The notes under the pieces were generated by a model. The model was given only the letters and a program-made list of their open reading frames with translations, ran no database searches and had not been told where the DNA came from. A stretch of DNA of 64,000 bases. Source: an uncultured Pseudodesulfovibrio sp. (GTDB taxonomy: Bacteria; Desulfobacterota; Desulfovibrionia; Desulfovibrionales; Desulfovibrionaceae). The position numbers and the translations under genes are program-made. The stretch is from NCBI RefSeq assembly GCF_963677845.1, contig NZ_OY782498.1, forward strand, positions 2,549,518-2,613,517, given 5' to 3'. Shown here piece by piece: positions 1 through 64,000 of the stretch. Position 1 is the stretch's first letter; every line of letters starts with the position of its first letter.

Positions 1-183
1 ATCCGCCGACAATTCAAACCGGATCGCGCCATACGTGACGGCGTCATTTCCGGCATCATCAAAGGCGGTGACCCCAAGGATGTGGCCGGAGAAACAGCCA
101 AAGAAATTGACGAACAGGAACGATCCGGCGAGGCGTACGAGTTGAAACCGTCTATTGTCATCATCGAGTTGCACAAAAAATAG
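1..183 (+). CDS. C-terminal fragment of an unidentified protein
   Basis: An open frame enters from the left edge and ends with TAG at 181-183, giving the last 60 residues of a protein. The tail is mixed charged and hydrophobic and ends in SIVIIELHKK. I do not recognise the family. The start lies outside the window. It reads in the same direction as the DUF721 gene, about 150 bases downstream, but that gap is too large to infer an operon. Confidence 0.6.
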   Translation: MRRQFKPDRAIRDGVISGIIKGGDPKDVAGETAKEIDEQERSGEAYELKPSIVIIELHKK

Positions 184-335
184 ATTTTCAACGACCACAG
201 AACGACTCTTCAACCAGTAGTTATTCTCATTAAATCGGTGGTTATTCCGCTCATTGTTTGTTTCCTCACTTTTTGTAATAATTGACGCTGTCCTACCAAC
301 GGGTCCCGATAAACCACAAGAAGTGAAGATCACCA

Positions 336-827
336 ATGCGACGCAACCGGAGAAAATACAACGAGTACACTCCCAAGGCTGGTCCGAAAAAGACGAGTGA
401 TCTAATGCCACGTTTTTTGGACAAGCTCGACACCACGGGTGGAGCCGCTCTGGTCAGGCTGTGGCGTGCGTGGGATGACATCATGGGAGAAATGGCCCCC
501 ATGGCCCGACCTCTCGGCCATCGGGGTACTAAAATCATCCTCGCAGCCGGGGACCCCATCATCATGCAGGAAGCCCAATATCTGGCTCCGATGTTACTCC
601 AAAAAATAAACGCATTTCTGGGCGAAGAAGTCTTTGACAAAGTCGTATTTGAACTGCTAAACGGCAGAGTTCCTTTGGACGAAGATATTCGGCCGGAGGC
701 TCCCGAGCCTCCGAGGAAACTTAAAAGACCTAAGAATTTAGGTCGATTAAAAGATGAGCTAGACCCGAACTCCCCTGTGGGGAGATGTTACCGGGCCTAC
801 CGGCGAATGTTTGACGATTCAGAATAA
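336..827 (+). CDS. DUF721 / DciA-type protein (putative replicative helicase loader)
   Basis: This 163-residue protein has the short basic N-terminus and the compact DUF721 core with the W..W pattern (RLWRAWDDIMG), followed by the GTKIILAAGDPIIMQEAQYL strand-helix segment typical of the family. DUF721 includes DciA, which is known to load or assist the replicative helicase DnaB in many bacteria lacking DnaC. Assigning that role here is inference from family. The C-terminal third is rich in Lys, Pro and Asp and looks disordered. The gene ends 34 bases before the next start, so the two may be co-transcribed. Confidence 0.8.
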   Translation: MRRNRRKYNEYTPKAGPKKTSDLMPRFLDKLDTTGGAALVRLWRAWDDIMGEMAPMARPLGHRGTKIILAAGDPIIMQEAQYLAPMLLQKINAFLGEEVFDKVVFELLNGRVPLDEDIRPEAPEPPRKLKRPKNLGRLKDELDPNSPVGRCYRAYRRMFDDSE

Positions 828-861
828 CATTTCGCCTCAGTACATTTTTAAGGAGTACACC

Positions 862-1212
862 ATGAGTGAAGAAGTAAAAGAAATTTCTTTTGACGAGCTT
901 GGCCTGACCAAGCCCCTGGAAAAGATGACTGCCAAAGAGCTGCGTGCTCTGTGCGTGGCCAAGCTTCCCATGATCACCGGCGCATCCGGTAAAGACAAGG
1001 ACGCTTTGGTTCAGGAAATCAAGGATGTCTTCGGTATCGTCGAAGAAGAACAGGTTTCCCCTTACAAGAAGCAGATTGCCGAGATCAAAAAACAGATCAG
1101 AGCCCTTCGCGTTGAAAAAGAGGCCATGGAAGATCGCGCTAAACGTGATTACATTCGCCGCAAAATCAACAAGCTGAAGAAACGTACACGCAAACTCGCC
1201 CGCGCAATCTAA
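862..1212 (+). CDS. small charged protein with SAP/Rho-N-like segment and coiled coil
   Basis: The start at 862 is chosen because AAGGAG sits just upstream (850-855); an in-frame ATG at 811 would overlap the DUF721 gene. The 116-residue product has an acidic N-terminus, a helix-extension-helix segment at about residues 20-60 (MTAKELRALC...LVQEI) that resembles SAP/Rho-N nucleic-acid-binding folds, and a strongly basic helical C-terminus (KKRTRKLARAI) likely to form a coiled coil. I infer possible RNA or DNA binding; no specific function can be assigned. It is followed directly by a tRNA promoter. Confidence 0.7.
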   Translation: MSEEVKEISFDELGLTKPLEKMTAKELRALCVAKLPMITGASGKDKDALVQEIKDVFGIVEEEQVSPYKKQIAEIKKQIRALRVEKEAMEDRAKRDYIRRKINKLKKRTRKLARAI

Positions 1213-1230
1213 AAAAAAGCAAAAAAGAAG

Positions 1231-1259
1231 TTGACATTACGGGGCCTAGCTCTTAAATC
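1231..1259 (+). promoter_or_regulatory. sigma-70-type promoter for the tRNA-Gln/tRNA-Glu unit
   Basis: A perfect TTGACA at 1231-1236 is separated by 17 bases from TAAATC at 1254-1259. The tRNA-Gln 5' end follows 13 bases later, as expected for a stable RNA promoter. Confidence 0.65.
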
Positions 1260-1272
1260 ATCTTCTCGCTGC

Positions 1273-1347
1273 TGGGCTGTCGTTCAATTGGCAGGACGAC
1301 GGGTTCTGGCTCCGTTAATCAAGGTTCGAGTCCTTGCAGCCCAGCCA
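1273..1347 (+). tRNA. tRNA-Gln (anticodon CTG)
   Basis: The acceptor arms TGGGCTG and CAGCCCA pair fully, followed by discriminator G and an encoded CCA. The D stem GTTC/GGAC, the anticodon stem with a seven-base loop TTCTGGC, and the T arm CAAGG-TTCGAGT-CCTTG are all present. The anticodon CTG reads CAG (Gln). Confidence 0.93.
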
Positions 1348-1358
1348 ATTAAATATGC

Positions 1359-1436
1359 GTCCCCATCGTCTAGCCTGGTCCAGGACGGCGGCCTTTCACG
1401 CCGTTAACAGGGGTTCAAATCCCCTTGGGGACGCCA
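1359..1436 (+). tRNA. tRNA-Glu (anticodon TTC), copy 1
   Basis: The acceptor stem starts GTCCCC and closes with GGGGAC, followed by G and an encoded CCA. The anticodon loop is CTTTCAC, giving TTC (Glu). It lies 11 bases after tRNA-Gln and is presumably co-transcribed. The same 78-base sequence recurs at 7078-7155. Confidence 0.95.
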
Positions 1437-1447
1437 AGACCAGAATA

Positions 1448-1481
1448 AGAAGCAATCACAACCGTGGTTGCTTCTTTTTTT
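1448..1481 (+). terminator. rho-independent terminator of the tRNA unit
   Basis: AGAAGCAA pairs with TTGCTTCT across a 12-base loop and is followed by a run of T. It lies 11 bases after the tRNA-Glu CCA end. Confidence 0.8.
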
Positions 1482-1713
1482 GTGCCCGACGCATTTCCTC
1501 TCCCCCCGCCCGATTGTCTTTCTAAGCCGCACACAGGCGACGACAACACAGACCTAACTCCTTTCACTTGTTTCCCCGACAAAGCTTTCCTTTTTTTCTG
1601 AACAGAGTGGACTCATTCGGCTGACGCGTGTACAGCATAGAGTATCCCATATCAGGCGTCCGACCTCCGTCATGGCGGCTTCGGATTAAAAACGGAAAAA
1701 CAAGGAAGGCAAT

Positions 1714-3408
1714 ATGATGAAACGATGGCTACTCACCTCTTTGTGCCTCATGCTTTTTTTGACGATGCTTGCCGCATGCGGATCTGACTCCGACACGCAG
1801 GAAGAGAAAACATCAGAAACGACTATTTCAAGCCCAACACCGGCACAACCTGAGACTCCTGTGGCGGACAAGTCAGAACAACCCGCTACCGAAGCATCCC
1901 CGGCAGCAACAGCGACGTCCACCGACAAACCCAATATCGTCGTCATCTGGGGTGACGACATCGGCCAAAGCAACCTCAGCGCCTACACCAATGGCATGAT
2001 GGGCTATCAAACGCCCAACATCGACCGAGTGGCTAATGAAGGCATGATGTTTACTGACTACTATGCCGAACAAAGTTGTACAGCTGGCCGTTCCGCATTC
2101 ATCACGGGTCAATCCGTATATCGCACAGGACTGTCCAAAGTGGGTATGCCCGGAGCAGAACTCGGCATGGATGAAGCTGACCCGACCATTGCCGAACTTC
2201 TTAAAAATCACGGCTATGCAACGGCCCAATTTGGTAAAAACCACTTGGGTGATCAAGACAAGCACCTTCCTACCAACCATGGCTTCGATGAATTTTATGG
2301 CAACCTTTACCATCTCAATGCCGAAGAAGAACCGGAACATCCGGATTATCCAAAGCCCGAAGAGTACCCCAATTTCAAAAAGAACTACGGTCCTCGTGGC
2401 GTAATACACTCCTTTGCAACAGCAGATGGTCAAGACATCGAAGACACTGGCCCGCTGACCAAGAAGCGCATGGAAACCATTGATGATGACATTGCCAAGC
2501 GCAGTGCTGACTACATCATAAAACAGGCAAAGACTGGCGACCCATTCTTCGTCTGGGTCAACTTTACCCACATGCATTTCAGAACGTATGTCCCTGAAGA
2601 ACTCAAGGAGCAGGCCGGACGTTGGCAATCAGTCTACCACGACACCATGGTCCAGCATGACAAGAACGTGGGCATGGTCCTTGATGCTATAGACACGGCA
2701 GGCATTGCCGACAACACCATCGTCTTTTATTCGACGGACAATGGCCCACATAAAAACACATGGCCTGATGCAGGCACTTCCCCGTTCCGTAACGAAAAAA
2801 ATTCCAACTGGGAAGGAGCATTCCGCGTCCCCGCCATGGTCCGCTGGCCCGGTCACATCAAGGCCGGAAGCATCTCCAACGAGATCATATCGCACATGGA
2901 CTGGATGCCCACGCTTCTTGCCGCCGCAGGCGAAACCGATGTGAAGGAAAAACTCCTGACCGGACACAAAGCAAATGGCAAGGATTTCAAGGTCCATCTG
3001 GATGGATACAACTTCCTGCCATATCTGACGGATCAAATAGAAACCCCTCCGCGCGAGGAGTACTTCTATTTTTCGGATGACGGCGATTTGTTGGGTTTGC
3101 GTTACGACAACTGGAAAATCGTCTTTGCCCAGCAACGCACCCCCGGCACTTTGAAAGTCTGGAGCGAACCTTTCGTCAACACGAGAATCCCTTGGTTGTT
3201 CAACCTTCGTACAGACCCGTATGAACAGGCCCCAATTACTTCCAACTCCTATTGGGATTGGTATCTTGAGCGCTCTTTCCTGCTGGTCCCAGCACAAAGC
3301 GCCGTGGGGGATTTCCTCAAGACATTCCAAGAATATCCGCCGCGAATGAAAGCTGCCAGCTTCACCATCGATCAGGTCATGGAAAAACTGACACCGCCCA
3401 CCCAATAA
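1714..3408 (+). CDS. lipoprotein sulfatase (arylsulfatase family)
   Basis: This 564-residue protein has a lipoprotein signal peptide with lipobox LAAC (Cys22), then a Ser/Thr/Pro-rich linker to about residue 70. The sulfatase core begins PNIVVIWGDDIGQS with the metal-binding Asp pair. The catalytic-site signature is C-T-A-G-R at 122-126; in this family the Cys is converted to formylglycine. Further metal and substrate motifs are visible (GKNHLGD, STDNGPH). It should hydrolyse sulfate esters at the cell envelope; the substrate is unknown. AAGGAAGG lies upstream of the ATG at 1714. No maturase gene is present in the window. Confidence 0.9.
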   Translation: MMKRWLLTSLCLMLFLTMLAACGSDSDTQEEKTSETTISSPTPAQPETPVADKSEQPATEASPAATATSTDKPNIVVIWGDDIGQSNLSAYTNGMMGYQTPNIDRVANEGMMFTDYYAEQSCTAGRSAFITGQSVYRTGLSKVGMPGAELGMDEADPTIAELLKNHGYATAQFGKNHLGDQDKHLPTNHGFDEFYGNLYHLNAEEEPEHPDYPKPEEYPNFKKNYGPRGVIHSFATADGQDIEDTGPLTKKRMETIDDDIAKRSADYIIKQAKTGDPFFVWVNFTHMHFRTYVPEELKEQAGRWQSVYHDTMVQHDKNVGMVLDAIDTAGIADNTIVFYSTDNGPHKNTWPDAGTSPFRNEKNSNWEGAFRVPAMVRWPGHIKAGSISNEIISHMDWMPTLLAAAGETDVKEKLLTGHKANGKDFKVHLDGYNFLPYLTDQIETPPREEYFYFSDDGDLLGLRYDNWKIVFAQQRTPGTLKVWSEPFVNTRIPWLFNLRTDPYEQAPITSNSYWDWYLERSFLLVPAQSAVGDFLKTFQEYPPRMKAASFTIDQVMEKLTPPTQ

Positions 3409-3421
3409 TCAACACGCTTCA

Positions 3422-3460
3422 ATATTGTGAGCCCGTACTAACAAAACGGGCTCACAATAT
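3422..3460. terminator. perfect inverted repeat downstream of the sulfatase gene
   Basis: A 15-base perfect stem (3422-3436 with 3446-3460) encloses a nine-base loop. There is no T-run on either side, so it may be a factor-dependent terminator or an mRNA-stabilising hairpin between the sulfatase and cytochrome genes. Confidence 0.55.
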
Positions 3461-3496
3461 CAGACTATACACTCTCAAATAGCGGATGCACCAAGT

Positions 3497-5815
3497 ATGA
3501 AAGACCCAATAGTTAAGCGACACTCCTCACTGACATGGCTAGCAATCCTCTCCGCAATCCTCCTGCTTGCCCCGACACAAACATGGGCCAAAAGTTTTGC
3601 CGGGTCCAAGAGCTGTCGGGACTGCCATGAACGATTCTACGAACTTTGGGCACCGTCCCGCCATGGCACCGCCATGCAACCGTACACCGAAATCTTCGCC
3701 GAAACGAACCTCACTCCACACTCCACCCATCTGACTATCGAGAAAGCCAACTACCAAGCTTATGTAGGCAAAGGGCAAGGATACATCATCGAGAAAACAG
3801 ACCAAGGCAAAAAAAAACTTACCATCGAACACGTTCTCGGCGGCAAATACGTCTATTATTTCCTGACCCCCATGGACAAAGGTCGTTTGCAGACACTTCC
3901 TCTGGCCTATGATGTCATCAAAAAGGAATGGTTCGACATGGCTGGCAGCGGCATTCGGCACTCAGGCGGAGAATCCGTATCATGGACCGATGCCGCATAT
4001 ACCTTCAACACATCCTGCCACGGTTGCCATGTCAGCCAAATGCGCAACAACTATGATCCGAAAACCGGCATTTACGAAACCACTTGGGCCGAACCCGGCA
4101 TCAATTGCGAAACCTGCCACGGCCCGTCTTCGGAACACAACCGTGTGTGCCGTGAAGCCGGTAAAGGAAACGTACCCAAAGATTTAAAAATCCTCGGCGG
4201 TAAAGGGAAGTTCACCGTCAAAGAAAACTCGGATGCCTGTGCGCCCTGCCATGCCCAGATGATCCCACTTACCGGTGCATTCATGCCGGGTGATGAATTT
4301 TACGACCACTTCGACCTTGTCACGCTGGAAGACCCGGACTGGTATCCAGATGGCCGGGACCTCGGCGAGAACTATACCCACACCACCTGGAGCCTCAGCC
4401 CATGTGTCAAATCCGGCGAATTGGGATGTGTGCATTGTCACACTTCAAGCGGCCGCTTCCGCCAAAAAAACGATCCAAAATCGGCCTGTTCCCCCTGCCA
4501 CGACAATAAAGTCGCAGAACCTGAAAAACACACCATGCACACGACCGGACCTGATACGCCTACCTGCATATCCTGCCATATGCATAAAACTCATTTCGCC
4601 CGTATGGATCGCAGTGACCACTCAATGCTTCCTCCAACCCCTGCAACAACCATTGCCTACGGCTCGCCTAACGCATGCAACGGCTGTCACACGGACAAGG
4701 ATGCCAAATGGGCGGACAAAACCGTCAGGACATGGCGCACACGAGATTATCAGACCCCTGTACTCCACCGAGCTGGACTCGTAGACGCCGCAAGAAAGGG
4801 CGACTGGACCAAACTCTCCGCAATGACCACGTATATCGCCAACAAAAAAAGCGATCCTATCTTCGTGACATCGCTTATTCGTTTGCTACGAACATGCCCA
4901 GATACAAAAAAATGGCCTCCCCTTATCGCAGCCCTCAAGAACCCGTCACCACTGGTTCGTTCTGCCGCAGCCGAAGCTCTTGGTCCGCCTCCTTCACCTC
5001 AGGCGGCACAAGCATTAGTTGTGGCAACTGGCGACCCAAGCCGATTGGTTCGTATCAGAGCCGCCGCAGCCCTAAACGGTGTCCCCATGCAAATCACCAA
5101 AGGGGAACACAAAACAAATCTGGGCAAGGCCCAAAAAGAATACATGGACTCCATGACCGCACGCCCTGACATGTGGACGTCCCACTACAATCTGGGAAAC
5201 TACTACATGCTTGGCCGAGACCTTGAACAAGCAAGCATGGCTTTTGAAAAAGCACACGAACTGGCTCCACGAGCCGTCCCACCTCTGGTAAACAATGCCA
5301 TGGCACACGCCCGTGGCGGAGATCTTCAGGGAGCCGAAGTTCTGCTCATGAAAGCATTACCCCTGGCGCCAGAAGATCCGGCCATCCTCTACAATCTCGG
5401 CTTAGTCAAAAGCGAAATGGGCGATACGACAGAAGCTGAAAAATATTTGCGCGCAAGCCTGAAGGCGGACCCACAACTCGCTCGTGCCGCATACAACCTA
5501 TCTGTCATTATCGGAGAAAAATCCCCCAAAGAATCAGTCACCTTTGCACAAACTGCTTCCGATCTAACCTCAAATCCGAGATACACATTCAACCTTGCCT
5601 TTGCTCAACACCGGGTAAGACAAACAGAACAAGCCAGAAGCACATTAAAAAAATCCATACAGACATGGCCGGAATTCACCGATGCTTACTTGTACCTTCT
5701 CAACATTGCCGAAACGGATAAACAAAAGGCTGAGGCAAAAGCCCTGATCGGTGCGGCCCTGTCTTCACATACTCTGTCCAAGACAAGTAGGACCAGATTA
5801 AAACAGGCCTTCTAA
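3497..5815 (+). CDS. periplasmic octaheme c-type cytochrome fused to HEAT and TPR repeats
   Basis: This 772-residue protein has an N-terminal signal peptide ending near TWAK and eight CXXCH haem-binding motifs in the first 400 residues: CRDCH (Cys40), CHGCH, CETCH, CAPCH, CVHCH, CSPCH, CISCH and CNGCH. HEAT-like repeats follow (about residues 435-530, LVRSAAAEAL and LVRIRAAAAL), then TPR repeats from about 555 to the end (YNLGNYYMLGRD, YNLGLVKSEMGD). The haem spacing resembles the cytochrome c554/octaheme superfamily. I infer a periplasmic electron carrier or reductase with a protein-docking tail; the substrate is unknown. A bidirectional terminator follows. Confidence 0.88.
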   Translation: MKDPIVKRHSSLTWLAILSAILLLAPTQTWAKSFAGSKSCRDCHERFYELWAPSRHGTAMQPYTEIFAETNLTPHSTHLTIEKANYQAYVGKGQGYIIEKTDQGKKKLTIEHVLGGKYVYYFLTPMDKGRLQTLPLAYDVIKKEWFDMAGSGIRHSGGESVSWTDAAYTFNTSCHGCHVSQMRNNYDPKTGIYETTWAEPGINCETCHGPSSEHNRVCREAGKGNVPKDLKILGGKGKFTVKENSDACAPCHAQMIPLTGAFMPGDEFYDHFDLVTLEDPDWYPDGRDLGENYTHTTWSLSPCVKSGELGCVHCHTSSGRFRQKNDPKSACSPCHDNKVAEPEKHTMHTTGPDTPTCISCHMHKTHFARMDRSDHSMLPPTPATTIAYGSPNACNGCHTDKDAKWADKTVRTWRTRDYQTPVLHRAGLVDAARKGDWTKLSAMTTYIANKKSDPIFVTSLIRLLRTCPDTKKWPPLIAALKNPSPLVRSAAAEALGPPPSPQAAQALVVATGDPSRLVRIRAAAALNGVPMQITKGEHKTNLGKAQKEYMDSMTARPDMWTSHYNLGNYYMLGRDLEQASMAFEKAHELAPRAVPPLVNNAMAHARGGDLQGAEVLLMKALPLAPEDPAILYNLGLVKSEMGDTTEAEKYLRASLKADPQLARAAYNLSVIIGEKSPKESVTFAQTASDLTSNPRYTFNLAFAQHRVRQTEQARSTLKKSIQTWPEFTDAYLYLLNIAETDKQKAEAKALIGAALSSHTLSKTSRTRLKQAF

Positions 5816-5830
5816 CAACCAGCATAAAAA

Positions 5831-5860
5831 AGGCCCCGGTAGCACAATGCTCCGGGGCCT
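5831..5860. terminator. bidirectional rho-independent terminator
   Basis: AGGCCCCGG pairs with CCGGGGCCT, with an additional inner AGCA/TGCT stem. On the minus strand the hairpin is followed by TTTTTT, so it serves the convergent HAD phosphatase gene; on the plus strand it closes the cytochrome gene with a weaker T-run. Confidence 0.85.
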
Positions 5861-5878
5861 TTCATCTATTTCGACACG

Positions 5879-6868
5879 TTATTTTTTCCCATCGACCTCC
5901 GCAAAAATCGCCTTGAAATCATTTTTCATACTGATTTCATGCCATCCATTTTCGAGGCACATGGCTCTCATCTCCTCATCCTTATACTGATACTCTCGTT
6001 CGGGATCATCATGATTGACGATCATTTGAAGACTGTAAGCTGCAGTCTTTGAGTATTCTAGCATATGATAATCGCCACCGGAATTTCCCAATGCAAACAC
6101 GGGAACTCGGCCAATCTTGTTCCGAATATTAACAGGTTTGCCCTCTTTGTCGTTGATGGGCTTCACAAATTCATGCTGCCGTACAAAATCAACGCCCTTT
6201 CCCTCTCGGTCCCACGTGGTAAGCACTGTTGTCCCGATAACATTCTCCGGAGTTATATGCGCTGCCTCCAATGCAAATCCACGGGTGAACTGCGGATCAG
6301 ACCCGGAACAAATATATACGGTAAACTGATGCGCCTTGAGGTAATCTATCAATTGGATTACGGGAGCATACACCAACTTATTATAGCTCAAACCGAACCG
6401 CTTATCCTTCACCTGTGCAAAATACTTTGCGAGGGCAGCATTATACTGCGCATCGGTGAATCCGTCCGTGGCATAGAGCAAAATGGCATACAAACTGTTC
6501 TCCGCATACGGGTCATGACTGAAATACGACATATCCTTTTCAGCAACGGCTTTGTATGGCTGAACATTTTTGAGAGAAGCATCACCCTCAATACGTTTAA
6601 GCATCTGTCGTTCAGCAAAATCAAAAACAACATACTGCGGTTTTTCCAACAAGATGGTCCCATCCATATCAAAAGTCGCGATTCTGTCCTCCGGCGACAG
6701 ATAATTCGAACCCGATTCATTCACGACCTCTTCCACAAATTGTACAATGGCAGTTTTAATCGCTCCTTCTTGCCACAAATCCAAAGTATTTTGTCCCGCA
6801 ACACCGAGCACCGGCACCGCCAACACAAAAGCAATCAATAAAGTTCCAATTCGCAAGACCCGTTTCAT
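5879..6868 (-). CDS. exported HAD-superfamily phosphatase
   Basis: The start at 6868 is chosen for its strong AGGAGG upstream; an in-frame ATG nine codons earlier lacks one. The 329-residue protein begins MKRVLRIGTLL with a clear signal peptide ending near VAGQ. HAD motif I is DMDGT (ATFDMDGTILLEK), motif II is CSGSDP, and the C-terminal acidic motif lies in ALGNSGGDYHML. It resembles periplasmic phosphoserine-phosphatase-like HAD enzymes. The substrate is not evident. The gene is monocistronic and convergent with the cytochrome gene. Confidence 0.82.
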   Translation of the reverse strand: MKRVLRIGTLLIAFVLAVPVLGVAGQNTLDLWQEGAIKTAIVQFVEEVVNESGSNYLSPEDRIATFDMDGTILLEKPQYVVFDFAERQMLKRIEGDASLKNVQPYKAVAEKDMSYFSHDPYAENSLYAILLYATDGFTDAQYNAALAKYFAQVKDKRFGLSYNKLVYAPVIQLIDYLKAHQFTVYICSGSDPQFTRGFALEAAHITPENVIGTTVLTTWDREGKGVDFVRQHEFVKPINDKEGKPVNIRNKIGRVPVFALGNSGGDYHMLEYSKTAAYSLQMIVNHDDPEREYQYKDEEMRAMCLENGWHEISMKNDFKAIFAEVDGKK

Positions 6869-7077
6869 AAACACCTCCTGCATGTGATTTTTCAATAATC
6901 ATTGAATGATATACATTAAAAAAATGTATAATCAAACGGTAAAAACACTCTATCTTGCAACTCATTGGCAAAAAAAATGCAGAAAGGTGCAACTAGGGCT
7001 TGCCAAGCTCTCAGTTTTATGTAAAACACGCCCTTCACGGATTGGAGCTGACCAGCAAATCCGTTTGAAAATAGTGC

Positions 7078-7155
7078 GTCCCCATCGTCTAGCCTGGTCC
7101 AGGACGGCGGCCTTTCACGCCGTTAACAGGGGTTCAAATCCCCTTGGGGACGCCA
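7078..7155 (+). tRNA. tRNA-Glu (anticodon TTC), copy 2
   Basis: The sequence is identical over all 78 bases to the tRNA-Glu at 1359-1436, including the encoded CCA and a short preceding GC. It stands alone here, without tRNA-Gln. Confidence 0.95.
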
Positions 7156-7167
7156 CGATTAGAATAA

Positions 7168-7196
7168 AGACCGTTACGAAAGTGACGGTCTTTTTT
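7168..7196 (+). terminator. rho-independent terminator of tRNA-Glu copy 2
   Basis: A ten-base-pair stem (AGACCGTTAC with GTGACGGTCT, one G-U) is capped by a GAAA tetraloop and followed by a T-run. Confidence 0.85.
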
Positions 7197-7360
7197 CTTG
7201 CCCTTCCTCCCGAAAGCACGAATGACTCCGGCAGCGGGTCACAAAAGAGCAAGACTGCACTTTAAACGCTCCCTCTCTTGATGCACTCCTCCAATTCGGG
7301 TATGATTGTGCTATGAATAGGTATCCCCTCTGCTTCAAACGAGGGGCATGACAGAGGCGT

Positions 7361-8366
7361 ATGGACATGAGTGATACTCACAAACTCTCGATTCAAGATT
7401 TACGCACCTTACTGAAGCCATTTGCAAAGCCAAACTTTAGCAGGGCCATATGGCAAATTATGGACACTTATCTGCCATATTTCGGACTGTGGGGATTGCT
7501 TATATATCTGTTGAAAAATGAAACGTCCTTTTTTCTAATCTTCCCGCTTCTCATTCTGGCGGCCCTGCTGCTGGTTCGTATTTTCATAATTTTCCACGAT
7601 TGCGCGCACGGATCATTTTTTACCTCACGCCGTGCCAATATAATCCTGGGCTTCATCTCAGGTTTTTTGACGTTCACCCCATTTACATATTGGCAACGCA
7701 ACCACCTCATCCGGCACTTACGCCAATCTGGATAAAAGAGGAGTAGGTGATCTATGGACGTTGACCGTCAACGAATATCGAGCACTCTCTCCGTTCAAAC
7801 GTCTGGGCTATCGACTCTACCGTAATCCACTCGTCTTTTTGGGAATCGGACCAGGATACTCTTTTTTAATCACCCAGCGTTTTTTGCACGGCTGGAAAGG
7901 CAAAAACGAACATTTCAGTGCTATAATCACCAACGTAGCTATCGTAATGATCGCTTCCCTAATCAGTCTGGCAATCGGCTTCAAAACGTATCTTATTATC
8001 CAGCTACCAATCATACTCATCGCCGGGGCAATCGGAGTGTGGCTGTTTTACGTACAGCACCAATTTGAAGGAGTATATTGGGCTCACCAAAAAGAGTGGG
8101 ACCCCGTAAAAGCTGCCATGCAGGGGAGTTCATACTATAAACTGCCCAAGATCCTTCAATGGTTCACGGGTAATATTGGGCAGCATCACGTACATCATAT
8201 TTTACCGAGAATCCCAAACTACAAACTTCAGGAAAGTTACGACAAAACTCCAGAGATGCAGACAGTCCCGCTGTTGACCTTCTTAAAAAGTCTCAAGTCA
8301 CTAAAACTGAACCTATGGGATGAAGAACAGCAAAAGCTTATCAGCTTCAAATCACTGAGGGGATAG
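7361..8366 (+). pseudogene. fatty acid desaturase, broken by a frameshift at the second His box
   Basis: The 5' part (7361-7735) carries transmembrane segments and the first histidine box HDCAHGS, then stops after YWQRNHLIRHLRQSG. The 3' part reads in another frame; translated from about 7722 it continues as TYANLDKRGVGDLW and TLTVNEYRAL, and contains the third box QHHVHH near 8180. In the desaturase family the break falls where the second box (HXXHH) should lie. The change needed to restore frame is +2 modulo 3. A loss of five bases just after 7711 would remove HH and produce exactly this shift. As read, the enzyme should be inactive unless the site is a sequencing error. Confidence 0.78.
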
Positions 8367-8529
8367 GATATACTAGCGGCATATACTTCCTCTTCTGTCT
8401 TTCCTGACACATCCACCTCATCGTAATTCCCTATAAATCCCAAAGTACACTTTGCAACATATCCCTCCTCCCTCTTGCATAACCAGCCAGCCTGCCGTAC
8501 TTTTTCGACCAAACCACTGGAGATTCATC

Positions 8530-9468
8530 ATGAAGAAATCCATTGTCGCCGCATTACAGATCGGCTCGGATCAAGGTACTGCGGCCACAGTTGAAAGGAT
8601 ATTGGGATATGAAACACAAATTAACGAATCCGGGTGCAGCCTGCTGGTATTGCCCGAAGCTATCCTGGGCGGCTACCCAAAAGGGGCCGACTTCGGCACC
8701 AAGCTCGGCTATCGTACCCCTGAAGGACGCGAAGATTTTCTCGAATATTGGAACGAAGCCATTGACATTGATGGCCCAGAAATCGCCGAACTCTGCGGAT
8801 TGGCCAAACGATGCACAACCGCCATGGTCGTCGGCATCATTGAACGCGGTGGCTCCACCTTATACTGTACAGCCCTGTTTATCGCCGAAGACGGCACCAT
8901 CGCTGGCAAACACCGCAAGCTCATGCCCACAGCCACGGAACGATTAGTTTGGGGACAAGGCGACGGCTCCACACTGCCTGTCGTAGAAACATCTGCCGGA
9001 CGCGTGGCCGGTGCCATCTGTTGGGAGAACTACATGCCTTTGCTTCGCGCCACTATGTATGGCAAAGGCATGGACATCTGGTGTGCGCCCACCGTGGACG
9101 CTCGCGACATCTGGGTGGCGAGCATGCAGTTCATCGCCTACGAAGGCCGAAATTTCCTCGTCAGTGCATGTCAGTATCAAGGGCCGCCGAACGGAAAAAC
9201 ACACCGCGATCCGGCATGGCCTGCCGACGAGCCTCTTATTCGCGGCAACTCCATCATCATATCACCCATGGGTGATATTCTGGCCGGTCCTTTACGCGGC
9301 GAAGAAGGCCTGATCTCCGCAGAAATTGATCTCGATGACATTGTCAGGGCACGTTACGACATGGACATCGCAGGGCATTACGCCCGCCCGGATGTATTCA
9401 AACTCTCTGTGGACGAACGGCCAAGACCTACTGTTTCTTGTATTACCAATGATAATTCAGCTGAATAA
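8530..9468 (+). CDS. nitrilase-type carbon-nitrogen hydrolase
   Basis: The start at 8530 is preceded by GGAG; an upstream in-frame ATG at 8452 lacks a site and lies in non-conserved sequence. The 312-residue protein has the Glu-Lys-Cys catalytic triad of the nitrilase superfamily: Glu in [13 protein letters not shown], Lys in HRKLMPT and Cys in [12 protein letters not shown]. The CWEN(Y/L)MP context is characteristic of true nitrilases (branch 1), which convert nitriles to carboxylic acids and ammonia. The substrate is unknown. The gene appears monocistronic. Confidence 0.87.
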
Positions 9469-9479
9469 TTTTGAAGATG

Positions 9480-9498
9480 CCGCCTTTGGCGGATTTTT
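9480..9498 (+). terminator. short terminator after the nitrilase gene
   Basis: CCGCC-TTT-GGCGG is followed by A and five T residues, immediately after the nitrilase stop codon. Confidence 0.65.
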
Positions 9499-9520
9499 CA
9501 AATAATTTCGTCTCCGACGG

Positions 9521-9541
9521 CTCAAGGCCGAGGGCCTTGAG
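9521..9541. repeat. small intergenic palindrome
   Basis: CTCAAGGCC and GGCCTTGAG form a nine-base-pair stem with a three-base loop, close to another GCC...GGC hairpin at about 9551-9561. It looks like a short REP-type intergenic palindrome; no second copy was found in the window. Confidence 0.45.
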
Positions 9542-9575
9542 AATCCCGTGCCGCCTTCGGCGAAAATACATATAT

Positions 9576-9610
9576 AAAAAGCCCTGAGTGTATTTACTTC
9601 AGGGCTTTTT
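9576..9610. terminator. bidirectional terminator between nitrilase and monooxygenase genes
   Basis: AAAAAGCCCTGA pairs with TCAGGGCTTTTT. A-run and T-run flanks suit both strands; it serves the minus-strand monooxygenase gene ending at 9631. Confidence 0.85.
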
Positions 9611-9630
9611 ATATGGGTATATTGCTCTGA

Positions 9631-9930
9631 TTACTTGGCGACGTCGACGGCTTCCCATACATTGACCTCAGAAGGACCGGCCACGAGGTCCGCTGTGGCC
9701 TGACTCATAGCCGCCATATGTGGAGTCTTTCCATGTGCCGCCAAATGTGCCGGGCTTTCCCAAATTTCATAAAACAGAAATACATTGGCGTATTCGGATT
9801 TATGCAGATCATAACGGATGCAGCCGTCTTCTGTACGAACCACTGAAACAACTTTCGCCAATTCCGCTTCCAGCGCGGCTTCGCAGCCGTCCTTGGCCAT
9901 CACGGTGGCGGATACATATGTCAAAGCCAT
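9631..9930 (-). CDS. antibiotic-biosynthesis-monooxygenase (ABM/YgiN-like) domain protein
   Basis: The start at 9930 has AAGGAG about seven bases upstream. The 99-residue protein is a single ABM ferredoxin-like barrel: YVSATVMAKDG, EDGCIRYDLHKS, FLFYEIWESPAHLAAH and the HM..M segment. Family members are small dimeric cofactor-free monooxygenases or haem/quinol-related stress proteins. The substrate cannot be told. Confidence 0.83.
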   Translation of the reverse strand: MALTYVSATVMAKDGCEAALEAELAKVVSVVRTEDGCIRYDLHKSEYANVFLFYEIWESPAHLAAHGKTPHMAAMSQATADLVAGPSEVNVWEAVDVAK

Positions 9931-10080
9931 TAAAAACTCCTTTTTTATGATGAAAATCCCACGTAAGTTTTCCATTCTCTTTCGTCAACAATGTGCAACC
10001 ATAGGCTTTACAATCGATTTTCAAAAAAACATTCATTAATGTAACCTCTGCCTTCGCACCAACGATTATACTCGTGAAAG

Positions 10081-10157
10081 CAGGTTTTACCGCCGCTGTC
10101 TGATTTCAGGAGATAAGAGTGTTGTCTAGATGTATTCGGACAGCGGCGGCAAACCTG
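10081..10157. promoter_or_regulatory. long imperfect inverted repeat upstream of the sigma-factor operon
   Basis: Arms 10081-10103 and 10136-10157 pair through 7 bp, a small internal loop, then 14 bp including one wobble, around a loop of about 32 bases. There is no T-run, so a simple terminator is unlikely. It lies about 100 bases ahead of the sigma-factor ATG and could be a structured 5' leader or a protein-binding palindrome. Confidence 0.5.
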
Positions 10158-10261
10158 ACAGGCTTAAACGCCAACAAAAACAGGGACGCAGTCGACCAAG
10201 TACTTGTATCCACGCAATGCCCCCTGTTAAAGATAGATAAATTTATTGCGAAAAGGGTCAG

Positions 10262-10861
10262 ATGCCCGGAAAACAGGACGACACATTCGTCATCGACCAA
10301 GTGTTAAATGGCGACCCAAATGCCTTTGCGCTCCTGCTGGAACGCCATGAGGGACATGTCTCACGGATCGTTGCGGCTCATGTACCGGGGCAGCACGTGG
10401 CTGAAGTCGCTCATGACACCTTTATCCGGGCTTATAAAAGTCTGAACGGGTACACACCGGTCAAACCCTTTCGTAACTGGTTGACCACCATTGCCCTGCG
10501 CAGTTGTCACGACTTCTGGCGCAAGCAATACCGGAACAGGGAAGCTCCGGTCTGCGACATGAGTGAAAACGGTCAACAATGGCTCGAAACGGCAATGGCT
10601 CCCGGTTCAAATGAAATATTTGAATCACAAGCCAGGCAACGCGAGGCCCGAGAAATTCTTGATATGGCGCTAGCACATGTGTCGCCCATGGACCGGATGG
10701 TGCTCACTTTGACCTATCTGGAAGAACGGACGATCAAGGAGGCTGCTCAGATGCTTGACATCAGCGTCCCCAACGTCAAAATTCGCGCCTATCGAGCCAA
10801 ACGCAAACTCAAAGCTTTTCTAGAACGCTGTGACATCCAAGGAGGGGCGCATGAAGCGTAA
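10262..10861 (+). CDS. ECF-type RNA polymerase sigma factor
   Basis: This 199-residue protein has sigma region 2 (about residues 20-90, with HDTFIRAYKSLNGYTP and FRNWLTTIALRSCHDFWRK) and region 4 (about 135-190, MLTLTYLEERTIKEAAQML and VKIRAYRAKRKLK), the two-domain plan of extracytoplasmic-function sigma factors. AAGGG precedes the ATG at 10262. Its stop overlaps the next gene by 11 bases, indicating translational coupling to the putative membrane anti-sigma factor. Confidence 0.88.
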   Translation: MPGKQDDTFVIDQVLNGDPNAFALLLERHEGHVSRIVAAHVPGQHVAEVAHDTFIRAYKSLNGYTPVKPFRNWLTTIALRSCHDFWRKQYRNREAPVCDMSENGQQWLETAMAPGSNEIFESQARQREAREILDMALAHVSPMDRMVLTLTYLEERTIKEAAQMLDISVPNVKIRAYRAKRKLKAFLERCDIQGGAHEA

Positions 10862-11150
10862 AAACGAACATCTCCATCGGCTATTCAAAAAAGCCCATGC
10901 CAACCGCCCGGAATGGACCCCCACCCCGGCATGGCGTAACTCCATTATGACAGAGATCGGTAGAACAGGTCAGACCGGAATTACTTTTGAATTCGACCGA
11001 CTGGCACTTCGTCTCACTGCTGCCGCCATTGCTGCGACGATCGTCCTCGGCGTTTTTGCAACATGGACCATGGTTGATGTTTCTGGCGAAATCTACACAG
11101 CCCTCAGCAACCAGGCCGTTTTGCCAACTATCATGGAATCGATGATCTAG
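10851..11150 (+). CDS. putative single-pass membrane anti-sigma factor
   Basis: The start at 10851 follows AAGGAGGGG. The 99-residue protein has a basic cytoplasmic N-terminal half with the WTPTPAWRNSIMTEIG motif often seen in small ECF-partner membrane proteins, and one transmembrane helix at about residues 55-75 (LTAAAIAATIVLGVFATW). Overlap with the sigma gene and membrane topology suggest it sequesters the sigma factor; this is inferred from context, as no zinc-binding anti-sigma motif is visible. Confidence 0.65.
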   Translation: MKRKNEHLHRLFKKAHANRPEWTPTPAWRNSIMTEIGRTGQTGITFEFDRLALRLTAAAIAATIVLGVFATWTMVDVSGEIYTALSNQAVLPTIMESMI

Positions 11151-11159
11151 GAGATACTC

Positions 11160-11576
11160 ATGAAAAACTGGAAAATTTGGACCGCATGTATCGCCATATT
11201 CGTGGCCGGGGCAGCCTCCGGGATCCTTGGAACAGGTATGGTCATTAAGCACCATTTCGATTCCTTTGGTCGAGGCCCTGAATTTCGAGAAAAATTGAAA
11301 GGGAAAATTATCGGCCACTTGCAGGATGAACTCAATCTTCCTGACAGCCAAATGCCTCCCATTATTATTGAAGTGGAAAAGACTATGGATAAAATGCATG
11401 AATTCCGCATGCAAAATGGCCCCAAACTCAAGGCCATTCTCGATGACGGAATCAGCAGGGTAAAAGTTCATCTTTCCCCGGGAAAGCAGACAGAATTGGA
11501 TGAGATGATCAAAAACCATCGTCATCGTAAATTCAGTCTATTTCGTTTACCTCCACCGCCACCGCCTGGCCCCTAG
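11160..11576 (+). CDS. membrane-anchored periplasmic CpxP/heavy-metal-sensor-like protein
   Basis: This 138-residue protein has an N-terminal signal anchor (IWTACIAIFVAGAASGILG), a helical periplasmic domain (about 35-120) and a polyproline tail (LPPPPPPGP). The helical layout resembles CpxP/Spy/ZraP-type periplasmic stress proteins. It starts nine bases after the anti-sigma gene with GGAG upstream, so it is the third gene of the ECF operon and probably supplies the periplasmic sensing input. The family call is tentative. Confidence 0.6.
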   Translation: MKNWKIWTACIAIFVAGAASGILGTGMVIKHHFDSFGRGPEFREKLKGKIIGHLQDELNLPDSQMPPIIIEVEKTMDKMHEFRMQNGPKLKAILDDGISRVKVHLSPGKQTELDEMIKNHRHRKFSLFRLPPPPPPGP

Positions 11577-11649
11577 GCTCTCACGGAAACCGACACCAAA
11601 CATGTGTTATTCAATAAAAAACTTATGTTTTTTAAAACACATCCATCCC

Positions 11650-11682
11650 GTCCGCCATGCAAACACCATGGCGGACTTTTTT
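11650..11682 (+). terminator. terminator of the ECF sigma operon
   Basis: GTCCGCCATG pairs with CATGGCGGAC around a seven-base loop, followed by six T residues. Confidence 0.87.
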
Positions 11683-11827
11683 CTAGGCATGAGACAAAAT
11701 AAACACATCATTTGTTGTACTTCGCCTTCAATAACTGCAATGCCTTAAAAAAAATTGCGGCCCCCGCCCCTTAATTCACCACGGGAAACACCTTCTCTAC
11801 TATGAAATCATCGTCACGGGAGTAAGC

Positions 11828-12643
11828 ATGAAAAGCATCATAGTCGAAAACCTCAAGCCAGAATTTGCACCGGTAGCAGTAGTGTGGAGTGATACCATCC
11901 CCACAAACACTTTCCAATTCAAAAAAGATAAATTTGGCTGCGTCCTCTATCTGTTTGCCCACGCCTCTACACAAGGCAAAGTCGCTGGAGGAAGCCGCGA
12001 AACCGTCCTGTGTACCGGCGGTCGAGCCGCCTTGGGTTTCGGTTCAGGCTTTGACGCGTCGGAAGAAATGCTTGAAACCCATGCTGCATTATTCAGCAAG
12101 GGACTGAAGTCCGCACAGGACAGAACTGCTTATCAAAAACGGATCGACTCTGTTCCTAAAAGTTGGAAGGACATGTTTGAATATGGGGAACGTCGACATT
12201 GTAGTCTGGACCTTGCAAAAAAATGGATTCTCCACGAATTGCCACGTTACGATATCAAACAGAAATATGTTCTTTTCAAGCCCCTGAGCGAGACTTCAAA
12301 TGATGAAAATATCCGCGCCATAATCTTTCCGGTCAATCCACTTGAACTATCAGGACTTGTAACACTTGCAGGCTCTGTCATGAAAGGAACCGACCCCGTC
12401 CGAGTCCCCCAAGGCACAGACTGCAGCGGCATCGGGGCCTTTGCCTATGCCGAAGCCGAATTGGATTCCCCCAGAGCCGTCATGGGCATGATGGGCACCG
12501 ACGGCCGGGAAGTCATGCGCAAACGCTTCCGAGATGATATAACAACGCTCACACTGCCAACACCGCTTTTCCTACAAATGGAAAAAGAAGCTAAAGATTG
12601 CATCTTTCACGTGCCAGCATGGAAAAACCTTATGAAACGATAA
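11828..12643 (+). CDS. DUF169 domain protein
   Basis: The 271-residue protein matches the DUF169 layout: an N-terminal PVAVVWSD segment, a Cys-containing C-V-L-Y-L-F stretch, CTGGRAALGFGSGF, a central domain with VLFKPLSE and IIFPVNPLELSGL, and QGTDCSGIGAFAYAE near the C-terminus. DUF169 proteins are common in anaerobic Deltaproteobacteria and archaea, and their function is not established. Conserved Cys and Gly motifs suggest cofactor or metal binding. A weak GGGAG precedes the ATG. Confidence 0.8.
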   Translation: MKSIIVENLKPEFAPVAVVWSDTIPTNTFQFKKDKFGCVLYLFAHASTQGKVAGGSRETVLCTGGRAALGFGSGFDASEEMLETHAALFSKGLKSAQDRTAYQKRIDSVPKSWKDMFEYGERRHCSLDLAKKWILHELPRYDIKQKYVLFKPLSETSNDENIRAIIFPVNPLELSGLVTLAGSVMKGTDPVRVPQGTDCSGIGAFAYAEAELDSPRAVMGMMGTDGREVMRKRFRDDITTLTLPTPLFLQMEKEAKDCIFHVPAWKNLMKR

Positions 12644-12767
12644 AAACGGCCAACAACTTGTACATTTAATGAAACAAATAGTCTCATTCAGGGCCAAACC
12701 ATGGGTTGATCCTTCCCGCTTGTCGGCACCCGTCAAACTTGATAGAAGTGATCCCTATTCGTTGCAT

Positions 12768-12861
12768 GGAAGCGTTTCGTCACCGGTGTGGCGCTTGGTC
12801 TTCAAAACCAATGTACGGCAGTGATGTCGTAGGCAGGTTCGACTCCTGTACGCTTCCGCCA
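12768..12861 (+). tRNA. selC: tRNA-Sec (anticodon TCA), integration target of the island
   Basis: The 94-base gene has a GGAAGCG acceptor pairing with CGCTTCC, then GCCA; an anticodon stem TTGG/CCAA with loop containing TCA; a long variable arm (TACGGCA/TGTCGTA); and the T arm GCAGG-TTCGACT-CCTGT. These are the hallmarks of selenocysteine tRNA. The 3' part from 12795 is repeated at 51264-51332, marking it as an attachment site. Its presence implies that the host makes selenoproteins. Confidence 0.95.
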
Positions 12862-12863
12862 TT
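12795..12863 (+). repeat. left attachment repeat (attL), 3' part of functional tRNA-Sec
   Basis: This segment, TTGGTCTTCAAAACCAATGT through GCCATT, repeats at 51264-51332. Five mismatches all fall in the variable arm and keep the arm paired in both copies. Confidence 0.88.
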
Positions 12864-12870
12864 GTTAACA

Positions 12871-12900
12871 AAAATGCCGACCAGCAATGATCGGCATTTT
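12871..12900 (+). terminator. terminator after tRNA-Sec (island-borne)
   Basis: AAAATGCCGA pairs with TCGGCATTTT around a ten-base loop. It lies inside the island border and so would have been acquired with the element. Confidence 0.8.
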
Positions 12901-12914
12901 CCGTTTTAAGAGGC

Positions 12915-12937
12915 GTACCCAACACTATACCCAACAC
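12915..12937. repeat. integrase arm-type repeat, left end
   Basis: Two tandem TACCCAACAC units in a 23-base block that recurs exactly at 51129-51151 near the right border. Their position just inside both att sites suggests integrase arm-binding sites. Confidence 0.65.
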
Positions 12938-12971
12938 CTGGCGTGAATAAGGCATAAGAACGCCTCCCGAC

Positions 12972-14255
12972 TTACGACTCTGTCATTTTCAAAAAAAGTT
13001 TCTCATTAATACATCTGTCAGCAATTCGAAGCAGGCGATACAAAGCTGCGTCATCATATTCATCCTCATCGACTCCTGAAAAGGTCCTAAAATCAGACAT
13101 TGCCTCTTCAGCAGGCTTTTTATCTATGTGCACACTGTCCCATAGGAATAAGCCACATGCTCTTGGCTTTTCATATTTTATGCTAGCTTGCGATCCAACA
13201 GTTTGAATGAATTTTTTTAAAACTTTCACTAATGGATTCATCTGCTTGCTAATTCTTCGATACTCGGCCATCAGTGAAGAAATATTGTTCTGATCACTCT
13301 TCATAAAAGCAACGCCTGCAATCGACGAACTCCTTGAGTCATAATGATCTAGGACCGTTCTCATACCCATCTTGTCAAACAGGGTAAAATCTTCCTTTGA
13401 CTCCTGCCACTCTTCATACCCCTTGAGATCAAAGTAGCTCAGAATCGAAGCCATAGACTTTGTTCGTTCCACAATTTTTTTTACAGACTGAACAGTTCGC
13501 CATCGAAGCTTAAGCAAGTACAAGTATCTTTGTTTAGCCACTCGGAATTCAAATTCCCTGAGTGTCAATTTAAGATTAAAATCTTCAGCGTAAAGCCCAT
13601 CAATACCAAACATTGAGTCCACAGTTCTATCAGTCTTTCCCACAAGATCGTACAACGCTCCGTACTTCTCTTGTTCATATATCCTTAACCGATGTGCTGG
13701 GGATGCATTAGGGCCAAAAAATCTAGGGGGAAGACGAAGATCTATTCCCATTTCAAGCACAGTTTCATCAATGTCCCAATCGGAATCTTCAGCGAAAGCA
13801 GCTTTTAATCCTTCAAACACGTCTACCCAGCAATTCCCAACTAAAAACGGAGACGATTTCCACAGCCACTCTTTATTCTGAATAAGCAAGTCTGACAGGA
13901 CATAACCAGCTTTAACAGATTCATCGTACACCCACTTTAAAAGTTTATCGGAGTCGATACGATCAGCAGGTAGGCTAAGATCACTTTGAATGGGAACGGT
14001 TGGCAGACTGGAGAGTTCTTTCTCTATCTCAACCAACTTAAGCAAATCCAATTCACACATCCTGACATCATCCTCACCAACCTGCTCTCCGTAAGCTTCC
14101 CGACAGATAAAGCGAGCAAGGGCTTGGAAGGCATCTATCCTGCCACAAACTTCGTCATAGCTGTCTGCATTCTCGAGAAAATAATACCGTTTGGCGTACT
14201 CTCCACGCCAAAATTCAACGAGATCCCATTTTATATCTATTTTAATTTTATCCAT
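12972..14255 (-). CDS. uncharacterised 427-residue island protein
   Basis: I do not recognise this protein. It is soluble, rich in Tyr, Leu, Lys and Asp, and predicted mostly helical, with charged segments such as RVAKQRYLYLLKLRWRTVQ (about residue 235) and an acidic stretch SGVDEDEYDDAA near the C-terminus. No nuclease, ATPase or HTH motif is visible. It is monocistronic, adjacent to attL and divergent from the AlpA-like gene. Its border position, where satellites often carry cargo, makes a defence role possible but unproven. Confidence 0.6.
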   Translation of the reverse strand: MDKIKIDIKWDLVEFWRGEYAKRYYFLENADSYDEVCGRIDAFQALARFICREAYGEQVGEDDVRMCELDLLKLVEIEKELSSLPTVPIQSDLSLPADRIDSDKLLKWVYDESVKAGYVLSDLLIQNKEWLWKSSPFLVGNCWVDVFEGLKAAFAEDSDWDIDETVLEMGIDLRLPPRFFGPNASPAHRLRIYEQEKYGALYDLVGKTDRTVDSMFGIDGLYAEDFNLKLTLREFEFRVAKQRYLYLLKLRWRTVQSVKKIVERTKSMASILSYFDLKGYEEWQESKEDFTLFDKMGMRTVLDHYDSRSSSIAGVAFMKSDQNNISSLMAEYRRISKQMNPLVKVLKKFIQTVGSQASIKYEKPRACGLFLWDSVHIDKKPAEEAMSDFRTFSGVDEDEYDDAALYRLLRIADRCINEKLFLKMTES

Positions 14256-14301
14256 TCACCGACTTCTCCACTTTTTCTCACTTCATCCCAAGCCGCATTC
14301 T

Positions 14302-14327
14302 GACGCTCACAATAATTTCTGAGCGTC
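14302..14327. promoter_or_regulatory. 8-bp hairpin/palindrome between divergent island genes
   Basis: GACGCTCA and TGAGCGTC flank a ten-base spacer in the gap between the unknown 427-residue protein gene and the AlpA-like gene. It could be an operator or a small hairpin; no T-run follows. Confidence 0.35.
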
Positions 14328-14442
14328 TGGCTGTCTTTCGTACATTGTTTCTATAAGGCTCCACATGAGCTCACAGAGTTCTGCATGCATGCACTGGAAG
14401 CAAAACAACTAGGTACCAAATCAAACCTACAAGGGGATACCG

Positions 14443-14637
14443 ATGAAGTCACCTCAATACATCACGGAGAAAGAAGTGGCGAAGATTATTCGGGTGAGCG
14501 TGAGTAAGCTCCAGAGTGACCGTCATAAACGTATTGGGATTCCGTTCCACCGGCTCGGCTCTCGCACCGTGCGATACGCCATCGAAGACATACGTGCATT
14601 CATGAACGATTGTCGAATTGAACACACTAACCTCTAA
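14443..14637 (+). CDS. AlpA/excisionase-like small HTH protein
   Basis: This 64-residue protein starts YITEKEVAKIIRVSVSKLQSDR, a MerR/AlpA-type helix-turn-helix, followed by the beta-wing FHRLGSRTVRYAIEDIRAFM. AlpA-like proteins activate or act as excisionases for CP4-57-type satellites. AAGGGG precedes the ATG. It heads the left replication module (next start nine bases downstream), so it probably controls excision and/or expression of these genes. Confidence 0.8.
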   Translation: MKSPQYITEKEVAKIIRVSVSKLQSDRHKRIGIPFHRLGSRTVRYAIEDIRAFMNDCRIEHTNL

Positions 14638-14646
14638 GGAGAAACA

Positions 14647-14862
14647 ATGGGTACTAGCACTAACGCTCCACAAAAACTTATGCCTTGGGATAGCCCGAAG
14701 TTCAACGAAGCCGTGGACAATCTGCTCAAGGTTTATTGGGAAAACACGCATTTTGATCCAACGACTTGGAATCCGGGGTGCATCACACAGGTAAACTTAG
14801 AGATGCGTAAGGACGGCAAGGCAGAGGCTAAAATTTGTCTCCGGTTTACTGGAGAAGATTAA
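14647..14862 (+). CDS. uncharacterised 71-residue island protein
   Basis: This small soluble protein is preceded by AAGGAGAAACA and lies between the AlpA-like gene and the DUF3987 gene. It contains a Trp-rich N-terminal half and a beta-strand-rich C-terminal half (VNLEMRKDG, AEAKICLRF). I do not recognise the family. Its place in the satellite module suggests an accessory replication or regulation role. Confidence 0.6.
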   Translation: MGTSTNAPQKLMPWDSPKFNEAVDNLLKVYWENTHFDPTTWNPGCITQVNLEMRKDGKAEAKICLRFTGED

Positions 14863-14925
14863 GGCGTGCGGCAGCGGCCATCTATGGCCGCTGCCCTCCC
14901 AAAACTTGAAACAATGGAGAGCCAT

Positions 14926-16386
14926 ATGCAAACTCTTCCACAGATTTCAAACTGCCTGAATGAAGGTGCTTTGAGAGATCTCGTTTTCCACACATCAAAT
15001 TCCGTTCAAGTGCCTCCTGACATGGTATTAATGAATTGCCTTGGAGGATTTGGTGCAGCAGTGAACGGCAAGCTCATCGTCACAGGACCTAGTGGTCATG
15101 AAGAGCCATGCAATCTTTACATGATGCCAATTGGTAAGTCAGGAGAACGCAAATCAGCAATAGTTAAGATTGCCAAGAAACCACATGAAATCTGGCAATC
15201 CAGGCGAAATGAAGGCTTGGATAATCAACGTCGTGATGCCAAGAGAAAGAGGAGGTATTACCAGTCCAAAATCAGTCGTCTCAATCGCGAAGCATGCAAT
15301 TGTGAGGAACAGGATGCATTTTCTATTTTGGCAGAAATAGAAGAGCTGGAAGCTCGGATGCCAGAACTGCCAAGCTTGGAAGAGTGTTTCTTTGACGATG
15401 CAACCATACCGGCTTTGAAAAGAGTTCTTGCAAATCAGAAAGGACTCTTAAGCCACATGGAAGCTGAACCCAAAATCGCTAAGATTTTGCAGGATAAGGA
15501 TTCTACAGGTTTAGGCCTTTTGTGCAATGCCTACGACAGCGAAGAAATGATCGTAGACAGAGTGAAAGAAGGACGGATGGTTATATCTCGTCCTGCTATC
15601 AACATGTGTTCGTCATTTCAGCCTGCTCCAGCAATTGAACTGCTGAGAAAAAGCCACTTCATGACCTCTGGATTAGCTGGTCGGTTCATATATGTGCAGC
15701 TTGCTCCAATGGCTGGTTGGCGTTCAACCTATACTCCCAGAATTCCTCAGGAGTGCTTGAATTGGTATGATGGAAAGGTTGAGGCCTTGCTGAACATTGA
15801 GTTGAAGACGAACCAACTAGGAATACCTGGACCCTATCGACTCAGCCTAGATGATGAAGCGACTCGGCTATATCAGGCTTTCAGGAACTGGGCTGAGCCA
15901 GCATTACAACCCGCTGGCCCTTTGGCTTTTTCGAAAAGCTGGGGATCCAAGCTGCCGGGGAAAGTCCTACGTCTCTCCGCTCTTCTTCATTGCATCAACA
16001 ATGAAGATCCCATGAACAGCCAGATCGATGGAGACAGCATGCGCCAAGCCATTGATATGGGAAACTGCTTCATACATCACGCACAGAGCTTGTATCACCA
16101 TGCTCAGTTCTGCGAGCATATTGATGTTGCTAAAGAGGTTGTGCACTGGGCTAGTTCTCATGGGGTCAATCGGTTCACGGCAGCTGAGGCTCGAAAGGCT
16201 ATTGCGGCCACGCCTAAGAAAGTCAAAATGGGTATCGAGTACCTGCTTAACGAAGGATGCATCTACGAGGACCTAATTGGCTTCGCAAACAATCAAGCAT
16301 CCAAGGGACAAGGCCGGAACAAAGAACCTCACTATGTCATAGCGTCGCACTTACTCAACTTGGCTCTCGGAGGAGCTCTACAATAA
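14926..16386 (+). CDS. DUF3987 (YfjI-like) protein, putative satellite primase/helicase-type ATPase
   Basis: The start at 14926 is preferred because GGAGAG lies six bases upstream; earlier GTG/ATG codons (14866, 14884) lack a good site. The 486-residue protein fits the DUF3987 family: a short N-terminal region, MNCLGGFGAAVNGK, a P-loop-like PIGKSGERKSA (about residue 70), a charged helical insert, then LSHMEAEPKI, SSFQPAPAIELL and LAGRFIYVQLAPM. Members such as YfjI accompany AlpA and YfjJ in CP4-57-type satellites and are thought to serve element replication. Confidence 0.75.
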   Translation: MQTLPQISNCLNEGALRDLVFHTSNSVQVPPDMVLMNCLGGFGAAVNGKLIVTGPSGHEEPCNLYMMPIGKSGERKSAIVKIAKKPHEIWQSRRNEGLDNQRRDAKRKRRYYQSKISRLNREACNCEEQDAFSILAEIEELEARMPELPSLEECFFDDATIPALKRVLANQKGLLSHMEAEPKIAKILQDKDSTGLGLLCNAYDSEEMIVDRVKEGRMVISRPAINMCSSFQPAPAIELLRKSHFMTSGLAGRFIYVQLAPMAGWRSTYTPRIPQECLNWYDGKVEALLNIELKTNQLGIPGPYRLSLDDEATRLYQAFRNWAEPALQPAGPLAFSKSWGSKLPGKVLRLSALLHCINNEDPMNSQIDGDSMRQAIDMGNCFIHHAQSLYHHAQFCEHIDVAKEVVHWASSHGVNRFTAAEARKAIAATPKKVKMGIEYLLNEGCIYEDLIGFANNQASKGQGRNKEPHYVIASHLLNLALGGALQ

Positions 16387-16437
16387 ACCAAAACCAGGGA
16401 GAGGTTAAAGCCTCTTCCTGCCTTGCTGGAGCAAGCA

Positions 16438-17703
16438 ATGAATCCACAGGAAAAAATATACACTGGCAAAAGACGGTTTATCCGCTACTATGGCGCAAAC
16501 GAGAATAGCGGTTACTTGATCCCTGACACTCCTGCTGCCAAGCAAAGAGCTCTCAACAATGGTGCGAAGTATTTTTCTACTTTTTCATCATGTCGAATTT
16601 CACAGCCCGGTATTCTAATCCCTAGAAAATGGGGAGATTTGCATCTGCAGATCTGTTTGTCGCATAAGAGTTTTGATTATTTCCCGACCTTCAAGAACTG
16701 GCTGCATTCTCTGCTTACAAAGGAATTGTTGATTGGAGAGCTCGAATCCATTTCAATAGGCTTTAATGGTCTCGGAATTTGGGAGATTGTTGTTCCAGAC
16801 TACATCCTTGGGTTTGATCAAGGACATCCATTGCTTGCGGAAGCATACGACTATGTAGCTCAGCTTGCTGAGCAGTCACTGCATAAGCATGTAGTTGCAG
16901 GTAGCACATCTAAATCATTACGATTATATGAAGTACATCAGGCGAATAAGAGAATGCCTTTCTCCACTTTCATGCAAGCCTCTTTGGATGATTGCGAGTC
17001 ATGGGAGTGCAATAAGTCGCGCTCCAATAGTCAACGAGCGCTAACGACTTTAAGCCATCGCTCGACTCGCCTTTTTTTTCTGAAGGGCGGCAAGAAGATC
17101 TGGATTCAGAAGGTGTCTCAAAAAATTGGTGCAAAGTGTGAATTCCTTAATCGGATTGCCTCATGCTATCCTGTCATGGAGGATATAAAACTACTGATGG
17201 GAATTTCCTCTTTACCCGAGGCTGTCAGGCAATTCTTCTTAACATCTGCAATTAAGAACAACGGCGGAAGCCTTGGAGCTCCCATTCCCACCAATGACAC
17301 GGTCGTTACTTGCAACACAATTCGTGAACTTGGTCGATGCAAGAAGAAACAATGTACTTTAAACTCTCCGGGAGAGTTGCTCGTCAAATGGCCTCAAGTC
17401 ATTCCCTTTAGTCGAATTCCTAATGGGATCGACACGGAAGTTTTAAAGTGTGCAATTGCCGTGTTTCAAAAACTTGAAAAACGAGAGGTCTTTGAATTTC
17501 AGGCAAGAGACGCTCACCGTCTAGTCAGAGGCTCTTTCAAAACTATTTCCATAGTTGAAGAAGGATTAGCTTTGTTAGAAGGGAGAGGCTTCGTGGTGAG
17601 ACCTGATATGCCAGATTATAGCCATGCTGGACGAAGGCCGTCACCTTGGTATCTAGTGAATCCCAGTGGGCATAAACAACTTTTTTACCCGATCTCGGTG
17701 TAA
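16438..17703 (+). CDS. uncharacterised 421-residue island protein, possibly replication-linked
   Basis: The ATG at 16438 has GGAG about nine bases upstream; an in-frame ATG five codons earlier is possible. I do not recognise a family. The N-terminal 120 residues are rich in aromatics (RRFIRYYGANENSGYL). A CNTIRELGRCKKKQC segment near residue 300 has three Cys, and the C-terminal third looks winged-helix-like (AIAVFQKLEKREVFEFQARD, then a GRGFV wing). The gene directly follows the DUF3987 gene on the same strand, so a role in element replication or its control is plausible but inferred. Confidence 0.58.
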   Translation: MNPQEKIYTGKRRFIRYYGANENSGYLIPDTPAAKQRALNNGAKYFSTFSSCRISQPGILIPRKWGDLHLQICLSHKSFDYFPTFKNWLHSLLTKELLIGELESISIGFNGLGIWEIVVPDYILGFDQGHPLLAEAYDYVAQLAEQSLHKHVVAGSTSKSLRLYEVHQANKRMPFSTFMQASLDDCESWECNKSRSNSQRALTTLSHRSTRLFFLKGGKKIWIQKVSQKIGAKCEFLNRIASCYPVMEDIKLLMGISSLPEAVRQFFLTSAIKNNGGSLGAPIPTNDTVVTCNTIRELGRCKKKQCTLNSPGELLVKWPQVIPFSRIPNGIDTEVLKCAIAVFQKLEKREVFEFQARDAHRLVRGSFKTISIVEEGLALLEGRGFVVRPDMPDYSHAGRRPSPWYLVNPSGHKQLFYPISV

Positions 17704-17833
17704 AAAATATGGACACAATTGGACACAATCAATTTTTTGAATTTTTGACACCTTGAAAGGTTAATCAATGGCCAAGGCAACTGACCTTGAGGAGCCAAAT
17801 TGAGCCTTCTGGTGGAATTCAACCACTGATTTT

Positions 17834-18043
17834 CTAAAGGTTAGAGTCGTCATTTTCCTTCTTCGCTTTTCTTGGTTTAAAATCAAAGTTAAGCTGGGCT
17901 GGTCGTTTCTTCGGACTTGGCAAAACAATACAGATAAGGAGCACGAGAGGTGCTCCTGCGATGATGAAGGCAATTTCAAATCGTACCCAATTATTATCCA
18001 GCCTGTAACCTGGTAGCGATATCGATATCCAACCTCTCCCTAT
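17834..18043 (-). CDS. possible small membrane protein without a canonical start
   Basis: An open frame of up to 69 codons on the minus strand ends with TAG at 17836-17834. It encodes a plausible transmembrane helix (FEIAFIIAGAPLVLLICIVL) followed by a basic tail (SPKKRP... and PRKAKKEN). GGGAGAGG lies near the 5' end, but no ATG/GTG/TTG is in frame after the upstream stop. It may be a degraded gene or use an unusual start. It lies in a gap of about 500 bases with no other recognisable gene. Confidence 0.3.
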   Translation of the reverse strand: MGRGWISISLPGYRLDNNWVRFEIAFIIAGAPLVLLICIVLPSPKKRPAQLNFDFKPRKAKKENDDSNL

Positions 18044-18198
18044 TCAGATCAGTATTTGATGAGAATATGCAGCTATTCGAATCAAAAGATGAGTCGAATA
18101 GCCGTTCTATAGCAATCAAAGAAAGTGAACATGACGACGACTCGTACTCCTCCTAGACACAATACGATTCGCCGCCATAAAGGATGGTGATAGCGGAT

Positions 18199-18588
18199 TT
18201 AAAAACGCGGCTTCTCCAACACCTCTTGAAATTTCAATGATGGATAGCCTTTACCGCTGTCGTCTATGGTTATCCTAGTTACGACATGTTCAAGAGCCAA
18301 ATGCTTGCTTACGATGCCAGCCAAGTATGGCTTAAAGGCATACTGCACAGTTCTTCCTTGTAGTGTGAGCCGGTGAGGCACACCATCAAGCAACAAGTCT
18401 AGGTCGTAGGCTAGAGTCCAACCGGATGGAAGGTCGTACTCATTGAAACAAGTACGCTCATCGACCAAATTGTTGTCAACCCACCGTAGAAAGCGTTTGC
18501 CAGCGACACGGACATTCGCATCAATCTGTGTTCCGACAACCTTATTTGCGAAGTAAAATTTTCCATTTCTTATTTTTAAATATCTCAT
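18199..18588 (-). CDS. small island protein, paralogue of the neighbouring gene (A)
   Basis: This 129-residue protein has no recognisable family. Its last third (HVVTRITIDDSGKGYPSLKF) matches the C-terminus of the next minus-strand gene at 18756-19139 (EVVTRISLDSNGQGYSLSF), so the two are divergent paralogues. Both look beta-rich, without signal peptide or membrane helix. Confidence 0.6.
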   Translation of the reverse strand: MRYLKIRNGKFYFANKVVGTQIDANVRVAGKRFLRWVDNNLVDERTCFNEYDLPSGWTLAYDLDLLLDGVPHRLTLQGRTVQYAFKPYLAGIVSKHLALEHVVTRITIDDSGKGYPSLKFQEVLEKPRF

Positions 18589-18618
18589 ACTAATCCTTTT
18601 GATTCATAGTGGAAATAG

Positions 18619-18654
18619 AAAGGCCATGAGCGAAATGACTCACCCACGGCCTTT
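18619..18654 (-). terminator. terminator between the paralogous small genes
   Basis: On the minus strand AAAGGCC...GTGAG pairs imperfectly with CTCAT..GGCCTTT and is followed by CTATTTCC. It closes the gene at 18756-19139. Confidence 0.5.
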
Positions 18655-18755
18655 AGGCTGCTTATTTTCTAATATTGTAATGGCAGATGCGATGAAGAAA
18701 GCTAGTATCCTACGCCCTCAGCAACCACCATCTTCACAGCAATATGAAGATGCTA

Positions 18756-19139
18756 TTAGTTCGAAACTGTATAAAAAGAGAGAGAATAGCCTTGCCCATT
18801 TGAATCTAAAGAAATCCGGGTAACCACTTCGTGCAGCTTGAAGTTATTTGATCTCAAATAATCACCATATCCTATAAACACATCCCTCTCCTTCCCAATA
18901 AATGACATAGTGTAGTTTTTACCATTAATAAGCATATGCAAGACTATGATCTTACTAAAGCCACTAGGGTCGAATGGTACAGGGAAGTATCTATTCTCAT
19001 CTCCCATATAAAACTCTTTGCATTCAATGATTTGAGCATCTATGAAGGATCCTAAATTATTCATCTCTGTTCCAAAGCAATAGCTTTTAAGGCCATCGTG
19101 GTAAAATACATCAATCTCTAAACCATTAACCGGATACAT
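18756..19139 (-). CDS. small island protein, paralogue of the neighbouring gene (B)
   Basis: This 127-residue soluble protein shares with its neighbour the C-terminal signature V-V-T-R-I-(T/S)-(I/L)-D-(x)2-G-(K/Q)-G-Y. The start MYPVNGLEIDVFYHDG is preceded by AAGGAAG. No family is recognised. The pair lies between the satellite module and the YfjJ-like gene on the minus strand, with a terminator between the two. Confidence 0.6.
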   Translation of the reverse strand: MYPVNGLEIDVFYHDGLKSYCFGTEMNNLGSFIDAQIIECKEFYMGDENRYFPVPFDPSGFSKIIVLHMLINGKNYTMSFIGKERDVFIGYGDYLRSNNFKLHEVVTRISLDSNGQGYSLSFYTVSN

Positions 19140-19162
19140 AAGAAACTTCCTTTTTTAAAACT

Positions 19163-19192
19163 AAAAAGCCTGACAGATGATCTCTATCAGGC
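19163..19192 (-). terminator. minus-strand terminator after the YfjJ/Gp2-like gene
   Basis: On the minus strand GCCTGA...TCAGGC forms a six-base-pair stem followed by TTTTTAGTTTT. It lies about 170 bases beyond the stop of the 19361-20008 gene. Confidence 0.55.
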
Positions 19193-19360
19193 CATGAATT
19201 TGTATTTAGCAACTTGGTGTTAGAACAACAAAACAGTAAACCACCATGTAGCTCTGTTGCGTTTATTGTTACACAATTAGTGTCTCAATCAATCCTCTAT
19301 ATTATATTTGTTGACAATATTAATAGTATCTTTTTCTGGAGTTACAAACTTTCCTTTCAT

Positions 19361-20008
19361 CTATTTCAGTTGGGAAGCGTTGAATCTCCTGATTCCATGA
19401 GGAGTACGGTCTTTTTGGCTAGTCTTAGCGAGATAACTGCTCCAGTAAAAGCAATCCCGCAGAGCATCGTTGTACAATTGGCTTTGCTTGAGAAAATCAT
19501 CTCCATGTACATCCTGTCTAGGACGCTCGATCATGGTACCGTTCTTGACCTGGTTGCCGTGGTAATCTTGTTCACAAGCCCAGACTAGGCCAGTCGAATC
19601 AAAGCAACTAAGAACTATTCCCCATACACGTTGAACTTCCCCCAAAAACCTTCTGTAATTCTGAACCCTGCTGCCATTGAGCAAAACTACGCAGTGGTAG
19701 TGAGGGGTGTCTGAGTCTTTTTGTTCCCTCACCCATACGAAGTGGAATTCACATCCCGCGTTTCTGGCGTTGTCTTTCATGATCTTGAAGAAATGTGAGA
19801 TCTCATCATTGCCACCGTTACTCATATGGTCTCTAGGGAATCTCAAATCGAATCGAATGAACAGGACTCGACAGTGCTTGTTGGTCATCCAGGTCAATCG
19901 TTCATGAATCTTCTGTAGGATCATCTCGTAGCAATCGTACTGACCGTTACCGTTGTTGATCGGTAAATTGTTGAACTCGGACTCGGATGTGATGGATTGG
20001 TAATTCAT
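19361..20008 (-). CDS. YagK/YfjJ (inovirus Gp2-like) HUH replication-type protein
   Basis: This 215-residue protein has the Gp2/YfjJ layout: CRVLFIRFDLRFP, a charged helical segment, then the HUH motif H-Y-H-C-V-V-L-L-N (about residue 105), and a C-terminal candidate catalytic-Tyr segment FYWSSYLAKT followed by PHGIRRF. HUH proteins nick single-stranded DNA to start rolling-circle replication. In CP4-57 and similar satellites YfjJ accompanies AlpA and YfjI, as here. It is likely the element's replication initiator; this is inferred from family and context. Confidence 0.78.
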   Translation of the reverse strand: MNYQSITSESEFNNLPINNGNGQYDCYEMILQKIHERLTWMTNKHCRVLFIRFDLRFPRDHMSNGGNDEISHFFKIMKDNARNAGCEFHFVWVREQKDSDTPHYHCVVLLNGSRVQNYRRFLGEVQRVWGIVLSCFDSTGLVWACEQDYHGNQVKNGTMIERPRQDVHGDDFLKQSQLYNDALRDCFYWSSYLAKTSQKDRTPHGIRRFNASQLK

Positions 20009-20261
20009 GATTACACCTCTGTTAAACAGTTAAACTTTCAAACTATAATATAACTGGAGAGGTGTGATTAAGAATTCAAAAAAAGAGACCGACCTTTGAC
20101 AAGAGGTGCGGTGGAGTCAAGCGTAAAGCGGTGATGAAAGTGGTGGAGTGGACCTACCGAGTGACGTGGTCGTTGGTGACGTTGTTTGGATGGGTGCCGA
20201 TCTAGAGAGTGTGGTCAGTTGGTGGCGTCTTGGGTTATCAGTCCAGTTGACCTATTGAGGG

Positions 20262-20335
20262 AGAGAGTGCTTTGAATATTGTTTGGACACCATTCTAACT
20301 CTTTGTTAAGAAAGAGTTTTTTTAAAGTGCTCTCT
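20262..20335. other. structured element upstream of the HUH gene (candidate origin or small RNA)
   Basis: An outer 12-base-pair helix (20262-20273 with 20324-20335, two G-U pairs) encloses an inner hairpin AACTCTTT/AAAGAGTT (20297-20304 with 20311-20318) that is followed by seven T residues on the plus strand. It lies about 250 bases upstream of the HUH-type gene in a 480-base gene-free gap. It could be a rolling-circle origin, or a small plus-strand RNA with its own terminator; no other gene feature was seen in the gap. Confidence 0.4.
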
Positions 20336-20489
20336 AGATAATATATAATAACGAGGAGAAGGGATGCCGACTTCACCGGTAACGCTAAGGACAACACATT
20401 CTGTATAAGCCGCGTTTCAACAATAGGCTTAAATCGAAAGTTATTTATGGAAGCAAAAAAATGCGTATAATTCTAGACAGATAAATACT

Positions 20490-21464
20490 CTAACCGATTA
20501 ACTTAGGACGCTTAGGACAACGCTTAGCCTGGTGCTTAGCAAGTCGCTTTTTTTTCACCTTTGTTCCACACCAGGGACAAGCCACTAGATCCTTACCCTC
20601 CAAGGCCTTGGCGTTTTTTAAAGATAACCCTTTTTTAGTAGAAGATTTGTCGCGATGCGAACAGATATAGGTCAGATGCTCTTTTAGCTTATCGGCTTTA
20701 ACGACACCTTTGCATTTGGGACAAGTCACCATGCCAGGTCCAACACCAGAGGAGTCGAGTATCGAGGTTTTCTTGACAGAGGATCGTTTTTTTTCAGAAC
20801 TGTTTTTTCCCCCCAGCCTTTTGGGACATCTCTCACGCTTATGACTTTCTAGTTTCGATTTAGCCACACTACAACCACACTGTGGACACGTAGTCATTTC
20901 AGAACAGTCTGCCTTCTGCCTTGCTCGTTTAATCCCCTTTGTCGAGTAGCCGGGAAAATGCTGTTGATAAGTGAACAAACTTGGCAGCTTTAGATACTTG
21001 GCGATTCCTTTTATGAAATCATTCGCACAAATAGCCTGTGCTCCGAATATCAGCTTCGTAGTGGTGTTATGCCCGTAACTAGAAAACAGGTCCCCGCGAT
21101 AATTCGATACAGATGCTCGCACTACCCCTTGCAGCGTTCTGTTTAAGGATTGCATTTCCTGCGGTGAAATGGGAAGTCTTCGCTGCTGAGGTATCCATTG
21201 TCTCATCCGTTTGCAGCATCCATGAATAGCCCTTGAGACAAGAAAAGTGTTTGCCCCAAAATCAAGGCACCATGACTTTTCATTTCCACAAATACGGTCT
21301 GCATGCTTGGGCGCTCGAACTGGTCCTGATGGATGAGTCTCCCACCATGCACATCCTGCGATAATTTCCTTGGCGACATAACGTGGGACTCTCCCACTCG
21401 GGCTACATATTGCGTTGAGTCGCGCAAGCATGTCCTCACGCCATGTTTTAAGTTTTTCTGCCAT
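20490..21464 (-). CDS. protein with three C-terminal C-x2-C-x11-H-x4-C zinc fingers
   Basis: The start at 21464 follows GGAGAGGGAC. The 324-residue protein has an unrecognised N-terminal domain (about 1-190, with WREDMLARLNAICSPSGRVP and YRGDLFSSYGHN) and three identically spaced C-terminal fingers: CPQCGCSVAKSKLESHK..C, CPKCKGVVKADKLKEHL..C and CPWCGTKVKKKRLAKHQ..C. Each fits C-x2-C-x11-H-x4-C, with basic linkers. The fingers suggest nucleic-acid or protein binding. It follows the Kiwa pair by about 130 bases on the same strand and could belong to the same transcription unit. Confidence 0.68.
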   Translation of the reverse strand: MAEKLKTWREDMLARLNAICSPSGRVPRYVAKEIIAGCAWWETHPSGPVRAPKHADRICGNEKSWCLDFGANTFLVSRAIHGCCKRMRQWIPQQRRLPISPQEMQSLNRTLQGVVRASVSNYRGDLFSSYGHNTTTKLIFGAQAICANDFIKGIAKYLKLPSLFTYQQHFPGYSTKGIKRARQKADCSEMTTCPQCGCSVAKSKLESHKRERCPKRLGGKNSSEKKRSSVKKTSILDSSGVGPGMVTCPKCKGVVKADKLKEHLTYICSHRDKSSTKKGLSLKNAKALEGKDLVACPWCGTKVKKKRLAKHQAKRCPKRPKLIG

Positions 21465-21597
21465 AGTCCCTCTCCGCTCCGATCTCATATTTAACAATCG
21501 GACATCACTATCGCCGCCTTCCCCCTATTCAAACTATGCACTAGCATTATAGTCTTCCAGCATCCATGCCATGACAGTAAAACGCGTAGGAGTTCCC

Positions 21598-22431
21598 CTA
21601 CCCCAAGCTTTGTACAGAATTTGCCAAGCGTCTTTGCTGCCCGATTGGAGTCGTATAGAACCGCTCTTCAATCCCATAAAGCAACAGTTTAAGCTGCTCG
21701 TCGTTTTGAATAGAAAAGATACTGTTCTCTTCATCGTACACAAGTCGCTCATCACTATAATCATGAATATAGTTGAGCATACTTTCTTGCTCCACTGGCC
21801 CCATATTTTCCAAACTATTTAGAGCCAAAGCAATACGTGCTCTGTTAGGTTTTGATACTTTGTCTAAATTGAACCCATCAACAAGCTCGATGAAGTCTTC
21901 ATCTAAGAACTCCTGAACTTCATCGTTAGTTGCCTCTTTGTATAGAGTGTCAATCCCTGGGAAAAGGCTGGATATCGTCGCTAACTTTTTAAACACTAGG
22001 GCATCTTCCGAAGCCCAATACACAGCATCGGGGTCCTGATTTACATAAAGTCGAGTATCACTGGTTTCAAGATGGGCAACATCTCCAAAACCAATACATT
22101 TTTTGCACAAATAGGTTGACGGGGTCACCTTTTGAAAGAAGAAGTTGTCACCTTGCACAGAGCACAAGGAAGCAATTTTAGTAAACTCTGCTTTTATTAA
22201 GTCATTGTATTCTGCTGCAACAAAATCACGACCAAGATAGTCCAAGAAGTAATCTTTTTGGCTAAACTCTTCTACTTTGAACCAAGACCCCTCGTCTAAA
22301 TTATGATCAACATCGTACCCAACTAAAGGCAAATTTTCGACATCAAGATCAAAAAGACTCTCTTGATCAGAGAGCAACTTGAACATTTTTTCTTTTTTCC
22401 TAGTTCTGATTCGTGCAATTAGATGATTCAT
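21598..22431 (-). CDS. kwaB: KwaB-like (DUF4868) Kiwa anti-phage protein
   Basis: This 277-residue soluble protein has the KwaB/DUF4868 layout: an alpha/beta N-terminal half with RLYVNQDPDAVYWASED, then a helical segment (ATISSLFPGIDTLYKEA, FIELVDGFNLDKV) and a C-terminal half ending LLLYGIEERFYTTPIG. It starts three bases after a membrane-protein gene that fits KwaA, and kwaA-kwaB is the known Kiwa order. In Kiwa the membrane protein senses infection and KwaB acts against phage DNA. It closes the long minus-strand defence operon. Confidence 0.78.
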   Translation of the reverse strand: MNHLIARIRTRKKEKMFKLLSDQESLFDLDVENLPLVGYDVDHNLDEGSWFKVEEFSQKDYFLDYLGRDFVAAEYNDLIKAEFTKIASLCSVQGDNFFFQKVTPSTYLCKKCIGFGDVAHLETSDTRLYVNQDPDAVYWASEDALVFKKLATISSLFPGIDTLYKEATNDEVQEFLDEDFIELVDGFNLDKVSKPNRARIALALNSLENMGPVEQESMLNYIHDYSDERLVYDEENSIFSIQNDEQLKLLLYGIEERFYTTPIGQQRRLANSVQSLG

Positions 22432-22434
22432 CGC

Positions 22435-22977
22435 TTATCTCTCTATAAAAGTGTAGCTGTTGATACGATGTGCCTTAGGGATAACAACATCAAGTGGGGT
22501 CTTGTAACTGCAACGGCTGATCAAAAAGACAACAGCTCCATTCTTTGTCGTTATATTATAGAAGCTAAAACCAAATAATAAAAACAATGGGTTAAAATAA
22601 AGAGCTTGGGAAAGAAAAGTGAAAACGAACAATACGCCATACACAATCGCTAACGTTTCCCAATTCCCAATGCTCAATGCGACAAAAAAATAGCCCAAAT
22701 AGCTTGGCAAAAAACTGTTATTCGCATGCTCAATGCTGACAATTTGTCCCTCATCAAAACTATCCTTACCAAGGCAGGGGCTAAGCAGGATACTTATTCC
22801 AGTGAGAACTACAGGTACTAATAAATAACCAATGTAGGACACAGCATTTGGTAAGTTGACAAGGTATGGGCATTTGGAAAAGAAATGCCCTAAAGAAAAG
22901 CCCTTCTGCACTAAAAAAACAATCACGAGCAGGGATGTCGCATTAAAAGTCAAAAGCAGCCGAAACACTGTATTCAT
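22435..22977 (-). CDS. kwaA: KwaA-like membrane protein of the Kiwa system
   Basis: This 180-residue protein has four hydrophobic segments (LLLTFNATSLLVIVFLV, VSYIGYLLVPVVLTGISILL, YLGYFFVALSIG and IVYGVLFVFTFLSQ). The segment NPLFLLFGFSFYNI plus VVFLISRCSY resembles KwaA. It begins 42 bases after the type III Res stop codon on the same strand, so it looks like part of that operon, and is followed at once by kwaB. Confidence 0.78.
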   Translation of the reverse strand: MNTVFRLLLTFNATSLLVIVFLVQKGFSLGHFFSKCPYLVNLPNAVSYIGYLLVPVVLTGISILLSPCLGKDSFDEGQIVSIEHANNSFLPSYLGYFFVALSIGNWETLAIVYGVLFVFTFLSQALYFNPLFLLFGFSFYNITTKNGAVVFLISRCSYKTPLDVVIPKAHRINSYTFIER

Positions 22978-23019
22978 ATCATCGTCCCGTCCGTTCGATC
23001 TCCATTTCCTTTTTTACGC

Positions 23020-26013
23020 TTACGCCTGATCCAACATCTCACCGACATTGGTTGCCTGGATGAATTTTGCTGGGTTGTCCTGGCTATCGGCAAGAACGGC
23101 GAAATGCTCCTTACCGCACTTAATCTTTGCGCCTTCTTTGTGGCGGAGATCATCCCACCAGAGGCTCCCTTTGGTCTCGACAACGAAGTAGAGCTTTTCT
23201 TTGCCATCATCTTCGACGAGAACTGCCCAGTCGGGGTTGTAAGTGCCAAGTGGAGTTGGGACCTTGAACCAGCCAGGGAGTTTGGCATAGACCTTTACAG
23301 CTTCATTCTTTTCCATGTCCTGAGCAAATCCCTTTTCGACACCGGCTGAGTCGTACACAACCCTGTCGTAGACAGACTTCTCAGACTCCATGGTATTCTT
23401 GAGATAGCCAGTCAGCTCCTCTTTCTCGAAAAGCTCCTGGGCATAGAAGTATTCGTCTCCGATACGGCGGTATTTAATCCCTTCTACCAGGGCTAGACGT
23501 TTGGTTCTGGTGATCGCTTCAGTAGCCAGTTGGATGAACTCCTGGGGGTTGCGCTTGAAGTCGTTCAACCTACGGCTTTCGGTGAGAATCCGAACAATGC
23601 TCTTACGGGTGAGTTGCGTCTTGTCTTGAAGGTCAGTCAGGATGTCCGGCAGCTCAATGTCTGACTCGTTAACAGTCGTGAACCCAGAGGTACTGGTCTC
23701 TTCTGCTTCAACACCAGCCTTACCAATTGCGAGATTGGCGTTTCTGAACTGCGCTCGTGTTTTGCTGATTGCAGGGCCAGTTTCGATTGTCTTGGCGCAA
23801 TCCTGAATCAGCTTCTCGTTGTCAAAGTCAACGCGATAAGTCGTCTTATGCTTGATTCGATTCCACAACTCTTTGAACTCAGGACTCAAGAAGCGTTCTT
23901 TATTGGGCTTGATTGTAATGCGCTCGTCAGCGTTTTTTACTTCCAGACGACCAGCGAGTTTGCGGAGGACTGCGTTGATCTCCGTCTTTTGTTCCTGGAA
24001 CTCTTCTGGCAGTTCAAGCGTGTTTTCCTTCAGTACAGTTCTGAGGCTATCCTGGACCTTGCCTTTCTTATCTAGAAAGTCATTCGTCTTCAGGAACTCC
24101 CAAATCTTCTCGGATTGCTCCACGCCAAGAGGCTTGGTCTCACCATTTTCGTTTGTCACCGCGATGGTGGCAAACTGGTGCTTCTCGACAATGCCAAATC
24201 GGATGCCAGTATCAGCTTCGATTTCCTTCTGAAGCGTATCCGCAAATTGCTCATAGCTCTCGTTGGCAATAACAGTCAGCGTATTTGTGTCGAATCCACG
24301 CAGACGTTGACCTTCCTGGTTGACGCAAAGCCTCAAGCCTCGTCCGATGGACTGCCGCCTAGCCAGTTCGGTTCCGATATCTCGGAGGACGCAAATCTGG
24401 AACACGTTAGGGTTGTCCCAACCTTCGCGCAGAGCCGAGTGAGAGAAGATGAACTTCAGCTTGGAATCAAAGCTGAGGAGCTTTTCCTTCTCGCGCATGA
24501 TCAGGCTGTAAGCTCGTTCTGCGTTGTCCCTGTTGGTCTGGTTGTTTTCTGCTGTCTCGGTCCAACCACCTTTCTTGTCGATGGAGAAATAACCGTTATG
24601 GACTTCATCGACTTCAACATCGAGATCCAATCCTTCAAAAAGAGTCTGGTAATCATAGTCCTGGGCCAGCTTGCGGTATTCTTCCTCAAACATGGTGGCG
24701 TATTTGCCTTTCACCCAATTACCGGCTTCGTCGTATTGGCGGTAATATTCCACGCTGTCGATGAAGAACAGGCTGAGGACTTTCACTTCAAGCCCTAACG
24801 CTGCGAAGCGTTTCTCTTTGTCCAGATGCTCCTTGATAGTACGGCGGATCATGAGCCGCTTCAGATCATCCTGATTCACTCCTCCATGCTCATCGCCGGG
24901 AGCGAGGACTTTCTCTCCATTGGGGTACTTCAATTCGATGGATTGATTCTTCTTTCCGCAAGTGATGGTGCCAATGCGATAGTTCTCATAAATGCCTCGA
25001 CCAGTTTCCTGCTCTAGATCATCACCATCTTGAACGGTAAGAATGCTCGATTTGATCTTTCCACCTTGCTGAATGTGCGCTTCAATCTTGGCGGAAATAG
25101 TGCCGCGTCGATTCTCGGTGGATATGAGCTTCACGAAAGGTTTGTTGTATCCACCTTCAACTTCCAGAGCCGCCACTTCGATCTGCTTGACCAGTTCCTT
25201 GTCGTAGGCATCCACAGCATCCAGACGATAAACCATGTGGTGTTTGTCTACGTGGGTGGCTGAATACCGAAGTGTGCAAAGCGGATTCATAGCTTCAAGG
25301 GCCTTCTTGCCTTGTCCTTTCAAACCGCCGTCAACGCTCTGAGGTTCGTCTACGATGATGATCGGATGGGTCGCACGAACCAAATCTATGGGCTTTTCGC
25401 CGCCGGTCTTCTCGCTCTCTTTGTATAGGTTGTTCACGTCCTTTTTGTTGATGGCACCGACTGTGACCACCATAATCTGGACATTGGGACTGGTCGCGTA
25501 GTTCCGAACCTGGCCCATCTTGGACGAGTTATACTGGAAGTATTCGTACCCTTTGGCTTCCGGATAGAGAGCCTCAAAATGATCGCGCGTGATCTGGAGT
25601 GTTTTGTAAACACCTTCCTTGATCGCGACAGAAGGAACGACAATAACGAACTTGGTGAATCCATATCGCTTGTTCAGCTCGAAGAGGGTTCTCAGGTAAA
25701 CGTATGTCTTACCGGTGCCGGTCTCCATCTCAACGGTAAAGTCGCCGCTGCTCAAGGATTCAGATGGGCGCAATCCATTTTTGAACTGAATATCTTTCAA
25801 ATTTTCCTGAAGTTCGTCATCCAGAAGCTGCAAGCGGTTGCCTATACCCAAGTCGGACTCAACAAATCCAAGTTTGAGCTGTCCGTCCTTGCCCGTTGTT
25901 GGCGTTGTTACAGTAAATTCCGTGCGACAGATTTCCTGCCCCTGGAAGAGGTTGGCGACAGATTCAATAGCTGCAAGCTGATAGTCCAGGTTGTCTTCAA
26001 AGTGGAGCTTCAT
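23020..26013 (-). CDS. type III restriction-modification Res subunit
   Basis: This 997-residue protein has the Res plan: an SF2 helicase/translocase with Walker A METGTGKTY (about residue 95), a DEPQ box in IIIVDEPQSVDGG, motif SALREGWDNPN and a motif VI-like RQSIGRGLRL, then a C-terminal PD-(D/E)XK nuclease with NPDWAVLVEDDG and VVETKG. It is full length with all motifs intact. It starts 12 bases after the mod1 stop codon. With Mod it should cleave unmodified DNA after ATP-dependent communication between inverted sites. Confidence 0.9.
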   Translation of the reverse strand: MKLHFEDNLDYQLAAIESVANLFQGQEICRTEFTVTTPTTGKDGQLKLGFVESDLGIGNRLQLLDDELQENLKDIQFKNGLRPSESLSSGDFTVEMETGTGKTYVYLRTLFELNKRYGFTKFVIVVPSVAIKEGVYKTLQITRDHFEALYPEAKGYEYFQYNSSKMGQVRNYATSPNVQIMVVTVGAINKKDVNNLYKESEKTGGEKPIDLVRATHPIIIVDEPQSVDGGLKGQGKKALEAMNPLCTLRYSATHVDKHHMVYRLDAVDAYDKELVKQIEVAALEVEGGYNKPFVKLISTENRRGTISAKIEAHIQQGGKIKSSILTVQDGDDLEQETGRGIYENYRIGTITCGKKNQSIELKYPNGEKVLAPGDEHGGVNQDDLKRLMIRRTIKEHLDKEKRFAALGLEVKVLSLFFIDSVEYYRQYDEAGNWVKGKYATMFEEEYRKLAQDYDYQTLFEGLDLDVEVDEVHNGYFSIDKKGGWTETAENNQTNRDNAERAYSLIMREKEKLLSFDSKLKFIFSHSALREGWDNPNVFQICVLRDIGTELARRQSIGRGLRLCVNQEGQRLRGFDTNTLTVIANESYEQFADTLQKEIEADTGIRFGIVEKHQFATIAVTNENGETKPLGVEQSEKIWEFLKTNDFLDKKGKVQDSLRTVLKENTLELPEEFQEQKTEINAVLRKLAGRLEVKNADERITIKPNKERFLSPEFKELWNRIKHKTTYRVDFDNEKLIQDCAKTIETGPAISKTRAQFRNANLAIGKAGVEAEETSTSGFTTVNESDIELPDILTDLQDKTQLTRKSIVRILTESRRLNDFKRNPQEFIQLATEAITRTKRLALVEGIKYRRIGDEYFYAQELFEKEELTGYLKNTMESEKSVYDRVVYDSAGVEKGFAQDMEKNEAVKVYAKLPGWFKVPTPLGTYNPDWAVLVEDDGKEKLYFVVETKGSLWWDDLRHKEGAKIKCGKEHFAVLADSQDNPAKFIQATNVGEMLDQA

Positions 26014-26025
26014 AGTAGTTGTTCC

Positions 26026-28002
26026 TTACAAACTGCGGACGTGCTTGATACCGCTCTGCTCTAGGATGGCGGTGATATTTGTCTTGGCTATGTCATTCTC
26101 AAACGCACTGTCTCGGAATACAACCTGCGTTTCACTGACCGGATCAAGCTCCTTGTGCCAGTCGATGATACCTTGGGCCAATTCCTCAATTTGGTCACGC
26201 TGAACCTTCTTATCTAGGCATGCGAACAAAGCACCGTAACCAATGCTATAGACAGTTTTACCTGAGACTTTCTTTTCTTCGATTGGAACGGTCAGCTCAA
26301 CGCCTCGTTTAAGGAGAAGCTCATAGAGCACGTCTTGTTCGCTTCTCTCTGAGACAAGATGCTCTGCGTGAGTTAAAAGGGTTTTCTCTAGATCTGTTTT
26401 GTCTGGGTTCCAGGCGACGATATTGCTGCTGTCGAGTTTAAAGACTTTAAACCCAAAATCTTTTTTTGCATCTGGATAGTCATCTTGTATTTTCTTCGCA
26501 GCTCTAACAACCCGATCTTTACCAATATCGGCAATAGTGGAATATCCTAGCTTGTAAGCATTCGATTTTGGAGCACACTTCTCAGGGAGTTGGACCATAA
26601 AAAAACGTCTCTGAACATCTTTTCGAGCGTTTTCGAGCATGACAGCATGGGCAGTTGTCGCACTTCCTGAAAAGTAATCCATGACAATGTCATCTGGTCC
26701 ACACAAATATGAAATAAGTTTGGCCAAATCGCTAATTGGTTTTGGGTTGTCGAAAACACGTTCTCCATCAAACAATGCGCTGAACTCATTTGCTGAAGTT
26801 TGCGCATAACTATAGCCAACGCTCACCATTACTTGATTCGAATTTTCAAACAGATTGGTGCGCACTCTAGGAACAGTCGTTTCATCTGGTCCGAAAACAA
26901 CCCTCCCCTTATCGACTTCCTCCCAAAACCTTTCAGGGGTCGGATAACGCCATCCGCTAATAGGCTTTTTGCACATTTCTCCAGTTGTAGGGTGTGCAAC
27001 ATCATACGTCGGTCCACCACCTCCGGGCCAGTTAATATTTCCGTCATCCCGGAAAGGCCCTTTTTCATCGACTTTTCGGAATCTTGTAAGCGGAATACGT
27101 GGGTCAGCTTTACCTATAGTGGAGTAGAACTTTAATAAGCCCTCTCGCACCTTAACAAAATCCTCTCCGTGCTCCTTTCTTAATTGATCAAAGAGATCCC
27201 GAACTTCATCAACTCCCTCTTTGTCGCCTCTCAATATTACGTCATTGTCGGATAGATATTGCTCATTTTTAAAGTAAACAAGCATATATTCATGACCTAC
27301 AGAGAAGTATTTCGCATCGTTCTTTCGATTACGATCAAAGACAAGAGTTGCTGCAAAGTTCTCTTCACCAAATACTTCGTCGAGTAGTTTTTTAGCGTTT
27401 GAAACCTCAACATCATCGAGACTAACCAAAATGACTCCGTCTTCACGAAGCAATGAGCGGGCAAGCTTCAATCGAGGATAAAGCATATTAAGCCAGTTAG
27501 TATGGTATCTACCGGATGTCTCAGTATTCGATGTTGTCTTAAAACCATCGTCGGACTTTTGCCCTGTATAAAGCAGGTATGTATCGAGGTTGTCCTTAAA
27601 TTTGTCAGGATAAATAAACTCTTTCCCTGTATTATATGGTGGATCAATGTATATCATTTTTACTTTTCCCGCATATCCACGCTGCAAAAGCTTCAAAACT
27701 TCTAAGTTGTCACCTTCAATAAACAAATTTTGTGTTGTATCCCACTCAACGCTCTCTGTAGGACAAGGTCGCAATGTCCCAACTGAAGGAGTCAAGGCAA
27801 TCTGACGAGCTTTTTTCTTTCCAAACCAGTTAAGGCCATATTTTTCGTCATCCTCCGCGACTTCCCCACCAAGAAGTTGCTTCAGTACCTCGAAGTTGAT
27901 TCCATCTTCCGAAAAGGCTTCAGGGAAGAGACCTTTTAGGGTGTTCAAATTTTTATCAACTACATCCAGGCTCATGCCATCCTGCTCAGTCAGCTTTTCC
28001 AT
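26026..28002 (-). CDS. type III DNA methyltransferase Mod, paralogue 1
   Basis: The start at 28002 is used because it aligns with the paralogue's MEKLTEQDGMSL and has GAGGAAG upstream. The 658-residue protein has methyltransferase motif DPPYNTGKEF (motif IV) and DYFSGSATTAHAV (motif I). The order DPPY before FxG(x)G is the beta class typical of Mod. The central target-recognition segment differs from the second Mod while both termini are nearly identical. It is in the operon upstream of Res. Confidence 0.9.
   Translation of the reverse strand: MEKLTEQDGMSLDVVDKNLNTLKGLFPEAFSEDGINFEVLKQLLGGEVAEDDEKYGLNWFGKKKARQIALTPSVGTLRPCPTESVEWDTTQNLFIEGDNLEVLKLLQRGYAGKVKMIYIDPPYNTGKEFIYPDKFKDNLDTYLLYTGQKSDDGFKTTSNTETSGRYHTNWLNMLYPRLKLARSLLREDGVILVSLDDVEVSNAKKLLDEVFGEENFAATLVFDRNRKNDAKYFSVGHEYMLVYFKNEQYLSDNDVILRGDKEGVDEVRDLFDQLRKEHGEDFVKVREGLLKFYSTIGKADPRIPLTRFRKVDEKGPFRDDGNINWPGGGGPTYDVAHPTTGEMCKKPISGWRYPTPERFWEEVDKGRVVFGPDETTVPRVRTNLFENSNQVMVSVGYSYAQTSANEFSALFDGERVFDNPKPISDLAKLISYLCGPDDIVMDYFSGSATTAHAVMLENARKDVQRRFFMVQLPEKCAPKSNAYKLGYSTIADIGKDRVVRAAKKIQDDYPDAKKDFGFKVFKLDSSNIVAWNPDKTDLEKTLLTHAEHLVSERSEQDVLYELLLKRGVELTVPIEEKKVSGKTVYSIGYGALFACLDKKVQRDQIEELAQGIIDWHKELDPVSETQVVFRDSAFENDIAKTNITAILEQSGIKHVRSL
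26035..26390. repeat. mod1 3' segment repeated in mod2
   Basis: This segment is highly similar to 28113-28450 in the same orientation. A block of about 84 bases (near 26267-26350 and 28345-28428) appears identical by eye. The 5' ends of the two mod genes (about 27590-28002 and 29650-30065) are likewise similar. Such direct repeats could allow recombination between the mod genes. Confidence 0.75.
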
Positions 28003-28103
28003 TATCTTCCTCAAATCTCAGCTTTAATCGCTTTCATGCGATCCTTGATTTGTTTGCTATGTGCCTTGGCTATACTATCACCCCAAGGACTCCCTAACAT
28101 AAA

Positions 28104-30065
28104 TTACAAGCTTCGGACGTGCTTTATACCACTTTGCTGGAGAATGGCGGTAAGATTGGTCTTGGCTATATCATTCTCAAATGCGCTGTCTCGGAATACG
28201 GCCTGCGTCTCACTGACCGGATCAAGCTCCTTGTGCCAGTCGATAATTCCTTGAGCCAGTTCCTCGATCTGATCACGCTGAACCTTCTTATCTAGGCATG
28301 CGAACAAAGCACCGTACCCGATGCTGTAGACAGTTTTTTCTGAGACTTTCTTTTCTTCGATTGGAACGGTCAGCTCAACGCCTCGTTTAAGGAGAAGCTC
28401 ATAGAGCACGTCTTGTTCGCTTCTGCCTGGAACAAGATGCTCTGTATGACCAATGAGAGTCTGCTCAAGGTCTGCTCTGTCAGGACTCCAAGCGAGGATG
28501 TTACTACTGTCGAGTTTAAAAAATTTGAAACCCAAGTCTCCGTGGGCCCCCTTTTTCAAAAGAGTAGCCCTAGCTCCCTTTATTCTACTTTGAGCGACAT
28601 CCGAAATGGTTTTAAAACCTGACTTAGATGCTTGAGTAGTTTTTGTTTTTCCTTTTTCATCCACTTTCTCTGTTGGTTCTGGAAGCTGAACCATTATGTA
28701 CTTTCTATTTCCACCATCTTCCGCATTTAAATCCATTACGGCGTGCGCAGTCGAACCTGAGCCTGCAAAAAAATCTAAGGCTATGCATGATGAATCGGAA
28801 ACCATGCTCAACAAGTATTTAATCAGTGCTGTAGGTTTAGGGTAATCATCAAATATAGCCCCTGTCTGTTCAACCTCTGTTGAAGCCTTTTGCGGACCAC
28901 CTAGCCCCGTTAAAGTTGACAACACATGGCTAGGCTCTCCACGTACTTTAACAGCTTCAATAGCGCCAGACTTTATGATTTCAAAAGTAGTCTCTTGACC
29001 TTTGGCATCATAAATCGGTTCACAACCATTACGAATAAACTCCAACAGTAAATCCTTTGAACTCCAACCGCTATAAATCTCAACCTCGTTAGAGAGCTTG
29101 CCGTTTACGATATCCGCTTTTTCTTTGTAGTGAGGCCAAGAAGACTCACGCTCTTGAATTTCCCCATCGCTAAACGTAGCGGGGAATCCAACAGGCAATC
29201 TTATCGAACTTGGAGGATTCTTTGGGCCATTTTTGACAACAGTGTTACGAATGTTGACTTTAAAAATCTTACTATCAGCGGGGGTATTTATGTCTACAGT
29301 TGGAGGGTGAGGGAAATCCTCCTCATTTTTGGCGTATGCAAGTATATATTCGTGACAATATTTAAACTTTGCTTGATTATCAAAGTTGCCATCGCTCCTC
29401 CACGAAAACATACAAAGCATATTCCCTTCGCCGAACACCTCATCCATTAAATATCTAAGGTTGGTGACCTCTTTATGGTTTATAGAAACAAAGATTACAC
29501 CATCGTTTGCGAGAAGAGCTCTTGCCAGCTTCAGCCTTGGATACATCATACTCAACCACTTAGTATGATAACGACCGGAAGATTCCGGATTCGAAGAAAC
29601 CGATAGCCCTTCTTCATCTTTTTGTTTTGTATAGCGAAGATATGTATCAAGATTATCTTGGTAGTTATCAGGGTAAATAAAATCTTTTCCAGTATTGTAG
29701 GGAGGATCGATGTATATAAATTTCACCTTTCCTGAATAGCACCTTTGTAGAAGCTTCAGGACTTCAAGGTTATCCCCTTCAATAAACAGATTTTGCGTTG
29801 TGTCCCAATCCACACTCCCTTCGAGATAAGGGCGCAATGTTCCTGTAGAAGGTGACAATGCTATCTGACGAGCTTTTTTCTTCCCAAACCAGTTGAGTCC
29901 ATATTTCTCTTCGCCTTCGGCAAGCTGATCCCCTAAAAGTTGCTTCAGCACTTCAAAGTCAATCCCATCTTCCGTAAAGGCTTCGGGGAAAATGCCCTTT
30001 AAAGCTTGCAAGTTCTCATCAACTACTTCCAGGCTCATGCCATCCTGCTCAGTCAACTTTTCCAT
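28104..30065 (-). CDS. type III DNA methyltransferase Mod, paralogue 2
   Basis: This 653-residue protein has motifs IDPPYNTGKDF and DFFAGSGSTAHAV, so both methyltransferase motifs are intact. N- and C-termini nearly match paralogue 1 (for example KVQRDQIEELAQGIIDWHK in both), while about residues 200-480 differ and carry a different target-recognition region (DGNFDNQAKFKY, VRGEPSHVLSTLTG). It is preceded closely by the DUF262 gene. It could give the single Res a second specificity or act as an independent protective methylase. Confidence 0.9.
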   Translation of the reverse strand: MEKLTEQDGMSLEVVDENLQALKGIFPEAFTEDGIDFEVLKQLLGDQLAEGEEKYGLNWFGKKKARQIALSPSTGTLRPYLEGSVDWDTTQNLFIEGDNLEVLKLLQRCYSGKVKFIYIDPPYNTGKDFIYPDNYQDNLDTYLRYTKQKDEEGLSVSSNPESSGRYHTKWLSMMYPRLKLARALLANDGVIFVSINHKEVTNLRYLMDEVFGEGNMLCMFSWRSDGNFDNQAKFKYCHEYILAYAKNEEDFPHPPTVDINTPADSKIFKVNIRNTVVKNGPKNPPSSIRLPVGFPATFSDGEIQERESSWPHYKEKADIVNGKLSNEVEIYSGWSSKDLLLEFIRNGCEPIYDAKGQETTFEIIKSGAIEAVKVRGEPSHVLSTLTGLGGPQKASTEVEQTGAIFDDYPKPTALIKYLLSMVSDSSCIALDFFAGSGSTAHAVMDLNAEDGGNRKYIMVQLPEPTEKVDEKGKTKTTQASKSGFKTISDVAQSRIKGARATLLKKGAHGDLGFKFFKLDSSNILAWSPDRADLEQTLIGHTEHLVPGRSEQDVLYELLLKRGVELTVPIEEKKVSEKTVYSIGYGALFACLDKKVQRDQIEELAQGIIDWHKELDPVSETQAVFRDSAFENDIAKTNLTAILQQSGIKHVRSL

Positions 30066-30085
30066 GATATGTCTCCACCCAAGAA

Positions 30086-31756
30086 TTAGACTTGGATAAG
30101 CAATGCGTTAAATTTATTTTGAATCAACGTTTTTCTAGCCTCGACAAATTCTTCAAATCGATCCATGGACCAGAGAGATTTGTCTTTGGGAATCAGATGC
30201 ATATCAAGGTATTCGTCCGTTTTATCAGCAAACCATTCTTCTGGAGTCATATCTCGCTTCCCTCCAGCGCCATTTTCTTCCCTCGATAAAAGCATGCAAT
30301 TTGCCAGTTGGTTACGCTCAGGCTCATAATATTTCATAATTTTCCGACCGGTTTCTGGGTTGATCACCTTTATCTCGCGCAATCTACTCTGGGGAAAAAT
30401 ATGATCTGTTTGGGGCAAATTGTTTGCATATGATGGAGTATGAGGGAAATCCAGATACCAAAGGTTGAAAATAAGATGGATAGTTTTGGAGCCATATCCC
30501 ATCTGAAAGAAACGATCTTGAGTCATCTCAAGGCTTCTATTTTGAGAACGAATAATTTCATAAGCATCCTTAATATAGAAGCCTTTTGACTCATCGATTC
30601 TTTTTTTCATCGCATCAATGAGTCTATCTGATTGCCCGCTAAAAGCACCAGCCAGGAGGCAGCGAACTAAATAACGATCAACATCGACAGCTTTATTCCA
30701 TGCTTCCTTGTATTGGTATCGAGCATAGACAAGAGGAATTAGAACCAGATGAGATGGCAGTGCCTTATCGCACTGTATGAATGTTTTGCTACGAACGAAA
30801 TCAATAACATCTTTGATCGCATTTGAGATATCATCCCATTTCGTTTCAATAGCCTCTCGGACATCATTATTCCTAAATTTCTGAACTTCGTATCTGGCCC
30901 CCTTGCCCAAAAGCACAAGACAAACCTTTAAAACAAAGTCTCTGTCAAAGTTGAATCCGTATTTATTGATGGACTTCAGCAGATCATCCATATTGTCATC
31001 TGCTAACTCCCAACTTGCGCTCAGAAGAGAAAAAAGCAAATCGGACTTGCTAAGCTTTGTGCCTCCTGAGTTGGCACGAATAAAGACCTCAACAACATCA
31101 TCTTCACTATACAATTCTGGAGCATCAATACTGTCAAGCTCTTGGTAGGTAATGGTATCTTCTGTCTTGAACACCTGATTTATGATGTCGATATGATCGC
31201 CAATTTTATCTTCGTCATCCTGACTCAAACCTTCATTGGCCATAGAGGTCACTTTTGTTACAAGTGCGCTTCTTTTCTCATTTGAGAGGACTACATCTTT
31301 AAATTTTACCCATGGGAATTGTGCATCATTTGAATTTAAAAATTTAAATTCATATTTGATGTCATCGGGAGCCATGACCTCTCCGCTAAGAATATTGAGG
31401 TGTAACTCTCTTCCTTCATAACTCCCGTGTATCCCGATAAACAAGCTTTGCAGCCTCTGCTGTCCATCAAGAACCAAGCACTTTTTGCTCTCATCCTCCG
31501 GGACGTAGAAATCGAGCAATCGGGTTGAATGCTTCCAGTTATCAATAAATTTCCTACGGCGAATCTTACTGTTCGTCTTCCAAACTAACAAAGTGCTAAT
31601 GGGATACTCGCGCATGATCGAGTCGAAAAGTTTACAAATCTGTTCTTCAGACCAAACAAAAGGACGCTGAATGTTTGGAAGCCAAAAGCCTCCTTCTTCG
31701 TCTTTATTGTTAAGATATCCAACAATTTTCCGTATAGTCTGAGAACGATTTTTCAC
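30086..31756 (-). CDS. DUF262 plus C-terminal HNH (GmrSD-like) protein
   Basis: This 556-residue protein starts with a DUF262/ParB-like NTPase domain (FWLPNIQRPFVW, VLDGQQRLQSLFIG, RANSGGTKLSKSDL). It ends with a DUF1524-like HNH region (TDHIFPQSRL, then NQLANCMLLSREENGAGGKR). This is the architecture of GmrSD-type type IV restriction enzymes and of SspE-like effectors. It lies inside the defence operon between DUF4391 and mod2, with gaps of 8 and 20 bases. A nuclease role against modified or unmodified phage DNA is inferred. Confidence 0.83.
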   Translation of the reverse strand: MKNRSQTIRKIVGYLNNKDEEGGFWLPNIQRPFVWSEEQICKLFDSIMREYPISTLLVWKTNSKIRRRKFIDNWKHSTRLLDFYVPEDESKKCLVLDGQQRLQSLFIGIHGSYEGRELHLNILSGEVMAPDDIKYEFKFLNSNDAQFPWVKFKDVVLSNEKRSALVTKVTSMANEGLSQDDEDKIGDHIDIINQVFKTEDTITYQELDSIDAPELYSEDDVVEVFIRANSGGTKLSKSDLLFSLLSASWELADDNMDDLLKSINKYGFNFDRDFVLKVCLVLLGKGARYEVQKFRNNDVREAIETKWDDISNAIKDVIDFVRSKTFIQCDKALPSHLVLIPLVYARYQYKEAWNKAVDVDRYLVRCLLAGAFSGQSDRLIDAMKKRIDESKGFYIKDAYEIIRSQNRSLEMTQDRFFQMGYGSKTIHLIFNLWYLDFPHTPSYANNLPQTDHIFPQSRLREIKVINPETGRKIMKYYEPERNQLANCMLLSREENGAGGKRDMTPEEWFADKTDEYLDMHLIPKDKSLWSMDRFEEFVEARKTLIQNKFNALLIQV

Positions 31757-31764
31757 AATTACTC

Positions 31765-32538
31765 CTAGAGGGTCCGCTTAATCTGATCAATCTTTTGGGA
31801 TAGAGAATGGGCACGGGTATTCAACTGCACTTGGTTGCCCAAGTTCTTTTCCTTTTTGAGCTTGTTTCGTAGCTCAGTCAATTCCCGCTCCAGGCGTTCC
31901 AGTTCCTTCAGAGCCTCGCCGCGATCCATGCCGTCCTTTTGTTCAGGAGCCACCAGCGAATATGCGCCGGTGTGGACCGCACAATTGTAGGCTGTGATGC
32001 GATCAGCAATATCTTGGTAAAACTGAAAGAAGTGCTGATAGGACAGGCTCTTCACCTGAAAATCATTTAGAAATTCTTGTTGCCAAGACTGAGAGGTCCC
32101 AAACGGAATCCAGCCCGTATCGTGATATGATTCAACCACCATTTTATTACTGTCAGCACGATTGATACGCTTCACCCCCACGTTGAGAGCAATATCAGAG
32201 CCACATAAAAAGACGATGACGACAGGGTATGGAATGGCTTTCTGGATAACTTCAGCGATTCGGGTGTGGCGTTTGTCGGAAGAAAGCGTGACCTGAACCA
32301 AAGCAACTTCCAGGTACTCATGGGTATCATCCTCAAAGCTGGGGATATTGATGGTGGAAGGCTTGAGGGTATACATCCATTCGATGGATTCTATGTCTTC
32401 CTTGAAAGCTTTCTTGTCCGAGACATTGAGCTGGCCATTCTCGTAGAAATGTTTTTTAAACAGCCTTTTCCCGAGGTAGCAGGATTCTGGAACGGCAAGA
32501 TTGCTGTAGAAGTCTTCTATGGTAGCCGGAAAGTCCAT
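31765..32538 (-). CDS. DUF4391 protein of the defence operon
   Basis: This 257-residue protein has the DUF4391 pattern: FKEDIESIEWMYTLKPSTINI, VALVQVTL with a positively charged loop, PYPVVIVFLCGSDIALNVG, then a C-terminal coiled coil (ELERLERELTELRNKLKKEK). Its ATG overlaps the helicase stop codon (TAATG), implying translational coupling. To my knowledge DUF4391 proteins often accompany SNF2 helicases and type III-like modification genes; the biochemical role is unknown. Confidence 0.78.
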   Translation of the reverse strand: MDFPATIEDFYSNLAVPESCYLGKRLFKKHFYENGQLNVSDKKAFKEDIESIEWMYTLKPSTINIPSFEDDTHEYLEVALVQVTLSSDKRHTRIAEVIQKAIPYPVVIVFLCGSDIALNVGVKRINRADSNKMVVESYHDTGWIPFGTSQSWQQEFLNDFQVKSLSYQHFFQFYQDIADRITAYNCAVHTGAYSLVAPEQKDGMDRGEALKELERLERELTELRNKLKKEKNLGNQVQLNTRAHSLSQKIDQIKRTL

Positions 32539-35500
32539 TACGCCCCCACAATCAGATAGCTAACCACTTCAAAGTCATCCATCCCCTGGAAACTCTCTTT
32601 GGTCAGGTTGGTGCCACCACGCGAGAACAAACTCTCAACACCTTTTTCCTCAGACTTGCCGACAATACCATTTACCGCTTGTTCAAGAAGACTGCGATAA
32701 TGACTCATATCTCTGCCGTTCTTAGTCTGGGAGTTCATTTGCGTTATGGCATCCTGATCCGGATCGGTGCATCCCATGGATTGCTTCTTCAGGACATCCA
32801 GCACCTTCTTGGCTTGGGTGTACCCGAATCGAACATCTCCGTTATCCGTGACATAGGCGAGATAATGAGGAGCCAAAGCGTAATCCTCATCATCCATGCT
32901 CTTGCCGGTATTCTTCAGGCAGAAGACAACTCCCGGCTCCAGTCCATCTTCCTGAAGGTCCGCATCCAGACTCGTTACCGCATATAATCCGGTTGGTGCC
33001 TTCTCAAGTGAATCTGCATTGGCTTTCAAATACTCCGACAAGTCCATCTTGAAGTCATTCAGAGTCATGTCGGTAATTGATACGCCGCCGGATATATCCT
33101 CCAGATCAACAACTGTATCTTGAAGCTGCTGGAGTTGCTTACGCCGATACTCCAAGTCATTCATCCGGGTCACATTATCCTGCTCGATGACATTCTCTTC
33201 ACCTGTGGCTGAGATGTCGAGGAGGACCATGCGCCCACTGACCCGCGCTTCCAGATTAATATATTCGTCCAGTTCCATGTTAGGCCAATAATTGACGAGC
33301 TGGATTTTCTTATTTTTGGAGCCAAGTCGGTCTACTCGCCCAAACCTTTGGATGATCCGCACCGGGTTCCAATGGATGTCGTAGTTCACCAACCAATCAC
33401 AGTCCTGGAGATTCTGTCCCTCAGAGATACAATCAGTGGCAATCAACAGGTCTATCTCTTCAGTCGCCTCAGCATTAATTTTGTCGCGTTCTTTCGAGAT
33501 AGGAGAAAAAGCGGAAAGCAACGCATCGAACTCGCATCGCATAGTTTTCAGGTTGCACTTATTCGAACCACCACCGGTGATGAGAGCAGTATTCAGCTTC
33601 ATGGCCTTTTCTGCCCATGGAGCAATGTGCTCGTAAAGATAGTTCGCAGTGTCAGCAAATGCGGTGAAGATGATCATCTTCTTGTTCCCAGGATTAATAG
33701 GCTCAATCCGCTTGAACTTGATAAGCGACTTGAGATTCTCCAGCTTGGCATCCCGCTTTGCTGTAACCTTTCGCGATTCATCAAGGAGGTAGGTCAGCTT
33801 CTCGCAGTCCTCTTCCAAGTCCTGCTTCCAGCGAATCTGGTCCATATCCTTGATGAGGACTTTAACCTTTCTCCCGATCAGGAAGTCATCGAACTCAGGA
33901 GAGTCCACTTCAATGTCTTCAATGCCGACCTGTTCAATCTCCTCGCCATTATGGTTTTCAAGCTTTTGAAGAAGCATCTGCACTTCGTTCAAGAGCTTTT
34001 CCAAGGTCATGCTAAAGGAGTTAATCGAACTTTCCATGCGTTTGAGGAGATTGACGCGCATGAGATGGATCAAGCTTTGTTCGCGGTCCACCTGACGGAA
34101 TACAGATTTCCCGTCTTTCACAAGGATGTCGTACTTGCGGTCATATTCCTTGCGCTTCTCCATGCGGACATATTTCAACGGAGAGTACGCACTGAGGTTC
34201 AGCTTTCGTATCGTTCGGTTGATTTCTTTAAGGGCAGGAAACTCGCCTTCAAGGTCAATGTCTTCCTTGAGGTTCATCGGCTTGAGGCGTTCCGGGAACT
34301 CACCGACCTCCGCGTCATTGTAATACTTCTGGATATGCTTGCGAGACCGAGCAATGGTCAGCATGTCGAGGAGCTTGAAATAATCGAAATTGAGCGCATC
34401 AAGCAGCCCCTCGGTGGTACGCTCCTTCTCATCCAGTTTGAGCCATTGGTTGAACCGAGTCTGGGCCTTACGAAGTGTCTCCTCGATGCTGCGTATCCCC
34501 TGATCTTTGTAGGCGAGGTCAAGCCCTTCAGTAATGAACGCTACCTGATTCTTGAGGTCGTTCATTCTGTTGTTCACAGGAGTAGCGGAAAGCATGAGCA
34601 CTTTTGTCTTCACGCCGGAACGAATGATCTCATCCATGAGGCGGGAATATCTTGTCAGGCCCTTGTCCGATTTGGTGACGTTCCTGAAGTTGTGGGATTC
34701 GTCGATGACAACGAGGTCATAGTTACCCCAATTCAACGTCTCCAGATTGATCTCACCAGATTTACCTGTGAGTCGAGTGAGGTCGGTGTGGTTCAGGACA
34801 TCGTAGTTGAAGCGGTCTTTGGCGAGAAGGTTTCGCTTGTCGTTGATCGTGTAGATAGACCAGTTCTCTCGGAGCTTCTTTGGGCAAAGGACCAGCACAC
34901 GGTCATTTCGTAGTTCGTAATATTTGATGACAGCCAAGGCTTCGAAGGTCTTACCGAGCCCCACACTATCGGCAATGATGCAGCCATTGTATTTTTCGAG
35001 CTTATCGATTGCACCGAGGACCCCGTCCCGCTGAAATTTATACAGCTTATTCCAGACGACAGTATCCTTGAAGCCCGTCTTGGTCTTGATGATGTTCTCT
35101 TCGTCGATGTCTTCAAGGATATCCTGAAACGTGTGGAACAGAGTGAGGAAATAAATGAACTCTGGGGCGTTATCTTTTGAAAGAATTTCAAGCTGCTTGA
35201 GCAACTGCTCCTTGGCATCAAAAGTCACACTCTTGTTGTCCCAAAGGCTATCAAACCATTCGAGAAGAGCTTTTGTGCTTTCTTGGTCAGAAAGAGCCAT
35301 ATTCATGTGGTGCCGGTCCGACTCCACATAGCCAAGCCCCTCACTTGTAAAAGAAGAGCTACCTTGAATAGCGATAGCTTCATCAGCCCCCTTCGCATAG
35401 AACATATTCTGACTAATGGTCTGAGCATTGTTAGCGGCTCTAACTTGGACTTTCTTTTTCAGCCATCCAGCGCACTGAGCTGCTATCACTTTTTGAAGAA

Positions 35501-35741
35501 GCTGATTCTTCAAGCGAGTCTCATACGTCCCGCCTGAGAGAGAAGGAAGGTTTCCCTCTGATTTGATTGAAGCATCGGAAAGAATAAGTCGAGTCGCTGC
35601 TAATTGCTCAAGTTCTTTTCGCAAGCTATGAAATGCATACAAAGAAAAAGAATCGGTGGTTACAGCCAATTCTCCATCTTTACAAAGGTTCTCTCGGAGA
35701 TGATCTCCAACTTTTCCATGTTTTTTATTGTCTATCAGCAT
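32538..35741 (-). CDS. SNF2/HepA-type helicase with degenerate PLD-like N-terminus
   Basis: This 1067-residue protein has an N-terminal region (about 60-150) ending in IQGSSSFTSEGLG, reminiscent of the second half of a phospholipase-D-like domain but without a clear HxK. The SF2 helicase core follows: Walker A DSVGLGKTFEAL (about 257), DESHNFRN, SATPVNNRMNDL, and C-terminal TDCISEGQNLQDCD and QRFGRVDRLGS. It is the first gene of the eight-gene minus-strand defence operon. It probably translocates on DNA or remodels invading DNA for the downstream nucleases. Confidence 0.87.
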   Translation of the reverse strand: MLIDNKKHGKVGDHLRENLCKDGELAVTTDSFSLYAFHSLRKELEQLAATRLILSDASIKSEGNLPSLSGGTYETRLKNQLLQKVIAAQCAGWLKKKVQVRAANNAQTISQNMFYAKGADEAIAIQGSSSFTSEGLGYVESDRHHMNMALSDQESTKALLEWFDSLWDNKSVTFDAKEQLLKQLEILSKDNAPEFIYFLTLFHTFQDILEDIDEENIIKTKTGFKDTVVWNKLYKFQRDGVLGAIDKLEKYNGCIIADSVGLGKTFEALAVIKYYELRNDRVLVLCPKKLRENWSIYTINDKRNLLAKDRFNYDVLNHTDLTRLTGKSGEINLETLNWGNYDLVVIDESHNFRNVTKSDKGLTRYSRLMDEIIRSGVKTKVLMLSATPVNNRMNDLKNQVAFITEGLDLAYKDQGIRSIEETLRKAQTRFNQWLKLDEKERTTEGLLDALNFDYFKLLDMLTIARSRKHIQKYYNDAEVGEFPERLKPMNLKEDIDLEGEFPALKEINRTIRKLNLSAYSPLKYVRMEKRKEYDRKYDILVKDGKSVFRQVDREQSLIHLMRVNLLKRMESSINSFSMTLEKLLNEVQMLLQKLENHNGEEIEQVGIEDIEVDSPEFDDFLIGRKVKVLIKDMDQIRWKQDLEEDCEKLTYLLDESRKVTAKRDAKLENLKSLIKFKRIEPINPGNKKMIIFTAFADTANYLYEHIAPWAEKAMKLNTALITGGGSNKCNLKTMRCEFDALLSAFSPISKERDKINAEATEEIDLLIATDCISEGQNLQDCDWLVNYDIHWNPVRIIQRFGRVDRLGSKNKKIQLVNYWPNMELDEYINLEARVSGRMVLLDISATGEENVIEQDNVTRMNDLEYRRKQLQQLQDTVVDLEDISGGVSITDMTLNDFKMDLSEYLKANADSLEKAPTGLYAVTSLDADLQEDGLEPGVVFCLKNTGKSMDDEDYALAPHYLAYVTDNGDVRFGYTQAKKVLDVLKKQSMGCTDPDQDAITQMNSQTKNGRDMSHYRSLLEQAVNGIVGKSEEKGVESLFSRGGTNLTKESFQGMDDFEVVSYLIVGA

Positions 35742-35818
35742 TTATCCAAACCGGCTCAGAAATATCGTCAAAAAGATAAAGACTATGGCTATAACACGAA
35801 AGAATTCTTTGCAAGTAG

Positions 35819-35848
35819 GCATGTTATGTACTGACGACATACATGCCA
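35819..35848. promoter_or_regulatory. imperfect palindrome upstream of the defence operon
   Basis: GGCATGTTATGT (35819-35830) and ACATACATGCC (35838-35848) form an inverted repeat with a seven-base spacer and one bulge, about 80 bases upstream of the SNF2 helicase start. It is positioned as an operator for a dimeric regulator of the operon. Confidence 0.4.
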
Positions 35849-35963
35849 GCATCCTAGCATTAAGCTTCAGCTTCTTTCGCGCTCCATAGTCTCCCGTGAC
35901 CGTATCTCCACCCAAGGGTATCCTTCAATTTTTCACAACAAACCCAATTTGAAGGAGATTCCA

Positions 35964-36097
35964 ATGAGCTTTGAAGACTTCGACTGATTTACTCCTATAC
36001 GCTCAAACAAGCAATTGATGACGGTGTTTTAATTGATGTAGTTGCGCAAGCACCAAAACGCTTTTCAAAACAATACAGATATATATTACCTCCGTGA
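35964..36097 (+). pseudogene. frameshifted remnant of a DUF6573-like gene
   Basis: A good ribosome site (GAAGGAGATT) precedes ATG at 35964, reading MSFEDFD then TGA. In the next frame the sequence continues as LIYSYTLKQAIDDGVLIDV and VAQAPKRFSKQYRYILPP to TGA at 36095-36097. The LI(Y/H)SYT..QAI.DGVLIDV stretch is the hallmark of DUF6573 proteins of mobile elements. One missing base near 35984 explains the break. The rest of the usual domain is also missing. Confidence 0.6.
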
Positions 36098-36131
36098 AAG
36101 CTAAATCTTTTTAGCTTCAGAGTGACCAACT

Positions 36132-36172
36132 GCCCCAGTACTGCAAGATGCAGTACTGGGGCTTTCTATTTT
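36132..36172 (+). terminator. strong hairpin before the recombination module
   Basis: A perfect 14-base-pair stem (GCCCCAGTACTGCA with TGCAGTACTGGGGC, three-base loop) is followed by CTTTCTATTTT. It lies only 14 bases before the ERF start, so it may end the short upstream transcript or attenuate the module. Confidence 0.7.
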
Positions 36173-36185
36173 CAAGGAGGTAATC

Positions 36186-36866
36186 ATGAACTCCCAAATG
36201 AGTTCCCAGGAAATCAGTGAATTAGCAGAGGCGATGATCCAGGTGCAGCAGACACTATCTCCTGCGCTCAAGGACGCAAAGAACACATTTACCAACAGCC
36301 GTTATGCCACGCTCCATTCCGTTATGAATGCATGCCGAGACGCTCTCCTTGAGCACGGCATCTGGCTCACCCAGTATCCTGTGTCGGTCGAGACTAATAA
36401 GCTCGGCCTTGTGACCAAGATCGTCCACGCTGAGACAGGCCAATGGCAGGCATCTTTGTTAACCATGCCATTATCTAAAAATGATCCTCAAGGTTATGGC
36501 TCGGCTATGACTTATGCTCGTCGTTACGGATTATCGGCATTGATCGGTATCGTGACGGAAAGTGACGATGACGGAGAAATGGCCTCTCATCCTGAGCAAA
36601 CTCAAAATGGAGGTTTCCAATCCCTTGATTCCAAGGATCGAACAACCGCTACGGCACCAATATCGTCTCCCAAGGGTAATGCCCCAGGAGCATCAAATCT
36701 GCCTCGTTTAGACGGTGTTCAATACCGGTCTGGAACAGCCAACGATGGCAAGAAATGCGTTTTGGCAACTGGTGATACTCATCCCAAGAAAGAATTCCTT
36801 CGTAAGGCTGGATTTCGTTGGGATGGAACACGAAAAATTTGGTGGAGGTATGCAGATGCAGCATGA
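36186..36866 (+). CDS. ERF-family single-strand DNA annealing protein
   Basis: This 226-residue protein has the ERF signature region: ALKDAKNTFTNSRYATLHSVM, then LPQ-like QYPVSVE, and GSAMTYARRYGLSALIGIV with SDDDGE. ERF proteins promote annealing of complementary strands in phage recombination. The C-terminal part (FLRKAGFRWDGTRKIWWRY) forms a small DUF-like tail seen in some ERF proteins. AAGGAGG precedes the ATG. It heads the plus-strand recombination module. Confidence 0.87.
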   Translation: MNSQMSSQEISELAEAMIQVQQTLSPALKDAKNTFTNSRYATLHSVMNACRDALLEHGIWLTQYPVSVETNKLGLVTKIVHAETGQWQASLLTMPLSKNDPQGYGSAMTYARRYGLSALIGIVTESDDDGEMASHPEQTQNGGFQSLDSKDRTTATAPISSPKGNAPGASNLPRLDGVQYRSGTANDGKKCVLATGDTHPKKEFLRKAGFRWDGTRKIWWRYADAA

Positions 36867-38085
36867 CGACACCAAAGCACAGGGCTTGTTGCGGCTTCTT
36901 ACCCAAGGACTTCTAACTCATGCTGAGAAGAAGACTGACAGTGAGCTTGGAGACCGTAGTCAGTACATAGGAATGTCGGACATAGGGAAAGGCATGGAAT
37001 GTCTCAGGTCTGCTGTGGCCAGCAAGCTTGGTTTAACCACCTTCCCTACCGCATCTGCCATAGATGGACTCGCTCTCAAGGATCTTGCTAAAATTCTTGG
37101 TCGGCAGATCATCCTGCAACGTGGCCATTGGCAGGAACACGGCATTGAGCAGGCTCTTCTAGCCAATGGTGTAAAGCTGGTTCCGCAGCTTGAGATAGCC
37201 ATTGAGCATGACGGTGTACCTATCAAAGCCCATTTGGACTTCACGTTAGTATGGGGTGGACAACGACCTGCTGTGCGGATTCTGGAGCTCAAGAGTAACG
37301 AGCGTGTCCCGGAGACTTTGTATCCTTCGTATGAGGCTCAGCTATATGGCCAGGTAGGATTGCTCAAGGCCTGTTGGGACAAACCGTGTTTCTCTGTGGC
37401 TGAAGAGCATAATCGCATTGGCTTTGCCGGAGCGACATTCGCACAGGCTGTACGCTGGTTGTTTGGAGTAGATATTCCTGATGACCCTGATACTGTGGAC
37501 ATAGAAGCATGGGTACTTTCCATTTCCATATCCGAAGTGAAACCATTCGGGCCATATCTACCGGAAGAGGACATGCTAGGTGTGTGCTTGCAGACGGCAG
37601 TGGCAATCTGGCGTACAGTTGAAGATGTCCGATCTGGCAGTTTGGAATTGAACGACCTGGCCTACTGCCGTGGCTTTCATCCTCTGTGCGACTGGTGTGA
37701 CGTCAACTCTGACTGTCCGAAGTTCCAGGCTATGACCATCCCTGAGGATTCTGCGTGTGGCTTGGAACTGGAAGAAATTGCTCTTCTAAAGGAAAAGAAG
37801 GCCGCTCTGGAGAAACGGATTGCTGAGACAGAGGAACGCATCAAGCAGTCATACCGACTGGTTGGCTCAAAGGACTGGATATCAGCAGGAGATCGTCGTT
37901 TTCGGTTATCTACCATCGCAGGCCGAAGAACACTTGATCGTTCCCTGGTCTCGGACACTCTAACCTCACTAATAGGTGACGAACTCAAGGCTCAAGCCGC
38001 TCTAGAGAAATGTGAAAAGGCAGGCAGGCCATATGAACGGTTATATGTCAGCAAAATTAATAAGCCTCTGAAATCAGCAGCGTAG
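36856..38085 (+). CDS. RecB/Cas4-like PD-(D/E)XK nuclease
   Basis: The ATG at 36856, seven bases after GGAGG, is favoured and overlaps the ERF stop codon; 36850 is an alternative. The 409-residue protein has the RecB-type core: H-E...A at WQEHGIEQALLANGV, the Asp in AHLDFTLVW, then ILELKSN (ExK) and YEAQLYGQVG (QxxxY). Near residue 280 four Cys in CRGFHPLCDWCDVNSDC may hold an Fe-S cluster as in Cas4/AddB. A C-terminal coiled coil follows. It is the likely exonuclease partner of ERF. Confidence 0.83.
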   Translation: MQHDDTKAQGLLRLLTQGLLTHAEKKTDSELGDRSQYIGMSDIGKGMECLRSAVASKLGLTTFPTASAIDGLALKDLAKILGRQIILQRGHWQEHGIEQALLANGVKLVPQLEIAIEHDGVPIKAHLDFTLVWGGQRPAVRILELKSNERVPETLYPSYEAQLYGQVGLLKACWDKPCFSVAEEHNRIGFAGATFAQAVRWLFGVDIPDDPDTVDIEAWVLSISISEVKPFGPYLPEEDMLGVCLQTAVAIWRTVEDVRSGSLELNDLAYCRGFHPLCDWCDVNSDCPKFQAMTIPEDSACGLELEEIALLKEKKAALEKRIAETEERIKQSYRLVGSKDWISAGDRRFRLSTIAGRRTLDRSLVSDTLTSLIGDELKAQAALEKCEKAGRPYERLYVSKINKPLKSAA

Positions 38086-38104
38086 ACATAATAAAACAAG
38101 CAAG

Positions 38105-38137
38105 AAAAGCGCATCTCCATCGGGAGGTGCGCTTTTT
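38105..38137 (+). terminator. terminator inside the recombination module
   Basis: GCGCATCTCC pairs with GGGAGGTGCGC around ATC and is followed by TTTTTC. It separates ERF/nuclease from the CobS-like gene and may reduce read-through. Confidence 0.75.
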
Positions 38138-38158
38138 CATTTTCTATAGGAGAAAAAG

Positions 38159-39142
38159 ATGAGTGACATCCTGAATGAATTACAAACCCTGCAACCTTTC
38201 GAACATGACGCAGGCGAAGTCTTTAGCGGCAAGAAATCCAAGCGTAAAGTGCATGGATTCGAAGACCCGTCTTCATTCACCCCGGATCTTAACCCGGAAT
38301 ACCTGTTCCACGACTCCAGTCGCGACGCCGTGGTCTGGTTCATGGAGTTGTCCGACCCGCTGTACGTGTTTGGTCCTGCTGGGTCTGGAAAGACGAGCCT
38401 CATCAAGCAACTTGCAGCCAAGCTGAACTATCCGGTTTTCGACATCACCGGGCATGGACGTTTGGAATTCCCGGATATGGTCGGCCATCTGACCGTGGAG
38501 AACTCGAATATGTCCTTCCAGTACGGACCGCTTGCACTTGCCATGAAATTTGGTGGGCTGTTCCTGCTTAATGAAATCGATCTTCTCGATCCAGCGACCG
38601 CTGCCGGTTTGAACGGCATCTTGGACGGTGATCCGTTGTGTATTCCCGAGAACGGTGGGGAAGTAATCAAGCCTCATCCGCTGTTTCGGTTTGCAGCCAC
38701 AGCTAATACCAACGGTGCCTCTGACGAAACCGGACTCTACCAGGGAACACTTCGGCAGAACCTGGCTTTCATGGATCGCTTCTGGCTCTGCGAAGTCGGC
38801 TATCCCAAACCAAAAGACGAACGAGAGCTGCTGCATCGCAAAGCTCCTAAACTACCCAAGGAAATACGGACCAAGATGGTGGAATACGCCAACGAGGTCC
38901 GTAAATTATTTATGGGTGAGGCTGACGGCAATTACCGCGACACCATTGAGGTGACGTTCTCGACCCGTACCCTCATTCGTTGGGCAGATCTCACTGCCCG
39001 ATTTCAACCTCTCGCAAGACAAGGCATCCAGCCTTTGACCTACGCGCTTGACCGTGCTCTCGGCTATCGTGCCAGTCCTGAAACCAGGACCATTCTGCAT
39101 GAACTGGCTCAACGCTTATTCCCACAAGAAACTAAGGAGTAA
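38159..39142 (+). CDS. CobS/MoxR-like AAA+ ATPase
   Basis: The 327-residue protein has Walker A FGPAGSGKTSL (about residue 77), pore-loop region GHGRLEFPDMVGH, Walker B LFLLNEIDLLDP, sensor 1 FRFAATANTN, and the arginine-finger region QNLAFMDRFW. This matches CobS/MoxR-type ATPases, which work with VWA proteins. A VWA gene lies two genes downstream. GGAGAAAAAG precedes the ATG. I recall a similar cobS-like gene next to bet/exo genes in SXT/R391 ICEs. Confidence 0.86.
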   Translation: MSDILNELQTLQPFEHDAGEVFSGKKSKRKVHGFEDPSSFTPDLNPEYLFHDSSRDAVVWFMELSDPLYVFGPAGSGKTSLIKQLAAKLNYPVFDITGHGRLEFPDMVGHLTVENSNMSFQYGPLALAMKFGGLFLLNEIDLLDPATAAGLNGILDGDPLCIPENGGEVIKPHPLFRFAATANTNGASDETGLYQGTLRQNLAFMDRFWLCEVGYPKPKDERELLHRKAPKLPKEIRTKMVEYANEVRKLFMGEADGNYRDTIEVTFSTRTLIRWADLTARFQPLARQGIQPLTYALDRALGYRASPETRTILHELAQRLFPQETKE

Positions 39143-39144
39143 TT

Positions 39145-40113
39145 ATGGATACCCATACGGATATCACTGTGCTCGACAATTTGATGGCCCTGAACCTGGA
39201 CGTAAACATCTGGACGGCTCGGAAGAAACTGACACCGGCTGACTTCGGCGGTGCTGATTTACCTCCTGAAGAGCTTGCTTCGCTTGGCAGTAAGAAGATT
39301 TGCAACCCACAGGAATTGCGTATCTTCGGGACGCTGAAGGCCCGTGCTGTGAACTTACTGGATAGAACCGGTGTTCGCTTTCTTGGAGGCTGGGCTATTC
39401 CTAAAGAGAAGGCTGATGAGATCGTGGTCGAATTGACCACCATTCGGAGCGATTTCCTGGCTGCAAAAGAGCAGTTCCTCAACCGGTATGACGAGGCCGT
39501 GCGTGACTGGATAACACAGCATCCTGGTTGGGAGAATTTGATCGGAAGTTCTACGGTCAGTGCGGATTACGTGCGCAGTCGTATCGGATTTAAGTGGCAG
39601 TTGTTCAAGCTGTTGCCTCCAACGGATGACGCCATGCACCAAGGTTTGCAGGATGAAGTCAAAGATCTTGGTGGGACTCTCTTCGATGAGGTGGCTAAAG
39701 CCGCTACGGATACATGGAAGAGATGCTTTGAAGGTAAAGCCAAGGTGACACACAAAGCCTTGTCTCCCTTACGCTCCATCCACACCAAGCTGTCAGGCCT
39801 GAGCTTCGTTGAACCTCGTGTAGTTCCGGTTGTAGACTTGCTAGACACGGCATTCAACCGTGTGCCTGCTCGTGGATACATCCATGGCAGCGCATTGGTC
39901 ATGCTGCAGGGAGTGGTGTCGATGCTCCGTGATCCGGCAACTCTGGTGGCTCATGGCCAGAAGATATTGGATGGACAAGACTCATCTGAAATACTGGCTG
40001 GATTGGTTGCGGATACAATTCCTCCATTACCGGAGGTAGAGCTTGTGCCAAAGACTGACTTCGTTCCTGAACCGGTGCATCAGCGCCAGATCGATAGCCA
40101 TGGACTCTGGTGA
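39145..40113 (+). CDS. DUF3150 protein
   Basis: The 322-residue protein shows the DUF3150 pattern: LDNLMALNLDVNIWTARKKL, FGTLKARAVNLLDRTGVRFLGG with the W-A-I-P that follows, and the helical region ADYVRSRIGFKWQLFKL. It begins two bases after the CobS-like stop codon, with AAGGAG upstream, and its stop overlaps the VWA gene. DUF3150 proteins regularly accompany CobS-like and CobT-like genes in mobile elements; the function is unknown. Confidence 0.8.
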   Translation: MDTHTDITVLDNLMALNLDVNIWTARKKLTPADFGGADLPPEELASLGSKKICNPQELRIFGTLKARAVNLLDRTGVRFLGGWAIPKEKADEIVVELTTIRSDFLAAKEQFLNRYDEAVRDWITQHPGWENLIGSSTVSADYVRSRIGFKWQLFKLLPPTDDAMHQGLQDEVKDLGGTLFDEVAKAATDTWKRCFEGKAKVTHKALSPLRSIHTKLSGLSFVEPRVVPVVDLLDTAFNRVPARGYIHGSALVMLQGVVSMLRDPATLVAHGQKILDGQDSSEILAGLVADTIPPLPEVELVPKTDFVPEPVHQRQIDSHGLW

Positions 40114-40118
40114 TCGTC

Positions 40119-41705
40119 ATGAAGAACACACTCATCATGAAGTCGCTACCCATGGTCGCATCAGTCCTTGGCAGCAAGTATGGAGTAAGGGTCAAAATTG
40201 GTGGGAAAGGAGCATACACAGATGGGGATACCATCCATCTGCCTTCACTTCCCTTGGAGTGCAGTGAGACTCTCATTGGTTTGGCCAGAGGCTATGTGGA
40301 TCACGAAGCAGCCCATATCCGAGAAACTCGGTTCGATTGGCTGAAGCTGGCGAACCTGACTCCGCTGGAGATGCACGTCTGGAACACCTTCGAGGACTGG
40401 CGCGTTGAGCACCGACTAGCTCGTCTCTTTCCAGGATGTAGGCAGAACTTCAATTGGCTGATCCAACATCTGTTCGGCGATGACAATGAGCAGCCAATTG
40501 ATCCGGCAATGGCAGTCCTCAATTGGCTGCTGTTGTCGGTTCGTTCTTGGGATGTACCGGCACTGCATGGCCAGTGTGACCAAGTAGGCGCATTCGTCGA
40601 AGCCCATTATCCCGGTCTGATTGCTCGGCTAAACCTGATCCTGCAAAAGGTGCGTAGATACTGCGGTTCAACTCAGGATTGCATTCTCTACGCTCGTGAG
40701 GTCGTTGCTGTTCTTAAAGACCAAACGGCTTCCCAGGTGCCTCAAAATCAGCAAGTAAAATCCGAAATAAAGCCCTCAAAAAATGAGGGAAGTGAAGTAC
40801 CCATAGAGCGTGTTGCTGGCACTCCAGAACAACGTTTGACGGAATTGCTGGCAGCAAACGATGGCGATCTACCCAATGACATAGGAGAAGCTCTTGCGGA
40901 TCGTTTACTGAAGGAAAGCCCTCACGACCCCAACGAATCCTTGCAGGTGGCTCAGCTTGGCACCAAACCGATCAAGCCGATAAAGCCAGTACACGCAACT
41001 GAAGCCAAGAAAGCTTCCGTTGCCTTACGGACTCAGCTTCAAGGACTTCTGCAATCATCCGTGCTGACGAGAAGCAGAGTCGGTAGGCATGGCCGCCTGG
41101 ATTCGAGACAACTGCATCGATTGTCCGTGGCAGACTCGCGAGTCTTCAGACAAGAAGGTCGGAAGGTTGGCATCAACACTGCCGTTCACATCTTGCTTGA
41201 CTGTTCTGGCTCCATGAGACGACGCATACAGCTAACCACACAGGTATGCCATGCGGTTGCCACGGCTTTGGATGCTATCGACGGAATCAACGTAGGAGTG
41301 ACTGCCTTTCCGGCTGGCTCTCCGGCTGATGATGGAGACAACGGGACTGGGCCGACGATTTGTCCTGTTCTTAAGCATGGCGGGCGGATGCACGACAACG
41401 TCGCCATCAATGCCACCGGCTGCACTCCTTTGGCAGAAGCCCTCTGGTGGACTTTGCAGCGAGTTGTACCACTTGCTGAAAGCAGAAAGATCGTTCTGAT
41501 CTTGACCGACGGTGATCCTGATTCCTTTAACGTGGCTCTTGATGCCATTGAGGAAGGCAGGCGTTTCGGTGTTGAAATCTATGGCTTGGGTATCATGTCT
41601 GAAGCCATCACTAAAATCCTTCCTAATCACAGTCGCACTATCAACGAGTTGTCCGAACTGGCTTCCGCCATGTTTGGGATGCTTCGTAGTGCGTTGATTA
41701 AATAA
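40119..41705 (+). CDS. CobT-like VWA-domain protein
   Basis: The start is either GTG at 40110, overlapping the previous stop codon, or ATG at 40119. The 528-residue product has an N-terminal putative metallopeptidase-like segment (RGYVDHEAAHIRET) with W..FEDWRVE, a charged low-complexity linker, and a C-terminal VWA domain with MIDAS motif LLDCSGSM and LILTDGDPDS. It resembles CobT, the partner of the CobS AAA+ ATPase in cobaltochelatase; here, next to ERF and nuclease genes, a DNA-linked remodelling role seems likelier than cobalamin synthesis. Confidence 0.82.
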   Translation: MKNTLIMKSLPMVASVLGSKYGVRVKIGGKGAYTDGDTIHLPSLPLECSETLIGLARGYVDHEAAHIRETRFDWLKLANLTPLEMHVWNTFEDWRVEHRLARLFPGCRQNFNWLIQHLFGDDNEQPIDPAMAVLNWLLLSVRSWDVPALHGQCDQVGAFVEAHYPGLIARLNLILQKVRRYCGSTQDCILYAREVVAVLKDQTASQVPQNQQVKSEIKPSKNEGSEVPIERVAGTPEQRLTELLAANDGDLPNDIGEALADRLLKESPHDPNESLQVAQLGTKPIKPIKPVHATEAKKASVALRTQLQGLLQSSVLTRSRVGRHGRLDSRQLHRLSVADSRVFRQEGRKVGINTAVHILLDCSGSMRRRIQLTTQVCHAVATALDAIDGINVGVTAFPAGSPADDGDNGTGPTICPVLKHGGRMHDNVAINATGCTPLAEALWWTLQRVVPLAESRKIVLILTDGDPDSFNVALDAIEEGRRFGVEIYGLGIMSEAITKILPNHSRTINELSELASAMFGMLRSALIK

Positions 41706-41728
41706 CCACTCATAATCACGAGGAAAAT

Positions 41729-42064
41729 ATGGATAATGAGATCCCTGTCTGTCCGAACTGTGAAAGTTCGGTTCATGTCGTGTTGTCGAATACCGGCAAG
41801 AAAGTCGGAACCGCTGTCGGTGGAACCGTAGGTGCAGCCACTGGCTATGCCGGAGCATCTACTGGTGCCATCGCTGGTGCAGCAATCGGATCAGTCGTTC
41901 CCGTTGTCGGAACCGCTGTAGGAGCCATCGGTGGTGGAATGCTTGGAGCCATTACGGGCTTTTTCACTGGTGCTGCTGTTGGCAACCAAGTCGGTGATCA
42001 CGTCGACCGGCATGTCATCTGTGACTATCGCTGCAATCGTTGTGGCTACGTTTTCGAAGTATAA
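41729..42064 (+). CDS. glycine-zipper protein with split zinc ribbon
   Basis: The 111-residue protein starts with CPNC and ends with CNRCGYVF, which together could bind zinc. Between them lies a Gly/Ala-rich glycine-zipper membrane segment (GAATGYAGASTGAIAGAAIG and GGGMLGAITGFFTGAAVG). AGGAAAATATGG gives a usable ribosome site. It follows the VWA gene by 23 bases. A membrane-associated role is inferred; the function is unknown. Confidence 0.7.
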   Translation: MDNEIPVCPNCESSVHVVLSNTGKKVGTAVGGTVGAATGYAGASTGAIAGAAIGSVVPVVGTAVGAIGGGMLGAITGFFTGAAVGNQVGDHVDRHVICDYRCNRCGYVFEV

Positions 42065-42079
42065 CCTAAGGAGAAAACC

Positions 42080-42259
42080 ATGCGAGACTTTTGGACGTTT
42101 ATTAGCGGTGTGGCCGTTGGCATTCTCGCCGTAACTGGCGTTTTCGCCATGGATGAAGAAAACAAACCGCGTTCTACCGAACATGACGAAGACGAAATGG
42201 GAAATGACACCGAAGAAGAAAAGAATGATGACGAAAAACTGATCGTCCGAAACTCATAG
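42080..42259 (+). CDS. small membrane protein with acidic tail
   Basis: AAGGAGAAAACC precedes ATG at 42080. The 59-residue product has one N-terminal transmembrane helix (FWTFISGVAVGILAVTGVFA) and a strongly acidic, Asp/Glu/Asn/Lys-rich tail (EHDEDEMGNDTEEEKNDDEK). It is the last gene of the recombination module, 15 bases after the glycine-zipper gene and just before a terminator. Confidence 0.65.
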   Translation: MRDFWTFISGVAVGILAVTGVFAMDEENKPRSTEHDEDEMGNDTEEEKNDDEKLIVRNS

Positions 42260-42267
42260 TTTACAGA

Positions 42268-42310
42268 CAAGGAGAGCCGTGGAGAGAAACCATCACGGCC
42301 TTCCTTGTTT
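42268..42310 (+). terminator. terminator of the recombination module
   Basis: CAAGG...GCCGTG pairs with CACGGC...CCTTG with a small internal loop, followed by a short T-run. It separates this module from the helicase-PLD operon. Confidence 0.75.
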
Positions 42311-42408
42311 CGGAATATAATTTCCATAACCTAACTTTTTCTACCTTTAGCTTTGAACCGTTAAAACAAAAAAATCAACATTATCAGCACTCTTTAGCCA
42401 TAAAGCTA

Positions 42409-42425
42409 TTGGCACAAGTCTTGAT
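42409..42425 (+). promoter_or_regulatory. sigma-54-like promoter of the helicase-PLD-CARF operon
   Basis: TTGGCAC (-24 element) is followed after five bases by TTGAT (-12 element). The consensus is TTGGCAC-N5-TTGCA/T, so only the usual GC reads GA. A transcript from here would start near 42436, about 35 bases before the helicase ATG. The operon's last gene encodes a sigma-54 activator, which supports the call. Confidence 0.6.
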
Positions 42426-42470
42426 ATTCTGTAAGTATCACTTATATCAAACACCACTTGAGGATTCACA

Positions 42471-45248
42471 ATGGCACTATTACATTTTGCAAACATAACG
42501 AACCACAGGCCTGAAATTTTGATGTCAAAAACAGCCTATGGTTTAAATCTATTCCGTCAGTTTTTGTTGAAAGTTAAAAATCATCAAGAAAGCACTGACA
42601 ACGTAAAACATCTAGCTTGGGAGCAGATCAATAAACCCACTAATACTGAGAACACCAAGACTGCCCCTGATGAATCTCAAGGCGTTTGGATTCAATTAAA
42701 GAATCCGGATATTTCAGATTCTGAAATGGAAACAGCCCTCCGGCATTTTTTAGATGAAAGCGTCGACACAATATATGAAGCAGACCATGCAAACTGGAAA
42801 GCAGTAGGTACTCCTGCAACAGAATGCTCGCATTGCAAAAAAATGTCATATGCGACCGAGGAGCATGCATGGGAGATTGCTATTTCCTGTCGCAAAGACC
42901 TCAATGTGTACGAATGCCCCAAAGGAAATGGTTGGCATTTGACTGGCAGACATCACTCTGCCGTACCTTTCAGGCGCGACAATGCGCTGACTATCCTTGA
43001 CCGCTCCGCCGATGAGGAACAGTTAAAACTCGACCGCTTGCCTCAGCTTCCATACATAGTCATACGCCCTAATACATACCAATTGAGATGCCAGCTTGAT
43101 GCAATAGACAAGCTAAAAGATGCTCCAGACTCTCATCATTACCCTTTATTAAGGCTGTTTGAAGCTAGTAACCATGCAAAATGGCCGGAGATCACAATCG
43201 GCAGTGACCAACTTTATTTTGCAGATGCTTTTAATCGATATCTTTCATCCAAGCCTGAACCCCATCACGTAAAAGAATGGGAGGTCCTGACTGATGAGAA
43301 TCGCCCTGGTAATAACGAGCAGCGAACTTTTGTTAAGAAAGCCCTAAACACCCCTGACTTTGCTTTCCTTGAGGGGCCTCCAGGATCTGGAAAAACAACT
43401 GCAGTTTGTGAATTAGTACTTCAGCTTATCAAGCAGGGGAAACGAATATTACTCTGCGCCTCAACACATGTCGCAGTAGACAACGTGTTGGAACGACTCA
43501 TGGCTAAGACCAATCCTCTACGAAGCAGCATCATCCCAATTAGGATTGGAGATCGTTCTAGCATTAGTAAGAAGGTTCGCCCTTGGGAACTACGGGAGTT
43601 TGTCAAGACAGAAACAAAAAGACTGATCAATGGACTCCAAAAAGAGGCGAATCCCTCTCCTGCCCAAAAAGAAATGCTTCGTCAGCTTCGTCACGGAAAA
43701 GGAACAATACAAAAGACTGTGCTGACAGCTTCCAACCTGGTCTGCGGAACAACTATTGGCATTCTTCAGCACCCTGAAATTAAAGCCAAAGGGCAATCGC
43801 CAACTTTTGATGTGATGATTATCGATGAGGCGTCAAAGACGACATTTCAAGAATTCTTGGTGCCAGCACTCCTTGCCAAACGGTGGATTCTAGTTGGCGA
43901 TCCAAAACAACTTTCGCCCTATGTAGACGACGAGGCTACTGCCGTTAACATCGCCCCATCATTGCCTCAGCAATACAAGCGTGATGCTTGCATAGACGTA
44001 TTTCGAGCCATGCAGTCTGATCCAAAATTCCGCTTCTGCTCAATTGTCGCTACTGACAATGAAGAAGAACAACTTTTTTACATCAAGCAGGCGCTTAAGA
44101 ATGAAGTCAGATTGTGGTGTGAAGGGAATGATCCAGAGGAACTCCCTTATGCTTCCATGATTGTAGCGAGCCCTCAATTCCTAAGAGACAATGTTAAACG
44201 ACTACCACTCGACATTTCTTTTTTGCGAACCCCTGAGAAAATGCCAAGCGCAATTTGCAGGCGAGTTGCTTCATATAACTCAACCAAATCACGTTCACAC
44301 GTAAAGGAAGCCCCTTCTTGGGAAAATGAAATAGCTTGGAGGCGTGCCCGCCATTATGAGCAACGAAAAGAGATTGGCCGATCTTTTCATCTAAGCGAGA
44401 AAAAACTTACCGGGGAAAAATTGGCAAAGCAGTTGGAAGCGCTTTTACCCGCAGAAGACACTTCTGTCTCGACTTCGATCAACAGTGTTTCTCGCATAGC
44501 CTTTCCTTCGATTCTGGAATCTCTACAGGAGGGATTTCAGCGAGAAGATGAGCAGCGAGACCCAACAGCCCTATCTGACGGAATTCCCAAAGGAGCTTTA
44601 GAACAGCGTCAGGTGTTACTAACCTATCAGCACCGCATGCATCCTGAAATAGCACAGTTTCCTCATGAGACCATATACAGCGAAAGAGCCTTACTCTCGT
44701 CGCCTGAAATGGAGCGGAAAAGAGAATGGGCCTACAAGCCAGGAAGAAGGCGAATCGTATGGAATGACGTTAAGGGGATAGTAAATAGAAAAGGGAATTA
44801 TAATCCAGGGGAAGCTCAAGAAGCGATTCAAGAATTAAAGGACTTTGATTCTTGGACCGCCAGGAACCCTAAACATGACGGAGGCCCATGGCAGGTTGCG
44901 GCTCTCTCATTTTATCGAGGTCAAGAGCAAGAGATACAAAGACAAATGCAAAAATGGACTCAAACTAAGAATCGACGCCATTTTCATCGAGGGAAAAAAG
45001 AAGCTCCATATCTAGAAATTGAAGTTTGTACCGTCGACAGATTTCAAGGCCATGAAGCGGACTTGGTTCTTCTTAGTTTTATGAATGACCATCCGACCAG
45101 CTTTCTTCAGAGCCCCAATCGACTGAATGTCGCTTTGACAAGAGCTCGTTATCAGCTTGTCGTATTCGGAAATAGACAAAAAATGAAAAAAGCATCTGGC
45201 GTTCTAGGCGCATTCGCTCAGGAACAACATTGGGGGGTGGCATTATGA
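42471..45248 (+). CDS. UPF1/DNA2-like SF1 helicase (Mokosh-like component)
   Basis: This 925-residue protein has an N-terminal region of about 280 residues with four Cys in CSHCKKM...C..., then an SF1 helicase (COG1112-type): Walker A EGPPGSGKTTAVCEL (about 302), ASTHVAVDNVLERL, Walker B MIIDEASKTT with VGDPKQLSPY, then TYQHRMHPEIAQFP, VDRFQGHEADLVLLSF and LNVALTRARYQLVVFG. These are the motifs of UPF1/DNA2/NAM7-family RNA or DNA helicases. The gene starts 35 bases after a sigma-54-like transcription start, and its stop codon overlaps the next ATG. A PLD nuclease follows two genes on, recalling Mokosh. Confidence 0.86.
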   Translation: MALLHFANITNHRPEILMSKTAYGLNLFRQFLLKVKNHQESTDNVKHLAWEQINKPTNTENTKTAPDESQGVWIQLKNPDISDSEMETALRHFLDESVDTIYEADHANWKAVGTPATECSHCKKMSYATEEHAWEIAISCRKDLNVYECPKGNGWHLTGRHHSAVPFRRDNALTILDRSADEEQLKLDRLPQLPYIVIRPNTYQLRCQLDAIDKLKDAPDSHHYPLLRLFEASNHAKWPEITIGSDQLYFADAFNRYLSSKPEPHHVKEWEVLTDENRPGNNEQRTFVKKALNTPDFAFLEGPPGSGKTTAVCELVLQLIKQGKRILLCASTHVAVDNVLERLMAKTNPLRSSIIPIRIGDRSSISKKVRPWELREFVKTETKRLINGLQKEANPSPAQKEMLRQLRHGKGTIQKTVLTASNLVCGTTIGILQHPEIKAKGQSPTFDVMIIDEASKTTFQEFLVPALLAKRWILVGDPKQLSPYVDDEATAVNIAPSLPQQYKRDACIDVFRAMQSDPKFRFCSIVATDNEEEQLFYIKQALKNEVRLWCEGNDPEELPYASMIVASPQFLRDNVKRLPLDISFLRTPEKMPSAICRRVASYNSTKSRSHVKEAPSWENEIAWRRARHYEQRKEIGRSFHLSEKKLTGEKLAKQLEALLPAEDTSVSTSINSVSRIAFPSILESLQEGFQREDEQRDPTALSDGIPKGALEQRQVLLTYQHRMHPEIAQFPHETIYSERALLSSPEMERKREWAYKPGRRRIVWNDVKGIVNRKGNYNPGEAQEAIQELKDFDSWTARNPKHDGGPWQVAALSFYRGQEQEIQRQMQKWTQTKNRRHFHRGKKEAPYLEIEVCTVDRFQGHEADLVLLSFMNDHPTSFLQSPNRLNVALTRARYQLVVFGNRQKMKKASGVLGAFAQEQHWGVAL

Positions 45249-46330
45249 TTAAAGAGATGATCAAGAACGTCGTTTTAAAACGAAAAATTGATTTTCAGGT
45301 GTGGCGCATCAAGGCCACGATAGCCAAGGCTGAGGATCGTCCTGAATACATGCCAATTCTTATGCAATTGAAAGAATATGGCCAATGTTCAGCTAAGGAT
45401 GTAGCCGCACACTTGTTCTGTGAAGAGATTGCACGGGAAAGCGTGGCAGAACGGATGTTGGACACTGCTGTTAGTCTAAAGCTGGCTGACCGAAACCGCA
45501 GAATGTATTCCCTCACAGAATCCGGCGAAAAGGCAATCCAGAGTAAACAGATCTTCGTCCCGGAGGAAGGCACTTGGGAAGTATGGATTAGCCAAGATCC
45601 ACTGCTCCCTTTTAATATCCTCAGGCTGAAATCTTTTGAAGAACCGAAGTCATACCAAGAAAACCATCAACGCCGAGTTATTGAGAAATTACCACAGATT
45701 GTTTTCGACGACTTAAAAGCTAAAGAAGGAAACCCATGCCTCGGAGGTGAATTAATACGAATTGATAGCTGCGAACGAAAGGCTGAGAAGGTTAATGATC
45801 ATGTGTCTATCCCAGCAGAATGGAATCTTTTTCAGCAATCCATAAAGCTAAAACCGAAGAAAGGGTCGCTTGAAATGCAAGCCCCGCAGATTGATAGCGC
45901 TAGTGCATGGATGGATTTACTGCGAAGCGCAAACATAGAGGAATCGTGGAATTCTGAATCGGAAACGCTGATGCGAAAATTCCAAGATGTAGATCAGACA
46001 TCACGCTTCTCGATGCGTGAAACGGTAAGGATCAACAAACCGACAATCTCTAGAGTGGGCCAGTTCGATAAAATCGATTTACCTGATGTCCCTATATCTC
46101 CAGCCACAAACTCGGATGCGCAAGAATGGGCTGCCTGGCAATTGGAGAACTCAATTGATCGAGTGATGACTTCTGCCCGGTACGAGGAACTCTGCTCTAA
46201 AACGAAAGCCACATTCGGCAACTTCCAAATAGAACTACCAGAACGCGACAGTTTAGCGAAAGAGCTTTGGAACAAACAGATTGATGATCGTTCTTGGAAT
46301 TTAATGGCAGCAGCCGATTGGAATCTATAG
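45245..46330 (+). CDS. winged-helix protein of the helicase-PLD operon
   Basis: The ATG at 45245 overlaps the helicase stop codon (ATGA), with GGGGGGTGG upstream. The 361-residue protein has an N-terminal winged-helix domain (about 30-100: ILMQLKEYGQCSAKDVAAHL, RMYSLTESGEKAI). The remaining C-terminal region, about 260 residues, has no recognisable family (WEVWISQDPLLPF, AAWQLENSIDRVM). The tight overlaps show that it is an obligate part of the operon. It may be a nucleic-acid-binding adaptor between helicase and nuclease. Confidence 0.65.
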   Translation: MIKEMIKNVVLKRKIDFQVWRIKATIAKAEDRPEYMPILMQLKEYGQCSAKDVAAHLFCEEIARESVAERMLDTAVSLKLADRNRRMYSLTESGEKAIQSKQIFVPEEGTWEVWISQDPLLPFNILRLKSFEEPKSYQENHQRRVIEKLPQIVFDDLKAKEGNPCLGGELIRIDSCERKAEKVNDHVSIPAEWNLFQQSIKLKPKKGSLEMQAPQIDSASAWMDLLRSANIEESWNSESETLMRKFQDVDQTSRFSMRETVRINKPTISRVGQFDKIDLPDVPISPATNSDAQEWAAWQLENSIDRVMTSARYEELCSKTKATFGNFQIELPERDSLAKELWNKQIDDRSWNLMAAADWNL

Positions 46331-46339
46331 GTGGGGACT

Positions 46340-47905
46340 ATGACAACCATAATCGAAAAAAAGCATGAAAAGACCGTTGATCAAACCATGTTGGAATTGC
46401 CTCCAGTTTGGATAAAACAAGCAGAAACATCTACACTGTCAGAGGAGTTCGGTTCCATTTTCACCTCTGGCAAGAACCGAGTCGTTGCCAGAGAACTTGA
46501 AGAACGAATTCTTGAAGCCGAGCACAGCATTGTTTTGTGTAGCTTTCTTTTGGCAGATGAAAAAATCGAAGATGCACTTTTCGAAGCATCACAAAAAGGT
46601 GTGCGCATCTTTGTGATGCTTGCCTGTGAAACACGTTTGGATGCGGATACGCCAGACGATGATTTTGGAAAGATGTGCCTTAATCAGCACAAGAAAATGC
46701 TGAAGCGTTTCGCGGGAAAAATGTTCATTCGTTCTGCCCCCTTCTTCCACGCAAAGGTGGTCTTGATAGACGCCCTGTCAAACTCAGACAACTCTTCAGG
46801 CATCTTGCTTACAGCTAATCTGACCCAGGAAGCCTTAGAGCGAAATGAAGAAATTGCGATCGAAATGTCTCCGTCTGAAGTGACGGAAGTCGCTCAAGTC
46901 CTAGGCTGGGCTCTCTTTGAGTACGCAGAGCATGAAGTCGACGTGAAATCTCACTTTTCCCCAGTAAAGCCTCTCAAGGAACTAAGCTATCCACGGCAGT
47001 TGGAACACATTTGCTATACGTCTGAAGAGGAGACAGGAATACGAGACAGGACAATGGCCCTCATTGAAGGAGCGAAAGAAGAACTGCTCATTTCTAGCTT
47101 CGGATGGGACAGCGGTCACCCTACTGTTGAAGCCATTTGTCAAAAGGCTCGCGATGGCGTGCGGGTGACTATTCTTTCTCGCATCAGGCCAGCAGCAATG
47201 GATGCCCTCATCAAAATGCGAGAGGCGGGAGCCGAAGTGCTGGGGTTTAACTGGCTGCATGCAAAGGCAGTCTGGAACGAGTCGGGTGACGCTTTGGTCA
47301 TGTCAGCCAATTTCCAAAAGCATGGAATGGATGAAGGATTTGAGTTGGGAGTAAAGTTGTCCGGCCAACGCTCTTCAGATTTGCACAATTGTCTACAGGC
47401 CTGGAAACGAAGCGCACCCTGGCAACTCGAGATAAAAGCCAGACTTGGTGAAGTTGTTGGGAAGGTCAAACTGTGCGAACCCGGCAAGCAGGCGGAGGTT
47501 ATTGAAATCTCGAAAGGAGAAACGATTCCTTTGTCAGATATTACTGCTCGCTGCGCAACATCCTTGGATGCTGAAGCCCAATTCCCCGAACTAAACTGGA
47601 GAGGACATCCGCACCACGCTGTGAATTTCGTCTGGAAGGTTGTCGCTCCTCAATTGCCTCCGAAAAGCAAAGAGGTCTTCTGGTATGAGGAAGAGAAAGG
47701 CACCCCCTCCTCATCAGAAAAGCAGAAGAAGCGAGCAAAGCAAATCAAACACTCATACGACCCAAAGGTTTTTCGGCTTCCTTCTGGAGAAAAGGTTATT
47801 GCTATCAATGAAGCTAGTGAACTTAATAAAGCTCTAGCACTCAAACTCAATCCCGAGTTTCTAAACGCCAACATTGTAGTCACCGAACAGACTGGAGGTG
47901 TATAG
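46340..47905 (+). CDS. phospholipase-D-family nuclease with two HKD motifs
   Basis: The 521-residue protein has two PLD repeats: HAKVVLIDALSN with TANLTQEALERNEE (about residue 137) and HAKAVWNESGD with MSANFQKHGMDEG (about 307). The order and spacing are those of bacterial PLD-type nucleases or helicase-associated PLD proteins. The C-terminal 200 residues are not recognised. GGTGGGG precedes the ATG at 46340, nine bases after the previous stop codon. As in Mokosh, a PLD nuclease paired with a UPF1-like helicase suggests cleavage of phage RNA/DNA intermediates. Confidence 0.82.
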   Translation: MTTIIEKKHEKTVDQTMLELPPVWIKQAETSTLSEEFGSIFTSGKNRVVARELEERILEAEHSIVLCSFLLADEKIEDALFEASQKGVRIFVMLACETRLDADTPDDDFGKMCLNQHKKMLKRFAGKMFIRSAPFFHAKVVLIDALSNSDNSSGILLTANLTQEALERNEEIAIEMSPSEVTEVAQVLGWALFEYAEHEVDVKSHFSPVKPLKELSYPRQLEHICYTSEEETGIRDRTMALIEGAKEELLISSFGWDSGHPTVEAICQKARDGVRVTILSRIRPAAMDALIKMREAGAEVLGFNWLHAKAVWNESGDALVMSANFQKHGMDEGFELGVKLSGQRSSDLHNCLQAWKRSAPWQLEIKARLGEVVGKVKLCEPGKQAEVIEISKGETIPLSDITARCATSLDAEAQFPELNWRGHPHHAVNFVWKVVAPQLPPKSKEVFWYEEEKGTPSSSEKQKKRAKQIKHSYDPKVFRLPSGEKVIAINEASELNKALALKLNPEFLNANIVVTEQTGGV

Positions 47906-49326
47906 TGGCAGGCAATACTCTCCTCTGCTGGAATTCTGTACGGGCTGGAAATGACGTACTAAACAATGCGGTCAAATCTTTGAAAAATCGTAAGATAGAG
48001 GTCGATAAGGTTTGGTTACTTCTTCAAAAAGGGCATGATTCTCAACTCTCTACGCAAAATGGAGTTGAACTAACCCCGCAACTCCTTGAACTAGAGGACC
48101 CGACACAACATAAGCCGATATATGACGCAATAGTGAGTGAGGTCTTGCCTCAAATCCCTCTATCTACCAATTTGCACATTAATATATCACCAGGCACGCC
48201 TGCCATGCATGCCGTTTGGCTAATTTTGCATGCGGGAGGACGACTACCTCAGGACACAAAACTGTGGTCATCACAGTTTAATCCTAAGACCAAACGGTCA
48301 AGCATAAAACCTGTAGAATTCCCAATAAACACATACCTTTCCGAGATTCGAAGGGTCGTATCCAAAGAGGATGGTTTCGCAGCGTATGATTTAGAACCTA
48401 AGTCAGAGAGCAGAAAAGAAGCTTTTGCACAGCTAAAAAGGTATGCTGACCTTCCCGGCATTCCTATACTAGTGCTTGGAGAAAGAGGGACAGGAAAGAC
48501 TCGCCTGATTGAAATGACTCTCGGGGCACTCAAGCAAAAAGAGATTGTAACAGTTGCCTGCGGCTCTCTGGACTCCCATCTCGCCGAAAGTCAACTTTTT
48601 GGTCATGTCAAAGGAGCTTTTACCGGAGCGGATCAGGACCGCGACGGGCTCTTGAAAGCTGCAAATGATGGGATACTCTTTTTAGACGAGATACAAGATC
48701 TTCCGAAAGATATTCAACGAAAGCTTGTAAGAGTACTCCAAGACAACAAGAGACGTTTTCGTCCTGTCGGCTCCGACAAAGAAGTGTCGGTCAACTTTGA
48801 ACTCGTCTGCGCCTCAAACAAAGACACGAAAACTCTCCAGAAGGTTTTAGACGCTGATTTTTATGATCGCATATCAATGACGTTGATTGAAATCCCTCCA
48901 TTACGCACGAGCCGTCAAGATTTGGAAAGAGATTGGCAACAGGTGTGGAACGAACTTTGTTTAGCATCCAAGCTTCCTTCCATAGCCCCCAGCTCCCCTG
49001 CTCTGCTCGATATTCTGCGCAATGACCCTCTACATGGGAATCTTCGAGATCTTCAGAAACTCGCTGTATTGATGATGGCGTGGTGGTCTGAAAAAGACAT
49101 TGATAAAACAATCTCTGAAGCCGTGAGACGTTGGAAGAAACAACGGGAACAAGAATACACTCAAAATGCATTTGAAGAAACTTCTTCTCGTGAAGCATAC
49201 TTAAAGCGGTGCAAACATGAATTCGCTAGTTGGGCTAAGCAAAAGTACATAACTTGGGAGAAGGCCGCGAAAGCTCTTAAGTGCAGCGAGAAGACCCTTC
49301 GAAATGATGCGACATTTAAAAAATAG
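47905..49326 (+). CDS. sigma-54 activator with RtcR/CARF-like sensor domain
   Basis: The GTG start at 47905 overlaps the previous TAG and follows GGAGGTG. The 473-residue protein has an N-terminal CARF-like domain (about 1-165, with W.LLQKGHDSQ and NISPGTPAMHAVW resembling the ligand-loop motif of RtcR/CARF proteins). The central AAA+ domain has Walker A GERGTGKTRL, GAFTGAD (sigma-54 contact loop), LFLDEIQDLP and the arginine-finger region. The C-terminal Fis-type HTH is ITWEKAAKALKCSEKTLRND. It should sense a nucleotide or RNA-end signal and switch on a sigma-54 promoter, most likely that at 42409. Confidence 0.82.
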   Translation: MAGNTLLCWNSVRAGNDVLNNAVKSLKNRKIEVDKVWLLLQKGHDSQLSTQNGVELTPQLLELEDPTQHKPIYDAIVSEVLPQIPLSTNLHINISPGTPAMHAVWLILHAGGRLPQDTKLWSSQFNPKTKRSSIKPVEFPINTYLSEIRRVVSKEDGFAAYDLEPKSESRKEAFAQLKRYADLPGIPILVLGERGTGKTRLIEMTLGALKQKEIVTVACGSLDSHLAESQLFGHVKGAFTGADQDRDGLLKAANDGILFLDEIQDLPKDIQRKLVRVLQDNKRRFRPVGSDKEVSVNFELVCASNKDTKTLQKVLDADFYDRISMTLIEIPPLRTSRQDLERDWQQVWNELCLASKLPSIAPSSPALLDILRNDPLHGNLRDLQKLAVLMMAWWSEKDIDKTISEAVRRWKKQREQEYTQNAFEETSSREAYLKRCKHEFASWAKQKYITWEKAAKALKCSEKTLRNDATFKK

Positions 49327-49446
49327 AGACAGAATTATTTATTTAAGCCGCTGTTTTTTTTTAAATGACATTAATAAAACTACCAACATCTACCGACGGC
49401 TCCTTCCGTTTGCGAGCAAACAAGTGAACTATTCACTTTTTGCCTA

Positions 49447-49845
49447 CTAGCTGTTCGCTTTTACCCGGTCATTTATGTCTTGCATAACTCGTTCATACTC
49501 TTCCAACGATTTCACGCCCACACAATGACGAGAACCATATGGGGCGTAAGTTTCCCTTTTGTTATGTTGGAAAATCCAGTCGGCCAATTCTTTTTCTTTC
49601 TCGGGATATTTCTTCTTAAAGGTTAAAAAAATCCTGCTAATGTTTTCATAGCCACCAAGAGTTTCAAATTCCTTGAAGAAATTTTGAAGCAGAACACAAC
49701 CTTTAATGTAGTCTGCATGGTCCTCGGCGGAAAGAATAGGGATTTGGCGTGCATTTTCCATGTATTTCCCTAGATAGGAAAAAGATTGAAAATCATCCTC
49801 CAACACACCGGTTTTACCTATCTCGATTATTCTTCTGTGCTTCAT
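49447..49845 (-). CDS. uncharacterised 132-residue island protein
   Basis: I do not recognise this protein. It is soluble, Lys/Glu-rich and probably helical (YIKGCVLLQNFFKEFETLGG, IFLTFKKKYPEKEKELADW). It lies between the helicase-PLD operon and the integrase on the minus strand, preceded by a weak ribosome site. Confidence 0.5.
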   Translation of the reverse strand: MKHRRIIEIGKTGVLEDDFQSFSYLGKYMENARQIPILSAEDHADYIKGCVLLQNFFKEFETLGGYENISRIFLTFKKKYPEKEKELADWIFQHNKRETYAPYGSRHCVGVKSLEEYERVMQDINDRVKANS

Positions 49846-49920
49846 TTTTGGCCTTCCAAACGAGGTGTGTTTAAACCACGATTCAGCAATGCGAATTAGC
49901 CTGGCTAAATGCAGCTTAGA

Positions 49921-51102
49921 CTATTTATTGGGAAAGAGAACCACCTTTCTCTTGCTCTCATCATCCTGCATAGCATCTGTAATAATATCCTCCGCCACAT
50001 TCGCAGCCTTCTTCAATGCCTCGTCATGCAAATGCGCATACCGCTGCGTCATCTGAGGACTCTTGTGCGTCAGGAGCTTCTGGAGCGTATACATATCCAC
50101 CTTTCCGGAACTGGCGAGCATGGATGCATAGGCGTGACGTAAGCCATGGAGTGGACGGAAGTCCTTCGGAAGTCCTGCCCGCTCCTTGATGCGATTCACA
50201 GGAGTACGGACATCTTTACGCTGCCCACCGTTTTGTCCTGGGAAAACATACGGGCTTTTCGTTTGATTGTGGGACTCAAGCAGTTCTCGTGCTGCCGCCA
50301 TCATGGGGATCTTTTGTGACACGCCGCCCTTCGGATCATCTAGCAAAATAAAACCGCGATCAAAGTCCAGATCTTTCCACTTCAGGCGGAAGATCTCGCC
50401 ACGACGCATACCGGTGAACAAGGCCAGTTTCATCATTCTAGCGACATCGATGTTGGAGTCTTCGTCGATGGCCTTAAGGAGTGCCTTGAGTTGGTCGGCT
50501 GACAGGTCCTCAGTCTTGACGTTGTCCACCAGCGGGATCTCAATACTGAGCTTGGACGGATCGGGCATCGAGCACAGACCTTTTTTTACCCCGAAATTGA
50601 TGAGTCGCTTCAGGAGAGAAAGGATGAGCTTCACAGTTTGTGGAGATTTCTTATCCTTCTTGAGCAATCGTAGACGCAACCGGTCCACGTCGAGCGTGAT
50701 GATATCGGCAGGTACTTTATTACCGAACTCCGGTTTGAGATATTTCTTGTAGCGACTCTTGTCGGGAAGACGGCCTTTGTAGTTGGTCTTTTGGGCTTCG
50801 TATTCTTTCCACAAACGGGTAATGGTCGGACGCTCTTCGCGCTCCTTGCGTTCTGCCTCTTCCTTCTCTCGACGTTCCTTGTTTGACTGCTGGTCGCCGT
50901 CGATTCGCATGCTCCGAATCATGGACGCACGAGCCGGGGTCATATCGTCTCTTTTTTGCCTTCCAGCCTTCTCTTCAACCGTATTCCCATCTTTTCGGTA
51001 AATGATGTAATAGATCTTCTCAGGCTTCCCGTTTACCTTGTTCGCGCCTTCTACGTACCAAACGCCTGGATATCCGGTCTTAAATCTTTCCTTTCTCGGC
51101 AT
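49921..51102 (-). CDS. int: tyrosine recombinase (integrase) of the selC island
   Basis: The start at 51102 follows GGAGCGAAG. The 393-residue protein has an N-terminal arm-binding domain (TGYPGVWYVEG...), a core-binding SAM-like domain (about 90-190), and a catalytic domain with Arg in FTGMRRGEIFRL, HxxR in LHGLRHAYASML and the nucleophile Tyr in SPQMTQRYAHL. All catalytic residues are present. It lies about 160 bases inside the right border, next to arm-type repeats, so it is the island's own integrase. Confidence 0.92.
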   Translation of the reverse strand: MPRKERFKTGYPGVWYVEGANKVNGKPEKIYYIIYRKDGNTVEEKAGRQKRDDMTPARASMIRSMRIDGDQQSNKERREKEEAERKEREERPTITRLWKEYEAQKTNYKGRLPDKSRYKKYLKPEFGNKVPADIITLDVDRLRLRLLKKDKKSPQTVKLILSLLKRLINFGVKKGLCSMPDPSKLSIEIPLVDNVKTEDLSADQLKALLKAIDEDSNIDVARMMKLALFTGMRRGEIFRLKWKDLDFDRGFILLDDPKGGVSQKIPMMAAARELLESHNQTKSPYVFPGQNGGQRKDVRTPVNRIKERAGLPKDFRPLHGLRHAYASMLASSGKVDMYTLQKLLTHKSPQMTQRYAHLHDEALKKAANVAEDIITDAMQDDESKRKVVLFPNK

Positions 51103-51116
51103 CACTTCGCTCCGTT

Positions 51117-51151
51117 GCACCCAACAAAGTACCCAACACTATACCCAACAC
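51117..51151. repeat. integrase arm-type repeats, right end
   Basis: Three copies of (T)ACCCAACA(C/A) in tandem; the 23-base block at 51129-51151 is identical to 12915-12937. They lie between the integrase promoter region and the tRNA remnant. Confidence 0.65.
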
Positions 51152-51263
51152 TAAGGGTGAAAATAGGTGCAAAACGGTGCAACGTCAAGCAAGTCAACTT
51201 TTAACTTTATTCCGAAAAATAAGCTAGATGCAAGATAATGCAAAAAGATGCAAAAACTCTGTT

Positions 51264-51332
51264 TTGGTCTTCAAAACCAATGTTGGGCAGTGATGTCCAG
51301 GGCAGGTTCGACTCCTGTACGCTTCCGCCATT
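51264..51332 (+). repeat. right attachment repeat (attR), 3' remnant of tRNA-Sec
   Basis: This 69-base copy of the tRNA-Sec 3' part ends in GCCATT. It lacks a 5' half and is not a functional tRNA. Its variable arm TTGGGCA/TGTCCAG differs from the functional gene but keeps pairing. Confidence 0.87.
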
Positions 51333-51410
51333 ATTGAATAAATTCATTCGCATATAATAATTTGTTTTGTCCTTAGGGGTAATCCATCGGACCATACCCT
51401 AATAAACATC

Positions 51411-51449
51411 AAAAGCCTCCCACTTGTGTATAACAAGTGGGAGGCTTTT
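51411..51449. terminator. bidirectional terminator outside the right island border
   Basis: A 17-base-pair perfect stem (AAAAGCCTCCCACTTGT with its complement) has a five-base loop and A/T flanks. It serves the minus-strand VOC gene and probably originally lay beyond selC. Confidence 0.82.
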
Positions 51450-51493
51450 AGAACAAATAGCTTTTGTCTAAAATAAACTAAAACTCCAGCATA

Positions 51494-51991
51494 CTAGTCT
51501 TGATAGGCTCCGGCAGAATACGTCAATTCATAGCTGTGACTATAGATTTCGATGATGTTGCCAAATGGATCTTCACAATACACCATGCGATATGGCTTCT
51601 CGCCGGGGTAATATTCTCGCACAGGCATACGTTGCCTACCGCCGCTAGCGACGATCTTGGCAGCAAGGCCTTCGACATCCGGGTCTTGCACGCTGAAATG
51701 GAAAACACCGGTCTTCCAGAACTCGAAATTATTTTCTCTGCGTTCAGAGTTGGGGAACTCAAATATTTCGACACCGATCTTGTCACCTGTTGAGAGATGG
51801 GCAATCTTAAAACTTCCCCATCCCTCGCCAAAGACATCATTGCACATCACACCAATTGCAGAATCGTCCTGTTTGATTTCGGTAGGTTCCATAATCAGAT
51901 ACCACCCTAACACCTTGGTGTAAAAGTTGACTGCCTCTTCAAGGTTTGTCACGGTGATTCCAATATGAGAAAAAGTTCTTGGATAGGTCAT
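51494..51991 (-). CDS. VOC-family (glyoxalase/dioxygenase-fold) protein
   Basis: The start at 51991 follows CAAGGAGAAAATT. The 165-residue protein has the paired beta-alpha-beta modules of the VOC fold: FSHIGITVTNLEEAVNFYTKVLGW with metal-ligand-type His, a central ..GVEIFEFP, VFHFSVQDPDVEGLAAKI, and Glu in FGNIIEIYSHSY. These metal-ligand positions suggest a metal-dependent lyase or dioxygenase; the substrate is unknown. It is divergent from an HxlR regulator. Confidence 0.83.
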   Translation of the reverse strand: MTYPRTFSHIGITVTNLEEAVNFYTKVLGWYLIMEPTEIKQDDSAIGVMCNDVFGEGWGSFKIAHLSTGDKIGVEIFEFPNSERRENNFEFWKTGVFHFSVQDPDVEGLAAKIVASGGRQRMPVREYYPGEKPYRMVYCEDPFGNIIEIYSHSYELTYSAGAYQD

Positions 51992-52136
51992 AATTTTCTC
52001 CTTGTTGTGTTTGGTCAACAAACAATAACCGTTCAAAATTATTGCGCAAGAAGGCACTTTCCCCTTCGTGACGAACCAATTGGTAAGAATAGTGTAATCT
52101 CGTCATGATTGCATATTAACTTTTTTGAAGGAAATT

Positions 52137-52478
52137 ATGATTACATTCAAAAACAAACAATTTCGCTGCCCGGTCGAAGTTACAGTTGGGCTGATCAGTG
52201 GAAAATGGAAGAGCCTAATTCTATGGCATCTGCATGATGGGAGTATACGATATAAAGAGTTGGAACGCATTGTTCCTGGAGTGAGCCAAAAGATGCTCAC
52301 CCAACAGCTGAAAGAGATGGAAGAAGACAAGCTCTTAACCCGTACTGTCTTCCCGGAAGTTCCGCCGCGAGTCGAATACGGATTAACCGAACTGGGGCAC
52401 AGTGTATTTCCGATACTTGAAATGATGCACAACTGGGCAATGGATAATTTGAGAATTGAACCGACTGAAGAGTCGTGA
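52137..52478 (+). CDS. HxlR-family transcriptional regulator
   Basis: The start at 52137 follows GAAGGAAATT. The 113-residue protein is a winged helix of the HxlR type: CPVEVTVGLISGKWKSLILW, L..G..RYKELERIVPGVSQKMLTQQLKEME, then VPPRVEYGLTELG. HxlR regulators bind redox-active aldehydes or quinones in several cases. Divergence from the VOC gene (145 bases) suggests it controls that gene and itself. Confidence 0.87.
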   Translation: MITFKNKQFRCPVEVTVGLISGKWKSLILWHLHDGSIRYKELERIVPGVSQKMLTQQLKEMEEDKLLTRTVFPEVPPRVEYGLTELGHSVFPILEMMHNWAMDNLRIEPTEES

Positions 52479-52738
52479 GCAAAATTAAACTTCTCATTTT
52501 TGCATATTAGAAAGACTACGACACTCTATCGTCCAAAAAACTATGACGCACTTGAAAAGCGGACGATTTTAGTCAAAGTCGCATTGACGACATAATCAAA
52601 GGATTAGAGAAATAGTCAACGATTACGAACCAATAAGCATAGACCACGCCACTGGTAGCGACTGACTTTTATAAAATTCCGCCAATCGAACTTCAAAATC
52701 AGTCTGACTAACATTCAGTAATATCACCACCTAAGGCC

Positions 52739-52768
52739 CCAATTCTACATGGCAGAATTGGTGCTTTT
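52739..52768 (+). terminator. weak terminator in the gap before the glutamate synthase gene
   Basis: CCAATTCT pairs with AGAATTGG around a seven-base loop and is followed after TGC by a T-rich run. The rest of the gap (52479-52992) is A+T-rich and shows no gene I can support. Confidence 0.5.
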
Positions 52769-52992
52769 CCTTTTTCAAAGGGCTATACATTGTTCCATAC
52801 TTCAAAAGTCGGCAATCCCGACAAGAATTCGCCATTCCATATTTATTCAGTCAACTTTTTCGATAAAAATACATTTTTGTAGAGAAATACTGCTTCTTTG
52901 TCATTTTTGACTATCGATAAATGATGACAAAGGTAAAATCTGCTGATAATAGGCAAAAACCTCAAACCAAAAGACGCATAAAGGGAGAGTTT

Positions 52993-54621
52993 ATGACAAA
53001 TTGGTCAAAAAGTAATGACGTGCTTGGAAGTGTGAACCGCGGAAATGCCATTGAGTCTGGATTATGCACATTGTGCAGAGCGGATTGTCAGGGCAAATGT
53101 GAGACATGGCTCTCGTCTCTGCGAGGCCGTGAAATGCTCTATCCCAGAGATTTCGGACTGGTTACCGCCGGCAGCGGCAACACGACTCACGTAGGCGTTT
53201 CCTACAACTCGCTGCGCATTCAAGGATTAAATTACGGCGCCACGGGTTCTGTAGATACCGATCAGGATCTGCTGTTCACCGACGTCAACCTTGAGACATC
53301 TTTCGGAGCCAAGGAAAAAACCAAGTGCAAGGTGCCCTTCATGACCGGCGCACTCGGCTCCACTTTCATCGCCGCAAAATACTGGGATGCATTTGCCGCA
53401 GGCTGTGCCTTGGTCGGTGCCCCCATCGTTGTCGGTGAAAACGTTGTTGGTGTGGACCGCGAGTCCGAAATCAAGGACGGACGTATCGTCAAGGCTCCTG
53501 AATTGGAACGCCGCATTGACACCTACATGCGATACTATGACGGCTACGGTGCAATCATCGTCCAAATGAACGTTGAGGACACTCGCAACGGCGTTGCCGA
53601 ATACGTGGCTGAAAAGTATGGCGACAAGGTCATCATCGAACTGAAGTGGGGCCAGGGCGCAAAGAATATCGGTGGCGAAATCGAAGTCACCAGTCTTGAT
53701 TACGCCCAGTTCCTGAAAGATCGTGGCTACCTTGTCGACCCGGACCCGGCAAAACCCGAAGTCAAAGAAGGTTACAAACGCGGCGCAATCACTCATTTTG
53801 CTCGCCACAGCCGTCTCGGCTACACTGACCTCAGTTCTTACGAACAAGTGCATGATGACTTTATGACTTCGGTCAACTATCTGCGCAAACTCGGCTTCAA
53901 GCGTATTTCCCTCAAAACCGGCTCCTACGGTATGGAAGCATTGGCCATGGCCATCAAGTTCGCCTCCGAAGCTGAGCTTGATCTGTTGACCATGGACGGT
54001 TCCGGTGGTGGTACCGGCATGAGTCCTTGGAATATGATGGAAACATGGGGTGTCCCCTCCATCCTTCTGCATGCCAAGGCCCATGAGTACGCCAGTCATC
54101 TGGCCGCTCAAGGCAAAAATGTCGTCGACATGTCCTTCGCAGGCGGATTCGCCAAAGGAAGCAGCATCTTCAAGGCCCTTGCCATGGGTGCTCCCTACAC
54201 AAAACTGATTTGCATGGGCCGCGCCATGATGATTCCCGGCTTCCTCGGCTCCAATATCGAAGGTGTCCTCTTCCCCGAACGTAAGGAAGCCGTTTGCGGC
54301 AACTGGGACAAACTCCCCGCAGCTGTGGCCAAGTACGGCGATACTGCCGACAAAATCTTCGCCTGCTATCAGGATGTGGAGAAGAAAGTCGGCAAGGAAG
54401 AAATGAAAAATGTACCCTTGGGCGCTCTGGGTATCTGGTGTCTCGTAGACAAACTCTCCGCAGGCCTGCAGCAGCTCATGGCCGGAGCTCGTAAATTCGA
54501 CCTGGACGACATCACCCGTAATGATATCGCTTCAGGCAACCGTGAGACAGAAAAGGAAACCGGCATTCCGTTCATCACCGACGTCATGGATGAAACCGCC
54601 AAGAAAATCCTGGATATGTAA
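52993..54621 (+). CDS. glutamate synthase-family FMN-binding protein
   Basis: The start at 52993 follows GGGAGAG; an in-frame ATG at 52921 lacks a site and would add an unconserved basic leader. The 542-residue protein has an N-terminal Cys cluster (CTLCRADCQGKC), then a glutamate-synthase-type TIM barrel: KWGQGAKNIGGEI, the FMN-binding LLTMDGSGGGTGMSP, MSFAGGFAKGS and GAPYTKLICMGRAMM. This is the archaeal-type GltB FMN domain without the amidotransferase domain. It could form glutamate from 2-oxoglutarate with partners, or serve another FMN-dependent reaction. A strong terminator follows. Confidence 0.83.
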   Translation: MTNWSKSNDVLGSVNRGNAIESGLCTLCRADCQGKCETWLSSLRGREMLYPRDFGLVTAGSGNTTHVGVSYNSLRIQGLNYGATGSVDTDQDLLFTDVNLETSFGAKEKTKCKVPFMTGALGSTFIAAKYWDAFAAGCALVGAPIVVGENVVGVDRESEIKDGRIVKAPELERRIDTYMRYYDGYGAIIVQMNVEDTRNGVAEYVAEKYGDKVIIELKWGQGAKNIGGEIEVTSLDYAQFLKDRGYLVDPDPAKPEVKEGYKRGAITHFARHSRLGYTDLSSYEQVHDDFMTSVNYLRKLGFKRISLKTGSYGMEALAMAIKFASEAELDLLTMDGSGGGTGMSPWNMMETWGVPSILLHAKAHEYASHLAAQGKNVVDMSFAGGFAKGSSIFKALAMGAPYTKLICMGRAMMIPGFLGSNIEGVLFPERKEAVCGNWDKLPAAVAKYGDTADKIFACYQDVEKKVGKEEMKNVPLGALGIWCLVDKLSAGLQQLMAGARKFDLDDITRNDIASGNRETEKETGIPFITDVMDETAKKILDM

Positions 54622-54640
54622 TACCATCATTCAAGCTATA

Positions 54641-54674
54641 AAAAGGCCCGTGCAGAAGCGCGGGCCTTTTTTTT
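54641..54674 (+). terminator. terminator of the glutamate synthase-family gene
   Basis: AAAAGGCCCG pairs with CGGGCCTTTT around a ten-base loop, with further T residues. Confidence 0.9.
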
Positions 54675-54696
54675 GACAAAAATATTCTTCAACAAC

Positions 54697-55428
54697 CTAT
54701 TTACGATAATTCCCTGTAATGTCAGGGAGGATCTTCCCCATCGTCCCATCCGACTCCATCGATGTAAGAGCGAGAGAAATTTTCCGAGCCAGCGCCCTCC
54801 CTTCATCCGAGGGTTGGAAAGCGATATACACAGGTTGCTCGTCAAGAATGGCGGAAAGATCATAATGAAAACCGGACAATCCCACTTTCTCAATGGCATA
54901 TAGAGCCGTGTACCCATCGGCAACAACGGCATCAATCCGCCCCTCAAGTAGTTTCAACAAACTCCCCTCTGTCGTATCAGCATAATCGATGTCGATGTCT
55001 TCATTCATCAGAATTGAACGAGGATAAGCAAACCCTCGCGTCAGTCCAATTCGTTTCCCTTCCAAAGAATCAACATTTTTGGGAATTGATTCGCCTCTTC
55101 TGACAAACGCGTGTACCTGTTTGGAAAAAATCTGCCGGGTCAAGGCTGCATCAAGGGCAAGAGTGGGCCGTAAAGCCGGTATAATTCCCATAACATCACC
55201 ATCTTCAAAATATCGCATAGCCCGCTTTGCCGGGACCAAACGCATGGTATAATGAATCCCGGCCCTCTGAGCTGCTTCCTTGAAAAGCTCTATGAAGGCA
55301 CCGTTTTCTTTGTCGTCAACGAGTAAGGGGATATGATAGCACGCAATCTTATATGGTTGCGAGTCATCCGCTTCAACAAAAGGGATGATAAACATGAAGA
55401 ACATGAAAAAAAGAGAAATAAAACGCAT
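54697..55428 (-). CDS. periplasmic solute-binding protein (SBP_bac_3-like)
   Basis: The start at 55428 follows GAGGCG. The 243-residue protein has a signal peptide (FISLFFMFFMFIIPFVEA) and then a type II periplasmic-binding fold: IACYHIPLLVDDKENGAFIELFKEAAQRAG, LEGKRIGLTRGF, and LLEGRIDAVVADGYTALY. There is no permease or kinase gene nearby. Solitary proteins of this kind often feed sensors or substitute for ABC partners elsewhere. Confidence 0.82.
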   Translation of the reverse strand: MRFISLFFMFFMFIIPFVEADDSQPYKIACYHIPLLVDDKENGAFIELFKEAAQRAGIHYTMRLVPAKRAMRYFEDGDVMGIIPALRPTLALDAALTRQIFSKQVHAFVRRGESIPKNVDSLEGKRIGLTRGFAYPRSILMNEDIDIDYADTTEGSLLKLLEGRIDAVVADGYTALYAIEKVGLSGFHYDLSAILDEQPVYIAFQPSDEGRALARKISLALTSMESDGTMGKILPDITGNYRK

Positions 55429-55534
55429 ATACGCCTCACAGAACAACTGCCATTCCCTATCCTTTTCGATACTTCATAGTGTATGCTATGTTTTTTAAAA
55501 AGAAAACCTCCTCCACTTGCCACAAAGAACGAAA

Positions 55535-55560
55535 AAGGCCCCTACCATACGGCAGGAGCC
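55535..55560 (-). terminator. minus-strand terminator after the MCP gene
   Basis: On the minus strand GGCTCCTGCC and GGTAGGGGCC pair imperfectly around GTAT, followed by TTTTTTCG. Confidence 0.7.
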
Positions 55561-55584
55561 TGAGTGTTGACAAAATTGACAAGA

Positions 55585-57609
55585 CTAGAAACGTTCAAAA
55601 TCCTCGTCGTCCATATTCATATCAACACCTTGACTTGCAGAAGGCTTCGGAGAGCTTTGCGGCAAGGGTTGAGGAGTATGCGTAGCGGAAGTGACAACCT
55701 TTGAACGGGAGGACATGCCACGGACATGCCCTATCTTGAAAAAGCTCATAGTCATCTGCATCTGTGTTGCCTGACCCGACAACTCCTCAGAAGTCGAAGC
55801 CATCTCCTCGGAAGCCGCGGCATTCTGCTGAATGATCTGATCCAACTGCTGAATAGCCGTGTTGATTTGACTAACTCCAGCATCCTGTTCATTGGATGCA
55901 GCGGTAATTTCCTGAACCAATTCAGCCGTTTTTTGGATATCAGGGACAATTTTCTGCAACATTTCACCAGCTCCTTCAGCCACTTGCACACTTGAGGACG
56001 AAAGTTCGCTAATTTCTGAGGCAGCAGTCCCGGATCGCTCGGCAAGCTTTCTAACTTCTGCGGCCACAACCGCAAAACCTTTACCATGTTCACCAGCTCG
56101 AGCTGCTTCAATCGCCGCGTTCAAAGCAAGCAGATTGGTCTGCCGAGCAATATCCTCAATAATGGAAATCTTTTCGGCAATATCCTTCATGGCCTGAACA
56201 GTCTGCAAGACAGCGTCGCCACCCTTCCGGGCATCCACGGCAGCCTGTTTCGATATCTTTTCCGTTTGTTGTGCATTATCCGCACTCTGGCGAACATTGG
56301 CCCCCATCTCTTCCATGGAGGAAGACACCTCCTCAATGGAGGCAGCCTGCTCGGTAGCCCCCTGAGACAGACTCTGGGATGAAGAAGACATTTCTTCACT
56401 GCCCGAGGCTACATTATCAGAGGCTGATTGAACTTCCTGAACCACACCTCGCAATTTATCGACCATTTCATTCAAGGCATTAGCCAGATCACCGATCTCG
56501 TCCTTCTGAACAACATCAAGCTTTTCAGAAAAATTGCCGTTCGCCATTTCCTGAGCGAAAGTGACCCCCTTAAAAATAGGCCCGGTAATACCCCGAGTCA
56601 GAAGTACTCCCAACAACAAGGCTATGAAAACACCTGCGATCACTCCGACAACAGCCAACAACTTAGCAAAATCTGCTCCGGCTTCAGCTTCATGAACAGA
56701 TCGGTCAGATTCTTCCAAATTGAATTTAACCAGCTTGTCCATCACATTCATGGTCTTTTCCTGACCAACAGCGGACTCGCCCATAAGGATTTTGGTCATT
56801 TCATCGAAGGTAGTAACAGACAGTTGCGCTGATTCGCGAAGCTTATTAAAATATCCAAAAACATCTTCAGCAGCTGGCATCATCTGCCCTTCATACGCTT
56901 CAAAAGCTTCACCATTCTGCCCTTGCCTGCTCGCTTCTTTGATTCTGGCGACTGCCTGATGAAAATGATCATGTGGCTTACGCACATCTTTCAGTATCTT
57001 GGCAATTTCAGGATTTGTTGTTGTATATGAAGCCAGCCATTGACCGAAACGACATTGAGTAGGGTCATCCCCTCCCTCAAACGAACTCCCAGCAGCAAGC
57101 AATTCACCGACTTTGGCAGCCAACTGATAATGATCACTCGTAAACAACCATAGATTCTTCATGTACTGTTCAGGATTAAGAATATCGAGTGCCAACAACT
57201 TCTTTGATGTCTCAACCGCCTGATTATTACTTTTAGACCACGCACCAACTTCGGCAAGGAACTCCTTGCTCAATTGTTCCTCTTCAGGGGAACGGTCCAA
57301 TGTAGAATAAACTTTAAAATTTTCACCATAGGCAGCCCTGTTTGTGGCAAGTACCTCATACTGAGACTTTCGTACTGCCTCATCAAGTCCTGGCGACATC
57401 AAAGTGCGCATCCCAACCATTGCCGAGTTCAAATGAGATTCCATTTGCAACAAAGCTTCTACCTTCGGCATGCTTTTATCGCCAAGGGTAATGACATGTT
57501 CTTCCATGGAATCAAGTTCAACGTAACCGATAACACCAACAACTAAAGTAATTAGTGCTGTAGCGATGAAACCACCAATCAACTTTACGCTCAGTTTAAT
57601 ATTCTTCAT
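55585..57609 (-). CDS. methyl-accepting chemotaxis protein with CZB-like domain
   Basis: The start at 57609 follows GGGAGAG. The 674-residue protein has an N-terminal transmembrane helix ([19 protein letters not shown]), a periplasmic four-helix domain with a CZB-like zinc-binding segment (HY..., [12 protein letters not shown], about 165-235), a second membrane helix ([19 protein letters not shown], about 325-345), HAMP, and the MCP signalling core with [19 protein letters not shown]. The C-terminus [12 protein letters not shown] resembles a flexible tether. It probably senses a ligand or zinc/hypochlorite-type stress; the ligand is unknown. Confidence 0.87.
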
Positions 57610-57838
57610 ATCTCTCTCCCTCATTTCCTCATATTAGTCCTACGCATACTCTCTACTCATGGCACAGGGTGTAATTATTACCTATTATAATGTCACAAAA
57701 AAACGATGACACGCTCTCACTATAAAAGAACAAGCAACTATTTCCCCCAGATTCTCAAACGAGCATTTATGCACAAGGATCTTTTTTTACGTGAGGCGAA
57801 CTCTGTCAAAATATCCTGTTATAAAATCAATGAGAATC

Positions 57839-57858
57839 ACATGAATCAATGTTCATGT
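57839..57858. promoter_or_regulatory. CRP/FNR-like palindrome upstream of the NrfH/HAO operon
   Basis: ACATGAA-TCAATG-TTCATGT is a seven-base inverted repeat with a six-base spacer. The ATGAA-N6-TTCAT geometry matches the 5-6-5 layout of CRP/FNR-family sites. It lies 118 bases upstream of the first cytochrome ATG, in an otherwise gene-free A+T-rich gap (57610-57976). Confidence 0.42.
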
Positions 57859-57976
57859 TAAAAAACACAAAAATGTAATGGCTTTTCCCTCTGAATTTGC
57901 TATTTTGGCTGTATCCCTTTTTTTCTGGACCGGGGGCATTTGGTCTTGAAAAGAAGCACTACAACCAGGAGGAGGT

Positions 57977-58549
57977 ATGGAGCGAAAAACCAAGTCGATT
58001 CTGTTGGTTATGTGCGGTATTCTGATCGCATTTCCGCTCTTCAGCATGACGTATTACACCATGGTCAGGACTTCGACTCCGGAGTTCTGCGGCTCTTGTC
58101 ATGAAATCCGACCGGCGGTCATGGCTTGGAAGACATCAACTCATGTCAACAATGGGCAGGGCTTCGTGGCTGACTGTATGGACTGTCACCTCCCTGCACC
58201 ACAAGACACATACGATTTCTTCTTTGCCAAGACAGCTCATGGACTAAAAGACGTTTTCGCCCACTTTACGGGCGGAGCCGAAAGCTATGATCGAACCGTT
58301 ATGAAAAAGCGCGTCTGGTCGACCATGAAAAACGACCAATGCATGAAATGTCATCGAAACCTGCTGCACATGCCTGCCAAGCGAGGGGCCATGCTGGCAC
58401 ATCGCAGGGTTCTCTATGCCAATGGAGGCGAAGAATACCGCTGCACCGACTGCCATCGGGACCTCGTGCACAAAGACAGGCAATTCTACGACTACAAGCA
58501 GTTCGCCGCTCCTTACCGGGCGACAGGGCTGCCGAACTTGGGTATCTAA
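57977..58549 (+). CDS. NapC/NrfH-type tetraheme quinol dehydrogenase
   Basis: GGAGGAGGT precedes the ATG. The 190-residue protein has one N-terminal membrane anchor (SILLVMCGILIAFPLFSMTYY) and four CXXCH motifs: CGSCH (Cys38), CMDCH, CMKCH and CTDCH. The segment EFCGSCHEIRP is the usual first-haem region of NrfH/NapC proteins. It should oxidise menaquinol and pass electrons to the octaheme partner encoded 13 bases downstream. By analogy with haoCA of Campylobacterota it may be called HaoC-like; the assignment rests on gene order. Confidence 0.88.
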   Translation: MERKTKSILLVMCGILIAFPLFSMTYYTMVRTSTPEFCGSCHEIRPAVMAWKTSTHVNNGQGFVADCMDCHLPAPQDTYDFFFAKTAHGLKDVFAHFTGGAESYDRTVMKKRVWSTMKNDQCMKCHRNLLHMPAKRGAMLAHRRVLYANGGEEYRCTDCHRDLVHKDRQFYDYKQFAAPYRATGLPNLGI

Positions 58550-58562
58550 AGGAGGGTTTGGA

Positions 58563-59948
58563 ATGCATAGACGACTGAGTCTCTTTCTCGCCATGATCAT
58601 GGCGGTCTCGTTCCTGTCCGTTGCTGTGGCCGGGGCACAGAATTTCCCCAAAGTACGGGAATTCCGCATGGACCGAGCCATACCGCCTCAGGGCACGGCT
58701 TGCATCGAATGTCATAAACAGGAAACTCCCGGTATTTTCGCAGACTGGGCCATGAGCCGTCATGCATCGGCTGGCATAACCTGCCTGGATTGTCATCAGG
58801 CTGAACCCGGTGATCAGGACATCGCAGTAGACCATGAAAAATACTACTCCAAGGGTGATATGCCCATGGGTGAAAAACAGTATTTCGTCCCTATCGCCTC
58901 TCCCGTCACACCAAAAGACTGCTCTCGCTGTCATCCTGATGAAGCCAAACAATACGCCAAGAGCAAACACGCCAATACTATTGAAATCATGTGGAAGCTC
59001 GACCCATGGCTAAACAAGGGCATGAACTCCGACAATGAACGCAAGACAGGGTGTTATTACTGTCACGGCACAGTGCTCAAAATGAAAGACGGCAAGCTCG
59101 ATCCGGCAACATGGCCCAACGTGGGTGTTGGTCGCCTGAACCTCGATGGAAGCCTTGGTAGCTGTACCAGCTGTCATACTCGCCATCGTTTCTCGGTTAT
59201 GGAAGCTCGCAAACCAGAAACCTGCGGCCAATGCCATCTCGGCCCGGACCATCCACAAATTGAAATCTACAACGAATCAAAACACGGCGACATCTATCAA
59301 GCCTTCAAGCACGAGTATAACTTTGACTCTGCTCCCGGCGCATGGACCCCCGGTGTGGATTACCGTGCTCCGACCTGTGCGTCCTGTCATATGTCCGGTG
59401 CAGGCAAACAGCCGACCACTCACGACGTAACAGAACGTCTCTCCTGGGAACTTCAAGCCCCGCTGACCGTTCGTCCGCAGGACTTCAAGCCATTTCCATC
59501 GGGAACCGATTGGAAAGTTGAACGCGACAAGATGAAAGACATCTGCAGGCAATGCCATGGTACGGCATGGATCGATGACCATTACGCCCAGACCGACAAG
59601 GCGGTTGAAGAATACAATGAAATATACTTCAAACCCGCCAAGAAGGTCCTCGACGAATTGTACGAAAAGGGTCTGCTCGACAAATCCAAGTTCTTCGACG
59701 AAGAATTAGAAGTCGAATACTACGAACTCTGGCATCATGAAGGCCGTCGTGCCCGCATGGGTTCTGCCATGATGGCCCCGGACTACGCATGGTGGCATGG
59801 CTTCTATGAATGCAAAAACCGATACAATAGGTTCATGGAAGAAGCGCGCCATCTGATTGAAACCAACACCAAGGCCTACAAGTATCCCGACTTCCCGAAT
59901 ACAGGCGGCGATACCACAAGACCGGTGGAAATCTTCGGCAAAAAGTAA
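58563..59948 (+). CDS. haoA: octaheme hydroxylamine oxidoreductase-family cytochrome (probable reductive HAO)
   Basis: The start at 58563 follows AAAGGAGGG. The 461-residue protein has a signal peptide ending near VAGAQ and eight CXXCH motifs (CIECH at Cys47, CLDCH, CSRCH, CYYCH, CTSCH, CGQCH, CASCH, CRQCH). The HAO-type C-terminus includes SAMMAPDYAWWHGFYECKNR. Paired with an NrfH-like protein it fits the reductive (epsilon-type) HAO group thought to reduce nitrite and/or hydroxylamine to ammonia. Whether the P460 cross-linking Tyr is present needs alignment. There is no NrfA gene nearby. Confidence 0.85.
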   Translation: MHRRLSLFLAMIMAVSFLSVAVAGAQNFPKVREFRMDRAIPPQGTACIECHKQETPGIFADWAMSRHASAGITCLDCHQAEPGDQDIAVDHEKYYSKGDMPMGEKQYFVPIASPVTPKDCSRCHPDEAKQYAKSKHANTIEIMWKLDPWLNKGMNSDNERKTGCYYCHGTVLKMKDGKLDPATWPNVGVGRLNLDGSLGSCTSCHTRHRFSVMEARKPETCGQCHLGPDHPQIEIYNESKHGDIYQAFKHEYNFDSAPGAWTPGVDYRAPTCASCHMSGAGKQPTTHDVTERLSWELQAPLTVRPQDFKPFPSGTDWKVERDKMKDICRQCHGTAWIDDHYAQTDKAVEEYNEIYFKPAKKVLDELYEKGLLDKSKFFDEELEVEYYELWHHEGRRARMGSAMMAPDYAWWHGFYECKNRYNRFMEEARHLIETNTKAYKYPDFPNTGGDTTRPVEIFGKK

Positions 59949-59967
59949 TCTAAACGCACCCAAAACC

Positions 59968-60003
59968 AAAGAGAGGGCGAAATGTCGCCCTCTCTTTATT
60001 TTT
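59968..60003 (+). terminator. terminator of the NrfH/HAO operon
   Basis: AAAGAGAGGGCGA pairs with TCGCCCTCTCTTT around AATG, followed by ATTTTTG. Confidence 0.9.
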
Positions 60004-60124
60004 GTGCCCGATACAACATAATCACTTCTCGATTATTGACCTGACCGATAAATCCCGTACTATTTGATCAAAGAGTCAAAAGGGACAATCTTTTTTGCCA
60101 AAGTTTCCAAACAAGGACAAAATC

Positions 60125-61267
60125 ATGACGATTACAGGGGCAGAACTCTTCACTCACTATGCCTCCCCTCAACGTGACTCCAAAGAATCCATCCGGCACA
60201 TATCTAATGGACTTACACAAGAACCGATGCTTTCCTGGTTTGATGCTGTTCCTATGGGTATGACCGTTGTCAACAGAAATAGGCAGATAGTACACTGCAA
60301 CAAAGCATTCGAACAACTCGTACTCAAACCGCGACGAGAGGACATAATCGGATTGCGCCCCGGTGAAGCTTTAAACTGTGTAAACTCACAACTGGTCAAA
60401 GCCGGTTGTGGCTGCTCGGAGTTCTGCAACACCTGTGGAGCTGCCCAGGCAATCATCAAAAGTCTGGAAGGGACAAGCGACTGCAAGGAATGCCGTATGA
60501 TCCGTCTCGTCCATGACTCTGAAGAGCCACTGGACCTACAGATTTACACCAAGCCCATAGAGTTTGAGGGAGAGCCCATGACCGTGGTCTTTACCATGGA
60601 CATCAGCCACGAACTCAAACTTCGTTATTTCAATCGTACATTTCATCACGGACTTATCAACGGCGTAGGCGGTATCGCCTCTCTTACCGAACTAATAGAA
60701 GCCGACCCCAATGATTCTGGTCTATACCAACTGCTCATAGAAGCATCACAGCGGACGCTCAGGGATGTTCTCTATTCCAGAGATGTAACCGCAGCCGAAG
60801 AGGGACGCCTGACGCCAGGCTTTGAGACTTTCGAGGCGAAACCTTTCTTCGAGACGACAATAGCCAAAGAATGTGCCCTCAGAAACATGCAAAACACTGG
60901 TGTTGATATTCACGTATCGGTCAAAACTCTCACAAGCGACAAACGACTGCTTGGGCACGCCCTTCGCAACATGTTATCCAACGCACTGGAGGCGAGTGAA
61001 AGCTCCTCAGATGAAATAACACTAAAGTGCAAACAATGGGATGACGAAAGGTCAGCCATTACGATGACAAACTCTGGAGAAATTCCTTCCATCATTCGAA
61101 AACAAATGTTCAAACGATACATTTCTACCAAATCACGAGATAGGGGACTGGGCAACTACGTTACGAAACTGCTCACCGAAAAATACCTTCAAGGCGAGGT
61201 CCGTTTTTCATCCGATAACGGAATGACCTCCTTCACCCTACTCCTGCCAGCATCCCCCAAAAACTAA
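60125..61267 (+). CDS. PAS sensor histidine kinase with Cys-rich PAS insert
   Basis: The start at 60125 follows AAGGA; an upstream in-frame TTG lacks a site. The 380-residue protein has a PAS domain (about 30-150) whose second half holds a Cys cluster (GCGCSEFCNTCGAAQA and DCKECRM), then a histidine-kinase segment: H box FHHGLINGVGGIASL, N box HALRNMLSNALEA and a short G box DRGLGNYVTKL. No transmembrane helix is seen, so it is cytoplasmic. The Cys pattern suggests metal or redox sensing. It follows the HAO terminator and precedes a diguanylate cyclase gene by 15 bases. Confidence 0.84.
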   Translation: MTITGAELFTHYASPQRDSKESIRHISNGLTQEPMLSWFDAVPMGMTVVNRNRQIVHCNKAFEQLVLKPRREDIIGLRPGEALNCVNSQLVKAGCGCSEFCNTCGAAQAIIKSLEGTSDCKECRMIRLVHDSEEPLDLQIYTKPIEFEGEPMTVVFTMDISHELKLRYFNRTFHHGLINGVGGIASLTELIEADPNDSGLYQLLIEASQRTLRDVLYSRDVTAAEEGRLTPGFETFEAKPFFETTIAKECALRNMQNTGVDIHVSVKTLTSDKRLLGHALRNMLSNALEASESSSDEITLKCKQWDDERSAITMTNSGEIPSIIRKQMFKRYISTKSRDRGLGNYVTKLLTEKYLQGEVRFSSDNGMTSFTLLLPASPKN

Positions 61268-61282
61268 CCCCCGGATATTTCT

Positions 61283-63628
61283 ATGGTCAAAAACGATTTA
61301 CAACAAAAACATGATGCGGCCCAAAAACGTATCGCGGAGTTGGAAGAACGTCTGAAAGTCATAAAGAAGGAACAGGAGGAATCTCTTCATCCGCTTGTTT
61401 TTAATAAAGCCCCCGGAGGCATGGCTGTTATATCTCTGACAGGCGACATCATCGCGTGTAACAACGAAGCCGCAACGATTATGGGGTGTACTCCTACCGA
61501 TCTTCAGGGAAATGACACAGGGACCTTCTACAGTAACCTTGCTGACAGAGAATTGCTAAGAAGCCGCCTCAGACAAAATAAAACTATCAGAGATCATCAC
61601 CTTTCGCTGACCCGCGTTGACGGAAAATCCATATGGGTCAGCGTCAATGCAAGACCTATTGAATACGCTGGCGAAACTGCAGCATTGGCCTCTTTTTTCG
61701 ACATAACGGAACACCGGCAGGCCCTTAAGGAAATCAAACTCGCAGAAATCCGCTTCGAAGCTCTGTACACCATTTCCGAGATGACGCACCGGCCCGAATC
61801 GGAGATCCTCACCTTTGCACTAGAAGCAATCACTAAAGTGTCTGCAAGCGACATCGGGTGCATCTATTTCCTCAACAATGAAGAAACGGAGTTAACACTC
61901 CATGCATGGTCCACATCCGTCATGGAACAATGTGCAGTCGAACAAAATCTACAACCAGATCCTGTGACCAAAGTTGGAATGTGGACTGATGCAGTCAGAC
62001 AGCGCAAAGCCATCATCGTCAACGACTACCAAAACCATCCTGAGGGAAAAAGATACCCCGAAGGGCACATCGCCATCAGGAATTATGCAAATATTCCGGT
62101 ATTCGATGAAGGCCGCATTGTCATGCTTGCCGGAGTTGGCAACAAAGATTCTGACTATGACGACGATGACATCCGTCAGGTGCGACTTGTCATGGACGGA
62201 ATCTGGCGTATCATCCAGCGTCGTCGATCCAATGCTGAACTGGAAAAGGCTCATGAAGAATTGGAAGAAAAAGTTAAACGTCGAACAACCAAACTGGAAG
62301 AAGCCAATCAGGAACTCGCGATCCTGAATCTTGACCTTGTCAAAAAGGACCGGGAAAGAGAACAGGCAAAACAGGCCCTGATTCGTTATGAACGCATCGT
62401 TGCGACCACGCCTGACCTTATCTCCCTGGTTGATCGAAACGGCGTATATAAAATCGTCAATGACTCCTACCTCAAGATGTTCAAGAAAGAACGGAAAGAC
62501 ATCATTGGCAAAAGCATCAAGGAATTGGTCGGTCCCGAAGTTTATGAACAGATCTCCAAGGCCAATATTGACAAGGCATTGGCTGGTAAAACCGCCAAAG
62601 TAGAATCCTGGCTCGATTTACCCGCAGCTGGCAGACGATATATGGCTGTAACGTACCATCCCGTATCCATGGACGGAAAGAGTATCGACTACATCTCTAT
62701 CGAAGCCCGCGACATGACTGAACTCAAGTCCAACGAAGAGGCTCTCCGCGTCGTTGCAGACAGGCTGGCTCTAGCCACGAATGCCGGCAACATCGGCATT
62801 TGGGAATGGGACCTCGCCAATGATGACCTTCATTGGGATCAAAAAATGATGGAGTTATATAACGTCGAGCCGGATGAATTCAGCGGAATGTACGAAGCGT
62901 GGAAGTCTCGTGTTCACCCCGAAGATCTCGTAGAAGCAGAACGACAACTGGCTACCTGCATAGAACAAAAGGGGCATATCGATTTTGAATTCAGAATAAT
63001 TCACCCTGACAAGAGTATCCATGTCATCCAGACTGCTGGCCTTATCCAAACGGATAGTCAGGGTATTCCTCAACGCATGATCGGGGTAAACAGGGATATT
63101 ACCAAACAACGTCGAATGGAAAACGAACTGCGTAGGCTGGCTTCAACCGATCCGCTGACGGAAGCACACAACCGACGATATTTCATGGAACGCCTGACCG
63201 CCGAGTTTGAACGATGCAAAAGATATAACACTTCGATGGTCTTACTCTCTCTGGATATTGATCATTTTAAAAGGATCAATGACACATACGGGCACCCTGC
63301 TGGCGATGATATCCTCAAAGCTCTGGTCACTCGATGTAAACTCACTTTACGCACTACTGACGTCTTCGGCAGGGTCGGTGGGGAAGAGTTTATGGCCGCG
63401 TTGACTCAAACAAACATCGTTGCTGGCGAAAAAACCGCTGAAAGACTCCGGGAATTGATCGAACAGGAAAAGATACAAACACATGACCATTCCATTTCAT
63501 ACACCATCAGCATCGGAATAACAGAAATTCACAAAGAAGATCAGACTATCGAAACGTTACTCAAACGAGCAGATGACGCCCTGTACAAAGCTAAAAACAG
63601 CGGTCGAAACAGGTGCGTAGTAATTTAA
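61283..63628 (+). CDS. PAS-GAF-PAS-PAS diguanylate cyclase
   Basis: The 781-residue protein has an N-terminal coiled coil, PAS1 (about 40-150), a GAF domain (about 165-310, with VGMWTDAVRQRKAIIVNDYQ), a coiled coil (ELEEKVKRRTTKLEEANQEL), PAS2 (about 370-480), PAS3 (about 490-610) and a C-terminal GGDEF domain with active-site GGEEF (RVGGEEFMAAL). It should make cyclic di-GMP. It probably forms a signalling unit with the kinase 15 bases upstream. There is no EAL domain. Confidence 0.88.
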   Translation: MVKNDLQQKHDAAQKRIAELEERLKVIKKEQEESLHPLVFNKAPGGMAVISLTGDIIACNNEAATIMGCTPTDLQGNDTGTFYSNLADRELLRSRLRQNKTIRDHHLSLTRVDGKSIWVSVNARPIEYAGETAALASFFDITEHRQALKEIKLAEIRFEALYTISEMTHRPESEILTFALEAITKVSASDIGCIYFLNNEETELTLHAWSTSVMEQCAVEQNLQPDPVTKVGMWTDAVRQRKAIIVNDYQNHPEGKRYPEGHIAIRNYANIPVFDEGRIVMLAGVGNKDSDYDDDDIRQVRLVMDGIWRIIQRRRSNAELEKAHEELEEKVKRRTTKLEEANQELAILNLDLVKKDREREQAKQALIRYERIVATTPDLISLVDRNGVYKIVNDSYLKMFKKERKDIIGKSIKELVGPEVYEQISKANIDKALAGKTAKVESWLDLPAAGRRYMAVTYHPVSMDGKSIDYISIEARDMTELKSNEEALRVVADRLALATNAGNIGIWEWDLANDDLHWDQKMMELYNVEPDEFSGMYEAWKSRVHPEDLVEAERQLATCIEQKGHIDFEFRIIHPDKSIHVIQTAGLIQTDSQGIPQRMIGVNRDITKQRRMENELRRLASTDPLTEAHNRRYFMERLTAEFERCKRYNTSMVLLSLDIDHFKRINDTYGHPAGDDILKALVTRCKLTLRTTDVFGRVGGEEFMAALTQTNIVAGEKTAERLRELIEQEKIQTHDHSISYTISIGITEIHKEDQTIETLLKRADDALYKAKNSGRNRCVVI

Positions 63629-63726
63629 TAAATCTGCTCTTGATAGCAACTTGACTCATGCACCCTGACTCGCATATTTTTATAAATAGAGGAATTTCAT
63701 CCAGCACAGACAATACGAGGTGATCC

Positions 63727-64000
63727 ATGGCTCCGCTGTTCAAAGACGATACCAAGGACGACTGGTTCCTGCCTGCCGATGTTCGCAAGCAATTGACCGA
63801 AACATTCAAGACACTCCAAGGCACTGTATCACTGGAAGTTTTTACCCAATCCGGGGTAAACGACGAATTCTCTGACTACACAGCCAAATTCTGCTGGGAT
63901 CTGGCTCGATTAACCGACAAAATATTGGTCACTGGTTATGAACTGGATTCCGACCGCGCCAAATCACTTGGAATAACCGCTTCTCCCACCCTGTGCGTCA
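63727..64000 (+). CDS. thioredoxin-fold protein, N-terminal part (runs off the window)
   Basis: GAGGTGATCC precedes ATG at 63727. The 91 visible residues start MAPLFKDDTKDDWFLPADV and show a thioredoxin-like first half-domain (GTVSLEVFTQSG) ending with a cis-Pro-type segment GITASPTLCV. There is no CXXC in the first module. It resembles glutaredoxin/PDO-like two-module oxidoreductases; the rest lies beyond the window. Confidence 0.65.
   Translation, partial: MAPLFKDDTKDDWFLPADVRKQLTETFKTLQGTVSLEVFTQSGVNDEFSDYTAKFCWDLARLTDKILVTGYELDSDRAKSLGITASPTLCV

What the first reader, a model, noticed from the sequence alone, without database searches (positions are those of the whole stretch)
42409..49326. 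Four-gene operon: UPF1-like helicase, winged-helix protein, double-HKD nuclease and CARF-like sigma-54 activator
Seen in sequence: four genes with stop/start overlaps or a 9-base gap, in order SF1 helicase, winged-helix protein of unknown family, PLD nuclease, and an AAA+ sigma-54 activator whose N-terminus carries an RtcR/CARF-like NISPGTPAMH motif. Known: helicase plus PLD nuclease is the core of Mokosh anti-phage systems, and RtcR couples an RNA-end signal to sigma-54 transcription. Inference: this is a signal-induced, Mokosh-like system in which damage or infection makes a nucleotide or RNA ligand, the CARF activator fires the sigma-54 promoter, and helicase and nuclease are made on demand. 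The winged-helix gene and the dedicated CARF-sigma-54 regulator are not parts of the Mokosh types I know of.
Basis: partly seen in the sequence, partly recalled or inferred. Interest (0 to 1): 0.9.

Follow-up and report, generated by a model that had tools for sequence, protein, structure and literature searches.

The report
CARF-regulated Mokosh-like defence operon
A four-gene cassette, often on mobile DNA, in distantly related bacteria pairs a helicase-nuclease machine resembling a known anti-phage system with its own built-in signal-sensing switch protein, so it may be an immune system that is made only when a danger signal appears.

Summary
Four co-directional, tightly packed genes (42471-49326) encode a UPF1-like SF1 helicase, a winged-helix protein, a double-HKD PLD nuclease and a CARF-AAA+-HTH sigma-54 activator, behind a sigma-54-like site at 42410. 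Of 17 winged-helix loci found, 15 (window included) have all four genes in the same order, in Gammaproteobacteria, Rhodobacterales and the window's host. At least 12 of 17 are on mobile DNA: seven with SXT/R391-type flanks, four plasmids, and here a 38-kb selC island absent from both sister genomes examined.

It is Mokosh-like but fails the Mokosh type I test. The helicase matches only the helicase part of MkoA, not its N-terminal kinase region. The winged-helix gene weakly but reciprocally matches the N-terminal half of MkoB, and the PLD family more weakly its C-terminal half, so the 'extra' gene may be half of a split MkoB. The unusual part is the operon-encoded CARF activator, a kind already known beside type II CoCoNuTs and R-M systems. 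Three Rhodobacterales activators lost GAFTGA, and their operons lack the sigma-54-like site.

Most likely an auto-amplifying, signal-induced nucleic-acid-degrading defence cassette. No function was tested. New variant of a known kind.

The parts
42410..42425 (+). sigma-54-like -24/-12 site TGGCACAAGTCTTGAT, 61 bp before the helicase ATG
   Evidence: TGGCAYRN4TTGA lies 53-61 bp before the helicase start in 12 of 12 testable loci whose activator keeps GAFTGA, in 0 of 3 that lack it. The -12 element is TTGA, not consensus TTGC.
42471..45248 (+). UPF1-like SF1 helicase with MkoA-like helicase core, without the MkoA N-terminal region; Cys-rich (zinc-ribbon-like) stretch in the N-terminal third
   Evidence: Pfam AAA_11/AAA_12; PADLOC MkoA 291.6 bits but only profile positions 617-1081 of 1112, whereas two real MkoA match 5-1105 and 5-1108; UPF1/SMUBP2/DNA2 in PDB; C..C...WH pattern
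45245..46330 (+). winged-helix protein (wHTH at about 45332-45550), family without a name; possible counterpart of the MkoB N-terminal half
   Evidence: Model pLDDT 82.7, MarR-like wHTH residues 30-102; weak reciprocal HMM match to MkoB
46340..47905 (+). double-HKD PLD-family nuclease (HKD1 46748-46771, HKD2 47258-47281, the latter with E for D); GTG 46331 is an alternative start
   Evidence: PLDc_2 1.7e-20; DrmC profiles up to 76.5 bits; homologues in L040 and L048 match the MkoB C-terminal part; HKD motifs
47905..49326 (+). CARF-AAA+-HTH sigma-54 activator (CARF about 47905-48354 with NISPGTPAMH 48181-48210; AAA+ about 48400-49074 with GAFTGA 48613-48630; HTH about 49192-49323)
   Evidence: PADLOC RtcR_PspF1--CARF_AAA_HTH 555 bits, 152 bits on the N-terminus alone; Sigma54_activat; alignment; motif check. 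HTH rests on the full-length profile and a weak Pfam hit (0.025)
49921..51120 (-). tyrosine integrase of the island that carries the operon
   Evidence: Phage_integrase 4.7e-31; PHROG integrase 1.3e-60
12795..12873 (+). attachment-site copy at the 3' end of tRNA-Sec (selC), left end of the island
   Evidence: 79-nt repeat of 51264-51342, 89% identical; tRNA-Sec 12768-12861
51264..51342 (+). second attachment-site copy, right end of the island
   Evidence: in both sister stretches examined (2 of 2) the right flank (51264 to about 53.3-53.5 kb) adjoins the left flank ending at 12874, i.e. the site is empty

Best explanation
It is a mobile, signal-induced defence cassette: a Mokosh-like helicase-wHTH-PLD machine put under its own CARF sigma-54 activator. 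Proposed working: (1) a low basal level of the last gene's product waits with its CARF domain empty; (2) infection or damage makes a ligand, most likely an RNA end or oligonucleotide, that binds CARF and lets the AAA+ ring assemble; (3) the ring opens sigma-54 RNA polymerase at the site 61 bp before the helicase gene; (4) the whole operon is transcribed, including the activator itself as last gene, giving positive feedback; (5) the helicase, held to the PLD nuclease by the winged-helix protein (a split MkoB), loads on foreign or damaged nucleic acid and the nuclease cuts it. Shown here: gene order and its recurrence, domains, conserved promoter-like site, activator inside the operon, mobile context with other defence genes. 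Inferred: steps 1-5 as events, the ligand, the complex, the substrate, and protection from phage.
For: 15 of 17 winged-helix loci have all four genes in the same order. In the plasmid collection the winged-helix and PLD queries each hit 4 records, the same 4, and the CARF query hits those 4 plus one distant record. Promoter-like site and GAFTGA go together: 12 of 12 testable loci with both, 3 of 3 with neither. The genome has sigma-54. MkoA is the best PADLOC model of the helicase. A profile of 9 MkoB-like proteins has this winged-helix gene as best non-MkoB match among 1357 ORFs (E 0.0013, MkoB positions 52-126), followed by the PLD of locus L051 (E 0.005, positions 397-494). The selC island also holds a type III R-M system and an HEC-05/Snf2-HKD cluster. 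Seven copies have SXT/R391-type flanks, four are on plasmids. The winged-helix protein diverges fastest (31.9% window-to-Gamma against 53.8, 42.5 and 52.8%), as might be expected of a part facing phage.
Against: No experiment. The MkoB links are weak: hhalign probability 7% (E 0.0049; reversed controls 0.48 and 0.78) for the winged-helix, 32% (E 4.8e-4) for the PLD, and only E 0.11 for the PLD with the first, smaller MkoB alignment; no single PLD domain scores better than 0.38, the window's own PLD is not among the MkoB-profile matches, and winged helices are common. The -12 element is off consensus. What sets the basal activator level is unknown: a 9-of-12 sigma-70-like match ends at the activator start (47877-47906) but such matches are no more frequent than in shuffles. 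RtcA, required for RtcR induction in Salmonella (PMC7790460, abstract), was not found here, so an RtcR-type ligand would have to arise otherwise. Rhodobacterales copies lack both GAFTGA and the site, so sigma-54 control is not universal.
Confidence: 0.57

Rival explanations
1. RNA quality control or repair response rather than immunity: a CARF activator senses broken RNA in stress and induces a UPF1-like helicase plus nuclease that clear damaged RNA.
For: RtcR-like activator; [quoted passage not shown] helicase nearest UPF1/SMUBP2/DNA2 among solved structures.
Against: Rare and mobile: 0 of 59 relatives and 0 of 394 other phylum genomes have the winged-helix gene, and the island is missing from 2 of 2 sister sites examined; a housekeeping RNA system should be more constant. 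RtcA/RtcB not found.
Confidence: 0.15
2. A reduced CoCoNuT: the RtcR-CnuH-CnuE half of a type II/III CoCoNuT that has lost McrBC.
For: Same modules as described by Bell et al. (PMC11090510): UPF1-like helicase, wHTH protein, nuclease (two PLDs in type III-C), RtcR homologue. The only further CARF relative on plasmids (Polaromonas; CARF part E 3e-4, whole activator 30% over 481 aa) heads a gene row that by annotation and order reads like a type II CoCoNuT. The MkoB profile itself weakly matches that CnuE-like protein (hhalign E 0.007).
Against: No McrB/McrC gene in the operon. Helicase closer to MkoA (best BLAST piece 63-82 bits in five MkoA-like proteins) than to the Polaromonas CnuH-like protein (52 bits); the winged-helix profile does not match the CnuE-like protein (hhalign 0.27, reversed 0.22). 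One CoCoNuT only was compared; type III-C was not on hand.
Confidence: 0.17
3. An element-maintenance or competitor-exclusion module of ICEs, plasmids and islands, acting on incoming or competing DNA rather than on phage.
For: 7 of 12 genome-collection loci share SXT/R391-type flanks; plasmid copies include two conjugative ones.
Against: Ten flank proteins scanned in L042, L051, L046 and L048 show no conjugation gene (part of the flanks only); nuclease systems of this kind can act on both phages and plasmids, so the two readings overlap.
Confidence: 0.11

Closest known systems
Mokosh type I (MkoA + MkoB)
   Same: UPF1-like helicase followed directly by a wHTH-like part and a PLD part, tightly packed genes, found on plasmids
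   Different: Helicase lacks the MkoA N-terminal kinase region; the MkoB-like part would be split in two genes and the PLD has two HKD motifs; a CARF sigma-54 activator is built in
Type II/III CoCoNuT (CnuH, CnuE, CnuB/C) with RtcR homologue (Bell et al. 2024, PMC11090510)
   Same: RtcR-like CARF activator with a UPF1-like helicase, a wHTH protein and a nuclease
   Different: No McrBC pair in the operon, no TerY-P triad; activator is last, not first, gene; helicase closer to MkoA in the one comparison made
RtcR of the rtcBA RNA-repair operon
   Same: CARF-AAA+-HTH architecture with GAFTGA, behind a sigma-54-like site
   Different: 206.9 bits against the RtcR cut-off of 650; RtcA/RtcB not found in the genome; lies inside a helicase-nuclease operon
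DISARM DrmC (PLD nuclease)
   Same: PLD domain, 80.1 bits to NF038319
   Different: Below the curated cut-off of 133; the operon's other three genes have no DISARM profile as best match

Membership tests
Mokosh type I | MkoA-family helicase core | tested here: met
   PADLOC PDLC03920 291.6 bits over profile 617-1081
Mokosh type I | MkoA N-terminal (kinase) region | tested here: not met
   No kinase among the Pfam hits listed for the helicase (best 25 of 29 shown); MkoA profile 5-616 unmatched, while two MkoA annotated as serine/threonine kinases match 5-1105 and 5-1108
Mokosh type I | MkoB: wHTH-like N-part and PLD in one protein | tested here: not met
   Separate genes in the 15 four-gene loci; parts match the two MkoB halves only weakly; window PLD has no MkoB match at E <= 0.01, its homologues in L040 and L048 do (1.1e-10, 3.5e-11)
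Mokosh type I | Protects against phage | not testable with these tools
   Needs bench work
CoCoNuT (type II/III) | CnuB/CnuC (McrB GTPase and McrC) | tested here: not met
   None among the four genes; no McrBC (PF10117) among the 20 neighbouring proteins scanned with Pfam
CoCoNuT (type II/III) | CnuH/CnuE kinship | tested here: inconclusive
   Helicase 52 bits to one CnuH-like protein; winged-helix no match to its CnuE-like neighbour; one CoCoNuT only, identified by annotation and order
RtcR (orthologue) | NCBIfam RtcR equivalog cut-off | tested here: not met
   206.9 of 650 bits
RtcR (orthologue) | rtcA/rtcB in the genome | tested here: not met
   0 of 1 for PF01139 and PF01137 in the whole genome; 9 and 5 of 14 control genomes ring
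CARF superfamily | N-terminal CARF sequence profile | tested here: met
   PADLOC RtcR_PspF1 152 bits, CARF-HEPN 26 bits, Csx1/Csm6 17 bits on residues 1-162 alone; Pfam Csm6-CARF only 12 bits, below its cut-off of 27.5
CARF superfamily | CARF fold in structure | tested here: inconclusive
   Model pLDDT 68.5 has a Rossmann-like order with a last beta hairpin, but the fold search was filled by the AAA+ domain
Sigma-54 activator (bEBP) | AAA+ with Walker A/B and GAFTGA | tested here: met
   Met in the window; GAFTGA in 13 of 16 activators examined (window and 12 Gamma loci), not in the 3 Rhodobacterales ones
DISARM | DrmC cut-off | tested here: not met
   80.1 of 133 bits

The most novel reading that the evidence does not exclude
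The cassette is a self-amplifying immune switch: nucleic-acid ends made by infection, and then by the PLD nuclease itself, are the ligand of the CARF activator, which raises transcription of nuclease, helicase and of itself until the ligand is gone. In Rhodobacterales the same CARF-AAA+ protein, having lost GAFTGA together with the sigma-54-like site, has been re-wired to another polymerase form or acts directly on the helicase-nuclease complex.
Probability: 0.25. Interest if true: 0.82.

Novelty: new variant of a known kind. Interest (0 to 1): 0.62.

Why it matters
If the reading is right, this nuclease system carries a transcriptional switch of its own, with a CARF sensor, in a compact four-gene cassette that moves on ICEs, plasmids and islands. 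That makes the open question of what RtcR-like CARF activators sense outside RNA repair directly testable with one promoter fusion. It also brings Mokosh-like and CoCoNuT-like parts together and suggests that the MkoB N-terminal region is a separable winged-helix module.

Tried and rejected
Viral contigs: profile scans with the winged-helix and the activator alignments gave 29 and 103 pattern stretches, none a relative, so no sign of phage carriage. E. coli genomes: no match to the window operon; the Shewanella copy matched only 47 bp of flank in 4 of 5426 genomes. MkoB family in the host's phylum: 0 of 395 at E <= 1e-20, and the controls were silent too, so uninformative. Phage records: 63 matched the activator, none over 80% of it; I saw 10 rows, AAA+ or RtcR-like. 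The activator's N-terminus matched 22 of 394 other phylum genomes weakly (best 1.7e-8); I did not look at their neighbours, so what else such activators control there is open. PDB sequences: none for the winged-helix profile or the PLD at the limits used. Winged-helix model: the search says nothing about residues outside 30-102; no claim of a new fold. Inverted repeats upstream and palindromes in relatives gave no site that I could recognise in the window. Sigma-70 and terminator scans were not above shuffles.

Dropped rows and limits: of 13 plasmid regions fetched to find Mokosh (from 116 records) 9 with a downstream MkoB-like gene were used (L054-L056, L059-L063, L065); L057, L058, L064 and L066 were not. 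5 of the 9 were checked as MkoB by PADLOC, 4 were taken by position and annotation. The 1357 ORFs are mechanical ORFs of at least 80 codons from loci held, with some duplicates. Identity means use 8 of 15 four-gene loci; the seven ICE copies are represented by L040 alone. In L046 my motif search found one HKD only. Class names of the genome-collection loci are from the organism names and recall, except those shown in plasmid records.

Papers: the 2020 CARF classification paper could not be read, so I cannot say that it did not list this operon. 'Not found in print as a system' rests on searches in an open-licence library only.
Full report
OBSERVATION. Four + strand genes fill 42471-49326. The helicase stop overlaps the winged-helix ATG at 45245 (ATGA), a 9-base gap precedes an ATG at 46340 for the PLD gene, and the activator GTG at 47905 overlaps the PLD stop by one base. 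Pfam gives AAA_11/AAA_12 for the helicase, PLDc_2 for the nuclease and Sigma54_activat for the activator; the winged-helix protein has only two hits below cut-off. NCBIfam, PADLOC and PHROGs show nothing for it at the limits used.

RECURRENCE. tblastn of the winged-helix protein found 4 plasmid records and a profile scan of 84,980 species genomes found 12 loci (the scan uses two peptide patterns, so this is a lower bound). With the window that is 17 loci. 15 of 17 have helicase, winged-helix, PLD and activator in this order; in two of them the helicase frame is interrupted (L045, where the winged-helix ORF is also shortened, and L049). The Klebsiella plasmid copy keeps PLD and activator, with the winged-helix gene cut by IS elements. 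The Planctomycetota locus L050 has helicase and an extended winged-helix protein but no PLD or CARF relative beside them. In plasmids the PLD query hits 4 records, the winged-helix query 4, the CARF query 5; the same 4 recur. It is rare near home: 0 of 59 relatives (35 of the genus) by single protein and 0 of 394 other genomes of the phylum by profile.

MOBILITY. Here the operon ends a 38-kb island between two 79-nt copies of the tRNA-Sec 3' end (12795-12873 and 51264-51342) with an integrase beside the right copy. In both sister stretches examined (2 of 2, from G025 and G035) the right flank adjoins the left flank, so the site is empty there. The island also carries a type III R-M system with two Mod genes and an HEC-05/Snf2-HKD cluster. 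Seven of the 12 genome-collection loci (L040, L041, L043, L044, L045, L047, L049) share long flanks; 47 bp of that flank match E. coli chromosomes at a dsbC-like gene between traA and traC. One of the seven, L041, is contig LIQF01000019, described as part of the SXT/R391 element ICEMfuInd1a; Table 1 of that paper lists genes of 2730, 1110, 1533 and 1446 bp in hotspot 2, the lengths found here, the first named heavy-metal transporter CzcA (PMC5122569, passages). So the genes are in print as unexplained ICE cargo. With 4 plasmid copies and the window's island, 12 of 17 loci have direct signs of mobile DNA.

PROMOTER AND ACTIVATOR. A TGGCAYRN4TTGA site lies 53-61 bp before the helicase start in the 12 loci that have GAFTGA in the activator and an upstream region to look at: window, L036, L037, L040-L045, L047, L049, L051. 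Seven of these are one ICE lineage, so the number of separate upstream contexts is nearer six. L039 has GAFTGA but its upstream region was not testable. The three Rhodobacterales loci (L038, L046, L048) lack both. Walker A, Walker B and the SPGTPAM motif are present in all 16 activators examined. From recall, not from a call: Rhodobacter NtrC also lacks GAFTGA and works with the housekeeping polymerase. The pattern occurs once in both strands of the window, but 32 sites in 64 kb, itself included, reach its score on the general consensus, and the -12 element is not canonical; the claim rests on conservation. The activator is the last gene of the operon that it most likely drives, so positive feedback is expected. 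A 9-of-12 sigma-70-like match ends at the activator start (47877-47906), but such matches are not above shuffles. Sigma-54 is present in the genome; RtcB and RtcA were not found, with controls ringing.

KINSHIP WITH MOKOSH AND COCONUTS. I fetched 13 plasmid regions around helicase matches and used the 9 with a downstream MkoB-like gene (5 of them checked by PADLOC). A profile of these 9, searched against 1357 ORFs of the loci held, has as best non-MkoB match the window's winged-helix protein (E 0.0013, MkoB 52-126); next is the PLD of L051 (E 0.005 for the whole protein over 397-494 and 426-467, no single domain better than 0.38), then a gene beside another helicase (L057, 0.015); the other PLD copies come at 0.13-2.7 and the window's own PLD is not among the matches. 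In reverse the winged-helix profile finds 4 of the 9 MkoB (E 0.002-0.02). hhalign gives E 0.0049 (probability 7%) for winged-helix against MkoB, reversed controls 0.48 and 0.78, and 4.8e-4 (32%) for PLD against MkoB, reversed 0.71; with the earlier 5-row MkoB alignment the values were 0.0055 and 0.11. PADLOC's MkoB profile matches the L040 and L048 PLDs at 1e-10 and 3.5e-11 over its positions 309-590 and 313-564. Taken together this is weak but collinear: genes 2 and 3 may be a split MkoB.

Bell et al. describe UPF1-like helicases (CnuH) with an elongated wHTH fused to nucleases (CnuE), two PLDs in type III-C, and RtcR homologues beside type II (PMC11090510, section 9 whole, section 11 part 1). 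A distant relative of our activator on a Polaromonas plasmid (CARF part E 3e-4; whole activator 30% over 481 aa) heads such a row by annotation and order: DUF4258, VWA, PP2C, kinase, helicase, unknown, AAA, unknown. The operon's helicase gives 52 bits to that CnuH-like protein and 63-82 bits (best piece each) to five MkoA-like proteins; the winged-helix profile does not match its CnuE-like protein, while the MkoB profile does weakly (hhalign E 0.007). So the effector core leans to Mokosh, the regulator to CoCoNuTs, on one CoCoNuT only.

RATE. Mean identity between window and Gamma copies is 53.8% (helicase), 31.9% (winged-helix), 42.5% (PLD) and 52.8% (activator), on 8 representative loci. The winged-helix protein changes fastest, which fits, without proving, a recognition part under pressure from phage.

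MECHANISM. Best reading: ligand-bound CARF lets the AAA+ ring activate the sigma-54 promoter; the operon, activator included, is amplified; helicase, winged-helix bridge and PLD degrade target nucleic acid. Only the anatomy is shown. The ligand is open: RtcR binds tRNA fragments with cyclic phosphate and needs RtcA (PMC7790460, abstract), which was not found in this genome.

VERDICT. Real, recurrent, mobile. A Mokosh-like core without the kinase region, with a dedicated CARF sigma-54 switch: a new variant of a known kind. It was not found named as a system in the papers searched, but the main CARF classification of 2020 was not available, and PADLOC's profile of this activator family shows that such proteins were catalogued before.

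Noticed in passing
window 23020-30065 (-): Type III restriction system with one Res and two tandem Mod paralogues (90% and 75% identical over two 300-nt stretches), on the same selC island.
   Followed up: partly
window 30086-35741 (-): HEC-05 protein, a 257-aa protein with only a PHROG match of unknown function, and a Snf2 helicase matching the 'HKD+Snf2' model: looks like another defence cluster.
   Followed up: partly
window 36186-41705 (+): ERF recombinase, a 456-aa orphan, CbbQ-type AAA, DUF3150 and a CobT-like VWA protein in a row, shortly before the operon.
   Followed up: no
L038, L046, L048 (activator genes): Rhodobacterales activators lost the GAFTGA loop but keep Walker A/B and the CARF motif, and their operons lack the sigma-54-like site: possibly a coupled change of polymerase control.
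   Followed up: partly
L036 9418-12707 (-): Vibrio aerogenes plasmid: a cas2 gene and a 3.0-kb gene annotated cas1 (much longer than usual Cas1, from recall) about 2 kb from the operon.
   Followed up: no
L036, L051, L042 upstream regions: Palindromes such as ACACCTATAGGTGT (L036) and near-copies before the sigma-54-like site, possible activator-binding sites; none recognised in the window (seen by eye).
   Followed up: no
L042 3447-6929 and 14679-20039: In Aliikangiella the operon is flanked by an RNase_H_2-SF1 helicase protein, a serine recombinase and an McrBC-like pair on the other strand.
   Followed up: no
L050 6277-8333: Planctomycetota relative: helicase plus a winged-helix protein with about 150 extra C-terminal residues and a small following gene, no PLD or CARF: an alternative arrangement.
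   Followed up: no
L041 7275-10004; PMC5122569 Table 1: The helicase gene of this operon is named heavy-metal transporter CzcA in the published table of ICEMfuInd1a, which hides the system.
   Followed up: yes
L058 7611-8462: A short relative of the helicase (45% over 168 residues) next to IS26 on a Rhodobacter plasmid that also carries a predicted tetracycline-efflux gene; described only.
   Followed up: no
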